A stretch of DNA of 64,000 nucleotides from Paralvinella palmiformis (lineage: Eukaryota; Annelida; Polychaeta; Terebellida; Alvinellidae): NCBI GenBank assembly GCA_025642065.1, contig JAODUP010000578.1:1-64000 (forward strand), written 5' to 3'. The translations under genes and the position numbers were made by a program. Positions 1 to 64,000 of this stretch are shown piece after piece. The notes below the pieces were generated by a model. It did no database searches. It was not told where the DNA came from and was given only the letters and a program-made list of their open reading frames with translations. Position 1 is the first letter of the stretch. Each line of letters begins with the position of its first letter.

Positions 1-1845
1 GTTGCCGCTCTATAAATTCCCTCTTATATGGAATAGGTGGTGTAATTTTATTTCAAATGTTTCTTCACAAAGCCATTTCAAGAAACAATTGAACCATTTC
101 ATGTTATCATCGTATTCAAATTCAGTGACCTACTCTAACAAAAGATGCAGAGCTTGCTTTGGAAATTAGGTTGCTTTCCATGGGTATATAAGAAATCCTT
201 ATCAAAACTGAAACATACAACTTAACAGTGTACGGGTTTTTTTTTAAATTTGCCCCCAAAAAAAGAATTTTTTTTTTGGTTCCCTTTCCATTCACCCTCT
301 TTCACCGTTCTTTTCACGTGTATATAAAAAACTGTAAACAGCTTTGGCTACATTGGCTCTTCAATCGCCATTGACAATTTTATTTTGTATTATTGCATTA
401 TATCTTATATCTATTGTATTCATGCAAATGTAAATAAATTTCAGTTCATTTTATTATATTTTTATATATATATATTTTAAAAAAAACATTCTCTACCTAC
501 GGCAATGATCAGAAACGGGAAAAGAATCATCATAAATAACATGCCACATACACACAAAAATATATATATATAAAAATTTAAAAAAACCTAAATATTGTCA
601 AGGCATTTAAGTTATCTTATATACAATGATGAAAAGTACCCTATATTGTTTTAATAAATTATTAAATAATAAGGTCAAAAATGAATCTGCTACTTGAAAA
701 TCTTAGGCTGATGCACTGTTATTAAATATGGTTGCTTAATGCTTAGAAGCAGATATTTTCTCGAGCCTTGCCACTGGCCAAACCCAAGTGGGACATAGAA
801 CAGGGGACAACTTCTTAAGGAATCATCCCTCAAATACAAGTGTTACTTGGATTTAAACTCTAACTTCCAAGTTTGTTGTGCAGTGCTCTATCTATTAAGG
901 TATTATTTAAATTATGGTTTTACCCAGTTTATATAAAATAAAGAATTCTTACTAGAAGGCAATAGTATTCCAAAATGTGTGACACATTTTAATACAAAAT
1001 AATTGCATGAGATATAATATAATACAGGCTATTTTATTAATCTATTATGATAAATCTATTATGTAGCATTTATGCAATGATAAAACAGCAATAGCACAAA
1101 ACAGTGAGTCATAAATTCAAGACTGTGAATGCAATATCAGAAATACAAGGCCCCCTGTACAGGCTGGCCCATCCTGCACAGGTTGTAGGGGTTCACAACC
1201 CATGCCTAAATAGAAGATATCTTTTTGTGTGGTTGAGGGCCAGATAATTATTTTGAGGGGTGGTTTTGGGTCCATGCAAGCTTCTGTATGGCAAAAAGTG
1301 GTGACAGGAAATTACTGGGTGACGAGCTAGATGAATATTTCAGGGCCACATTATCAACAAAATAGTTAATGTAATCATATACAAATTGTTTAGATTAGCA
1401 CGTATAAAAACCTCTTTTTGGAATGTATTTATTTTATTAAGTTTAACAGTGTTCAGTTTGAGGAAGCCAGATGAGTAAATGTGTTCACTAAGCTTTATGT
1501 AGTCTTAATTTGTGGGAAACATGGCATATGGCGCGAGATACAGTAGCTTAACTTTACAATCACCCGACACTGATTCCTAATACCTAAAGACAATATCTAT
1601 CTACTAATCACAGACTACGATACTTTGTCTAAATAATACCCACAAGGCTCAGCAAAAACAACTGAATAAGTGGATTATTTTTCTCTTCTCTTGTTTAATA
1701 CAACATTCATGATGTCTTTCTATCTTTATATGTTTTTACAATTAGTTAATTCACTTCTGATGTTTACAAGATTCAATCAGTAGTTCCCTTTTTTGGGTTA
1801 TGTTTTATTAATGAAGATGCTTGCCGAAAAGTTTTAATGTATTCC
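1..1845. repeat. Left arm of large inverted repeat
   Basis: Reads as the approximate reverse complement of 2970-4901. The first bases (gttgccgctctat) pair with gagaggcaac near 4901, and long stretches match (for example 700-1780 against 3100-4200). Bases 236-300 are corrupted by homopolymer runs that have no counterpart in the right arm. The arm starts at the first base of the window, so it may continue outside. It contains a mirrored tRNA-derived SINE fragment around 720-905. No gene is seen. Confidence 0.85.
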
Positions 1846-2969
1846 CACAAACTATGTTTTGAAATAATTAATTTGGTTTAATATGATAATATCAAATAAA
1901 ATTTTGAGGTAACCAGACTTTAATTTTTTATTTAATTTAATTATAGACAATAATCGGAATTTAAATTCAATAAAAAAGAATTCAAAATTATTGGCTTTTT
2001 GCAGGCCTTGTTTCAGTTTAATCAGTGCGTGGGGTGAAATTTTAACATGGTTTTTATAGCACTATAGTTGAATTGAGGAGGCGGTTGGCAAAGGCCAAGA
2101 CCATAAAATTCTTTATTTTATCCTGTTGTTCGGTCACTACAAAAAAAATAAATAAATTAAACAAAATTACACCACTATTTTAAAATTTATATTAGGAATA
2201 TTTATATATTAAGCCAAATTTGTTTCAAGGCATTGTTTTGATCTTATGATCATATAAAGATTTAAATCAGGGCAAGCATTATATTAATAAACATAAAGAT
2301 AAAAATTATATTGTGCATGCAGGTGATATGGGGAACTGAAATTTATTAAATCTTGTTAAATTTTAGAACTGAATTTAATAACTGAATTAAATACCAAAGG
2401 GAAAATAATGAAAATTTTTTAAAAATTGTGGAAAAATTTTTTTTTTTATAAAGTTTATTTTTTAATTTTACCCAAAATCAAAATTTAAATTTTTATTTCC
2501 AAATTAAAAAGTCCTGAAAAAACAAAAAGTTTTTACATTTTTATCATTTTGTTTGGAAAATCAAAATCTGTTCTTTTTAAACTCTTCCCCTTTCCCAAAT
2601 TTTAAATTTATTTTTTACAAAAGATGGAGCTTGGTATAATTTTACTTTGAATAAATATTTTTTTTTTTTGTTAAAATTATAAAATAAATTTTTTGTTTTT
2701 GGGGGGGTTTTGGTTTTTGCCCTTAAAAAAAAACCCCCCCCTTCCCCAATTGGGGGTATAAAATGTTGAAGATCCCTGTGCTAATGTTAAATTCACCCCC
2801 CAATTTCTGCATTTTTGAAAAAACCTGAAAAATAAAATAATTTTTTAATTTATGTTATTCCCAAATTTAAAATTTAAAAAAAAAAAAATTTAGTTTGGGT
2901 TTTTTAAAATTTTTTTTTTGATAAATATTAAGCCAAAATTTTTATTTAAAACCTTATTATAGGGTTTTT
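1846..2969. other. Low-quality spacer between inverted repeat arms
   Basis: Extremely AT-rich with long homopolymers. At 2698-2760 runs of g, t, a and c follow each other, which is unlike any other part of the window. The edges still show degraded complementarity to each other. This is the texture of unpolished single-read consensus rather than of evolved DNA. No gene or recognisable element is visible. Confidence 0.6.
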
Positions 2970-4901
2970 TTTTACATTAAAACTTTTCAGGGCAGAGCAT
3001 CTGTCATTAATAACAACATAACCAGAGAGACTAAAATTCCTCTCACTTGTGGCACTAGCAGCCTTGACATGGAACTATCTGATTGAATCTTGTAAACATC
3101 AGAAGTGACATTAACTAATTGTACTCTAAGATAACATATAAAGATAGAAAGACATCATGAATGTTGTATTAAACAAGAGAAGAGAAAAATAATCCACTTA
3201 TTCGGTTGTTTTTGCTGAGCCTTGTGGGTATTATTTAGACAAAGTATCGTAGTCTGTGATTAGTAGATAGATATTGTCTTTAGGTATTATGAATCAGTGT
3301 CGGGTGATTGTAAAGTTAAGCTACTGTATCTCACGCCATATGCCATGTTTCACCACAAATTAAGACTACATAAAGCTTAGTGAACACATTTACTCATCTG
3401 GCTTCCTCAAACTGAACACTGTTAAACTTAATAAAATAAATACATTCCAAAAAGAGGTTTTTATACGTGCTAATCTAAAAAATTTGTATATGATTACATT
3501 AACTATTTTGTTGATAATGTGGCCCTGAAATATTCATCTAGCTCGTCACCCAGTAATTTCGCTGTCACCACATTTTGCCATACAGAAGCTTGCATGGACC
3601 CAAAACCACCCCTCAAAATAATTATCTAGCCCTCAACCACACAAAAAGATATCTTTTATTTAGGCATGGGTTGTGAACCCCTACAACCTGTGCAGGATGG
3701 GCCAGCCTGTGCAGGGGGCCTTGTATTTCTGATATTGCATTCACAGTCTTGAATTTATGACTCACTGTTTTGTGCTATTGCTGTTTTATCATTGCATAAA
3801 TGCTACATATTGTTCTGTTCATAATAGATTAATAAAATAGCCTGTATTATATTATATCTCATGCAATTATTTTGTATTAAAGTGTGTCACACATTTTGGA
3901 ATACTATTGCCTTCTAGTAAGAATTCTTTATTTTATATAAACTGGGTAAAACCATAATTTAAATAATACCTTAATAGGTAGAGCACTGCACAACAAACTT
4001 GGAAGTTAGAGTTTAAATCCAAGTAACACTTGTATTTGAGGGATGATTCCTTAAGAAGTTGTCCCCTGTTCTATGTCCCACTTGGGTTTGACCAGTGGCA
4101 AGGCTCGAGAAAATATCTGCTTCTACAGCATTAAGCAACCATATTTAATAACAGTGCATCAGCCTAAGATTTTCAAGTAGCAGATTCAGTTCTGACCTTA
4201 TTATTTAATAATTTATTAAAACAATATAGGGTACTTTTCATCATTGTATATAAGATAACTTAAATGCCTTGACAATATTTAGTTCTTTAAGTATTATATA
4301 TATATATGTGTGTGTATGTGTGCATGTTATTTATGATGATTCTTTTCTGTTTCTGATCATTGCCGTAGGTAGAGAATGTAATATATATATATATATATAT
4401 ATACTGAACTGAAATTTATTTACATTTGCATGAATACAATAGATATAAGATATAATGCAATAATACAAAATAAAATTGTCAATGGCGATTGAAGAGCCAA
4501 TGTAGCCAAAGCTGTTTACAGTTTTTTATATACACGTGAAAAGAACGGTGAAAGAGGGTGAATGAGACAGTCTAGGGCATACCAAAGGAAGAGTAATAGG
4601 GTGATAGGACAATAGCATTTGTATTGTTTGGCCAGGTCAGGTAATGTTGTAAAAAGAAGAAACATACAGTACACTGTTAAGTTGTATGTTTCAGTTTTGA
4701 TAAGGATTTCTTATATACCCATGGAAAGCAACCTAATTTCCAAAGCAAGCTCTGCATCTTTTGTTAGAGTAGGTCACTGAATTTGAATACGATGATAACA
4801 TGAAATGGTTCAATTGTTTCTTGAAATGGCTTTGTGAAGAAACATTTGAAATAAAATTACACCACCTATTCCATATAAGAGGGAATTTATAGAGAGGCAA
4901 C
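2970..4901. repeat. Right arm of large inverted repeat
   Basis: Cleaner copy of the left arm in reverse orientation. It includes a tRNA-derived SINE-like stretch at about 3965-4110 and TA/TG microsatellites at 4295-4325 and 4380-4403. Short open frames near 4733-5088 overlap the arm and show no codon signal or domain. Confidence 0.85.
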
Positions 4902-5019
4902 TTTCTTGCAACGGTAGAGTTACACTGCTCAATATACATTTGATTATCGGTGTATTGTCTGGTCTGCTGATCTTCCTGGATTTCATAATTAAACTTGTAA
5001 TGTTTTCAAAGGACATAGG

Positions 5020-5059
<40 letters not shown>

Positions 5060-6042
5060 TGTAATTGAATGATTGTGTTTATGTACACGTGGACAAGTCC
5101 AAATGTTGATGACTAACAAAGGTGTGCAACTAAAGCTAGTAATTGTCAACATTCAGAGTTCAGTTTATTTTTTCAGAAACGTTATGACAATTTGGAGCAA
5201 TTACTGAATTAAATACCAATTAAAGTAGAACTCAAAACGAAATAACATTTGAATCTATTACATGTAGGCGAAATAGCACATTGATGTGAAATAAACTATT
5301 AATGAAACAAAACGTTAAAATAAAACTGGTTATTCAGCCAACTACCATATAGTTGTTCCAACCTAGTTCTGCAACATTATGATAATTGACATTGTAATAG
5401 AAATTAGTAAATCTAGGAAGGATGTTAAATATTTTATTCTTGTATATAATCAGTACTAGATATGCTAGATTAATTTGAAGTGAGAACCTCAGATAATATA
5501 TATAGTTGTATTTTCCATATGTTTCTATGTCCCATGCATACTCAAAGGGGGCGCCACCATCACCAGTGAACGGTCATGTTGGTTTGTGGAACAGTCTACA
5601 GTTCTTGTTCCGGTTCAAGAACATCTTGTCTTCTGTCTCGGATTTGTGATATGTAAATATTATCACCCAGATGGCAGGAACTAGGTAGTATTTACTCTGA
5701 ATAACTATATTATTTTGCCAATTATGTGGTAGTCAATATTATAAAAACCATAGGGATGGGATACATCCGTTTCATAAAATGGCGGGACAGGTTTTGTTAT
5801 TGCACTCTGGAAGGAGAACGAAGAATGGCTATTCTATTTACTGTAGAGTGTAGACCTAGTGTAGTATTTTGTTGTTGTTGAAAAGATATACATTTGTGCC
5901 TTTAAAATGTCCTCAATTTTACATCCCAATATCTCTGCAATATGATTAATACTTGTTAAATAAATAATTTTATTTACAAATATATAGTTTATTTCAAAAG
6001 AAAAAAATATAATTTGGAGGGCATTTGCCATTTACTGATTTA
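4902..6042. other. Gene-free flank
   Basis: AT-rich sequence with a (TA)n run at about 5021-5052. No splice-bounded coding exon, RNA gene or recognisable transposon was found. Confidence 0.4.
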
Positions 6043-6175
6043 GAGGGCTAGTTCTCCTCAGATAACATTTCTTAAATATCATTTAATATGTAATGTTTAG
6101 AACAGCAACCAAAAATTCCACAATAATAATCATGAATATACGTACTCAACTATCTCATATGAAATATCTTGTATC
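6043..6175 (+). mobile_element. Degenerate fragment of the TTAA-type MITE
   Basis: The stretch with ctcctcagataacatttc and ccacaataataatcatgaa parallels the first 130 bases of the element at 6431. It is a truncated third copy with weak ends. Confidence 0.4.
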
Positions 6176-6430
6176 ATATTTCTTTCATTGATATCCAATG
6201 CATTTTCATAGCAAGAGTGGGCTTCACACTAGTTGTTCATATAAATGGCCATGGGCATTCTGTGTAGGTCAGTGAGAGTTTACTATGTGGCAACACCAGT
6301 AACTCAGCTGACAGTGGTCTGGCTATTAACAACAACAATGACCAACAGTCTACACCTTTATATATATATATATATATATAATATATTCAATCAACTTTAT
6401 GGCCCAAATAAACTCAGACAAACTTGTTAC

Positions 6431-7017
6431 TTAAAGGGACAGTTCACCCTCAGATAATATTACTTAAATATATAATGCTTTTAACAGTAAAGAAAAATTT
6501 CACAATAATAATTGCAAACTATACTTGATATCGTAGATATCAGGAAATAATACAAATTACTGGAGGGCTGCCATTATAGCTGCACCGGAAGCCAGATTCC
6601 AAGGTGGAAAAGTGAAAAGTCAAGTGCTTTGATGTCACCTGGTTACATAGACTGTCTATGATAGACACAAGTGTTCCCGGTTCTCCTTGCCCTTTCTTTG
6701 AAACAATCAGGTTTATCTTCATCTCGTAATGGTTCTTCTCGCTCAAACTGATATGGCTGAATGTCATCCATGGCATAATTTTAACAAGATTAGTGCATTT
6801 TGTTCTGGAACTATTCTTGGCTAACATTTGTTTATATGCTTTTATATGGGCTCTACAGACTTCTGGTCAAACTGCTAGGTTCAAGTGACGTCAACATTCA
6901 GGAGCTTCCGGTCTCTTTCTCTAGCTTAAAATGTGGTGGCGCCCACAGACCATTAAAAGTCAATTAATCAGCACTTCTGACTGGATAATGTCAAAAGATG
7001 GTGGGCTGTTCCTTTAA
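6431..7017 (+). mobile_element. MITE with TTAA target duplication (Kolobok/T2-like)
   Basis: The left end reads TTAAAGGGACAGTTCACCC and the right end reads GGGCTGTTCCTTTAA, so the ends are inverted and flanked by TTAA. A second copy lies at 19675-20350 with the same internal order (cagataatattactt, ggaggactgc/ggagggctgc, cattcaggag, ttaatcagcactt). The TTAAAGGRR terminus with TTAA duplication is what is known for T2/Kolobok MITEs. piggyBac-type also duplicates TTAA, so the superfamily is not certain. A minus-strand open frame at 6540-6827 lies inside the repeat and is not a gene. Confidence 0.7.
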
Positions 7018-7877
7018 TAATGATTATGATTTTGTTTTAATAATGAGTTCGATTGAGGCCACTGGTTATATTGGCCTAGTTAGTTTGAGCTTATGTCCAC
7101 AATGAGATCAGCTGGAATGAGAGAAATTTTTTTTAGATGATAATAATGATTAGATTTAAACACAGGAAGGAACTGGCTCTAAAAAAGATTGCCAAGTTTT
7201 GCATTCTATGTTAAGTTGAAAGTACAAAATAAAGGACACAAATTAGAGTGCTAGGTTTAAATTATATTCAAGGCATTAAATAAAAATACTGTAGTATAGT
7301 AATTAAGAATCCCACCAAAATCAAAGTTTTTAAATATATATAATACACACTAGACTCTCTTTTAGTACCTTGGAGCCTGTGAGGTACTTAAAATGTACCT
7401 GCTGATATTTATGGCCAAATATGAATCACATGTAAAAACTCTAGAAAGCTATACATGTGAGCAAGCTTAAATTGTTCAATTAGTCTGTTACTGAAGCATG
7501 AAAGGAATTGGTGGAAAATATTACCAAGAAAGTTAATGAAAGTTTCATATTAAAATTTGTTTTTAATTATGTAGTTTTAATATTATATATATATATATAT
7601 ATACCTTTAAGATTAGAGAAAATTAGAACTTGATATTATTTAGTTGTCATAGTAAAACAGAAAGTGAAAAAGGTACACAAGCAAACAATACATATGTTTT
7701 CTTTGGAAACACTTTGCAGATTTCAGTAACAATGATCATAAACTGGCATTCCTTTATAACCCCGATTTAAATGAGATACTGTATGGTGAAGCACAATTGT
7801 TCAAATAAAATCTAAATCATGCCATTTAATTGGTTTCCAAAATGATTATTTGTTCTTTGCAATTAAGGTTGGACATC
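7018..7877. other. Upstream region of the SANT-module gene
   Basis: No clear promoter motif. A (TA)n run lies at about 7586-7602. A plausible splice acceptor (ttctttgcaattaag) ends at 7866, eleven bases before the first ATG, so the true first exon is probably a non-coding exon further upstream that I cannot place. Confidence 0.4.
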
Positions 7878-7962
7878 ATGCAGACAGTGAAACTTCAGGT
7901 AGATGGAGTGATCCACAATATTGCTCTGTCAAGCACAGCTGCTGCCAAGCTTATTGCAGGAG
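7878..7962 (+). CDS. SANT-module gene, coding exon 1
   Basis: Starts at ATG 7878 ([10 protein letters not shown]) and ends with GGA G before donor gtaatt, phase 1. The same frame is open upstream to 7830, but a splice acceptor ending at 7866 and the lack of an earlier ATG favour 7878. The 28-residue N-terminus matches no domain I know. Confidence 0.6.
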
Positions 7963-10900
7963 GTAATTGCATTGTTCGTATAGTTATCATTGAGTATTTT
8001 ATAGTGACATGGGAATGAATGAATGATTGCTTTTTTACTAATATCACTGTTTTCTTCTCATCTGGGACAGATGACTTCTGGGTTGATGAATGGAATTCCA
8101 ATATTACATTCTCCTGTTTAGTGTTTCATCATTAAATGGATGGCTTTGGCCAGATGATTTCAATTCTTACCACAGCCATGTGTTGCAGGTGTGATTAGTG
8201 CTGAAACTAAGCAGAAAATATTACTGATTTGCTTGAAACAGCCTTGAGATCTACAACCATAAAATTATATTACTTATTATTTATGTGGCAAAGAGAGAGA
8301 GTGTGTGTGTGTGATAAAGAACACTCCTATAAGTTACTGCAATAATATAATTTAGCTTTTATTCAATATTAAAAATACTGATTTGGTATATTTATTTCCA
8401 ATAATTGTTTTCTCTTACTGATATCTACAATCTTCTGTGATTTAGATCCGGACATGGTCAATGCTGTAGTTAGTGCTATAAAGTTGACAAAAGGTACGTT
8501 CCAGCAACAGTTTGTATTTCATCTTACGAGAAGTGTTTGTACGTGTATTTAAATACTTCTTTTTGTATTTGACTCCATGTCTAATCCCCCAAATTGTTCT
8601 AAATGGTGAACAAATTTTATAAGTGACACACTTCAAATGAGAATCTGTAGCTTTAACATGTTAACTTTTCCCTAGTATTTATTGTCTGTTAAAAGAAAAA
8701 AGTGAGAATGTTGTCGATTCATCAGAGCCTTTGATGGAGACATCATCTGACATCGCTGAAGTATCATCTGAGTGTGTGACAGATGTGCAGTCCAATTCTA
8801 TGGAACAGGATTCTTCAGATTATCTGGTGGAGCAGTTGGAGTATTTTATTCCTCATGCATCAGAACAGTTGGACCAGACAACAGCTGGAGACCTGGTGGA
8901 TCCAGTGACTGAAGCTCAGGCATTTTCTGTCTCTGAAGCTTTGCCATTAACCTGCTCTGAAGAAGCGCCAAATGCAGACAACCTGTTAGTGCATTCTTCA
9001 GGTAAATTGTTGCTTTCTAATTTTTGCTCATGTCTGTAAGACGTTTCTTCCATCATTGTCTTGTTTCTTAAGAGAGTAGCCCCATGGCCTTTTATCCAAG
9101 GTGGACAATATCTTTCGGGAAATAACTCATCATACCGAAACTTCTTTTTGTCATGAACTGTATTAATTATGAAGCTGAAGAAATAATGTTTCTCAAATTT
9201 ACTAGGGAACAATCTCCTGTGATGATAAAAGCTTTAACTGTGCATAATACTTCGAAAGTCAGTAACCTACGATGCCTCTTGTGTCTATTTTACCATCAGA
9301 GCTCTTGTAAATGTTTATATATTTCTGTGCAAATCAATAATGGCAATGAAAGAAATTGATAGATTTCTGTTTTATCTCACATAACACTGCTGTGTCTCTA
9401 AAATTTACATTAATAATAATGGTCATAATACTTTATATAGATTGGTAATTAATATAATTATGTTTTATCATTATGATATAGTGGACAGCCTTCTGGATGA
9501 TGATACCTGTTCTGATGAAGGTATGTATACTCTCCTGGTTTTAAATTGTTAAATTTATTCCATATTTAGCAGAAATGGGGTCAATTCCATTTTGTCAATT
9601 CCACATCAAATTGATTAATTCCAATTCAATTCCAATTTTTTAAAACTCTTTTTTGTCTAATATTTTTTACAATGAGTAGGTACTCCAAGTACCTAATTGG
9701 AATACCTACTCCGAATAGTTTATATTCCAAGTACGATTGTCATGGAAGAAATATTTCTGAATTAAATGGTAAATTAATTTGTGGATTTAATTTAGTTTGC
9801 CCGATTCTAAAGATTGAACGGGGGTAAATTCCTAAATAGCAATATCTCTATACAGATTACAGGCATGTTATATGGTGGTGTCACTGTGTTGTTGGTGGAG
9901 CCCATGGTATCCAGACCATTTTAATTGGTTAAATACTCATGTGGAGTGCCACAGTCAGTGTGCCTATCTGATATATATATAAGGAACCAAAGTTCTGGAT
10001 CAGTTTGGTTCCAGTATATTGGTAACACCACATGTAAGTGTTAACGTGGTAAAAAATTGCAAAAGCCTAACCACGAGGCGCCTTTAGCTAAAGAGATATT
10101 TTATTATATCAAGTGGTAGATCATAGTTTTGAGTACATCCCCATGTAAGAGTGTATTTTGTAATCATCAAAGATGTGTTTATATTTCACTGCCTGGTTGT
10201 GAGCCTTGAAACAAATGTTTTTGTTTAGTTCCAGTGCTTACTTTGGGAGCCATGGTCAGTGTGCATATCTGAGAAATATATAAGGAACCAAAGTTCTGGA
10301 TCATTATGGTTCCAGTATATTCGTAACACCACATGTAAATGTTAACATTGTAAAAATGTGGATTTAATTTTTTGTAGGGAATTTCTCAATTCCAATTCCA
10401 TTTTTTAAATAATCAATTCCGGAATTGAACTGACCCCATGTCTGATATTTACGTATACTCTATATTTTAACACTTAGTTTATACATGTGAAAATAATTGA
10501 TGAAACATCTGCATGTTTAAATAAATAATACAGCCACACACACACACTTATATTGTTTTAAAAAGTATTCAGTCTGTTCACAAATTTATATATATGAATT
10601 CAACAGAGGAGTTCAAGTGGACAGAAAGTGGAACAACCTCATTTTTGGAACAGTACAAGTTGATGGCACATCGGTTCAACAATGGTCGTGAGAGAAAGAG
10701 TCATCTCTGGCAGGAACTGTCCTTGGTGATGGAAGGCCTTGGCCATGCAGTCACTGGTCCTCAGCTTGACTGGAAGTGGAAGTCACTGCGAAGTCGTTTC
10801 CGGAAGGCACGTGATGGCAGAACCCCAACAGAAAACTTCATCTATTATGAGGCAATGAAGGAATTGTTTGCCCTTGAGGAGATGGCAAATGCACTTCCAC

Positions 10901-13900
10901 CAGTCCTGCAACAAAGCATGATGAGCAATGATGGTACAAATGGTGAGTGATTCTGGAATTGATTTCTCAAAAAGGACTGAGAAGCATGCATTAGATCATG
11001 GTAGCTGAGTGTTGAAATCTGCTAATCTATTGTTGAGCCTTTGTGAACTCGGTGATTGATTCAAACATATGTGGGTACTTGGTTAAGTGTGAAGGTTTGG
11101 GGTTTTTAATTGGGTCATTCATTTCCTGTATGGCATAAGCAGTAAGCACCTTAGAGGGGCAATACAGAATGACCTTTATGTGTATGCATGTTTTTAATAC
11201 CCTTTCACCCTGTCACTCATTTAGATTAGATTGATCACTGTTATTAAAGCTTCCATAGTTCTGGAATTCTGCTTCATTAAAGTGGCATGTTAATGAATCT
11301 CCATCAAGGTAAATAATATTGTAACAGTGGTAACTTATGAATATTTGGCCTCTATCTACCCAGTGAGTGGTGAGAGAGAGAGAGTGGTGAGAGAGAAAGT
11401 AGTTTGCCCCATTTGTCATATAGGCTGGCCAGCCAATGATCATTTTTGTTATAAATCGCACACATTGCTAAATGTTTGGCACTCACTCATGATCCAGTTG
11501 AATAGATGTTGTTCAAAACATTAAGTCCATATTATCTCAGTATGCTGGTTATCTGTGAACATAATTTTTGTAGATTTGGTTATGATCAATTTCTAAGTGA
11601 AATAATATTGGTCTTTTAACATCTTTTTTAGTGTGTTAAAACACTATTCCATCAGGACACAGAATAAGTCCAAAATAATCATGCAAAATAGTTTGGGAAA
11701 GCAAACTTACAGAATTTGTTCACAGTACTTGGTACTTTGATATCAGTTTCTTGATCCTGTTGTTGCTAAGCTTTGTTGCTAAGATTGTCTTTAAGGGCTA
11801 TTTTTATAAAGAAACTGCTCGTAATTCTTTCAGCATTACTGTGCCAAAGTTTAAAACTATTCATTTGGTAAACATGCCTTAAGACATGTTATAAATTATC
11901 CGCTTGCATTCCACTATTTTACTTCCTATTGACACTTGTTTATGTTCGGCTAATAGCTCACAGCTAATATTTACTTGCATATTGATGATTGTATGTTATC
12001 AAACTGAAATCAAATTAAAGAGATTTTCTTTTATACAGTCACTGGAACAGCTAATTTGTATTTCATCTTTGAAAGTCAAGAACAAAAGGCTCCTTTTAAT
12101 GAAGTTTCATTAATCTTCTTTTAGGGGGCATCATGATATGGAGTGAGGAGGCCACGAGACATTTGATATCTCAGTACAAGCTACGTGAAGAAAGGTTCCG
12201 TGATGGCATCGAGAAAAAGAAGCTACTTTGGAATGAAATATCCGAAGTTCTGAAGTCTGTTGGCGTAACGTGTACTGGGGAACAAGCTGAAGGCAAATGG
12301 AAGTCGTTATTGAGAGCATTTCGTAAAGCTAAGACACTTGGCCTGCAGAAAAAGGCATTTCCCTTCTTCACTGAGATGAGTGAGATTGAGGAGGTTGTGG
12401 AAAGTAGTGAATTGGATTACACTGCCGAATCACAGGAACAAGGTAATTTGAGTTTGTACATTATGTGTATGTAAAAACATCAGTTCTGGAGATAAAACTG
12501 GTGAAGCAAACATCGGCAAATTGTTTTACGATGTTTGATATTTGGGGTTCAAGAAATACTGATCACTCTGGAGCTGTATTGTAATATCACAATATCAAGC
12601 CATGCATGCTGAGTTATTTATTAGCCCGTTATGATTGTGATCTGTCATGGTGTGCTCACCATACAATCAGTATATATATATATATATATTGGAATATATA
12701 TATATATATATATATCATTTACTTAGGAACATTCATAAAGTATTTAGACCTAATATATAAATGTCATCATGAAAATAGCATCAGTTGTAACTTCAACTGA
12801 CTACAAAATTGTGTTTTAAGAGGATTGATTTCTATGGAATTTGGATGTTTTAATAAATCAGCACAGTACTACATTTATTAACACATGATTGGCTCTTTAG
12901 TAACAGAATAACGAGTGGTTTCATTAACTAGAAATAGTGTGCGATACCATATGGCCATGACTATGAGAATGTTCCTTTTATCACTGATCATAAACACCTG
13001 TGGTTTTAAGGATGACTTCAGACAAAAACTGATTCTGTAATTTTATTTACTGTTGAAGTATATGATATAATAATATGTTATTGCTACAATAATTAATTAT
13101 TTCAAAATTAAACTTATATGGATTTGTTGTTGTTTTATAAAGATATAGTTATGTCTATTGAATATGCCACAATTTTTTTAATTTGTCATGAATGTTTTTA
13201 ATGTTATGTTAAGGGGAGATGCATTATATAAGCAATGCTTCAAGCATCCTCCTTTTCAATATGCATTTGCTTTCATTAAAATGATATGAATGTTGAAATA
13301 AACAATTTGAATTGAAAACAATCTTTGGCTTCGAAGATTGCAAATGTATAAAGTGTCGCAGAGTACAGAATCACATTAAAAAGTTTTCCTGTGTTTATTA
13401 TTTCACTGGGCTCCCTAGTTGCTGCAATTCAAGTTCTTTCTGAATTATTGTGTAAACTGTTCTATGTATTCCCATATGCTTCATTGGCTTTAAGTAAACT
13501 TGGGCAGCTGTAGAAGGCATCTGGCTTTGTGGAGGCTGTTGCACAACAATGTAATCTGCTTGTCTTAAACACAGCAAGCAGCTTTCTAAATGGCTGAGTC
13601 TAGTTGGTGATCACTACCACCTGGGTTCGAATCTTGGTGTAGGCATATCTAAAGGGTGTTTCATCTTTGACTTCGCTTCATTACTTTTGGAGGTCACTCG
13701 GCCCATTTAGCCTACCATGTGTACAAAAGTGGCCCTAAACATCAATCATCATCAGCTTGAGTCTCTTTCTGTCTTAGCTGAAGGTCCAGTGGACAGATGC
13801 TGCTGTCAGTGTGCTCTTGGATCAGTATACAAGACGTCAACAACGGTTTAGTGGTGATGAGAAGAAGAAGTCTCTGTGGCTTGAGATAACTGAGGCCCTA

Positions 13901-16900
13901 AACCAAGCCGGCTTCCTGTGTACATCGGAACAGGTTGTTGGCAAGTGGAAGACTCTGGTGCGTGCCTTTAGAAAGGCCCAGTCATCTGAACAGAGCCGTC
14001 TTCGTTTTGGATTCTATGAAAAAATGCATGAACTGATCGGAGACCAGGCAGCGGAAGTAACAGAGCAGGAACTGACAGAACAAGGTCAGGATTCTGATTA
14101 ATTTTTATTGGTTCTGTTTTGTGTATTTATAGTAATAATAATAATGGCTGAAATGGCAGTTTTTAACGTGGCTGGCAACCTCAAATGAGGGAGACACATG
14201 TGGTCTGTAATGTATAGCTTCCCCACGGACACTAATTCTAAATAAATTTAGAATATATGGCATGTTCGGTGGAGAAAACCTTGCCATTTACCTGGCTGGA
14301 TGAAAATCTCCTCCTACTATAGTGCCATGGCCAACCATAGCCATAGGCAAATAGTCTCATGCTCTTACCCATGAGGCCAAAGAGGTGGTATTTACTCATT
14401 GGCTCGTGGGGGTCTGAGGCTTTAGAATTAGTTCGCTGTATCCCCACAGAAGTTATAAAAGCAATAACTAAAACAGGTGCTACTAAATGCTGTTTTTGAT
14501 GCTAGTATGATACTCGGCAATACTTCCTTTCACTCACTTACTCACTATTTGATCCATATGAATAAACATTAAGCTAATTGAAAGCAGTAGTTTTTATCAG
14601 GTAAGAAGGTTTTCCTGAGATATTAATTTTGGTTTGTTGTAAACAAAAAGAATTTGCTGGTTTTTCCGAAGAACCTTCTAATTATAAATGCTAGTGATTA
14701 GTGAACAAGATGAGGGTGGATTGGTCACAAACTCCGGAAACCAGCATCAACTATCACCAGGCAGGCCCTAACATGGTACCCACAAGGAAAGAGAAAAAGA
14801 GGACACCCAAGAAATACGTGGAGAAGGGATCTCCTGACAGACACAAAGAGGACAGGTTACAGCTAGAGGGAGCTTGAAAAGAAAGCCCAGGACAGAAGAC
14901 TTTGGAAAACTGTTGCCAATGACCTATGTCCCAGGAAGGGTGAAGAACAAGTGAACAAGATGCCTAAAGAGCACATTATGCACTGTCATTATATCTGTGT
15001 TCTTGCAATAACTACAGTATATAAGCTTACTAAACTTACTGTAAATGTTCCATTTCTTTTATAATAAATTAACAAATACAAATACCAAGTAGATGGAAAC
15101 ATTTTTTTAAAGAATTTTGATATCAATTATGGAATATCTAAAATATGTTCCCATCGTGTGATGTGTGTGGATTTATTTTATTTCTTCACATTTGATTAAG
15201 TGCTAGTTGATTTCCAGAACATATGGGTAAGGGTCATCTTCCTATTGAAACATCCAACAAACACAGACAGGAGTTGGATTTGAAACCTAATCTGGATGTT
15301 TACAGTGCAATGTTTTAACTACTGTGCTATTGGAATACCCTTGATTATATGATAATGTACCCATGTAGCAAATCAGAAGTATAAGCTTGTCATTTTCTCT
15401 GTCTGTGCGTGTTTGTGTGTGCAGTGGTTCTAAATTAAACCTTTTCTGGTCACAGCTCATATCCACCCCCTACACAAGTGTACTTGTTAGCAGACAATAT
15501 GATGTCCACAAGCTATAGTATGACAGCTATTTTAATATACTGATATATATCTCATTTGAGTTTTAGTAAAAGTACAAATATTAACCAGAATGTTTTTGTG
15601 GGGTTATCACTCTGTCATTATAAAATTGTTTATTCCATACAGGATTTAGATCACACTCAGTAATAAATACAAATCCTGGTTGTCTTTTCATTGCAGAGAT
15701 GCAGTCTCTCTGGAGTGATTCTGCGGTGAAGTTGTTCCTTGATGAATGCCAGAAACGACAAGACCTCGATTCCTTCTCTCCGAGTGTCAGCCTATGGACA
15801 GAAATGGGAGACGTCATGGCGTTGCATGGCCACCGCTTCACACCAGAGCAGATTCGAAGAAAGTGGCGCTCACTGAATGAACAGTTCTTCAGCTGTTTAA
15901 CACAGAATGTGTCATTTGCATACCACAAACAAATGACAAATCTTGTTAGCGAGTCCCAGTTAACTAAGTGGGAGCCTTCTCACGATGAATCTCCTACAAA
16001 TTTTGGTAAGAAATAGGAAGTTTTATTTAATATTTTTATTGTTATTATTATCATCATTATCATCATAAATATTGTTTATTTTATGCCTTTTCCTGTTAGA
16101 TGTATCTCATTTCAATTTACCATTTTTTAGTTTATATTTTGTGGTAATCCTCCTTGTTTATACTCTACCTTTATCATCATCCCCAGTCGTTTGACTTTTT
16201 AACTCTCTGTTTACAAACTTTAAGCTGTTTTCCCTCAAATGTTCTGGGACACTGAATGGCCTGATTTGTGTCAGTGTGTCATAAAATAACATCCATCCAT
16301 CTTTTTTGTGTCAGGTGTGTCTCGTTTCATTGTGTTATCTTATTCGATGAATGACATGATGCATTTTTAGGATAACTTATAATTTTAATATTTGTTGTTG
16401 TACAACTTGCAGTTTTATTGTTTTGATGAATTCGTTGACAACAATGTAGCGCACATATGTGAGATGCATATGAAAATTCAATCAAAACGGCTTTTTGTAG
16501 TGAAATTGGTTCATTTGAAAAAGTGTATAAATGCAGTTATGACTTTCTTCTCTAGCCGCTGAAAGGATGTGGACGGACATCGCCCTTAAGATATTCCTAA
16601 CCGAATGCCAGTCAAGGAAGCACCAAAGTTGTCGGCCGAGAGAAAGCGAGATCTCTGGACTGAAATATCCGCAGCTCTGCGGGCAAATGGCTATGGCTTC
16701 ACAACGGACCAAGTGGAAAACAAGTGGAAGAGCCTCTACAGAAGATACAAGAAGGCGAAGTGCTCAAGACAGACTGCAGAACGATTTCCTTACTTTGAAG
16801 CTATGGAGGAACTCGCACAGTTCTATGACAAGACTGAGAGTCACGTGGCTGGTGATTAACGCTTAACACTTTATATTAAAGTGGTTGAATTGGTAAAAAT

Positions 16901-19900
16901 ACAACTGATGGCAAATAGCTGTTGGGGGATAATGTTGCATTTGTGAGTGAGGGAAATGTTTTCTGGTTAGTGTAAATCTAAGCATTTATTGTGTTTGTTT
17001 GAGTTAAACAATATTTATTTTTCCCAAATGCATTAAATGCATATACAGATGGGTCAAATGTCCTTGTTTAGTATTCTGGTTTTCAAATTTGAAATAACTC
17101 GTATTCGTTGCCATTTATTATTGCATGACTAGTTGATGGATTGTGGACGGCTGAGGCAGTGTGGAGCTTTCTTCATTTGTTGGATGAGAGGCAATCTGTT
17201 TATGGAAAGATAAGCAGAGGATTGTGGGAGGACATCGCAGTGTCACTTCGGGACAAAGGCTTCACGTTTACAGCAGATCAGATCCAGCATCGGTGGAAGA
17301 TTCTCGTCAAGGAGTTCAGAAAAGCTGCTGGTTTAAAGAGACCCGAAGAAAAATTAGTCTACTTCAGTTTGATTAAGGAATTGATTGAGAAAGGATGCTT
17401 GGATGATGGTGAATAGTTTCTGCATATCTTGACCCTGTGTAGTGTTTAATGCAAGTTAAAGGCTTAGAATGCTCACTTTTACAAACAAATTTTTAGTGGG
17501 ACACAAAAAATGTAATATCCTCAGAACTGTGTTCACCATAAAGTCATTTTCTTTAAGCACTTGATCATCAATTTGTAGAAATAGTTCTTGACTGTATTTC
17601 TCAACATAATTGTATTTTTTTCCTGTCAAAGTTTTGATTTTTGAAATGTAACACTTTTTTGGACAATCACTGTTAAAATTACCATTATCAAAAACTTGCC
17701 AACCTTGCTGCAAATATTTATTAGTGTGTATGTGTGTTACATCAGATTAGTAGCCTTTAAGCGCATACACATACATATATGTACATGCAAACATATTTCC
17801 ACAAAGATGAACTCAATGCCAAATACACACATATGATGTTAAATATTTGTGGATAAAGATGATAATGGATCTATGATATATGTAGACAAGACTCGTTGCT
17901 ACAACAACAAATCACACAATCAAATGCAATTTATTTTCATATTTCAGTCATCACAGATACAGGTATCAGATGTAACTGTGGTAGAATCAGGAAGTCATAC
18001 GATGATCATCCTGACGGCTGTCTGATCTGTCTTGGCTGTACGATCAACAACAAGTGTCCTGACTGCTCAAAGTGGCCTCAAACAAAATGGAACAGAATAA
18101 CACATCATCAGAACAAACAAGGATCATCATCATCCATCTCTGGGAAGATTGAATCTGTGGATGGTATGCTCATTTGTCATAATTAAACCAAATCAGTTAT
18201 AGTCAGGGTATATAAAATGTTATTCCCATGAAATTAATAGATCTGCTTTGTTCTTTTTCTTCATTTCTCTCCTTCGTTATAAGCATTTTCTTATGTCTGG
18301 ACTACAGTGTAGAATCTTAACACACAGTCTCTTGTTAATTGTATGGCATACTGTCGTTATGCTGCATCCCATGGTGTGTCTTCAGTCACACGTTCATCTG
18401 TTTTAACAGAGTCATCGGTGAAGTTCACCAAGCAATGTTTTTGTGAATTGGTTGGGAAAAGTGGTGAGAGGGAGTGTTAAAAAGAGGTTATGTAATCTGT
18501 TATATCTTTATTTTCATAAATGTTTCTTATGGGTGGTAGTCTTGAGTGATGGAGCACTTTTTACTGTGGTACGTGATCTAAAAATACCAGCAAGAATTAC
18601 TAAGTTTTCTGGTTGAAGATTGCTACATTGAGACATTTTGAATTGAAATAATGAGCAAATGTAAGTGAAAATTTTTCTTTCTCATAATGAATGACCACTG
18701 ATACGTAAAGGTGGAATCTAAGTGTTAATTTGCTTGATGGTGGCTATTCTGTGAAGAATTCATAACAGATCAGAAATTAATAATAAAAGTGAATATTGAC
18801 ATATGCAAAGGGAAATGCAAGCATCAGACTAATTAATTTATACAAAATTGCCACTGCTTGATTATTTAAACAAAGAAATAAAGCAGTGAGAAAAGCAGAG
18901 ACAAAATATGAATTTCAAATTGCATCAATTCCTGTGGTTACGACAGAGTTAACCATAACCCTTTGACTCTTTGAGCCTATTCTTTAGTGACTGGATGGGT
19001 ACCCCATGGTCTAACTGGTAGCCCGGTTTGGCCCCGGATCTATAACACCTGGGTTCAAATCCTGACTGGGCTATGTCAGGGAAAGGTTGTTTCATCTTTC
19101 ACTTCACCTCATTACCTTTGGAGGTAGCTCGGCCTGTTTAGCCTACCTTGTGCATAAAAGTGGCCGTAAAACAGCAACATTTTACATTTAGTAACTGAAT
19201 GAACAGAGAATTGTAATTAGAAGCCAGATTTATACTTATATGTTACATTACCTTTCCTATAGGAGTAATAACATCGGATGAAATAGACAGAGGACCAGCA
19301 GATTCTGAAGGTATACAGCTTTAATATCTTCACGTTATTATACATATTTTATTTAAATAGGACATATAGTAAAAGGAATTTTATACACTTCATAACCCAT
19401 CCAACCAAATCTATTCAGTACAAATAAGTCTTACCAATTTTAAATATAACTTATGCGTCTGATAGGATGGATAGCTTATATTTTGTGTTGTTTATGATCA
19501 GATATATTGGCGTTATTCTATCAAATCTATTAACAAATATCAATGTTGCCATAACCATTGTTAACTTAAATGACTGATCTGAAGGAAGATTTGCACATAT
19601 CAGCATCATTATATCGGCCATAATGCTTAAAAAGGACCATTTTTGTTTACCATGTAGATATTTTGTTTTTATAGTTAATGGGATAGTTCACCATCAGATA
19701 ATATTACTCAATTATGTAATTCTTATAACAGTAAACAAACATTTTGTAATAATAATCACGAACTGTACCTGATATCATAGACATAAGGAAATAATCCAAA
19801 TTACTGGAGGACTGCTATTATGGCTCCACCGGATGCCAGATTCAAAGGCAGGAAGGAAAAAGTCCTATGATGTCACCTGGGCCAGGAATACACAGAGTTC

Positions 19901-22900
19901 ACATAGACATGAGTTAGTGTTCCCAGTTCTCCTCGTGTTTTCTTCGAGGATTCCACTTTCTTCAAAACAATCGGAATCATCTTCATCTTGTAATGGTTCT
20001 TCTGGCTCAAACTGATATTGCTGAATGTCAATCATGATTTAAATTTAGCGAGATGTTTTGTTCTGGAATTATTCTTAGCTAACACTTGTTTACGTGCTTT
20101 TAAATGGGTTATACAGACTTCCAGTCAAATCGCTCGTTTCAAGTGATGTCAACATTCAGGAGTTTCCTGTCTGTGTCTAGATTCAAAATGGCGGTGCACA
20201 CAGGCCAATAATAGTCGATTAATCAGCACTTTGAACCAGATTATTTAATATGTTGTTGATTGTTTTCACATTTTGACATTATTTATAATATTTGTGAATA
20301 TAGCTGTATTAGTCCTGAAAATTTAAAATGAGGGTGAAATGTTCCTTTAAATATGTTTTGTTCCATAAAAAGTCATAACATAATATAGTTATAATTCTTG
20401 TACTGATTGCCAAACAAGATATTTTTGTTATGGTTAATATTATTCATGCTAGTTTTATATGCGATGTGCTGATAATGTTTCAATGTTTTTTAAAATATTT
20501 TGGATGTAAAGGAGACTGTATTTGGCCACACAGAGCAACCGAAATCTTTCTGGAAACTTGTCATCGACAGAAGATGAAATTGGTTGAAAAACGAAAGCAC
20601 GGCCTCTGGGAGGAGATATCTGAGGAACTACAAGTGAATGGTTTTGATTTGAGCACCGAGCAAGTAGAGAACAAATGGAAATCTTTGTACCGGAAATACA
20701 AGAAAGCCAAGATGGTGGACAAAAGAAACAAATCTTTTCCATACTTTGATCAGATGATGGAGCTTGTAGAATATTTTGAGAAGAAGGCAGATGATCTGGC
20801 AGGTAGGTTTTCTATGATATTTTTATCGTGGCTTCTCTTCCAACTCTTTTTTTAAATTGTCTCGCTATTAAGTACAACCAAAATATAACCTGCAGATCAG
20901 CTATAAATATTCAGTTTAATGTTATTTCCTGGTTTCAACTAATAAATAATAATAATATCATGTTTCTATCACTTCATCCAACATCTCATTTTCTGACAGT
21001 TTATATCAATATGATAGATTGTACAATCATTAGACGAACTATTAAACTTGCTAACATTACAAAGGTCAAGGATATAAAATATTAAAAAGTTGAGTCTTAC
21101 AGTAACATTTATACTTGCTATTGAATGAATAATGTCAGCTTATTTGGGAGTTGACTATAATGTGGACATAGACGCAGATGTGGGGCAGGTACGTTGTAAA
21201 TGTATCTCATCCCCTTAATTTTGAAAGGTCATGCTTTATTAATTGAGAATGTTGAGGATAGATCATTCAGAAGATTTAAGACGATCCATGAGAACAAGAT
21301 GAAACCTCTACATGAATTACTTTATAGTCTCGATGGAAAATTAACTGTAAATCCCATCCCGGTACAATTATGAAATGATTTATTACCCATGACAAGTATA
21401 TGACGAAAAAGATCCATGTGAACAATCCCATATCATATAGAAACAAGCTATCTAGAGTTTGTGCATAAACAAAAGAGTCTGAAATGGATGGTCACATATC
21501 TGAAATGTATCTACTTTGTATCTAAATAAGCCACAGTTATAATTGATGATGAGAGTGTTTAGATGTAGGGTATATGGACGGCTGATGTAACAACGTGAAG
21601 TCTGTTTCAGAGCTATGGAAAGTTCAGTAACCAAACATCTGAAGCTCAAAGATTCTACCAAATCATAAATGGTATTTTTTTAACAGTTTATATAATTTCA
21701 AGACAATAATACATCAAGTGTTGTTATTTTTACAGTTGATGATAAATGGTCACCCGATGCCATAGAACTCTTAATAAACGAATATACGGCAAGGAGAAGG
21801 AAGTATGGACTCGACGAGTCAGAGAGATTGTGGGCCCAAGTGACGGCTGTACTTCAAGTGAAGGGTTTTGACTTTATACCGGATCAAGTCCAGTACAGGT
21901 GGGAGATGCTTCTGACATTGTACAGGAAGGCTAGTCGATCACCGAAACCTCAGCAGTACTTCTCATTCTATGACTTGATGAAAGATGCTGTTGCAAATAA
22001 GGCAGAGGGAGAGTGTGAAAAAGAACTGGTACCAGACCATGAAAAGGACTTAACAGTTGTTAGTGACACAGGACAACATCTGGCTGATGGTAAATCAGAA
22101 TTAAGAAATGAAATTGTCTCTGAATTACTGACCAGATTTAGTTAATGGGTCATTCTTTGTCTGTCTAATTCTTATAGCAGTAAGTTAATTCATTTTTATT
22201 TTGTACTGAATTTAGAGCATCTGAATCACTGTTTATATGGTGAGATGAAATCATTTGATAAACATCCTGATGGCTGTCTGTCATGTCTCAGTTGTAGTGA
22301 GGGTAGGGCTTGCAAAATCTCAAGACTGACTATAACCCATGTTGAAGCTGATAAGACAATATCTTATAGCTACAGTGAACAGATACCTAGTACAGAACAA
22401 CTATCAGATGCTAATAATTATTACTCAGCAATATTGAGAGCTACTGTACAAATTCTCATTTCGTTCGAGGTTTGAAATCTGTTATTCAGATCATAATTCT
22501 TTTTTAATTTTGTTTGAAAACTATTGGTTTTTGTTTCTGAATTAAAGCTATTACAGCAAATTACTTTTGTCTAAATTAACTCCTGATGTGATGATTAGGA
22601 AGCAGATATCTATTTGATCTGAAGTCAGAAACTTGAATACTTTTGTTCTTTTTCATGATGATAATTTCAGTTCAAAGTATTATAACTTTGCTGTCCGTCT
22701 TGTTGTTGACTCGTTGTTGTATACAGCCATCCAATTAGCATAACCAGGCCTAGTATGCGTGAATATTCGTGAATATTCCTGGGTGCATCGTGCTAAAACA
22801 CCAAGATTGCTTTTGCAGCTAAACTAGGATTTTCATGTTATATAAAATGAGTCATTTGTTTTGCATATTTCTTCCTATCTGTTAGTTATCATTTCCTTCC

Positions 22901-24196
22901 ACCATCACTTTAGCATCTGTAGAATGTGATGATTTGGTCAAGGAATAACTCCCTACTCATATCATCTTGGAAGTGAAAAATTTATCTTCACTCGCTGTTG
23001 ATGATGATTTGGCTTCTAGTAATTTATGCGCCCATTTATGGAGTTTAGATAACTTTCATATCTCATGCCATCACTGATGGTATCAGGAAATGAAAATATA
23101 GTCTGTCCAGGATGTGATGATATGTGGAAAGGTAAGATTCTGCCTGCTGATGATTGGTCATGTCATTGTCGTCAAGCGTGACAGTACCTCCAGAATTGGG
23201 GCTGTTACCTACTTCTGTGTGTCCGTCACTGAATCATTTAAACAGACTCTGTTTAACATGAAAATTAATATCTTGCTGGTATGTGAAGCTAAACAATAAA
23301 GATACCCTGGTAGTAAACTATTAACTGCTTAGCATATGTCGCATAAACATGATATGAGAAACTGTTAAAATGGATAATACACACGTTTTCTCACTTGCTG
23401 TCAATACAAATATTAAAATCTATTAATTACTTTTGGGATTGGCTGAATACCAGTGTAAGACACCACGACTCTAACATAAGATTATACATAAAGAGAGATT
23501 TTTGTAAATAGCAATATTTTTTATATACTTCCAGACCTTCTTCGTCTGTAGAATGAAGTTTTAAGTTAATTTCTATCATTTTGTGCCTTTATTTGTTCAG
23601 GTAACTTCAGTAAGTGGACAACGGAGGCTGTACAGATTTTATTCGATGAGTATGACCTACAGAAGGATAGATTCCAAAATGAGTGTGATGATCTGTTGTG
23701 GCCGGAGATCACCGAAGTGTTGGAATCAAAAGGCTATGACTTCACAACAGATGAGCTAGAGATCAAATGGAGAGAGCTTAGAGGCAACTTGGTAGAAACA
23801 GATTCAACACTTGAAGCTGAAAGTGAAAAACGATTAACAACAGTTGTAGGTCAGGCAGAGAATACATCCTACAACAGAAGGTCGTCATTACGTCTTCGGG
23901 CAAAACCAAAACGAAAGTATCCGTTGGATGTCATCTTGTCGGATGGCTCCAACTCAAAGCATTCGGAATCAGGGGGAACGCGAAAAGCTGCTTCAACCAA
24001 GCAAAACATTGCTGCAACGTACACTTCTCAGGGATGTCTTCGGTCGAGTGGTGCTACTGATCTGAAACGGTTTCTTAGGAATTTTGTTCAGAAGCAGATA
24101 GAAGTTGAGGATAGATCATTCAAAAGATTAAAGACGGTTCATGAGAACAAGATGAAATCTCTGCATGAATTACTTTCTAGTCTCGATGGAAAATGA
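7878..24196 (+). CDS. Modular protein with nine Myb/SANT-like domains and cysteine-rich modules (whole gene span)
   Basis: About 18 coding exons sum to roughly 1336 codons if two one-base frame problems (exons 7 and 9) are discounted. Nine exons each encode one Myb/SANT-like (Myb_DNA-bind_4, trihelix type) module: a start W-T/S, a helix with a Y/C-x-x-R/K core, LW-x-E-I/V, an F/G-x-T-x-x-Q stretch, KWK-S/T-L or RW, and a basic R/Y-KKA helix, then an aromatic F-Y/Y-F helix. Shorter exons carry an HPDGCLxCLxC cysteine motif or CPxC. The last exon adds a basic stretch and a helical tail. Almost all junctions are phase 1. In known families this fold binds DNA or bridges proteins, so a nuclear role is inferred. 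I do not recognise a named orthologue. Single-transcript membership of all exons is inferred from phase and splice sites only. Confidence 0.75.
8446..8493 (+). CDS. SANT-module gene, exon 2
   Basis: 48-base symmetrical 1-1 exon between acceptor gatttag and donor gtacgt. It encodes [16 protein letters not shown], a short predicted helix that continues exon 1 in frame. It is too short to have been picked up as an open frame by itself. Confidence 0.6.
8696..9001 (+). CDS. SANT-module gene, exon 3 (acidic linker)
   Basis: 306 bases, 1-1, from after aaaag at 8695 to the G before donor gtaaat. Encodes about 102 residues rich in S, E, D, T and Q with no predicted fold. This looks like a disordered acidic linker or activation-type region. 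The acceptor has a weak pyrimidine tract; the nearby alternative cctag (8675) would hit a stop in frame. Confidence 0.6.
9482..9520 (+). CDS. SANT-module gene, exon 4 (mini-exon)
   Basis: 39 bases, 1-1, acceptor gatatag and donor gtatgt. Encodes [13 protein letters not shown], an acidic linker continuing exon 3. Confidence 0.55.
9570..10444. mobile_element. MITE with GTCAATTCC inverted ends, interrupted by an insertion
   Basis: Left end aatggggtcaattcc, right end gaactgaccccatgtctg. The interior contains the palindromic stretch taggtactccaagtacct shared with copies at 36865-37177 and 55207-55572. Another repeat is inserted at about 9794-10356, with gtggatttaattt on both sides of it. It lies in an intron of the SANT-module gene. 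Confidence 0.7.
9794..10356. mobile_element. Insertion inside the MITE, built of two related units
   Basis: Flanked by a 13-base direct repeat (gtggatttaattt at about 9781 and 10357), as expected of a target duplication made by a retroposon. It has two similar units (9953-10055 and 10246-10355) sharing ataaggaaccaaagttctgg and ccagtatatt. No coding capacity is seen. Confidence 0.5.
10607..10942 (+). CDS. SANT-module gene, exon 5: Myb/SANT-like module 1
   Basis: 336 bases, 1-1, acceptor attcaacag and donor gtgagt. Module begins [17 protein letters not shown], then [35 protein letters not shown], then the aromatic [12 protein letters not shown] helix and a short polar tail. It belongs with modules 2 and 3 (the QYK..RF form). 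The open frame starts in the intron at 10594, but the acceptor sets the real border. Confidence 0.75.
12125..12442 (+). CDS. SANT-module gene, exon 6: Myb/SANT-like module 2
   Basis: 318 bases, 1-1, acceptor cttcttttag and donor gtaatt. Shows [55 protein letters not shown] and [13 protein letters not shown]. Closest in pattern to module 3. Confidence 0.75.
13590..13760 (+). mobile_element. tRNA-derived SINE, family A
   Basis: Contains a tRNA-like B box (gggttcgaatc) followed by the shared body aaagggtgtttcatctttgac, cattacttttggaggtcac, gcctaccatgtgtac and gtggccctaaacatcaatcatcatc. Related copies lie at 18995, 34925 (-), 57555 and 63450 (-). It ends about 17 bases upstream of the acceptor of exon 7. 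Confidence 0.7.
13778..14084 (+). CDS. SANT-module gene, exon 7: Myb/SANT-like module 3 (phase break)
   Basis: Encodes [55 protein letters not shown] and [14 protein letters not shown]. The best acceptor (ctgtcttag, ending 13777) leads into the domain frame in phase 0, whereas the previous exon ends in phase 1. TAG at 13775 blocks upstream extension. The exon is 307 bases, one more than a multiple of three. The end is taken at CAA G before a weak gtcagg donor; without splicing the frame stops at 14101. Confidence 0.65.
14165..14400 (-). mobile_element. SINE, family D
   Basis: Reverse-complement match to 62925-63150 (ggagaaaaccttgccatttacctgg against ggcatggttttctccaccg, attctaaataaatttagaat, tgtaatgtatagcttcccc). 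The other copy begins with a tRNA-like head, so this is a tRNA-derived SINE. The overlapping minus-strand frames at 14105-14447 are repeat sequence. Confidence 0.6.
15215..15350 (-). mobile_element. tRNA-derived SINE, family B (degraded)
   Basis: On the minus strand the order is a promoter-like B box complement (tttgaaaccta), anticodon-side sequence actgtgctattgg and the body. It is related to 26650, 30190 (-), 57765 and 63205 (-). Confidence 0.45.
15697..16005 (+). CDS. SANT-module gene, exon 8: Myb/SANT-like module 4
   Basis: 309 bases, 1-1, acceptor cattgcag and donor gtaaga. Shows [52 protein letters not shown] and [13 protein letters not shown]. This is the most divergent module: the usual basic K-K-A helix after KW-x-SL is replaced by FFSCLTQ. 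Confidence 0.7.
16556..16851 (+). CDS. SANT-module gene, exon 9: Myb/SANT-like module 5 (frameshifted)
   Basis: Acceptor cttctctag sets phase 1 and gives [18 protein letters not shown] in one frame. From about 16610-16630 the module continues in another frame as [20 protein letters not shown], then [16 protein letters not shown] and [14 protein letters not shown]. The exon is 296 bases, one short of 297, so a single base is missing in this sequence. The other half of each frame gives non-homologous residues. Donor is a weak gtgatt. Closest paralogue is module 7 (exon 14). It could be an assembly error or a real lesion. Confidence 0.7.
17133..17408 (+). CDS. SANT-module gene, exon 10: Myb/SANT-like module 6
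   Basis: 276 bases, 1-1, acceptor gactag and donor gtgaat (weak). Encodes [56 protein letters not shown] and [12 protein letters not shown]. The RW in place of KW pairs it with module 8 (exon 15), which also begins with VDD/VDG. Confidence 0.7.
17948..18163 (+). CDS. SANT-module gene, exon 11: cysteine-rich HPDGC module
   Basis: 216 bases, 1-1, acceptor catatttcag and donor gtatgc. Encodes [18 protein letters not shown], then [22 protein letters not shown] and a polar serine-rich tail. Seven cysteines in CxC, CxxCxxC and CxxC pairs plus histidines suggest metal binding. I know no named family with this order. A paralogue, shorter and missing one cysteine of the first pair, is exon 16. Confidence 0.65.
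18410..18463 (+). CDS. SANT-module gene, exon 12 (mini-exon with CFC)
   Basis: 54 bases, 1-1, acceptor tttaacag and donor gtgaga. Encodes [18 protein letters not shown]. The QCFCEL core resembles the RCNCGRI start of exon 11, so it may be a decayed copy of the front of that module. Confidence 0.5.
18995..19175 (+). mobile_element. tRNA-derived SINE, family A
   Basis: A-box-like ccatggtctaactggtagc and B-box-like gggttcaaatcc, followed by the family body (gtttcatctttcacttcacc, cattacctttggaggtagctcg, gcctaccttgtgcataaaag). Confidence 0.75.
19263..19310 (+). CDS. SANT-module gene, exon 13 (mini-exon)
   Basis: 48 bases, 1-1, acceptor cctatag and donor gtatac. Encodes [16 protein letters not shown], an acidic linker. 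Support rests only on phase and splice sites. Confidence 0.45.
19675..20350 (+). mobile_element. MITE with TTAA target duplication, second copy
   Basis: Left end TTAATGGGATAGTTCACC, right end GGGTGAAATGTTCCTTTAA. Same internal blocks as 6431-7017. It lies in the intron before exon 14. Confidence 0.7.
20512..20802 (+). CDS. SANT-module gene, exon 14: Myb/SANT-like module 7
   Basis: 291 bases, 1-1, acceptor gatgtaaag (poor pyrimidine tract) and donor gtaggt. Shows [54 protein letters not shown] and [20 protein letters not shown]. It shares [15 protein letters not shown] with module 5, and both end in ..AG at the donor. The open frame extends to either side, but splice sites trim it. Confidence 0.75.
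21235..21371 (+). pseudogene. Duplicate of the terminal exon's 3' end
   Basis: Bases 21245-21345 closely match 24104-24196 (gttgaggatagatcattc, catgagaacaagatgaa, tagtctcgatggaaaa). The frame is open: [18 protein letters not shown] and [11 protein letters not shown], but the stop TGA is changed to TTA, and the frame runs nine codons further to a TGA at 21371. It sits between modules 7 and 8. It is either a relic of an internal duplication or an alternative last exon. No clear in-phase acceptor was seen. Confidence 0.7.
21736..22089 (+). CDS. SANT-module gene, exon 15: Myb/SANT-like module 8
   Basis: 354 bases, 1-1, acceptor tttttacag and donor gtaaat. Begins [20 protein letters not shown], then [35 protein letters not shown] and [14 protein letters not shown], followed by a 40-residue acidic tail. 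It pairs with module 6 through RW and the VDD/VDG start. If the donor is skipped the frame ends at 22145. Confidence 0.7.
22216..22302 (+). CDS. SANT-module gene, exon 16: cysteine-rich HPDGC module, second copy
   Basis: Acceptor gaatttag, phase 1. Encodes [20 protein letters not shown] and CLSCSE, paralogous to exon 11 but with CLY instead of CNC. A phase-1 donor gtaggg after TGT AGT GAG G gives a symmetrical 87-base exon. An earlier gtgaga donor at about 22241 is possible, and the frame stays open to 22475, so the 3' border is uncertain. The missing CPxC part may be supplied by exon 17. Confidence 0.55.
23087..23131 (+). CDS. SANT-module gene, exon 17 (mini-exon with CPGC)
   Basis: 45 bases, 1-1, acceptor ggtatcag and donor gtaaga. 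Encodes [23 protein letters not shown] resembles CPDCSKW at the end of exon 11, so the second cysteine module looks split over exons 16 and 17. Confidence 0.55.
23601..24196 (+). CDS. SANT-module gene, terminal exon: module 9, basic stretch and helical tail
   Basis: Acceptor tttgttcag, phase 1, stop TGA at 24194. The first part is a Myb/SANT-like module: [52 protein letters not shown]; its last aromatic helix is missing. Next is a basic run, [11 protein letters not shown], a likely nuclear localisation signal, then a serine-rich linker. The tail [18 protein letters not shown] to [12 protein letters not shown] is a charged helix typical of dimerising C-termini in SANT-type proteins. Confidence 0.8.
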
Positions 24197-24311
24197 ACTG
24201 CTATTTTGGAGTCAACATTCAGTTATATGTAAATCCAGTCATGGTAGCTGTAGCTGTAATTACTGGTTGCTGTAATTTATTTCAACATTGGCATCAAGTC
24301 TGTGGCATCAT

Positions 24312-24317
24312 AATAAA
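24312..24317 (+). promoter_or_regulatory. Polyadenylation signal AATAAA
   Basis: Canonical hexamer 116 bases after the stop codon of the SANT-module gene, the first one downstream. Confidence 0.55.
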
Positions 24318-24329
24318 TTAAATAATCAC

Positions 24330-25940
24330 TGAAGAAATAGTATTGTGTTGAAATTTTCTCCATTTATCCAAAGGGTGTTTCAAAAACTAATGCAATTTGT
24401 ACGAGGCACAGTTTCATTAAAGATGGAGATGGTAAGCTAATGCAGGAGTCAACAAACTAGAATTGTTTTTGATCTTAAAGTTGTGTTCTGTCCTTTCCTG
24501 AAATTCATATATTTCGGCTGTTGGAGTGATTGCTAAATAAATATACATGCATGGCCACATCAGGTTTTTGTCTAGCCATCACAGATGTTCAAAAACAAGT
24601 TTGGACAGATGAAAATTGACTAGGCCCAATTGTAGAAAATCACATCTATACTCGACACATTTACTATAATATCGCAGCACCAATTCAATTCGATTGTGTG
24701 ACTACCTATCCTCTTATAATACAGCCAGATGCCAACTAAGATGGTCCCTTTTTTAATCTTTCCTGTAGGTAGACCCTGAACTTCCTATCCCCCCTCCCAA
24801 CCATGCATCAACAGTTTTATTTTTGGCTAAATGTCTGCGCTGGAAAAAAATCATGATAGCTTAATATTTCTTCAGCTATGTCTATACAGTTATATTAAAG
24901 CCATAAAAATTCCTACAGATAATTGTGTCATTGTGTGTAAATTAAGTACTGACCTAATGACCGCTATCAAAATTATAGTTGTATATTGATTGAATATATG
25001 ATACACATGATAAATAAACAAAGATATAAATATATATACTTTTATTCGGCTTGGATGAAAAAAATAAGGTAAATGTCTTTCAGCAATGCACCACATACAT
25101 TAAATTGCTATCAAATATACAGTCATACCCTGCCCTACATCATTACTTGGTTCTAGAAGCCAGGACATAATGCCTTTCCATGTAAATATTTCATTGTATA
25201 TACATTTTATGTTTTTAATTTGTCGTATTTTAAACTGTTTTTAGCTTCTTTTATTGTTAATTTATTTTTTGAGGTTCTTTTAATTATGACATATGTGATG
25301 TAACTTCGAAGGTAATGATGTTGACTGATTGGAAATTTTCTGTTAGAAAATTTAGAAAAGTCCCGTAAAGGCAAATTTGACATACGACAAAAAGCGTAGT
25401 ATTACGGTAACGATGATTATAAGTAGGTGACTTCGAGCACTTCCAAATGGAATCATGTTTACGAGATAAATACTAGTAATCTTTTGAGAGAAGTTTTGGG
25501 TAATAATTTCCCATGTGGTTCATTTGTAATTATTTAGAATACAGTAAATTGCACACGATAAAGTTTCCTGAGAAAAACAATAGAGCAGTGGATATATTGC
25601 CGCAATGATGTTTCTAAATGTTTGCATACTATTATTACTGAAGACTTCACCTCTACTGGAATCTGTAAAGTATTTACTGTGAGTTTATCTGGTGTTATAA
25701 ACCATAAAGGTGCATCTTGCATGAGGCATAACATAAAATGCTTTTGTCTCGCTGACATTTTGTTAAAAAAAATCAAATACTGTCGAAGGATGACCCTACA
25801 GAAAAATTTTAATAAATAATGAAGGCCAAATATGGCATGAGTAATTGTGAAACGAAATAGATCTGAAACTAGCTCATTGTCTAATGAACAGAAACTGCTG
25901 AAATCTGAATGGGATGCTGAAACCATCCTTTAACCACACA
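24330..25940. other. Intergenic region between convergent genes
   Basis: No exon with domain similarity on either strand. Frames at 24890-25096 and 25534-25926 show no domain, no conserved pattern and no splice support. It holds ordinary AT-rich DNA. Confidence 0.45.
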
Positions 25941-25946
25941 CCAAAT

Positions 25947-25952
25947 TTTATT
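25947..25952 (-). promoter_or_regulatory. Candidate polyadenylation signal of the MFSD12-like gene
   Basis: AATAAA on the minus strand, about 390 bases past the stop codon at 26340. Other weaker hexamers may be used instead. Confidence 0.35.
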
Positions 25953-26339
25953 GGAATTGCACTCTTTGTTTAATGATTGCCAGCAACCAAATGCATTATA
26001 CAGATGCGATATAATCTATTCACCATTTTATCCCATTTTCAGATGTTCTTTTAACATAATGATGAAATACGTGGTTAATAAATCCTAAATAGGAATAAAT
26101 AAATAGGAATGAATGATCAATTAAGAAGTATTTCTCACAATCTGACATCATCTCATATTTGGAACGATGTTGCAGTAGAAAGAAACGACATTTTAGAACT
26201 TGAACCTTTCAAACAAATGAGACAATTTACAGAGAGTTGGTTTTGTTATTTCATTTCTCAGAGATGAAATGAATGTTGCCAACTAGTTCCATCAGATCTT
26301 TGACTGTTTGTTGAAACCTTAACCATTTTGGCCGATGAC

Positions 26340-28030
26340 TCAGCTCCGTTCAGCCACCAGCTGACTGCGTTCAATCAGAGGCCTCGTCTCATCCGATTCA
26401 GAATCTGATCCGGTCATCGTCAATCTCCTGTCCACACTCTGACTTGAGCCTAAACCAATAAAAATGGATGTTAAAGAAAACGAGGCATTCCATGGTCTGA
26501 TAATCAAATGAAAAAAAAAACATTGTGGAAGTTCTAGCTTCGCAAAGATAGTTCAGTCATCATCATCATCATCATCATTCTTATTTTGTAGCCACATAAC
26601 TGTGTTAGGCTGAGCAACAAGTCAGACATTTGCTTAACGCAGGTAGTAACAGAAGTCAACAACGTGTATAGACACAATCGCTAGAGTACTGCACTACAAA
26701 CTTCCATGTTGTGGGTTCAAATATGACTCATATCCATATTTGTGATATTTGTTTACCTAGTTAAACGTCCCTCAGCCATGTCCCAGGTGTGATCCGTGCC
26801 AAGGCTAAACAACTCAAGAAAGGATTCGTATACATGTTTCGCAGTTATTTATTAAACTGAGCAGACTTAATTTTTGAAACTACTTCACACACTGTGTGTA
26901 AATATGTGTACAGATCTGGATATAATTTATTATACAAATGATGATGATGATGATAATGATAAATAAATAACACTGGAATATATAGTTTGTATCAGTGATT
27001 ATTCAGTTATGAATTTATGGTACTTATGCACAGAAGGAAAAAACCAGTGTATCATTTGAATTTTACCAAAATAATTTATCAATAATTTTCTCTGACCTTG
27101 GTGTATCATTCCTATGTTCGTCAAAGCCAGAATGAGTATGACAGCGAAAGCTAAACCACAGACACCACCAAGTACAAAACCTAATATCTGACGATAATAC
27201 AGCGCACTTGCAGCAGAACATTCAGTGACCTCTGACCTGTGTAGAGATAAATACTATAAATTACAAAACTGATGGTTACAGAAAAAAAGGTGTATTATCA
27301 TTATTGTCAGCCATTTAAAAAAGGCACATTACATACTCTAATACTATGGTTGTTACATAGTTTAGTTTGTTTGTTTATCGTTCATGCATTTTCTTTTTTC
27401 AAAACAGTTTGAAGTTCTGATATCAAACCTTTTAAAATAACTACCTGTAAACAATTTCACATTAATTCGCTGACTTGCACCAACTCGGCTATAACAAAAG
27501 TATGCAGTGCAAACTGTCCAGACAGATGCCATATCACAAAAATTTTATTTACCTATTCCGCAAACTCTTCTACAGCTGAGTGTGTGTGTGTGTGTGACTT
27601 GTGCTTTGGGTGCTGAGAGCAAAACAAATGTGGCACTATATAAATATTGTACTATAATAATAATGTATTAAATGAGTATTTAATAATACTTCCGCTCTGA
27701 TCACTAACAAGGCAATAACGGATAAATAAGTAGCTGATTTTTTATGGATGATCACTCTTAATTTGGATTGTTTGTAATTTCACAGAGTCTGTAGCAATCC
27801 ACTTTGGTATTAATTTCAGTGACACAACAGCACCATTTAAGGAGGTATTTTTGGCTAGAATACATCAAGTTATGGTGTTTTAGGAAATCTTTGTTTACTC
27901 GGTCAACTAATTTGAACTGTACATTTGGTGCTTAATTAAGTCATCTAGGAATCCCAAACTAGATTACTCTTGGTGCCAGAAAGATCTAATCAGGGAATGT
28001 CTGAATCTGAGAGCAGTGATTTTATATACA

Positions 28031-28084
<54 letters not shown>

Positions 28085-31000
28085 CAGACCAATAACTCAT
28101 CGTCTAAAACGATGGATATTTGAATTGGTTGGCTTTTCCGCTCCTCTTCAGTAGCAAATTATCACACCATCCATCCCCCTATCCCACAGTATATACCTGG
28201 TAGATCAGCTACATGATGCCAAATGGAAAAACAAGAATGTGTTATAGTGTATATCTGCATAAATGATTAATAAAGGGCTTTGACGTGATTGTTTAATTTT
28301 CTTAAAGAGTAGTTCCTGGGCTGTGTCGCAACTAAGCTCCAACAAAAGACGTCTGTGTAGCGGCCAAATTGGTATTATATTTGAGTATAGGCATCTAGGA
28401 CCGAGTTTAAAATCCCATCCTATGTTTGAAGAGTGTTTCATTGTTCATTTCACCTCCCCCCCGGCAAATATTCACAATAATTGCATTTTTAAGATTCGGC
28501 CTGTTAAATATACGACAGACGAGGACAAACAAATATAAAATACGACTATAAATGGAGCTGATCGTATCATATCATATCATATATTGATCCCCTTTTGGTG
28601 AAAACATCCAAGATTTCCTTGTTTTAGTCTAATAATTAAAGAGCAAAGGCGAACATGTCACTTCCATACTCGAGCAATCAGAGCATAGAAAGTAAGATGA
28701 ACTTACACATAAATGACAGAAAGGACTCTGTATGAGTTAACTTATGAAGTTATACAACCGTACATGAATGCTTAGATGGAAAGAAAAGTAACATTGCTTT
28801 CAGCCTTTTTATGCAAAAACTGAACAAAATATTAAAATCTGTCAAGAGAGATGCAAATTTTTTTTATTTTTTATATCTCGTATGTTTCAGAAAGATTAAA
28901 CATTTTCTTCCATGTTAAAATATTTATTTCCATTACTTTGTTTCCTTTGTAATTTGTTCAAATTACTGTCTATGTTTTTTAAACATGGTACATCACCTAG
29001 AATACTACACATGATTAGATGTTTACCGGTAATAAATAAACATTATTTTAATTATATCCAATTTTTAAAAAGCATTTTGGAAATTGAAAAATATGTGTTA
29101 AATTAGCTAGCTGATAAGTACAAATTATAAGTATAAAAAATTTAGCTATATAAATATACCTTGTTTTCTCTGTACATAAAATAATGCCCTAAATGTATAA
29201 ATGCATATATATTTGCATATGTGTGGTTTTTGTAAGTATTATTTATTTGGTGAATACACTACTTATCAGGAAAAAAAGTCTTCAATATAAGCATCATGTT
29301 TCTGGCATAATCTTTTTTCAACACTGAATAAAACTATGCGATGCATTAAATATTTGGTTAACAAGGTTTTTACCAACTTACCAGCATGGATGAAAATACT
29401 GTATGAGTACAACAGCAATACCATTTGACAATTTATCCATGAAGCTCATAGTACCATAAACAAATGCACCACTGCTCTGTACACGATGGAATACAGATAT
29501 AAAGCATAAGTGGCAAAATATCAGAAATAATCCATTCTCAAAATAATTTCAACATTATACTTTGTGACTCACCACGCGGTCTCCAATCAGATCTGCGGTC
29601 ATTGCTAATGAAGTCACGGATATTGTGGATGTGCCGATGCCCAGAAAGACAGCTGCGCCATACATCTGATGTGGATGTTTGGCTGGCAGGAACCACATCC
29701 ACGAACATCCACCACAGACCAATAGGAGGCCTAGTATATAGGTCAGCTGTAATGATGTGTACAGTTTTAAGTTCATCACAATAATTAACATCCGCCCCCT
29801 GATGACTCAATGTTTAACAACCTACTCAGCAGGTAGGATGTTAGTAATGTGGTCAATTCCTTGACATTTGACATGTATTTCATGATTGCGGCTTCAGCCC
29901 TATAGTGCTGCCATCTGAAGTCTGAGGAGCAGGCTATTGCTAAGAAAATTATTGCAAAATACTACTGATGCACGCCTCCAATCTCCATGGTTGTAGATTC
30001 AGGGTCGTCACACCCCCACCCCAAAGAAAATTGGGATATTTGTTTATGGAGTTGAAATGAATAAAGCGCTGGAATAAAACTGTAATGGTTACTACTGGGT
30101 GATTTTATGGCCACTTTTGTGTGCATTATTTATATTCTCTATGAATATTAATGTTCACAAATCAGTATTGACAAATTTCTCTACAGGATAGAGTTGATTT
30201 GAGTTATTTAGCTTCGGTGTCGGTCACACCTGGAACAAATGGATGAGAGGCAACTCCCAGGAGAAACACATCCCATAAATACAGGTGCGAGACATATTTG
30301 AAGCTACAATCTGGAGCTCTGAGGCAGTGTGTTATAACTACTGGCCCAAACAACATCTCTCTACAGAACTAATATACTGGTAGTTGTGGTAGTGTTTCCA
30401 CATTGCACACTGTCTGGTAATGTTAATCTGTCAGATGTTTGGTGTAGATGGTGGCATGGTTCCCACAGCCAAGGAAACATTATTTTCCTGGACATTTCCA
30501 GGACAAAATTACCATTTTCCAGGACAAAATATACAAGAATTAAAGATAATAAATCAAGATATGTGCGAAAAAGCATAGAATTTTTATTTCAGTGCATGAT
30601 TGATTATTGACATGTTTATGGTACAACCTCCTCTTCGCCCCTTCTAACTGTCTGATCCACCCACTTTTATTTAAAGTTTAACTAACATGGGACATCAACA
30701 CTATCTATCAGTACTCTTATTCTTCTACAATGGAAGTTTCTATTCTATGGACATAATATTTATTCACAGGCTTTTTGTTCTAAGTGTATTTTTTCCACAG
30801 GGAATATTTTTTCCAGGATGTTTCCTGATTTTGTCAAATTCAAGGACATTTCCAGGACCTGGAAAATGAATTTGCGGCCGCACAGTGGAGAAATGCATAG
30901 TTGAAACTGGCCATGTATTGAATTAAATTAATCTATTTATGACGGTTTACAAATTGTTGTCTCTGTGACAGAGTCTGTGTATTTATAAGACAAAGGGTTT

Positions 31001-31859
31001 TACTGCCATTTTTGGGGGCTGATTCATCTGCAAAGGTACCAATAATGATGTGGCGATAAAGGTGAAACATTTCAGATATAGCTATGTCACGATGTAGAGT
31101 TTGGATGCCAGAGGTCTGTGGGCAGAGACATTACCACGTAAGCCAAAGAGACACCCACACAGAACAACAACATAAGTTGATTAAGGCTCTATTAAAAAAT
31201 TATTATTATTACTGGTCTTCTGTGCACTTGTTACTTGACACAGACAGAAATCAGTATCTAATGGAATGATGAGGTGTTATACATCTATCACTGGTGGCTA
31301 GAAATATGGTACTTTTTATGGATTTGAAAATGGCTTTCAACCGTATGGCTGTTTACCTGCATAATGAAGCAGACATAAACAAGTTCCGAGTTCCTAGAAC
31401 AGAGGAACTGGTTTGAGCCGAGAACTTTGGCAAACAAAAAATTAAATAAATGAGATATATTCCAAACGTAAACCAGCGATGTGGATAAACGAAGCACTCT
31501 CTTACTCGCTCACTCTAAATGATGCAACAAACTGTCCGGGAAAATGTTACAATCTGCTCACCTTACGTCCAGCTTCTTCATCAAAGGGCTTCATCATGAA
31601 TGATGCTATGAATCCACTGATGAACACGACCAAAGGCACGATGGCTATATACTTCTGTAAAGAAATATGATAATTATCACAAACATATAGACAAGTGACA
31701 TGGTATAGAAGATCAGTCCTGAATTATAAATCTGGAGATTCTCTCAATTTAAACATGATCCTTTTATGCTGATTCAGATATTATTATGGGCAGTTAGGCT
31801 TGAAATGTGTGTGTGAAATTTCTAAGCAGCATGTTTATTATTTAATTGAGTTCTTCAAG

Positions 31860-31896
<37 letters not shown>

Positions 31897-31901
31897 ACTT
31901 G

Positions 31902-31942
<41 letters not shown>

Positions 31943-32084
31943 GTTGCAGTTAATCTGTATAATCAGGTAATCTGTATATTATGTGAAATCTTCAGGTAAT
32001 CTCTGTTAAATCTGTTAGAAATAGACGTATTACTTAAAAGATTTCAGGTAATATACATATTACCTGATTATACAGATTAACTGT

Positions 32085-32124
<40 letters not shown>

Positions 32125-33212
32125 CACACACCTATATGGCCAGTATATAGATTGAGGAATGGGTGATAATGTTGGAGCTGATATCATAATCCCATAAATT
32201 TCCTGTACATTTTCTAAACACGAGTTGATAATAAATGTAAAATAATTATGTCGTAATGTATATCCCAGCCTCAAAGCTAAACAAGGTATTCTCTCATTCT
32301 GTATAACATTAAAATAACAACATAAATGTGGAGCTACTACATAGCTAACTGCATAATACCAATTTAAACAAAAATCAATAATTGTCACCATGACTACTGG
32401 CACCACGAAAGCGTTTACCTTGTGTAATTGTAAAGAATGCAGGACAAACATCGGTAAGTATATCTGTGACAGAGTAAAGACCAACCGTGTACACACGTAG
32501 ACCAGAGTGACCTGCAGTCAAAAAATAAAATCAATCCTTATTCTAGCATGCACTGACCGCAGCTCAGTTTCTATTGAGGATACAATATATAATTAATTAT
32601 CATATTGAAATAAATCTGTCATAATTGATCGAGGCTAACAGAACTGTCAGCTTTACTAAATATAATACCATCTGTTACGTATAATTTTGTTGTACAATTG
32701 TCTAGTTCTTTTTTCTTGATGGATATGAAAACTAATTTGCACAAAAATGTTAATCTACTCTTTTTAAGGCTATTTGCATAGTTCTAGCACCAAACGTTAT
32801 TAAAGAATTGTGACTCAATTAGTATATTTGTATAAATATAAAAATAAAGAACGACAGATATATTTTAGCAATGCCAACACTGGAGATAAATGCGATGGGA
32901 ATGCTGTACGGAAAGATACCAACCAGATAAAATCTATACTCTTTGAGCCAGTGCATCCAGGTGTAACTCTGAAGCGATATTGGTTGTAAATACTCAACAC
33001 GATGGGTTTGATAGGTCTCATCTGTACTACCATAAGATTGCGATGAGCATGTACTGTAAACATGTTGGTCACATGACTCTTCTTTGGTCCCAATATGAAA
33101 AATGATGGTAAAGATCATACCAACACCAACAGCTATGAGTACTATCTCCTGAAATAAGCCAGATGTAAACATTTTACATGTGTGTGTTTGTCTGTGCATG
33201 TGTACACATGCA

Positions 33213-33243
<31 letters not shown>

Positions 33244-36200
33244 GCATGTACACACAATTTTCTTCAGCTAAATACAAACATCTTTATATTGTATACGAAC
33301 ATATCTGGCTAGAGTGATTGCTAACAAATGTATACAGTAACAAATTATATGAACACGAACTAAACTAAACTATTCGTTTACTTCTGTCTCTGTTATTGAA
33401 TTATATAAGATATTATAAACATTTATAATCTGTTTCTAGTCAATGAATTAGGTGGTGTTATGGCGGCATTTTAATATTCATTGTAAAGTTTCACTTATTT
33501 ATTTGCATAAATTGTCATAAAGGCATAAAATTAATATGGACATTATTACAAAACTTGATCAAACAGAAATACAGCCTGGTCCCGTTATAACGTGGAGATG
33601 ACTTTTTAGTTTTCATCAGTACATCGGGTGGGTTGGACAGTTAAGCAGATAATGTATGGGGTTGTATGTTTTTTTTGGCAGCGAGGGCAGAGTGCTAAGG
33701 ATGACGGATGGGTGAAGTTTTGTGTGTATGTCTAGAAACATAATCATCCGAGTTGGATGTCTGCCAGTATGATAATGATGGAAACATAGGAGCTTTCATA
33801 TGGAAATATTTTCCCTACATGTTATTAAAAAATTACAAATAATAGCTGTGAATTGAGGTATAGAAAATCAGATTTAGTGTATGGGCAAAGCCACGCAGGA
33901 TGAACGGCAGTGAATGGTCACTTGAATGGATGAAACCTTGAATGTATATTTGTTCTGATATGTAATTAAGCTCCAATTAAATGTTCACCACTCTAACATA
34001 GCTCAGTTACTTGAAAAATTTGGTACATGTCGTTCATGACTGTTGTTAATCTTTTCTACTCTGACAAATAAAGTGTTCAAACTTTTTTCGAGTATTTATT
34101 TATGGTCTACTATGATAAGCACGGATTTTCAGCAGATTTACTCCTAATAATCAAAAACATTTCGTTTTTGTACCGAACATATCTGGCTAGAGTGATTGCT
34201 AACAAATGTATACAGTAACAAATTATATGAACACGAACTAAACTAAACTATTCGTTTACTTCTGTCTCATGCTTATTGATTATACAGGAAAAAAATTTTA
34301 ACCAGATGAATTAGGTGGTGTTATGGCGGCATTTTAATATTCATTGTAAAGTTTCACTTATTTATTTGCATAAATTGTCATAAAGGCATAAAATTAATAT
34401 GGACATTATTACAAAACTTGATCAAACAGAAATACAGCCTGGTCCCGTTATAACGTGGAGATGACTTTTTAGTTTTCATCAGTACATCGGGTGGGTTGGA
34501 CATCAGATTAAGCAGTTAATTTTTATGGCAGGAGTCACCATTTATTTAATGGCCAGTGATAACAATGTATGAATAGATGTGAAGCAGCATTTAGCATTTT
34601 CAAAATGGCGCCGCCAGTGTTAGCCATACTATGTTGTCTTCATTACATCATTTCAATTTGATTAAAAACATTTGTGTCACATCAATTAGCCAACACAAAA
34701 ATAGAAGTGTATGGGCAAAGCCACTAAATAAATCAGGAAATGGCCCAATATATAAGTCCTGTCATGTAGCAGGCACGCCAGTAGACCTCCAACTAGTTCT
34801 ACCACTAACGTCCACAGAATCTTTGCCCGATGACAAACATTGCCTAACACAGACCACTCGATCATAGCATGGTCCATGTCTGTGGATCCAAGTCTCACAT
34901 TAGAATGGGGCCAGGCTGTATAATGTTGGTTGATGATGGTTTATGTTTTATGGCCACCTTTGTGCACAAGGTAGGTTAATCGGCTTAGCGATCTCCAAAG
35001 GTAATGTGGCAAAATCAAAGATGAAACACCCTTCAGACATGATAAGGCTGAGATTTGAACTCAAAAGGTCGAGATCTGTGGCTACCTGCCCTATCAGTTA
35101 GACCATGGAGATGCCCTCCGTATAATGTTGGAAATAAATATTTTTTGGTCCCACAACAGAACCAAATTTTAAATAAAAATTTGAGCAACAATATTATTAA
35201 GCATGCAGCATAATATTAATAGTGAAAAATGCAATGTTATCCAAAACTGAAGTACACAAGATGCTAACCCTGAATTTAGGAGCATCGGCAGGTACAATCT
35301 TCTCTCCTGGTAACAAATCTGACTTGCTGATTATAAGCCAGGTTAAACTATACAGAGCTAAATTTGAGATCACAGTAAAGGCATATCTGAAATAAAAACA
35401 TGTTTAGTGTGTGCGTGTGTGTTACCAATCATCACAGAACACATACACATGTATTATTAAATAACTAATCAAGTGTCAAGATATATATGGTTACCTCCAA
35501 TTATACCAGCGATATATTTACAGATAATTATGGCCAAACCTCAGCACAAAACATGATATTATATCAGTCAGAATAAGCGACTTTTATCTTGAAGAAAATA
35601 TCGTGTGACTGCGTAATGACTTGTAATGTCCCAAATTAATCCAGAAACCCTATCAGCATTGCTTGTACCTTACAGCATTTAGTTCTACCCTCTGCATATT
35701 GGATGGTGTTAACTCTGGAAGTAGATCTAGATGTGATATCTGTGTGGAAGCCCATCCAAACTGGAAGATCACAATAAACGGTGCATAATAGAAGAACCGA
35801 GCCAGCTCGGAGGAGTCATTACACCGAATACACTGCATAAAGATGAATGGAAAGCTAATCACCACACACAGACTACCTGAAATAAAGCAGAAACTTAATG
35901 GAAACCATTGAAATATGCCAAACATAAGTAAATGTAAACATACCACATTCTACCACTGAATAATGCAGAAAGTTGCTATAATTTAAAACCAAATGAGACA
36001 GTTGTTCAAAACCATGTAAATATCATACTCCAAACAGCCAAATTTAATTAACTAATATTTGTACATGTCAAAATGTTTAAAGCAAAACAGAACATACCAG
36101 TTGAGATTTTTTCCCAAATTTATGAAGTACAATATTTTTATAGTGCAGCTAAATCACTAAAATACATAAACATTAAAGAAAATATGTCAAAGCCTTTATA

Positions 36201-36651
36201 TATATGTATATGTATCAAAACACCCACAGACCCACCCACACACATCCAGTTACAGAGTGACAGTGGAGGGTTAAACATGAAAATATACATCACAATTACT
36301 GACGCATTGTCAGATACAAATATACAGAAATAAGTCACTTATAAATCTATATAATACACAAACCTTACCAAGTACGTGCCAACTCTTGCGCTTTCCATAA
36401 CCAAAACATCCATTTACTCTGTCAGACTCGTAACCAATCAGTGGCGTTGCTACAGCATCTACCACCTGGCTAAGCAGTAAGACAAAACCAGCTAAAGGTT
36501 TGCTAAAGGAGTTCACGCCCTCAAAATAGAGCAACAAATAGCTGAACCGCATCGATGCACAAAGATCATTCAGTACATGTCCTGCACCATACATTAATTT
36601 CTGAAGCCATGACAACCTTGTTAGATGTCTCGGGTTATCAGGACGTGACAT
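26340..36651 (-). CDS. MFSD12: MFSD12-like lysosomal/melanosomal transporter
   Basis: Nine coding exons on the minus strand: 36369-36651, 35669-35876, 35269-35386, 32924-33148, 32419-32511, 31562-31654, 29573-29746, 29382-29476, 27097-27236, plus the last at 26340-26449 (ten in all). They sum to 1539 bases, 512 residues and a stop, with consistent phases. MFSD12 is known to move cysteine into lysosomes and melanosomes. Family hallmarks are present: [82 protein letters not shown]. About twelve membrane helices are expected for this superfamily. Human MFSD12 is slightly shorter. The C-terminus has an acidic dileucine-like motif, DETRPLI. An acceptor just upstream of the ATG suggests a non-coding first exon. 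Confidence 0.92.
26650..26825 (+). mobile_element. tRNA-derived SINE, family B
   Basis: Head with cgctagagtactgcactaca and B-box-like gggttcaaata; body catgtcccaggtgtgatcc and ggctaaacaactcaaga. It parallels 57765-57950. Lies in the last intron of the MFSD12-like gene. Confidence 0.6.
28027..28084. repeat. (TA)n(GA)n compound microsatellite
   Basis: Alternating ta run followed by ga run in an intron of the MFSD12-like gene. Confidence 0.9.
30190..30350 (-). mobile_element. tRNA-derived SINE, family B
   Basis: Minus-strand copy with gtcggtcacacctgg, gagaggcaactcccaggag, and a tRNA-like end at about 30300-30345. Similar to 63205-63370. Confidence 0.5.
30455..30890. repeat. Region with inverted TTTCCAGGAC motifs
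   Basis: The motif tttccaggaca recurs at 30504-30525 and the ends carry related pieces (tttttccaggatg, catttccaggacctgg at 30810-30865, then gcggccgcacagtgg). This suggests an old short DNA transposon, but the ends are not defined. Open frames here have no domain. Confidence 0.3.
31861..32121. repeat. (TA)n tracts around a hairpin
   Basis: Three (TA)n tracts flank an inverted pair: ttaatctgtataatcaggta at about 31949-31969 and its complement tacctgattatacagattaa at about 32051-32072. A third partial unit, aggtaatctgtata, lies between. Located in an intron of the MFSD12-like gene. Confidence 0.75.
33215..33243. repeat. (CA)n microsatellite
   Basis: Pure alternating ca run in an intron; it creates an artificial VCVCVCV frame on the minus strand just upstream of exon 32924-33148. 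Confidence 0.9.
33295..33650. repeat. Direct duplication within an MFSD12 intron, copy 1
   Basis: Nearly identical to 34174-34520 (acatatctggctagagtg, gaattaggtggtgttatgg, ccgttataacgtggagatg, catcgggtgggttggac). A central 50-60 bases differ between copies. Confidence 0.85.
34174..34520. repeat. Direct duplication within an MFSD12 intron, copy 2
   Basis: Second copy, offset about 870 bases and in the same orientation. No coding content. Confidence 0.85.
34925..35120 (-). mobile_element. tRNA-derived SINE, family A
   Basis: Minus-strand copy: gttttatggccacctttgtgc, gatctccaaaggtaatgtgg, atcaaagatgaaacacccttc, then a B-box complement (tttgaactcaa) and an A-box complement (gttagaccatgg). Confidence 0.7.
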
Positions 36652-36864
36652 TTCTCCCTAAAAGGGTAAAGAAAAATTAAGTGGCACATTTTAGATGCAT
36701 ACGTAAGCAGATAACTTCGGGATAACAGTAAAAATTTACTATATTAATGAATACCTAAAGTGGACATGAATAATTCCAGATTGCAATCACATTGAATGAA
36801 CAGTTTTTATTAAGCTCGTCCATATTAACTTTTCAACTTTGTTCAAAATCTGCATCACTGTTTA

Positions 36865-37177
36865 CCAGACATGGAGTCAATTCAATTATGAAATTAAAAT
36901 TGATTGGCAATTCCAATTCTGGAATTGCTTATTAAAAAAATGGAATTGATAAATTGGGAATTGAAGTTTGCTACCAAAAATTTTAATCCATAAATTAATT
37001 TACCATTCAATTTCTTAATTCAGAAATATATTTCTTCCATGACAATCCTACTTGGAATATAAACTACTCAAAGTAGGTATTCCAAGTAGGTACTCCGAGT
37101 AAGTAAAAATGGAATTGGAATCGATACATTTGGAATTGTAATTGATAAATTTGATGTGGAATTGACCCCATGTCTGG
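36865..37177 (-). mobile_element. MITE with GTCAATTCC inverted ends
   Basis: Ends ccagacatggagtcaattc and gaattgaccccatgtctgg are inverted copies. Inner palindrome ccaagtaggtactccgagta. About 215 bases upstream of the MFSD12-like start codon. Confidence 0.8.
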
Positions 37178-40100
37178 TGTTTACATTTCTCTCAACTTAA
37201 GATTAAGATACAGCTTTTGTCATTAGTTAAATTCATTTTTTGTTTGCAATTCTAATCATCTCCCCCCCCTCAAAAATAACCTCCAGGTATTTGGTTCGAA
37301 TCTGGGGTTTTTTCCGCTTCTCACCATTTGCTACTTTGAAATTTGAGATTCGGTGAATTAATAATTTACCTAATAAAAATAATATAAGATAGGAAATGCA
37401 TGAATAAATAATCACAAACTCCACACTTTTCACAAATTATCCAAAATAAGAAAGTCCAACAAACTGGAGATGACTAAAAACTTGGAATTACCGGTTGTTT
37501 CATTTAGTTTCAATTAACAATTGCAATCTCAGTACATTGATCACACTATGACTGTGATACAGAGTAGTAAATGTCTGAAGCTCGGTGTTGAGTTAACATT
37601 ATGAGCTAGCCACATCTCAAGTTTATATTATTTCTATCTACAGTTAGATAAACACTGGATTCATAGCATTTCTCTGACCACAAAATGTCTGGCAACAATA
37701 TGTTGTTCAAGAGTAACACCTGCATTGGGATTTTCTTATGGCGCTATATGAATCTAGATATGCTATGCAGATTCACTTATCGAACCGACAATATTTAAAG
37801 TGGAATCCCAGTAATGAAACACACCTTGTTCAAAGCCTCCCATTACCTAACAAAGCATGAAACAGATGTTTTCACTTGTAATGTGAAAGCAGAATTACTA
37901 TGATACAAACTAATATATTCAGTTTTCCAACAATATTATGCTAATATATGTATTAGTCTAGCAAAATCAGTTTATTGGCGACTAATATAGAGAGGTAATA
38001 TTATGTATGATGTTATTCATTGAACATTTTATTAAACCCTGGTGGTGCGAGTACACACTAGTCAAACTATTTACACATGCCTTTTAATATTGCTGTACAT
38101 GACAAGTATTATATTATGAATATTGGATCCCAGGTCATATCACTGTATATCTGTTTTAATGAACATTGTATCCTATGCCATATTGCTGTATATCTGTTTT
38201 AATATATATTGTATACCATGTACTATTGCTGTATATGTTTTAATGTATTTACTGTCTATACTGCGATTTTTCTCCATTTATAGAGGTTGAATTAAATAAA
38301 TAAAAATAAATATTAGCCATCAGATAACACTTAGATTACTATGGATTTCACACATAGAAATAATTAACTCTTTATTGCACAAGTTCTAGAGACCATCTAG
38401 TGAACAGAATGACTTCAAACACGCAGATGAATACATGCATCACCATTTGTTTTACAAAAAGCCTTGATTTTTTCCGAACATATATTTGTCTCTCAACTGT
38501 ACCAGAAAATATTTTATTTTCATTTTTTTTAATTCAAATAAAAGAATGTAAATGATCTCAGATGTAATACTAGCCTGGGATTATTTTTACAGAAATAAAC
38601 CTAATATGCTAACAAGGTACAAGGTGACAGCCTAAGTGAGCAGATTAAGTTACTTTGTAACAAAAGATGTGTGTCCATGCACATCTTAAGACATCTAGAG
38701 TCAGAGTTTAACACGAGTTAAACTGGTTTAGCCGCAAAGTTGTAAATGTCATAGTTGGCATGGTCGTAGTTGCCACTATTGGCTAATGACAGACTTGCTT
38801 TTCCAATAGTAGTTTCATTTTAGTTAGGATCCATCTTGATGAGTGAAACCAATATATCAGCCAGGACAAATACTGACCTTCGGCTTGATCCTTCCCTATC
38901 TGGAGGCAGTTGTTTTGGATTAGGATGAAATTCAGATGATTTTAGTTTAAATTGTTGGCTAAGCATTTGAAATCCGTGATATACACAGTCTGTGGAATGT
39001 ACTGCCTCCAGTTATTAGAGAACAATGTCATTCAAAAAAATTTCAACTCATTGATTTCTAATCTCTTATGGTCAAACAATGTATCTAGTCAATATTCTTG
39101 ATATGTAAATATAACTATTCTTTTATTTTGCTTGTCAATTGTTTTGTTTTTTTTAAATTCAGAATGTTGTTGTTATGATGGTTTAATCATTATATCTTCA
39201 TTATTAATGCATTAGAAAGAAAATTTGGATTTCATTTCACAAGAATAGTGTTCCGCGTGAAAAACTAAAATATCAATACAAAACATGTTATATTATTAAT
39301 TCTGATGTTACTAATAACAAAGAATTGGGGGAGGGGGGCAATTGGTTGGCAAAACCATTGGTACATGATTCGTAAATGGTTGACTAATGATTGTATTTGA
39401 TTTGTTTGACCAATGTTGGCCAAGAGACAACAAAGTGGCATTGGCCCAATATAGTTTTAAACATTAGAACAGTGTAGTTTATCTATCTGGATTAAAGTTT
39501 GTTTAGTACATATACAGCTATTGCAATACTCTGTAATATTCATCAGTTTTATATTGATAATATATAAATAATCACACCACATTTTTACTTTATTAATTTG
39601 TCGCTTATAGTGACAAAAGTATCCCTCAAAACACCCAAATCAGAACACCCAAATGTCAGACCAATGGGACATTGGAACACACAGCAGACCCTTTGGCCAT
39701 TACCTAGGATTTGTTTTAAAAAGTTTATATCAATTGTGGCAGGCTCTAAGAGCAAGACATGTGGTATTTAAAGCATAGAGAGTTAAGCATTAAGCATATT
39801 GCCCTCATACAGTCACAGTCATGATAAATGGCATTGGCAGACATCCACGTGGGTGTGGGATCATGTTGTTATCTTCGCTGCTCAATGTTGGCCAGCAGGG
39901 AAAACATAAGTACAATTGGAAATTATGTCTGAAAATATTTTTTAAATTTTTTTACAGACCCCCTAGGCTAGTGGCATGTGGTTTGACAGGCTGATGGATT
40001 AACAACACTGAAAATGCCTTTTCCCAGGGTCCTTTCTCACAAGTCCATTGATTAAAAAAGAAAGGTTGTCACCAGAAAGACAGCCTTATTGGTTATGTGA

Positions 40101-40940
40101 CATACCTAGACAGTGTATTATAAACTTAATAATGTATCAATCCATTTTTAACTATTCTAACAATGTATACTGTTTAAAAATAAATCATATATCATAATCC
40201 ACCAGTTACCAAAACTTATTTGGGAACGACTATTGTTTTTGGATAGAATACCATTTAAACAAATAGAAAATGTATTTCCTTTTTGTTTTAAGTGCATGTT
40301 AACAGGTGATTAATAATTGTAAACAAACATGGTTGTATCCCCCATCTCCAGGATCTCCTGTATATACTTTTCTATCATAAACAGGGCTGCTGGATTATTC
40401 TTAGTAAAACTCAGGTTTTTCCCTATATTGTGTATATGTGGAGCCAGTCTAGTGAGAAAAAGGTAGATATCTGCCTATATATTCTGTACTAAATCTAAAT
40501 AATAGGATTTGTATGTTGTTTTCAAAGTCTCTCATTGCCCAACCTCACCATATATTGCGAAAATGGTGCTGCACCTAGGGAACAGTTGGGAAACTACCTA
40601 ACTGGCAACTGGTCCATTGGCCACCACCACCCAAACATATTGTACAAAAATGACTTGAACAAATGTAGAATACTTCCAAACATAAATGTTTGCTATATTT
40701 ATAACAGTCCTAACAATGTAATGGTAACAGTCTCTCACTCTGTATTAGTATTATAATATTATTATTTTATCAACCATTTGCTAAACAAAGATTAACTTTA
40801 GGTCTTTATTATGAGGCACTATCCAAGTTCGTATTTTGTAGTTATTTACTTATTACTATTAGGAAGAAGAATCTTTAAAGTGTATTCCCCTTTAGACTAG
40901 TTTAGTCTTTTACTAGGTGTAGTTTTAGATCTATGACACC
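37178..40940. other. Gene-free region upstream of MFSD12
   Basis: No coding exon recognised. Some short motifs of the type ccaatgttggcca and ggcattggccc recur at 39340-39440 and 39820-39900, suggestive of another element with repetitive ends, but I could not define borders. The frame at 40535-40756 shows no domain. Confidence 0.35.
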
Positions 40941-42023
40941 AGATCCCAGATAGCCAGCCTAAGGTGGGCCATTGGTGGCAACATGTGCCACCAGTGACAG
41001 AGGCTAGCCACCACTGGCCCACTTCTGGTTCGCCAGTGGCAATAACCAGATCTAGTCCAATAAATAATCCAGCTCTCCAAGTCAGCTATCCCAGGTCGTA
41101 AAATTCTGGATTCAACAGTCCAAGCCAGTCAGGCTGTTATGAACATCAACCGCTCCAGCTACAGACTATACCTCTATGTCAGCGTGTATAAGCCTATCAG
41201 TGTACTGGATACATGCTCCCTGATGCTGATTTGACCTAGATCTCTAGACTATACAGCAGAATAGCACGTGTTTTTTGGATTATTTCTCGTTGAAGTGTTT
41301 TATCCAGTTTGGATCTAATATATCGACTCTGATTGAAGTGAGTATACTCTATCGCATTAATTGATATCATGAGATGTATTACAACATGCATAACATTGTG
41401 TAGCAAATGTTTAGATCTACATTTGTAGCTGGTGATCTGTTGATTGTGAAATCCCCTTGATTTATCATTTTTGTGTGCAATTTTTCGATCGCCTGCCTGT
41501 AGTGACAGAATACAGAAAATAGCTGACAGGATGCGTGTGACATGTTAGCGTATAATAAATAAGACATCATGCTGCAGCAAAAGTTATAAATTAAAATATT
41601 AGATAGTTTATACTTGTAGCTATCCAGTAAAACCAAGGGCAAAATTATACATTGTATTCTTAATCATTATGGTATTTTATGATAATCTTTATTTTCAGTG
41701 GTGCCAGATATGCAAAATCTTGCAGATGAGTTACAGAGTGACATTGACATCCATGAAGAGTTGTAGATAAATTAGAGAACAGTTGTGGAGAAATTAAATA
41801 TGTGGATATGAATGTATTATTAGCAATACAATTTGATCAATCTTGCCAAAGATTAACCACAAGTACCACACCAGTGGTTTGCTATCAGTGGCCATCAGTG
41901 GATTGCCACCAGTGGATTGCCACAAAGCGCAAGTAGCCCACTGGTGGCTAGCCACCGGTAGGCCGCTGGTTCTGCCACCAGTCGGTGGGCCATATCATTC
42001 ATGCGGCATGCTATCTGGGATCT
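40941..42023. mobile_element. Non-autonomous DNA transposon with repeat-built ends
   Basis: Left end AGATCCCAGATAGCC and right end GCTATCTGGGATCT are inverted. Inside each end are several copies of a GCCACCAGTGG-type motif (40975-41035 and 41870-41985). About 1.08 kb. No target duplication could be fixed. A short frame at 41701-41766 has no recognisable product. Confidence 0.6.
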
Positions 42024-42732
42024 ATCAGTTTGTGTCATAAGCACAATTATGGGTAAAAAATCATTGGATTAAAATATCAACCTCCATGATATTAAAAAGA
42101 ATAGTAAACTATCCAATAAAGTGGGCCGCATATCATTTGTCACTTACTGATAATAATAGAACATTTAATATACTAGTTTCGTTTACTTAAAACATAATCA
42201 ACTTCGTGCTTCTGTTGACAATCTCTGAGAAGCGGAAGTTTCTGAGATAGTGCAAGGGAGTGCAAAAGGTGACTGGACGACTGGCAGCCATGGACAACTG
42301 GCCGCCAAATTTACGAGACGTCTGGTCGCCAAAACTGGCCGCCGGTTACACATTGTGATTATTAATTAAAGAAATGATCTTATCCTCGCACTTTGTTTGA
42401 TTTTTGTACTAGCAAGCGATTATGTATATTAAACTGAAGAGTTGGATGATTTTATTGATGCAAGCCGCTGGATGATGTATTGTATGCTGAAGAGTTGGAC
42501 GATTTTATTTATGCAAGTCACAGGAATTGCTAGACCTAATAAAGGTTTTCTATGTTTGAATAAATACACAATATGTTCACTATGTAGAGGTACACGACAC
42601 GAAATACCAAATAATTGAAGAAAAAAATGCAAATTGTCAATTGCGCTAGAACATATACTTTCCAGGACACATTTACAAACTTGGAACTGACGTTCACAGT
42701 TGATATATACAATTGCAATTTCGTTAAAAAAA

Positions 42733-42736
<4 letters not shown>

Positions 42737-42770
<34 letters not shown>
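42737..42770. repeat. (TA)n microsatellite
   Basis: Alternating ta run immediately before the family C SINE. Confidence 0.9.
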
Positions 42771-42773
42771 CTG

Positions 42774-43125
42774 GGGTGGCCTAGCGGTTAAGCACCCGGC
42801 ACTGGATGCCAAAGGTCACATGTTCGAACACAAAAAGAGGTAGAAACTTTTATTAGAGATTAATTTCTCGACTCACGACATCGTGGGTGCCTGACCACGT
42901 TAATTGGCGCTGCCGTCTCCACTGAATTATTAAAAACAAAGAGGGATGTTAAAGACCCCCTGAGGACGTAAAACACTCTGGTAGTGACCACCCTCAGGGT
43001 ATTTCGGCTCCACCTTTCCGTAATGCTCACCTTTGAGTGGTGGCGGAGGAGGTTTCTCAGCCACTCCACCATAGAGGCTGTGCTGAATAAACAACAGCCT
43101 GGGGATTCTTCCCGAAAAACAAAGG
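42774..43125 (+). mobile_element. tRNA-derived SINE, family C
   Basis: Starts with a tRNA-like head: A-box-like ggcctagcggttaagc and B-box-like aggtcacatgttcgaac. The body includes gacggcagcgcc (in complement), ccctgaggacgtaaaacac and cagcctggggattcttccc. The other copy is at 49400-49758 on the minus strand. Proline-rich frames here are artefacts of the repeat. Confidence 0.8.
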
Positions 43126-43309
43126 AAAGCAAGCAAATCATTACCTTTACCGATATATCAAGGTGTTCGCGAAAACAGTTTAGCTGTTAGTTGTGATGTC
43201 CATGAGAAAAGGTGCCATATCAAATGTGGTACACGCATTACTCGTGAAAAGTACAACCAGAACAGATGCATTCTCCTTGACATGCAGGTCATGTGTTTAA
43301 AATGGAAAT

Positions 43310-43621
43310 TTGGTGACTCCATGCATGGTTTCTGCCATTCGTGACGCTTCCTACGATGGCCACAATGATGATTCCGACGTTAGCATGATTGATTCTGACT
43401 CTGATTCCAGCATGGATATATCTGCGTCAGTGTTAGTTCCTACTCAAGAGGATACTTCTGAACGTGACATCAAAGCAACGTGGAGCAGCGTGAGTGCAAC
43501 AACACGGGAGCCAGGTTCACTTGACCTGTTCCCACGGATACCCATCTCCAAGGAGCGTCAAAATGCCACATACTGGGTGTGTAGTGTGCGTAAACCAGTG
43601 CGATGCAGGACCAGAGTCAAA
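43310..43621 (+). CDS. Open frame of unknown function inside a transposon
   Basis: 104 codons from ATG 43310 (the first in a run; a second ATG lies at codon 6). Contains an acidic serine/aspartate stretch, DSDSDSSMDI, but no recognised domain. It lies inside the hAT-like element at 42268-44701, so it may be decayed transposon coding sequence. It continues as broken frames to about 43830. Real expression is doubtful. Confidence 0.2.
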
Positions 43622-45292
43622 TAGCAAGACAGGGTATACTATCCAGGTGAAATGTAACACTTTGAGTCGGCTGTTTGACAGACAATCCGAATCCTGATTC
43701 CCGATGCTGAACTGCATGGATGTTCGTTCCACTTGATACAGGCTGTGTGGAGAAAAATGCAGGAGCTTGGGCTGCAGGCTGCACACTACAAAAGAGCAGC
43801 TACCTTAAACTTCTGCGTCAGCGAACCAATATAAATTGTAAGAGACCGATCCAGTCGAAATGCGTTGGATCGGTTGCCAACTCCGGTCACTGTTAATAGG
43901 GGATGGCAACTTTTCACTAACGGTAAATAATTTAAATCTTTCAACAAATATTTCATATTACACAGAGACTGAGAGTAGTATTTCAGCTGAACGATTGTGT
44001 TTTTCCAAAGGATTTAACACAATTTTTATCAGGATATAACCCAATAATTGAGCGGACCCATCTTTCCAGATGAATGAGACAGCTAAGCCTTCGTTATTCA
44101 TGTTGACTCGTCGGCGATTTTAGCATAAGTTTCAAAAAATAAATGATTTTAAAATTAACCTTTTTGCTGAATGAAAATTGATTTCAATGAAGATTTTTTA
44201 AATATTTAATGTAGATATAAAGGGCGATTTGCAAGTTTGGGAAATATTATTTTTACTTGTACACGGAATCCAATAATATATGTTTCGCTTGTATATTATT
44301 AAATAAAAAATGTCATTACATTAGGGTATTAACATCCTTGACATCTACATGTAATACACATTACACGAACGGTTGATTTAGAAGATAAAACAATTCGCTT
44401 TCAATACAAGATATCATGTATATATGCCAAAGCTACAGTAACAGGGATCACCTAGTGAATTATAATTCATATGATCATTGATTTTACCCATTAACATCGT
44501 CATGTCAGATGGCAAAGGTTCTACAAAAAATAAGTTTGAACTAGACAGGCCGGACCATGATATCCATGCAAATCGCGCTGAACGTTACTTAGTTTAGTGG
44601 CATATATATATATATATATATATAGTGGATAAAATCTATGCCATTCCTATTAAACGCAAATTGTCGGCCAGTTGTCCATAGCAACCAGTCGCCCTGCAGC
44701 CGTGCAAAACATCCACTCTGAAACGTGTAATATGCTGTTGAATCATTAATCAGTTTTCATATTTATGAAATACAGTATGATACGTAATATGTATGATTTT
44801 TGAATTCGATTTAAACTTGTATTTGTTGGAGATTTCAGTATGGAGACAATCCTCATCTGTATAACATAGATTTAACCTGTCGACATGGCTAAAATAATAT
44901 CTCATTCAATCGCACACATATAGATACATGTGTGTCTGTGTGTAATTTGTATTGCTGATATTCGGCTATGAATGACTCAAAATCATCTCAGATTAAATGA
45001 TAATAAAACAAATACTATATATTTGGCCTCACCACTTCGTATTAAATACCTATAAAGACACCAGCATTAGAGATGGATGCATCTTCGATTATCCCTAATG
45101 GGGCATTAACAAAATCTAGGGGTTATTTTTTATACAAATGTATTAACATGCACTAACATATGTCACACCAATATGTCGAGATGCCTGCTACCATCTTAAG
45201 AACAATCACTGTTACAAGTACTTGTAACTGTAGTCCATGCCTGTGCTACATCTCGTATAGTATATTGTAACTCCATGCTATGAGGCAAATCT

Positions 45293-45571
45293 AATTATAA
45301 CATCAATTAATCACTTTCAACGAATTCAGAATTGTGCAGCTCGCATAGTGACAAATATGGCAAAATATGATCATATCACCCCAATTCTTCAAAAACTAAA
45401 TGGGCTACCTGTTAGACAGCGTATCAATTTCAAGATTTTATTATTAACTTATAAATTTATCAATGATATGGAACCTGAATACCTGTATGAACTGGTGTCC
45501 ATTAGAAAGTTATTCCGAAATTTCAGGTTAGATATAATTGCAGGTACCTGTGTCTTGGCTCAAGTCATATA
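45293..45571 (+). pseudogene. LINE reverse-transcriptase C-terminal remnant, 5' part
   Basis: Translates to the pattern FQRIQNCAARIVT, KYDHITPILQKLNGLPVRQR and FKILLLTYKFINDMEPEYL, which is the well-known C-terminal region of jockey/RTE-like reverse transcriptases. Upstream polymerase motifs are absent, so it is 5'-truncated. It is interrupted at 45572 by the transposon at 45580-47945 and resumes at 47954. Confidence 0.8.
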
Positions 45572-45579
45572 GTGATTGT

Positions 45580-47945
45580 GGTATCCAGACATTTAGCCAA
45601 CGGACATTTAGCCAACGGACACTTAGCCAACGGATATTTAGCCAACGGACATTTAGCCAATATTTGCAGGGGGTCTTTTATCCAACATTCAAAATTTTCA
45701 TCTTACATCTACATGTATATTGTTATATTTTGGAGTGTGTGTATGCTCTGTTAATATTATGTTCTCTTTATGGATGTTGCAAATATAGGCCTATCTTTAG
45801 ATAAGATGTTAGTAACATAATAATTATTGCTGCTTTTTATACAATTTGTATATTTATATTAATGTATATTGTTTTCTCCGGTATTATACATAAATATAAA
45901 TAATGATATGTCAGGGTTGGGAGTTTTTTTACACAGACGTTATTAATACCGTTAACTACTTAACTATATCTGGTATGTGGGTTATTACTACTTGTATATA
46001 CGGCAGATAATCTACTAGTCTCAGAATAATCCTCTATCCAATGTTGACACATACATGTATTGTAATGTTGTTAAGATGTGACTGCATAACTCAGGTGATA
46101 TATCACAGTTTTAAAATGTGACTTCATTTTACCTCAGTATAGAAAGCCTCTCTGAATTTAATTTGAAGCAGTGTTACACTTTCTCATGATCATAGTGTTA
46201 TATCACATTGATACATACCTGCATGTTGGCTTAAATTATTGAACTAATACTGTGATTATTATTTGATATCCAGCCTTTAGTACTGTATAAAGGTGGAAGG
46301 CCAGAGAATTCGACTTGGGAACATTTTTTACATGTTGCGTTGGAAATAAGAAATGTGCAAAGTGCAAAAAGTGTGATAATAATAAAATGTTCAATGGATT
46401 CAGTTTCATCATCATCAAGTGAACGAATATTTTCAAACTTTGTAAATATTCACACTAAAGTGCACAATCTTCTATGCAACAGTAAAGCTTTTAAGATGGG
46501 ATTCTGCTATAGGATTCTTCAGAGGCAGTGCTGAATTAGACTATTTAATTGTTCAGATAGACAATCTTCATTTTGTGTGCAAAAGAATAATAACTGTCAT
46601 TATTTTGTTATATTCCCACTATTCATGTAGACATTCACGTGTCAAATATTATGGTGTAGGACAGTTGCTCACCCGAACAGTTGCTCACCAAACAAAATGG
46701 AAAAGTGGACACTTACTCACCAGTGAATTGTTAATGATGAAAAATTAAAAAAAAAATAAATGATTTTTAATTCAGAAATATATTTCTTAGTATCATATTA
46801 CCTATATAATTATTGGGATGAATATTACCAATTATAGGGAATTAAAGTTCAGAGCAACTATCCGTACTCCAAATATTGAGCAGTGTGCTAATAAAAACGC
46901 ATGTATGTGAAAGACACTATCAAATAAATGGGTCATCTAGTGCAAATAGATCTGGCTTTGTTTACAGTGCTTCTGTTTGGTGTACCTTCAAGTTGACCAG
47001 ACCATCCCCATTGACACTAAACTTCTTTCACCTGGAACCAGTGGCTTCTGTAGGCTAGTAGGATAAAAGGGCCCCAGGGCAATTAGATCTGGCTTCCTTT
47101 ACAGTGATTCTGTTTAATGTACAGTCAGAATGTGTTGATCTGACAAGGTTTGTTGCATGATAATATGTGGGATAAACGAGAATATGATTATTACCGGTAG
47201 TCTGTGTCACACAATTTTAAAATCATACAGATATACGTCCGTATTTAAGCCAAAATTCAATAACTGTGTGCAAGACATGGTGGAATGGCATTGAAACCAT
47301 TGAGCATTTTGATGTTTGTTAATTACAGACACTATAAAGAAATACTCATGTCATTATTTGAGTGATAAATTTAAATGAGATTATTATGGCTCGCTATGTT
47401 TTTTTCTTCTGTTCTTAAATGACTCAATATTTTATTCAAGTGTATTTATACTTAGCACCCAGTTAAGAAATATAAAATATGGAAACAATATAGATAACAC
47501 AAACAACTATATTAAAAGTATATGATGTAGACTTAATAATAGGAATATTGACAATGTACACCTATAGACAACATGTCAGAAATAATGAATGTATTATATG
47601 CAATGTTTGTGTTTTCAAATTTTAGATTATGAGACATTTGTTTGTGATCATTACATTCGTACAATGAATTGAATAAAATTCAATTACATACACTATGACG
47701 ATTGAATATAACAGCTGTGTACTATATGTAACATTTGCATTTGTTACATTTGTACAATGAATTACAAAAATACAGTTACATACAATGTTTTGTATTTATT
47801 GAAACAACTATATTTATGAAAACTCACATAAACATAATCCAAAATTTGAATGTTGGCTAAATGTCCTCCCTGCAAATATTGGCTAAATGTCCGTTAGCTA
47901 AGTGTCCGTTGGCTAAGTGTCCGTAGGCTGAATGTCCCGGATTCG
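45580..47945. mobile_element. hAT-like non-autonomous transposon inserted in a LINE remnant
   Basis: Flanked by GTGATTGT at 45572-45579 and 47946-47953. Ends are inverted: GGTATCCAGACATTTAGCC on the left and, in complement, CGAATCCGGGACATTCAGCC on the right. Each end holds four or five tandem copies of a 15-base unit (GGACATTTAGCCAAC and variants) at 45587-45665 and 47858-47935. Length 2366 bases. No transposase frame is seen. A separate motif pair (agttgctcacc) occurs at 46662-46690. Confidence 0.8.
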
Positions 47946-47953
47946 GTGATTGT

Positions 47954-48075
47954 ACATATAGGGTTGCAGCCCCCACTTTGTGGAATAGGTGGCCGATAGA
48001 TATTAAAAATGCGTCGCCTCATGAAATAAATCCATTCTAAAAACACACCTATTCAAGGTTGCTTTCACGGATAAA
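47954..48075 (+). pseudogene. LINE reverse-transcriptase remnant, 3' part
   Basis: Continues the remnant with VAAPTLWNRWPIDIKNASPH, the usual terminal motif of this reverse-transcriptase class. The reading frame picks up from the left piece when the transposon and one target copy are discounted. Later frames are broken. Confidence 0.75.
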
Positions 48076-48259
48076 TATAAATTATCGTTTAAATCTCTTA
48101 TAAGGTTTTTACATATATATCATTTAGTGTGTGTGTATGTGTGTGTAAATCCATTCTGTTCTAGCTATTATATAGCCAAGCAAGTATAGGGTTCTAAATA
48201 TTGCCTACCCTTGTTCTAAACAACCATGGGGACAAATAGACACACCTAAGAAATTCACG

Positions 48260-51200
48260 ATGGCGGATGACAATTTGGATTTGCTTGAAAAACAAATAGA
48301 AACTCTGGAAAAGCGTATATTTGGTGATGCTGATAAAGATTCGTCATACCCGAAGGTAAAGTTACATATGTGGCATTAGTGTTTAATATATAATGCGAAG
48401 TAAATTAGTGTAAGTACTTTTTCGCCATACATTTTGAAAGTGACAGCTCGAAAGATGACGGTTAATGAGTTAAGATGTTATCTACCTCAGCCATTCCTAG
48501 ATCTATATACTATAACTATAGTTCCGTTATATTTTTAAACACCTCTAGCCTAGGCCAGAGGTAAATATGTGATAGTTCAGCCCAGGACAACCAACCTCGT
48601 TTCCATTGGGGTTTTTTATTAGGTAAAATTTGTACATGTTTATACAGCACAAAGCCAAAGGTAGGCATTTTAGGTCACGTGACCTCCAATGTTGACAAAC
48701 GTATTTAAGCGAGCGCTTAGAAATATTTCCCATCTAGCCGTACATTTCGAGTCATATCTCATTCAGTTTTTAAGATAATAAAATAAAGGTAATGAGGTGA
48801 AGTCAAAGATGAAACAACCTTCAGATATATCTATCAAAAGCTAAGAAATACATGTCTCTGATTATTATATTGTATTTGACATAACAACCCAATGCGAGGA
48901 GATATTATCATAAAACATGTACATCGTTTCATGACACTTGCACAATGGTTGCTCAACAGCTGGACTCACTTCTCAGTGTTAATATGCAGTATAGTTCATA
49001 TCGGTTTCCCATCATTATTGTGACCCAGATACAATGGGGAATCTCTGTGACCTTGTTCGAAAAAAATCGGCCAAAAATCGTATGAACAGCAACAATTTAT
49101 TGGACAAAATATGGAAATATCTAAATTAGATCATCAAACTTGAGTATATATATGTTGTTGAAATATAATCAATATATATATATATTATAAATATATACAC
49201 ATTGTAACCATGAAGTACAAAATAAGCAGCATTAGATTCAAATAGGGTACCCCTCCCACTGAGAGCAGACGTCACTGATAGAAACCATGCAAAATCCCCA
49301 TGTTGATGAATGGTGTTTTGTTTTTCAGTTCTCTATTGTGTGGTTATGTCATCTCGACCACATAGAGGTTTTACAGTGTTAACTATTGGCCACTAATTGG
49401 TTTTGTTGTTCTGGGAGAATCCCCAGGCTGTCGCTTAATCAACACAGCCTCTATGTTGGAGTGGTTGAGAAACCGCCTCCCCCACCACTCACAGGGGAGC
49501 AGTACGGAAAGATGGAGCCGAAATACCCTGAGAGTGATCACTGCCAGAGTGTTTTACGTCCTCAGGGGGTTTTTAACGTCCCCCTTTATTTTAAATAATT
49601 CAGTGGAGACGGCAGCGCCATTTAACGTGGTCAGCCACCCACGATGTAGTGAGCCGAGAAATTAATCCCTGGAAAAGTTTCAACCTCTTACAGGGTTCGA
49701 ACCTGCGACCGTTGACACCAAGTGCCGGGTGCTTAACCGCTAGGCCACCGGAGCTCACTGGCCACTAATTTAAGTAATTGTTGATTTTAAAAGCTTAATC
49801 TTAGATTATGTAACCTATTGTGCTCTTACAGCTATGTGATGTAACTGGTAGAGCATTGGATCATAGACCAACTTCTTAAGGTCTTTATCAACCTAGTTAC
49901 CATTAGCAGGAGCTAAATATTTCCACCCTGGGGATGGAATTCGTCCTGAAGACTTCTAATGATATTTTTTCAGACAAGCCTACATCCTTTGAGAAATATG
50001 GGGGGATATTTGGATAGCATGAGAGATGCCAGATTTTCGATGTTGGTGTGGTTAATGGTAGCCATCTGGGATTTAGGTTGCCATCTTGGATTTTGGCTGC
50101 CATTTTGAATATATTATGAATTCAATATTGTTGTACTGGTATCAGCAATTAAAACAACACCTCATTTATTGGAATGTGGTATCTGAGTGGTGAGTTATTC
50201 ACTTTTATGTGAAGCATTAGAACCAGTTTTACTCCAATAGGGTGCCATCAGCCAGTGTCATTTTCCTATCAATACCAAATGTTGTTATAAAATTATAATA
50301 ACTTCATAACGGGTGGATGTACAGACTTATTTAAGTATCATTTTGAAGGAGAGAAATAGCTCTATCAGATAGTTAAAAAATCTAAGGCCATATATTCAGG
50401 CATAAAAATGGCCTGAAATGCCTAACAAAGGTGAAAGGAGCAGACTCTAGATCTTAACCCTACATAATCATGAGGGTGGAGACAGGTTTCGGCCACCGAC
50501 GCACATCAGTCGCCTATATTCTCATTGTTATTCACATGGGGGAGCCACTGGTGGCTATAGTCTACCTCAGTATTGTTTAAATATTTACACTTAACAATTT
50601 ACACCTTTATATCTTAGGTTATACATAACTTTTATCGATGCCAGTAATTTGGTTTATTAACTTTAATACCGTTTTATTTTTAAACGTTCTAGGACACTGA
50701 ATGGCCTAAATTGTGCCGATGACAGTCGATGTGTCATTAAATAACAACAATTTTGTGATTACATGTTAAGCTGTCACTGACTTGTTCACTATACCAGGCA
50801 TTGATTTTGTGTGCGAGATTTGTTATAATTTATATTCGTTTGCTCAAAATAGATAAATAATAGCATTATATTTTACACCTCCTTATATACAGTTTGATGT
50901 AACCTTCTCATCATGTTAATTGCAATTTGTCTTTAGCTTGCATATCAGTTACCTTTGGTGTCATTCAATCATGGCAATGGTTTGCCAACTACTAGTTCAG
51001 ATCTGCTTAGAATGGAATGGAAGCAGCATGCCCTGCAGCATTCTATACTTAGTTTATAGGTGGCTGATATACATTGGAGGCCGATGTCTGAGTAGACCAC
51101 CATGATCGTAGGAGTAGGACATGATCTTACTTAAGAGCCACATAATCATAATTGTTATCTTTATATAAATACTCATGGACAAACCAAGTCTAGGTCCATG

Positions 51201-52080
51201 AATGGTGTGATCTGTTTTGTTTGTGGAAATTTTTTTATTGAAAAATCATTTTTTTAATGGTTAGAGGCTACAAAGCAGCCAAAAGGTTTGCTCATGAATG
51301 ATATTGCTGTGAATGTAACATATGATGTGCCCCTCACTGACTTAATTGTCACCTCTTTAACAGAAATTACATTTAAATGATAGTGAGCAATGAACACTTA
51401 CTGATTAATGTACCTTTAAAATAGGAACTGTCTACACATACATGAGCCGTATGTTTAGACCCCAAGTCTAAATGTACGTAAGGATGCACATGCATCTGTT
51501 TTTGTGCGAGGATGCACACATCTCTTTTTGAAAAGATAATGGCTGAGTTCTAGGTCGAGAGAATCACACAGGAAATGGTGCCCCAATGTTTTCTTAAACT
51601 ACAGGTTTAATCAATTAAACAGCTACAAAATTCCAATACTTATAAGTTTAAAGTCTAAGACACAGTAGTACATCTCTCTCATAGTGGTAGAGCTTGTGTA
51701 TATCAACACACGTGTGAAAAAAGCTTGTGTACGTTTAAACCCCATTACTAAAGATACACAGTTAGAGTAATTCATTGACCTGAAGTGTTTTCTTTCAGGT
51801 CACTGGACTAATGCCATTAAAACTACAACTCACATAACTGGAAATAAAAACATACGTATGCACATAATGGCTCACATACTTTTTGAGTATAGGTTTAAAT
51901 GTATGGCTCACGGACATGTAGCTACTGTCATATCACTTACTATTATTTACAGAAATCTGCATGGCTAAGTACTGAAAATATAAGTGGTGACCAATGTATT
52001 CCTTAGCTGATCAATTATGGTTTACAGCAATGTACATACTGACAACTTTAGTTTTATCCACTGAAGCTGAATAAGAACTG

Positions 52081-52111
<31 letters not shown>

Positions 52112-55100
52112 CATACATATATATATAAATCATTAGTTGTTTTTTATTATAAAATTTTGAGTTCTTTGCATTACATCTAGATATATCTTTTTCCACTTGT
52201 TGAATAAAAGTGGAATTAAAATTATTTGTGTAACCCTGGAACAATTTTGTTTAGAAATAGAAGACGTTATACTATGTTTAATATGATAACTAATTTAATG
52301 TTTATGCTTATGTGTATTCAAGCACACATTCTGATATTTTCACTGGCCTTTAGGGAGACTTCAACTCTGAGATCATTAAATCTTTACCTTTTTCATTACC
52401 TTTATTCACTTCACTCTTATTTGAAGAGTGTTTTAATTTTTTTATGCATTATAATTTGTCTAACTATTGTCTAACTACTGTATTCTTCTGTGTATTGCCT
52501 GCATTTGTGTATAATGCGCATCTCTTTTTGATCAGAAAATGTTTGGGAAAACCTAGTTTTAGTATATAACATGTAGGAGAAACTGAGAAAATCTGCAACT
52601 GGATGTTAAATATATTTATTTCCACAAAATAAATTGATCTGTCGCCAAATAAGTAGTGAATGGATCATGACACTGTGGATATGTCGTGAGGCTTTTGGGT
52701 GATAATCGTTGACGGAAAGGAGGAACACTGATGGGGGTCACTTTCTTAACAAAAGCTTTGTCACCGAAATGTGAATGTCTACCTGAGGACCTGGCGTGTC
52801 TGACCTGCCATCTGTTGCACCTCTACGACGTCGATACAGAGGTGTGCTGAAGGCGAATAGTATGCCTAATATCACTCACTTTACATGTGTTACACCCATG
52901 TTAGACACCCTGATGTTTTTATAGATGGCACTTCAATTAAGGACACAAAACACCGAATAAATGCACATGGCTTTGTACAAACTGTGAAATACAGATAAAT
53001 TTCAGAAATAGATGAAACACATATACAGTATCAGTAAAACATTAATCAAATATTCCATTACATAATATTGTATAAGAAAAGGTACGATCAAAGTCAAAAG
53101 GTACTCGGTTTTCTTGGGAAGAGGTCGGAAAAAAGCTGGAAACATTTAGTTATGGTGTATACCACTGCATCCCCAATACAAACAAGGAAAGGGTGAAAAA
53201 AGTGTGCAGTGTACATGGAACACTACGGTATTAAAACCTAGTAACAGTCATAATACTAATGATAAAAATAAGATTGTGAGTACTGTTACAGGACAAAATC
53301 TCATTACTGATATATACTTTATCCATCAAGAACGTTTGTTTTAACTGATTTTTGTTGTGTTTAGTTTTGAATTTAATGAAATGTGTTATTTTGAACGCTT
53401 TTTCAAAACTTCACCATACAAGAGAAGAAAGTCTGACTGCCAGAAGTAAATTGTTTTCATTAAAACCCCATAACAAATTAGCTGGATTTTATAGAATGCA
53501 GAAAAAAGGAGCCTGTAAAGTTTGATAAAATCTTTAGTAATTGCTGTGACCCGAACTAATTAGTTGTTGATCAGATAACAAATGACAGGGGGTTTATGAA
53601 GATGAGATAATATGTTAAACAATAATGATTAATGATAATTGCTAAACTAAATGCTATATGTTTCTGCTTTAAATGATATACCATGGGCCACAGTATATCA
53701 CGGAATGTGGCTTGTTATTTTTTACACACAGTCTATTTTTACCTTATTCTGCATGATGTATTGTTTTTTCGTCATGTTTTAGTTGAAGCTGCTTATTCTA
53801 CAACATCCACCCCACCCCCCAGTTTATTTCCAGAGCTTTGCTATGATGTTGTAATAAAATAAATTTTTAAATTTCATCATGTCTTAAACTTAACTCTCTC
53901 CAGGGCTTTGCGATGAATATTGTTCTGCTGTTGTTGCGTGACCGCGTCTCTCTGCCTATGTTTCTCTCTCCGGCTGTTGTTATTTGATTCTTTACATATA
54001 TTGAGCTTCGATAAAATGTTTGACACCTCGTTAACTTTGTGCATCTTGTCTTTTTGACCCATTTTTGTATGATTTTAGGACTCGCCACAGGTTTGTATCA
54101 TTACTTTATTGTTGTCTACATAATCTGTATATATCCTTCTCAATATGTAGTGGTTCACTGCTTGTCAGTCATAGGCAGTTAACTGTTTAAGATAAACTGG
54201 TTTTGTTAGTAAACTAATACTATTTTAATGAATCAGCACAGATATATTAGTTTTTGGAAGGCTTGAAATATTTTGTAAAATGTCTTTTTGTTTTGTTTTT
54301 GATAATTCTAGCTTATTGGTACTGGGGTAGCAAAGATTTCCCCCGAAAATGGTTAAAATGCTACGCCATGGCATATGCTAATATTTATATCTGTGCTGAT
54401 TGTTTGCACGTGCTCAACTCTTAATTAACCAGATTATGACTAAATGAAGTTTCAGAAAGAAGTGCTTTAAGGAATACTTGAACAAAATATGGAAACGATA
54501 TTGATTCTCCCTACTCTTGATTAATCAAGTTACACACTTGTTCTCTACCTAGCTAGTTAAATGAGAGTTGGCTGAGTTTGTGTGTGCATGCATTTGATAT
54601 TTATTTATATCCGTGGCTTGCTACAGCCAAATATTCTTTGTTAATTCAGCTTGTGAGAGCCAGGTTTTGGCTGCGTAAATAATGACTGTGTGTAACATTT
54701 GTATAAGTTCATTATCTGTATTATTTGTTTTTATTCCTTTATGGTATCTTGTCTAGTTGACGTAGTCTAGTCGAGTTAGATGTATGTTAACTAAGGCACT
54801 CTGACATCACTGCTTCGCTACGTTTATATTTATTCTAACAGGTCATGGTTGCTGTCTAACTCTTTAGTAGATAATTTAGATGTGGTTTGTACTTGACGTG
54901 ACCTCGTTTTGGTGATGGGTTTCTAAGACCAAATGATCTTCTACACTTCACACTCTGCTGTCACAAAAATTTTCATTTTCAAGCATTAATAATAATATTG
55001 AATGTTATGTAACAATGTTCAGATCTCGGTATTCCTATTTAATTGTCGTTTTGCATTCAATCCTCAAAGCCTCTTGGGTAATTTTAATATCTGGAAGCCA

Positions 55101-58100
55101 ATATTGTTTTAGACACTAGTCCAAACTATGACAACATTTAATAACAACCTCACTCTAAACTAACCTGTTGAGTGGCGGTTTAAAGAAATAAACTCATCAC
55201 AGCTGTAGACAAAGGGTCAATTCCATTTGGTCAATTCTAATTCCACATCAAATTTATCAATTCCAGATTTATCAATTCTAATTCCATTTGTTATCTACTC
55301 TTTTTTACCTACTACTTTTTACCATGAGTAGGCACTCCGAGTACCTACTTGGAATACCTACGCTGAATAGTTCATATTCCAAGTAGGATTGTCATGGAAG
55401 AAATAATTCTGAATTAAAAATTTAAAAGGTAAATTAATTTGTGGATTTAATTTTTTTGTAGAAAACTTCAATCCAAATTTATCTATTCCAATTCCATTTT
55501 GTTTAAATAAGCAATTCCAATTTTGGAATTGAAATTGCTTTCAGTACTGGAATTAAATTGACCCAATGTCTGCACCAGCTGCTGTAATAATTCACTGTTC
55601 ATTCAAACCACTTCATTTCATTACTAGTTTAATATGGGTTTATGAACATACAGTTCAAAGTTTATTAATTTTGAATCAATTGAATACAAGCATGGATCAT
55701 ATCTTATCTGATACTAATGGTACATGTTTAAGTCATGGTTTTTTATTATCACACAACTACCATCTGAGATTATGCTTGACACCAATATCCGTAGTTAGAT
55801 CAGGTCTAACTGTATCATAAAACATGTATGGTAACAATCCGTATAAAATGGCTACCCATCTCATTTGATCCCTGTGTTGGTAAGAGAAGGATGACCATCA
55901 TTATTTGCCATTGCAATCAAATTGTGTCTGTTAAACGTGTTCTGTGAAGCAAAACGCCATCCTAATACACCAGGTGTCCTTGGTCCTGGATGTATCGTCT
56001 TAAATAATGTCTGATATTGATCTGAACCAAATATTTTTATTTCATTTTATAACTGATATGAAATTGTTCCATGATATAATACTCCGCCTTGAGTTGAAAC
56101 TGTTTTTTATTGCTGTTATTCTTGGTGGCTGAATGTGTTTCTAGTTAAAGCTTAATAACTTGTTCAGTCATATAATGACAGGTAAGTCACAACTTCTGTG
56201 TTCATTTTCATTGGTTTAGATTAAATTCCTGGCCTGTTGATGTCTGTCTTGTATCCTGTGGAACACAAATGTCTAATTCAAGTGTTTTTTTTAATCATAA
56301 TATACATCTGTGTAAAAATATAATTTTCAATATTGCCCAGTCTGAAGTACAACATGTCAAAAGGATGCTTTGTTTATATTTTCTGTAAGAATCGCTTTCA
56401 GCACAATTATTCTTTCAGACAAGCTCTGTTGCTGATTAGTTGTCAGAACTATTTCTCTGTTCACTGATTGAGTTCAGTTGTGATTGTTCTGATTAGAAGT
56501 GTATAAAGTTCACAAATGACTACCATAACTTTCACTGTTTTTTTTGTTTGTTTTGGTTTGGCTAATTTTTGTTTGGCAACTTGCTGGACATCTCTTTACA
56601 GATCTCATGTTGAAATTCTTTCACCAGATAGAATTTTTAGATTACAGATTATCACTAAATACTTAACACTTTCTTTAATTAACTATTATCATCCCCGAAG
56701 TTTATAAATCGTGAGTGTGATTTTTCCTGGTATTAGAAAAAAGTCAGCTCACTGTTGATATTGTAATCTGTACCTCACTTGTAATGTGTTTATCTTAGAG
56801 CTTAATACAGTTAGTTGATTCTACTGTCTATATAACAATTCCTATTGATGAACATAATTTTCAAGTCCACAAGTTTACCATGTGTTGAGATTTCTGTTCA
56901 TTTCCAAGCATCTCTTTCCAGATTGTTGACACACTGGCTGGTCTGAAACATCAGTTTGTTAATGCTGTGGCTAATACAAAGAAAGCTGGACCAGTTCTAA
57001 ACCGCAGTAAGATTTTTTGACACCTGTTTCTTGTTTTTAACAACTACTTTTTATACTCATGTAAAAGCAGAGGAGTTAATTCTAGAATTTATTAGATATA
57101 AGGTTATTCATCTTACACATGAGTAACACCTAAAGGCAAAAATATTTGATGTAATTTATTGAACAATAAAATTATCATGGACAGTAAGAATAAATATATA
57201 TATATATCAACCACTGTCTGTATTCTGACATATCTTATTTTATAGAACATTACAACTGGCACAGCCATATCACATCATATTTTGTATATTGCAATGAACA
57301 GTTCACATATAAATTCATCACAAACCCTATCTACGTCTGCTCTGTATATAACAGCACCATGTCACATGACCATGTATTTTGGTGGTAAATGTTAGGCAAC
57401 AAAAAATCATCAGGTGTCGCAAGGAAAGAGATGTAACTTTGTAAACCAATAATTAGCTGATTAAACGATACCACAAACAGAATTGTCATCCCTTCTAAAT
57501 TGAATTGTTTTAACGTTCTTTGATGGTTTTATGTCACGTTCATCTATGAAAATCGATGGGGGGGCACTTGTGGCACAGCAGTAGCATGCTAGACCAGAGA
57601 TCAATAGGTCCCAGGTTCTATTGCCGTTCCCGGCAGACCCAAATCTCAAAGGTGTTTTCATCCTTCATTTCATATCTTTCGGGTGCTCCTTGGTCTCTAT
57701 ACAATGTGCAGAAAAGTGGACCTTAAAAGAACATTTCATTTTTTTGAAAATCCATTGTGGATTCTCTGATGGTGCAGTTGTTAGAGTATAGTGCCGCAAA
57801 CCTCCATGTTGTGTGTTGAAACAAACTCATACCTGTATTTGTGGGATATTTCATATGAGTGTCATTCCTCTTCTGGATATGCCAAGAGCTGAGGCTAAAT
57901 GACTCAACTTTTCTGAACTCTGAAATCAATTGTGGTAGGTTCTAAATGGTTTTCATTTAATCAAATTTTGTTATTATTTTTCTGTGGGCTTCTACAAATT
58001 ACAGGCCTCTAATGATTCACCATGATGCACATCTACATACTGGTACAGATACAGACATATCGCACATAGTTACATGATCAGTATATCATAGGAATTATTT

Positions 58101-60729
58101 AAATAATTTGATGTATATTTCGTGAATAATTATTTTGACTCAACACTGTTAATATTTTAACACAAATGGTATGAGCAGAAATGAGTATTTTTTTCAGTGA
58201 GGGTTTTCTCTATAATAATTGTTGGTTTGACATTTAACTTGTGTATAGATTTGATGCAGTTCCCTTGGAAGGGTCCATAATTGCAATTTGTCTTATACAA
58301 GTATATATAGTACACAGAACATGATTGCCTTTTTTACATTCACAATCCAAGGAATAACCCAGCAAATTAGGATGAATGTCCTGGGTAAAATAGTGTCAGG
58401 TGTCCTGGGTAAAATAGTGTCAGGTGTCAGGGCTGCACTGAGCTGATCTTTGTGTAACAGATATGACACTAGTTGGGTTGCCAATTTGTTATTGTGCTGT
58501 GTCTGGTATCCATTTGGTTAACAAATAATTTTATAGATGTATGCTATATATGATGTCACTAACTGATCAATAATTATGTTAAAAATGCTCCAAGTTCAAA
58601 AGTACGAAGAGGATTATTTGATATGCTGATCTAGAAAGTAATACTATCAACCAGCCAATGTAACAGTCAATGATATTTCCTTATTATGGTTTTCAGTGGG
58701 AGAGCTCAATGACTATTTGGATCCAGATTTTGCTGAGCCATTGATGACAACACGAGAAGCTAAAATAGAGAGTATTTTAGCTGGTGAGATGAACTGTTGT
58801 TTAATTCTGCTCACAGACAGTTGTGTGATCAGAGAATGCAACTATTGCTCAAAGCCTGACATTTCTGAACCCCTGTTAATATTATTTTAACTTTTATCTA
58901 TGAGCACTTTGAGGTTTTTTTATCGGTGTTTATGAGATATCAGTCTGTTTGTATTTTGTTCTTCACATATAGAAGAGGATCACATTCATCAGACAGCAAA
59001 ATATCTGGAGAATATTAAAGACTTAGCCGATGTACTTGGTAGTGAGCACATAAAAGGTCAGCTTGGAATCACTGAGATAAGTGTTCACAGTGAACACATC
59101 ATGTTGTATCAAACAACTTCCCAAATTTCTGTGTTTAACAGAAAATATTAAATACATTTGGTTAAAGAAATCCATATTCTGGAGTCTGTTTGAGGATTAA
59201 CTATCCTACACTGGCTGCAGCACTCATCCACTGTTTTGAAATGTATGTGGATCAGATTTCACTGTATGTGATTAACTTTAGACTAAATCATGAGAATGAA
59301 TTTTCAAACAGAAAAGCTCTAGCAAATTGATTATTTGCACAGGAATTTCTGAACGTATTACGGTGATGTGTATTAGTGTAAACTATTTTGAAAACAAAAA
59401 TCTGTTGTTAATTAAATATTTACTGTAAATATTGCAGACTAAGGTACAGCATTGTTATATAGAATAGTTGGAATTGAGTAATTTTGAGGGTTAGAATTAT
59501 TTAATTGCATCAGTTACACTTTTGTTGTGTTTTCAGTTGTTCCAGAACTGGAGGGGAAACTTCAGGAACTGAGTAAAATACACCTAGAACAACAGGTAAG
59601 TTGATTAATTAATTTATATTTGTAGGGAGATGTTGTAGCTTTGCTGTGACATTCTTGTGTCTGTACAGTTGTTTAAAAATAACACACAAATATAATTATA
59701 TGTCATTATGCAATACCATTGTGTGTGTGTATGGAGCCTAATACGTGTGTTGATTGGCAAATACAGTAGTTCTAATAAACTAACATGTCTGTGCTCATTG
59801 ATTTATAGAAAAATTTATATTGATTGATTATCGTTATCTACATAACATTGGGTTCCTTACTCGCTGATGTTTTCTGTTTCCAGGATGCAGCCTGCGAGCT
59901 AACAGAAGAAGTAAAAGATTTAGCCTCCCAATATAACAGTGCCGTATCCTTTGTTATCTTAGTGGAGTCTCACCATTTCTGAAATGGCGAGACTCCACTG
60001 TTGTTAAATGCAAGCATTTTTAATAGCGAGATGAAACAAAATCAAAATATTGGCTGGTTTAGCAGATGGTGTTTTTAAGTCACAGTCATTAAATATACAT
60101 AAAGCGATGTGGTGCAATACAGCACAGCAGAACGTATCATAACTTATCATAACAGAAAACAGCATCACATCATATCCAGATTTGGGGTCAAATACACCAT
60201 ATCAATTTGAGATCAGATATTACTTTTATGCTTTAGTAAAATGCAGATAAAGATGAGATTAGAGAAGCATTATCATCATTTTCTCTCTTTCTGATTTGTT
60301 CATATTATATATATATATATACTGATAAATATGATAAAACCTTTAAGAGATTAGCAAGGGATCTACAAAATTATTACTAAATTATTTGAAAGTAAAAATT
60401 GGTTTTCATCATTACCAACTTCAGTTGTTTTCAAAGATTAGTGCCAATTCCAGATATCGCATTATAACACAATAAACCGCATTTAAAATTAGTTTGAAGG
60501 TAAGTCTAAGACTGAAAACGTTAGAATATTAATGTAAAGGTGTGAAAAAGCTGAAAACTTGATTTAGCTTTTACTTAAAGAAAACAAAGTATCACATTTT
60601 GTCATGCTTGAAGTTACTGACTTTGACCTTTTACCTCAGATAACTATGCTCTCAAAACAGTTGGTACAGTGGGATGAAATTGTGACAAGATTGGAACTTC
60701 AGTCACAGTCTAGTGAAGCAGAAGACTAG
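48260..60729 (+). CDS. DCTN3: Dynactin subunit 3 (p24)
   Basis: Seven coding exons: 48260-48355, 56922-57006, 58697-58783, 58973-59056, 59537-59595, 59884-59943 and 60640-60729, total 561 bases, 186 residues plus stop TAG. DCTN3 is the small helical subunit of the dynactin shoulder, which anchors p150Glued arms and dynamitin in the dynein adaptor complex. Sequence hallmarks: LLEKQIETLEKRIFG at the N-terminus, LNDYLDPDF, ILAEEDHIHQTAKYLE, VVPELEGKLQELSKIHLEQQ, and MLSKQLVQWDEIVTRLE at the end. The length equals the usual length of the family. All acceptors have good pyrimidine tracts; the donor of exon 6 (gtatcc) is weak. Intron 1 is about 8.5 kb. The ATG is preceded by an ordinary context (cacgATGG). 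Confidence 0.93.
49400..49758 (-). mobile_element. tRNA-derived SINE, family C
   Basis: Reverse complement of the repeat at 42774: head at the right (gggttcgaacctgcgacc, gcttaaccgctaggccacc), body with cctcagggggtttttaacg and gagacggcagcgcc. Overlapping frames at 49386-49665 repeat the same peptides as the other copy. Confidence 0.8.
50689..50755. repeat. Short interspersed tail shared with 16238-16300
   Basis: cactgaatggcct and a tgtcat-aaataacaa tail occur in both places in the same order. Probably a SINE 3' end; the head at 50440-50520 is uncertain. Confidence 0.35.
55207..55572 (+). mobile_element. MITE with GTCAATTCC inverted ends
   Basis: Ends agacaaagggtcaattcc and ggaattaaattgacccaatgtct; interior taggcactccgagtacct. 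Uninterrupted copy that shows where the 9570 copy has been split. Confidence 0.75.
57555..57725 (+). mobile_element. tRNA-derived SINE, family A (diverged)
   Basis: tRNA-like head with tagcatgctagaccagag and cccaggttctattgc, body tctcaaaggtgttttcatcc, gggtgctccttggtc and agaaaagtggacctta. Confidence 0.55.
57765..57950 (+). mobile_element. tRNA-derived SINE, family B
   Basis: Shares gttagagtatagtgccgcaa, ctccatgttgtgtgttgaaa and gctaaatgactcaac with 26650-26825. Confidence 0.55.
58377..58428. repeat. Two-copy 24-base tandem repeat
   Basis: The unit gtcctgggtaaaatagtgtc plus aggt occurs twice in a row with no change. Confidence 0.9.
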
Positions 60730-62924
60730 TCACATGACCCTTGTTTTGTGTCTAATATTCTTTATTCGTGGTGTACTGTTTTAGAATTTACTGCGTAGCT
60801 TTGGTGGTGACATTCTCTAAAGACAAATCTAGTCACTATTTTATAAGTTCTCAGTCAACATTCAGGATGATGGGAGAATAAGATTATTTTTGTTTGGTAG
60901 TGTCTGTTAGATATACGTTTATAATTTAGTGTCAGCCAGATATTGGGATCCATCCTGGAATGTGATGTTTAAACAATTTTGAATATGAATTGATAAATTT
61001 GCAATTTTCGTTACTAAACTTTATGAAATGATTTATGATATAAATTTAGATTTAGTCAGTTAAGTTTGATTCTGTTTAATGGAATTATTTATAAATATAT
61101 ATTAAGATATTGAAACAGTTGTGAGGTGTAGATACAGATTTGTCAGAATTGGCTACTTTGATGTATTATTTCAAAACTTTATCAGTGAACAACTACAAAC
61201 CTCTACTAACCTTTAATTTAGTGTAGATATTCAATTTCTCATGTTAGGCATTATCACGACTTAGGTTTAAATTAATAATATGAATCTAATATATTTAAAA
61301 TTGATCCTTTGCACCGAGTGTTTTCTTAATTGAAGTGTAATTATTCATTTGGGAAACCTGTCCTCTTTTGTAGCTTACAATGTTTCTGTTACATAGTGTA
61401 TAAAAGTAACCCAATTGGCTATTATAGCAAACATAATTTTTAAGCATTTGTTGTCATTAAAAATGCTAATATTATCGTGGTTGTAAACTTATTTGTGAAT
61501 TTGCATTTTTATTTACATAATTAACACAAGTTAATGTTCATTGTGGACATTAGTCTCGTACACACACACACACACACACACATAATAACTGCTTTTGGCT
61601 GAATAATCATGTGAAAATTGACCCGTGATTGTGATGTGTGCCTGCACTGACAAACACATACACACAACTTGTTCAGTTTATGCTGATATTAAATAAACAT
61701 TTATTTGAAAGTATACAGTTTGTCTTTGTTTTTTGAGGATCATTATCAGTGTGTCAGTGAGAAATTTTCAAAATGGTTGTTTGTATGATTGAGTGAAATT
61801 ATTCTAGTTCGTACAGGCTCTTTTCTAAAATAGATAAGTGATTTAAATTGATTTGGGTTAAATTGACATTTTGTAGCAGTTCTGAACACGAAATATATAT
61901 GCCGTTGAGATATATATGACAGATTTTGACTTTTGAGCAATATATTCTATACGTATGAATAGATGTTCCAGTTCGTGGCTGACTGAATGAGGATCTTTCC
62001 TCGGTCACAGTTTTATATTCTCATACCATCTCTGCTATTCTAAGGACTTTGTGTGCTGGTTAAGGGCTGAGGACTTTATTCGTCTGCAATTCGTCCCTCT
62101 GGTATATATGGAACTGTAAAGTCTAGCACCATTGTCAACTCCTTGGGGAGTAAATAGTTTCTGTCTACTAGTTACAGGCACATAATATTGAATAATGCAT
62201 AGCCTGTGATAATCCATAATCTTAAATATTCCATGATGTAAAATAATCCACAATCTGAAATAATCCATAATCTGAAATAATCCATCACCATCAAACACCA
62301 GGTGTTCATTTTGTGGGAGAGCCAAACGTTCACCAAATAAAATAGCTGTAGCCAGTTGGTGGATTTGAACAGAGGAGCTCAATGTTTTAATCCACCACCC
62401 TTCTCACTGAGCCACCAGAACTGTACCTACAATTTAACAATAACACTCCAGTTAACCCAGAATTAAGTGACCTAGTTCAATGTCACTTGGTTAGTATTTA
62501 TAGCACTCAACTGATGCTAAATAAAAGGAATGATTTATGGATGACTACAAAGACAAGATATATATATATATATATATGGCAAAAACACACAAGAATTGTG
62601 GCTCATGAGAGTCATTTGATATAATTACAGCATGATTAGTGAAATCAGGATTACCTATATTATTACGAGATAATTAATGTTATATAAAAAACCCATCTCG
62701 TGTGATGTAATAAATAATGTTGATTTTATCATTTGGATAGATACTTAGTGCTATACTATTATAAACATGGTATTGCATTGGGCGAGTACCAGTAGGTGTT
62801 GTATATTGATTTCATTAGAGTAAATTTGGAGACATAAATCTCGCCATCATAACTACTTCCCATTGAACAGATAAAGTATGTATATATTTTAATGATAAGC
62901 CTGCCAAAAGTATATATATTGTTG
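60730..62924. other. 3' flank of DCTN3
   Basis: 3' untranslated region and intergenic DNA. Contains (CA)n at 61561-61582, (TA)n at about 62557-62578 and an imperfect 17-base tandem (aataatccataatctga type) at 62205-62288. No gene is supported; frames at 61746-62382 lack domains. Confidence 0.5.
61692..61697 (+). promoter_or_regulatory. Candidate distal polyadenylation signal AATAAA
   Basis: Canonical hexamer about 960 bases past the DCTN3 stop, followed by a TG-rich stretch at 61715-61735. Nearer variants may also be used. Confidence 0.4.
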
Positions 62925-63150
62925 ACCACATAGGTAGACCGCGAGACTATTTACCTATGGCTATGGTCATTCTGTGCGGGAGGTTACAGGTTCGTGCCTC
63001 GGCCGTGACATTATAGTAGGAGGGAGTTTTTCACCCAACCAGGCAACTGGCATGGTTTTCTCCACCGAACATGCCATTTATTATAAATTAATTTAGAATT
63101 AGTTTCCATGGGGAAGCTGTAAATTACAGACCGTTTGCTTCTCCCTCATA
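62925..63150 (+). mobile_element. tRNA-derived SINE, family D
   Basis: tRNA-like head (cacataggtagaccgcgag, aggttacaggttcgtgcctc) and a body matching 14165-14400 in reverse. Confidence 0.65.
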
Positions 63151-63204
63151 TATGTATATTTATTTCCACCAGAAGCGAGGTTACTATATTGTAATGAGTG
63201 TGGT

Positions 63205-63372
63205 CTAGAAGTTGATTAGAGTTGTTTAGCCTTGTTGATGGTCACACATGGGATGTATGGTTGAGAGGTGTCTGTCTAGGGAAATAAATCCTACCAACAC
63301 ATAGGCAGTTAGGAGCCAGATTTGAACCCACAACCTGGACATTGGCAGTACAGCATTCTAACTGATGTGTCA
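63205..63372 (-). mobile_element. tRNA-derived SINE, family B
   Basis: Minus-strand copy; agatttgaacccacaacc is the B-box complement and gtacagcattctaac the head side. Body gtcacacatgggatg as in 30190-30350. Confidence 0.6.
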
Positions 63373-63449
63373 TAGCCTTAAAAGCTCTAAAAGGTTTGTC
63401 CGAGTCTATCTATTGTTATTATTATGCAGCAGATAACATCTGAAGCCCA

Positions 63450-63615
63450 TGATGATTGATGTTTTATGGCCACTAAATGGGCCAAGTGACCTCCAAAGGT
63501 AATGAAGCAAAGTCAAAGATGAAACATCCTTCAGATATGTCCATGCCGAGATTCAAACACGGGTGGTAGTCATCCGTGGTCCAACATGGGACCGCTAGAC
63601 CACTGAGGCGCCCCT
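63450..63615 (-). mobile_element. tRNA-derived SINE, family A
   Basis: Best preserved copy: gatgttttatggccac, acctccaaaggtaatgaagc, gtcaaagatgaaacatccttc, B-box complement attcaaacacgg and A-box complement cgctagaccactgaggcgcc. Confidence 0.75.
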
Positions 63616-64000
63616 GAAGCCCATCAAATGAAGTGTATGTCCAGTAATGTTAATTAACATACTATATGAATTTATCTTGACAAAACTCTACGTGACATCT
63701 TTCTACACCGGAGACCATTCTGTGTAAAGAACCACTTTAATATTTATAGTCATGTCTCGGTCATTCAATTTAGTAAGCACAATTAACGAGACACTATGAC
63801 GTTCGGTAGTCAAATACTATTAGTCAGTAATATGAGTTCTAAGCCAAACTATTATTTCCATATATTGTACTTAATGACAGTGTATTGTATGCTCAAAATC
63901 TGTCCATAGGCAAGCATAAGCTGCGTAACTCCTTCCACCCTACAAATTTTGTCATTATTTTGTCCCACCCCGCGTGGGTAGGTGATCTCCACGTAAAACG

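Follow-up and report, generated by a model that had tools for sequence, protein, structure and literature searches.

The window analysed here, 64,000 nucleotides of Paralvinella palmiformis DNA, contains nine stretches (M1–M9), all on the + strand between 10.6 and 23.8 kb, that a profile search matched to the trihelix-type Myb/SANT-like family PF13837. In-frame joining of exons gave a gene model of 14 exons and 13 GT-AG introns, all phase 1, with an open protein of 1099 residues; seven of the nine modules fit this model, and M3 and M5 do not. The model runs from an ATG at 7878 to a stop at 24196, in agreement with the preliminary description, whose proposal of a single gene with several modules, carried on symmetrical phase-1 exons, is supported by the open 14-exon model and by three exons matched from other public contigs. 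Of the 17 introns, nearly all phase 1, that had been claimed, the phase holds (13 of 13 in the model) and the number falls to 13, or 15 with M3 and M5. Scans for tRNAs and Rfam families across the window returned no match.

Exons and splice sites

All features lie on the + strand, and splice sites were scored with generic matrices that were not trained on this species. Four exons precede the modules. The first coding exon, E1 (7878..7962), begins with the ATG that starts the open model and has a phase-1 donor (7.3); its exact start is uncertain because an open frame with another ATG extends as far upstream as 7830. It is followed by a mini-exon, E2 (8446..8493), whose best acceptor (5.0) and donor (9.6) are both phase 1, and by an acidic exon, E3 (8696..9001), with 23 D/E against 1 K/R over 102 residues. 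E3 has a phase-1 donor (8.5), and its phase-1 acceptor (2.0) scores below a phase-2 site at 8676 (5.6). The mini-exon E4 (9482..9520) is weakly supported, with a phase-1 donor of 8.9 and an acceptor of just 1.2, as is another mini-exon at 19263..19310, which is in frame and bounded by AG and GT.

In the scored stretches, the top-scoring donor of every exon (14 of 14) was phase 1. For the modules, where acceptors were sought within the 45 nt preceding the first Trp codon, the top site was phase 1 in eight of nine. When the whole open stretch was scored, the phase-1 acceptor was not the top site for E3, E4, M7 and Cys2. The weak or outscored acceptors of E3, E4, M6, M7 and Cys2 count against a one-gene explanation.

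The trihelix modules

Eight of the nine modules passed the curated PF13837 cut-off (27 bits; profile length 89). M1 (10607..10942) scored 53.2 bits and M2 (12125..12442; acceptor 7.7, donor 7.3, phase 1) 52.9. The off-frame M3 (13778..14084) scored 55.5, M4 (15697..16005; acceptor 10.1, donor 6.9, phase 1) 34.5, and M5 (16556..16851) 53.1, the last value being for the part after a frame break near 16.62 kb. M6 (17133..17408; weak acceptor 0.8, donor 6.1, phase 1) followed with 40.2, M7 (20512..20802) with 60.7 and M8 (21736..22089; acceptor 6.8, donor 5.5, phase 1) with 36.9. The exception, M9, reached 24.9 bits and covers only profile positions 3–67 of 89. It lies in the last exon (23601..24196; phase-1 acceptor 10.0), which continues into a basic stretch and a conserved C-terminal helix. 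The SANT-like score that the preliminary description had proposed to look for is thus present for PF13837. None of the nine modules passed PF13873 (Myb_DNA-bind_5; cut-off 21.7 bits), the other family it had named, for which three modules were listed and M7 was best at 20.9. Its nine full modules survive as nine PF13837-like stretches, of which M9 is below the cut-off and M5 is split between frames.

PF10545 (MADF; cut-off 22 bits) was barely passed by M3 (22.2), M5 (22.1) and M7 (22.6); we discarded it as the best family for these modules since PF13837 is far stronger in each. M7 also exceeded the PF12776 cut-off (24.5 versus 23.6 bits). In a sequence search of solved structures, GT-1 gave the sole matches at E ≤ 1 (n = 2). 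The modelled fold of M7 (pLDDT 85) is a GT-1-like helical bundle, plant GT-1 heads the results of the fold search, and Foldseek returned no match at E ≤ 0.001 for the modelled module. The DNA-binding domain of fission yeast Sap1 shares 12% identity and a likeness of fold alone, with a Z of a kind that can be common among helical bundles. The charge of the third helix ranges from +6 to −1 across modules.

Frame breaks in M3 and M5

M3 departs from the symmetrical pattern: the acceptors that leave the module whole (13778 and 13784) are all phase 0, no phase-1 acceptor is present, and M3 therefore cannot be joined in frame to any other exon of the model, its donor at 14084 being phase 1. In M5, the first part is in a different frame from the remainder. 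Inclusion of M3 brings a premature stop at residue 402, inclusion of M5 at 606 and inclusion of both at 402, and the frame stays open when both are skipped.

Two explanations, each of which we hold to be a serious possibility a little short of an even chance, can be given. The breaks may be sequencing or assembly errors, so that the gene makes a nine-module protein. M3 and the post-break part of M5 are otherwise intact, as their PF13837 scores attest, both exons have strong splice sites at either end (acceptors 8.5 and 8.7, donors 8.3 and 6.9), and the end branch of M5 in the tree is short (0.028), unlike that of a long-dead exon. Errors would, however, have to fall twice in the ~0.6 kb of M3 and M5 and spare the remaining 14 exons, 3.3 kb in total, and in a control too small to weigh much neither the three best actin matches nor the best HSP70 match (661 aa) had an internal stop. 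A split HSP70 copy (n = 1) looks decayed rather than misread because residues are missing as well. Alternatively, and to us just as credibly, the breaks may be genuine, with M3 and M5 left out by splicing or, as poison exons, now and then included to shut the message down. The stops on inclusion and the open frame on skipping fit this, as does a SINE-like repeat that ends ~40 nt upstream of the M3 acceptor; against it, the splice sites of M3 and M5 score on par with those of working modules, and the sequence therefore gives no ground for expecting constant skipping.

Cys-rich exons and repeated segments

Two Cys-rich exons interrupt the row. Cys1 (17957..18163) ends in CPDC and has phase-1 acceptors of 6.1 (at this position) and 6.4 (at 17948) and a donor of 6.4; a Pfam scan assigned it to no family, and structure prediction gave no usable model (mean pLDDT 49.8). 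Cys2 (22216..22302) has a weak acceptor (1.1) and an uncertain 3′ end, as donors at 22302 and 22374 are both in frame. It resembles Cys1; none of 2000 shuffles did as well.

The M7–M8 intron holds a partial copy of the last exon (21246..21347), with 93 of 102 bases identical to 24.1–24.2 kb. In the coding register the 102-base copy shows eight differences, two synonymous, five residue-changing and one stop-removing. This copy looks recent and, judged from these changes, is probably dead; its use as an alternative last exon is disfavoured given the lost stop and the mostly residue-altering changes. Its position between M7 and M8, together with the twofold order module–Cys exon–module (M6–Cys1–M7 and M8–Cys2–M9), could indicate that the locus comprises two or more separate genes. 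We regard this as improbable: the copy has lost its stop through changes that mostly alter residues, a single reading frame spans all 14 exons, and one start-type and one end-type exon were found and no more.

A segment of ~600 bases is common to 6428–7025 and 19672–20358. A genome-wide search gave 3612 first-look candidates, 40 of which were scored, and at least 43 matches. The segment is an interspersed repeat, and a duplicated promoter was rejected for that reason.

Age of the array and related exons

The modules are 22–51% identical to one another. Their third codon positions differ at 50–80%, and for 34 of the 36 module pairs this is the most divergent of the three positions. Exons from other public contigs matched M1 (P0002, 84% identical), M7 (P0001, 71%) and the last exon (P0004, 55% across 193 residues, with the basic stretch and the C-terminal helix nearly unchanged). 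In the tree M1 pairs with P0002 (99/99) and M7 with P0001 (99/97), not with their sister modules. The duplications thus look old, and the array does not appear to be growing. We rejected the ongoing expansion on the basis of the tree, codon positions and identities; the growth by exon duplication that had been envisaged is not supported as stated, given the low identities, the grouping of M1 and M7 with outside exons and the fact that the only recent-looking copy looks dead.

That the array as a whole is a pseudogene in decay, as the broken frames in two of nine modules and the interspersed repeats inside the gene might suggest, is very hard to reconcile with 1099 open residues across 14 exons, the constraint pattern by codon position and a C-terminal part nearly unchanged between sources, and we consider it highly unlikely.

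The matches in other sources cover three single exons. A search with the full-length protein among 7311 candidates gave none at E ≤ 0.001, so that a shared module order elsewhere would be conjecture, which counts against the one-gene explanation. A literature search of partial coverage found no published account of such a gene.

The same genome contains a second gene (C1894:335923-342346, minus strand) with three PF13837 modules over the cut-off. Its acceptors are best in phase 1 in three of three modules; phase-1 donors are present in all three and best in one. E2 resembles a mini-exon of this gene (equalled or bettered by 1 of 2000 shuffles). Its modules nevertheless form a clearly separate group in the tree from those of the array and, unlike for the array gene, a similarity search found no Cys exons in it. 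The C-terminal helices of the two genes are weakly alike (equalled or bettered by 54 of 2000 shuffles), and we did not retain their homology.

Discussion

Taken together, we think it probable that the locus is a single animal gene for a long, multivalent, predicted nuclear DNA-binding protein with a row of trihelix domains. A short N-terminal part would be followed by an acidic stretch and by successive GT-1-like Myb/SANT-like domains with two Cys-rich inserts; a basic stretch resembling a nuclear signal and a conserved C-terminal helix would complete the protein. Modules whose third helix is strongly basic (M1, M2 and M7, and M3 and M5 if used) may contact DNA jointly, and the protein might thereby hold clustered or extended sites, with the less basic M4, M8 and M9 serving as spacers or protein binders. 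The acidic exon could meet the transcription or chromatin machinery, and the C-terminal helix could link protein copies or recruit a partner. Phase-1 symmetrical exons may have permitted the origin of the array through old duplications; such exons also allow splicing to leave out a single module and stay in frame, which would make the interruptions of M3 and M5 tolerable if they are real. A broader proposal, which we find unlikely, is that of an ancient group of modular DNA-reading proteins in animals, whose symmetrical trihelix exons are spliced in varied combinations so that one gene yields many specificities, with M3 and M5 now being lost.

Members of the plant trihelix family carry one or two copies of the domain. 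Among animal proteins, ZSCAN20 and ZSCAN29 have two domains of trihelix type and also bear SCAN and C2H2 zinc fingers. Neither the SCAN domain nor C2H2 fingers were found among the exon peptides scanned here, which places the gene outside ZSCAN20/ZSCAN29. Human MSANTD3 is described as nuclear and as having a Myb/SANT-like domain; a figure legend places one such domain in its N-terminus (PMC5315303). Compared by description, animal MSANTD proteins such as MSANTD3 have the same domain type, with MSANTD3 shown to carry it in single copy. Relative to plant GT-1 and PF13837 (Myb_DNA-bind_4), the locus stands out by the number of modules in a single gene, seven to nine, with a phase-1 exon for each.

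If transcribed as one message, the gene would correspond in animals to a zinc-finger array, but with units of another DNA-binding fold, each encoded by a removable exon of its own. Both the antiquity of the modules and the three-module gene point to a small family that may be traceable across animals, and such a family would offer a route to asking how multivalent DNA readers arise and lose units.

Gene model and splice phases

The preliminary description placed nine module exons of one gene, each encoding a trihelix-type Myb/SANT-like module (M1-M9, plus strand), between 7,878 and 24,196 and had nearly all introns in phase 1. In our spliced model, 14 exons join in one open frame of 1099 residues through 13 GT-AG introns, every one of phase 1; seven of the nine modules are in this model, and M3 and M5 do not fit. 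With generic scoring matrices, the highest-scoring donor was of phase 1 for all 14 exons scored (M3 and M5 included, the last exon and the mini-exon at 19,263 left out). For eight of the nine modules the top acceptor in the 45-nt stretch preceding the first Trp codon was likewise of phase 1; M3 lacks a usable phase-1 acceptor. Several observations count against the model: the phase-1 acceptors of E3 (the acidic exon), E4 (a mini-exon), M7 and Cys2 (a Cys-rich exon) were not top-scoring over the whole open stretch, that of M6 was weak (0.8), and support for two mini-exons, E4 and the one at 19,263, is weak. Where Cys2 ends on its 3′ side is uncertain; the frame stays open with either of two candidate ends.

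Frame breaks in M3 and M5

No acceptor of M3 both gives phase 1 and keeps the module whole: the acceptor it has lies 12 nt ahead of the first Trp codon, whereas in each of the other eight modules this distance is 11 or 14 nt. In M5 the reading frame shifts near 16.62 kb. Translation stopped at residue 402 when M3 was included, at 606 with M5 and at 402 with both, and the frame remained open to its end when both were skipped. These breaks may be real, or they may be assembly errors. The remaining 14 exons are clean; as controls for frame breaks, none of the top three actin matches had an internal stop, and the best HSP70 match stayed open across 661 residues. Another HSP70 copy (locus L029, C1542:775264-776970) is split over frames and is also missing residues, and may thus be a decayed copy. 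Among its best candidates, a search of the assembly showed no further copy of the array.

A repeat that we read as SINE-like occurs at window positions 13609-13739, 18991-19190 and 34944-35108 and twice in the stretch on contig C1894; one copy stops about 40 nt short of the M3 acceptor, on its upstream side. The segment common to the regions upstream of E1 (the first coding exon) and of M7, at 6428-7025 and 19672-20358, was set aside as an interspersed element of which the genome holds many copies. The M7-M8 intron holds a copy of the last exon that has lost its stop and carries five residue changes and two silent ones, and so gives little support for a second gene end.

The array gene adjoins a transporter gene on the minus strand (26340-36657), which looks MFSD12-like; its piece at 36313-36657 passes PF13347 (28.9 bits, cut-off 27), and the remaining pieces have weak matches or none. 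On the plus strand, 58642-58887 may be a dynactin p22-like exon (18.6 bits, under the Pfam cut-off of 25.2).

A second gene with three modules

Across the 594-Mb genome, PF13837 gave at least 11 matches, at least eight in the window and at least three on C1894; these counts are lower bounds, and M9 is among the matches missed. The C1894 matches form a second gene on the minus strand (C1894:335923-342346, loci L009-L010), with three modules (39.2, 34.9 and 33.1 bits) and phase-1 boundaries. The best acceptor was phase 1 in all three, and each had a phase-1 donor at the module end, top-scoring in one. A mini-exon near the gene start resembles E2, a mini-exon of the window gene (1 of 2000 shuffles as good), and the C-terminal helix is weakly like that of the window gene (54 of 2000).

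Age of the array and matches elsewhere

The preliminary description had the gene growing by exon duplication and making many isoforms. No recent expansion of the module array was evident, and by its sequence the array is old: identity between modules is 22-51% (with M5 represented by its second part alone). At third codon positions 50-80% of sites differ between modules, and in 34 of 36 pairs this position diverges most, the pattern to be expected of coding sequence under constraint.

A module profile search of 5.8 billion proteins returned two with E ≤ 0.001 among 164 candidates. P0002 is 84% identical to M1 (next best module, 46%) and P0001 71% identical to M7 (next best, 51%). Read from their protein letters, both appear to run past the exon end, which would fit the same kind of splice donor. 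The tree pairs P0002 with M1 (99/99) and P0001 with M7 (99/97), with M5 adjoining the latter pair at lower support (84/85); six of its 11 inner branches lack resolution. Counterparts of M2, M3, M4, M5, M6 and M8 were looked for in the protein searches and not found, and a full-length search gave no protein at E ≤ 0.001 among 7311 candidates and thus none that would show this order of modules elsewhere. With the last exon, two of 111 candidates matched: P0003, with 158 of 159 residues the same, is probably the window's own sequence, and P0004 is 55% identical across 193 residues, with the basic stretch RAKPKRKY unchanged and the C-terminal helix almost so.

The fold and family are already known. 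No account of an animal array of such modules on phase-1 exons turned up in the part of the literature covered, PMC5315303 included; public annotations may contain predicted proteins that carry many of these domains.

Proposed working of the protein

The third helix is strongly basic in M1 (+6), M5 and M7 (+5) and M2 and M3 (+4), moderately so in M6 (+3) and weakly charged in M4 (+2), M8 (+1) and M9 (-1, partly aligned). Cys1 and Cys2 have in common the letters HPDGCLxCLxC and might bind a metal; a profile scan assigned them to no family, and structure modelling yielded no usable model. In the working that we suggest, a subset of modules would bind DNA jointly, the acidic exon E3 would contact the transcription or chromatin machinery, and the C-terminal helix would join molecules or recruit a partner.
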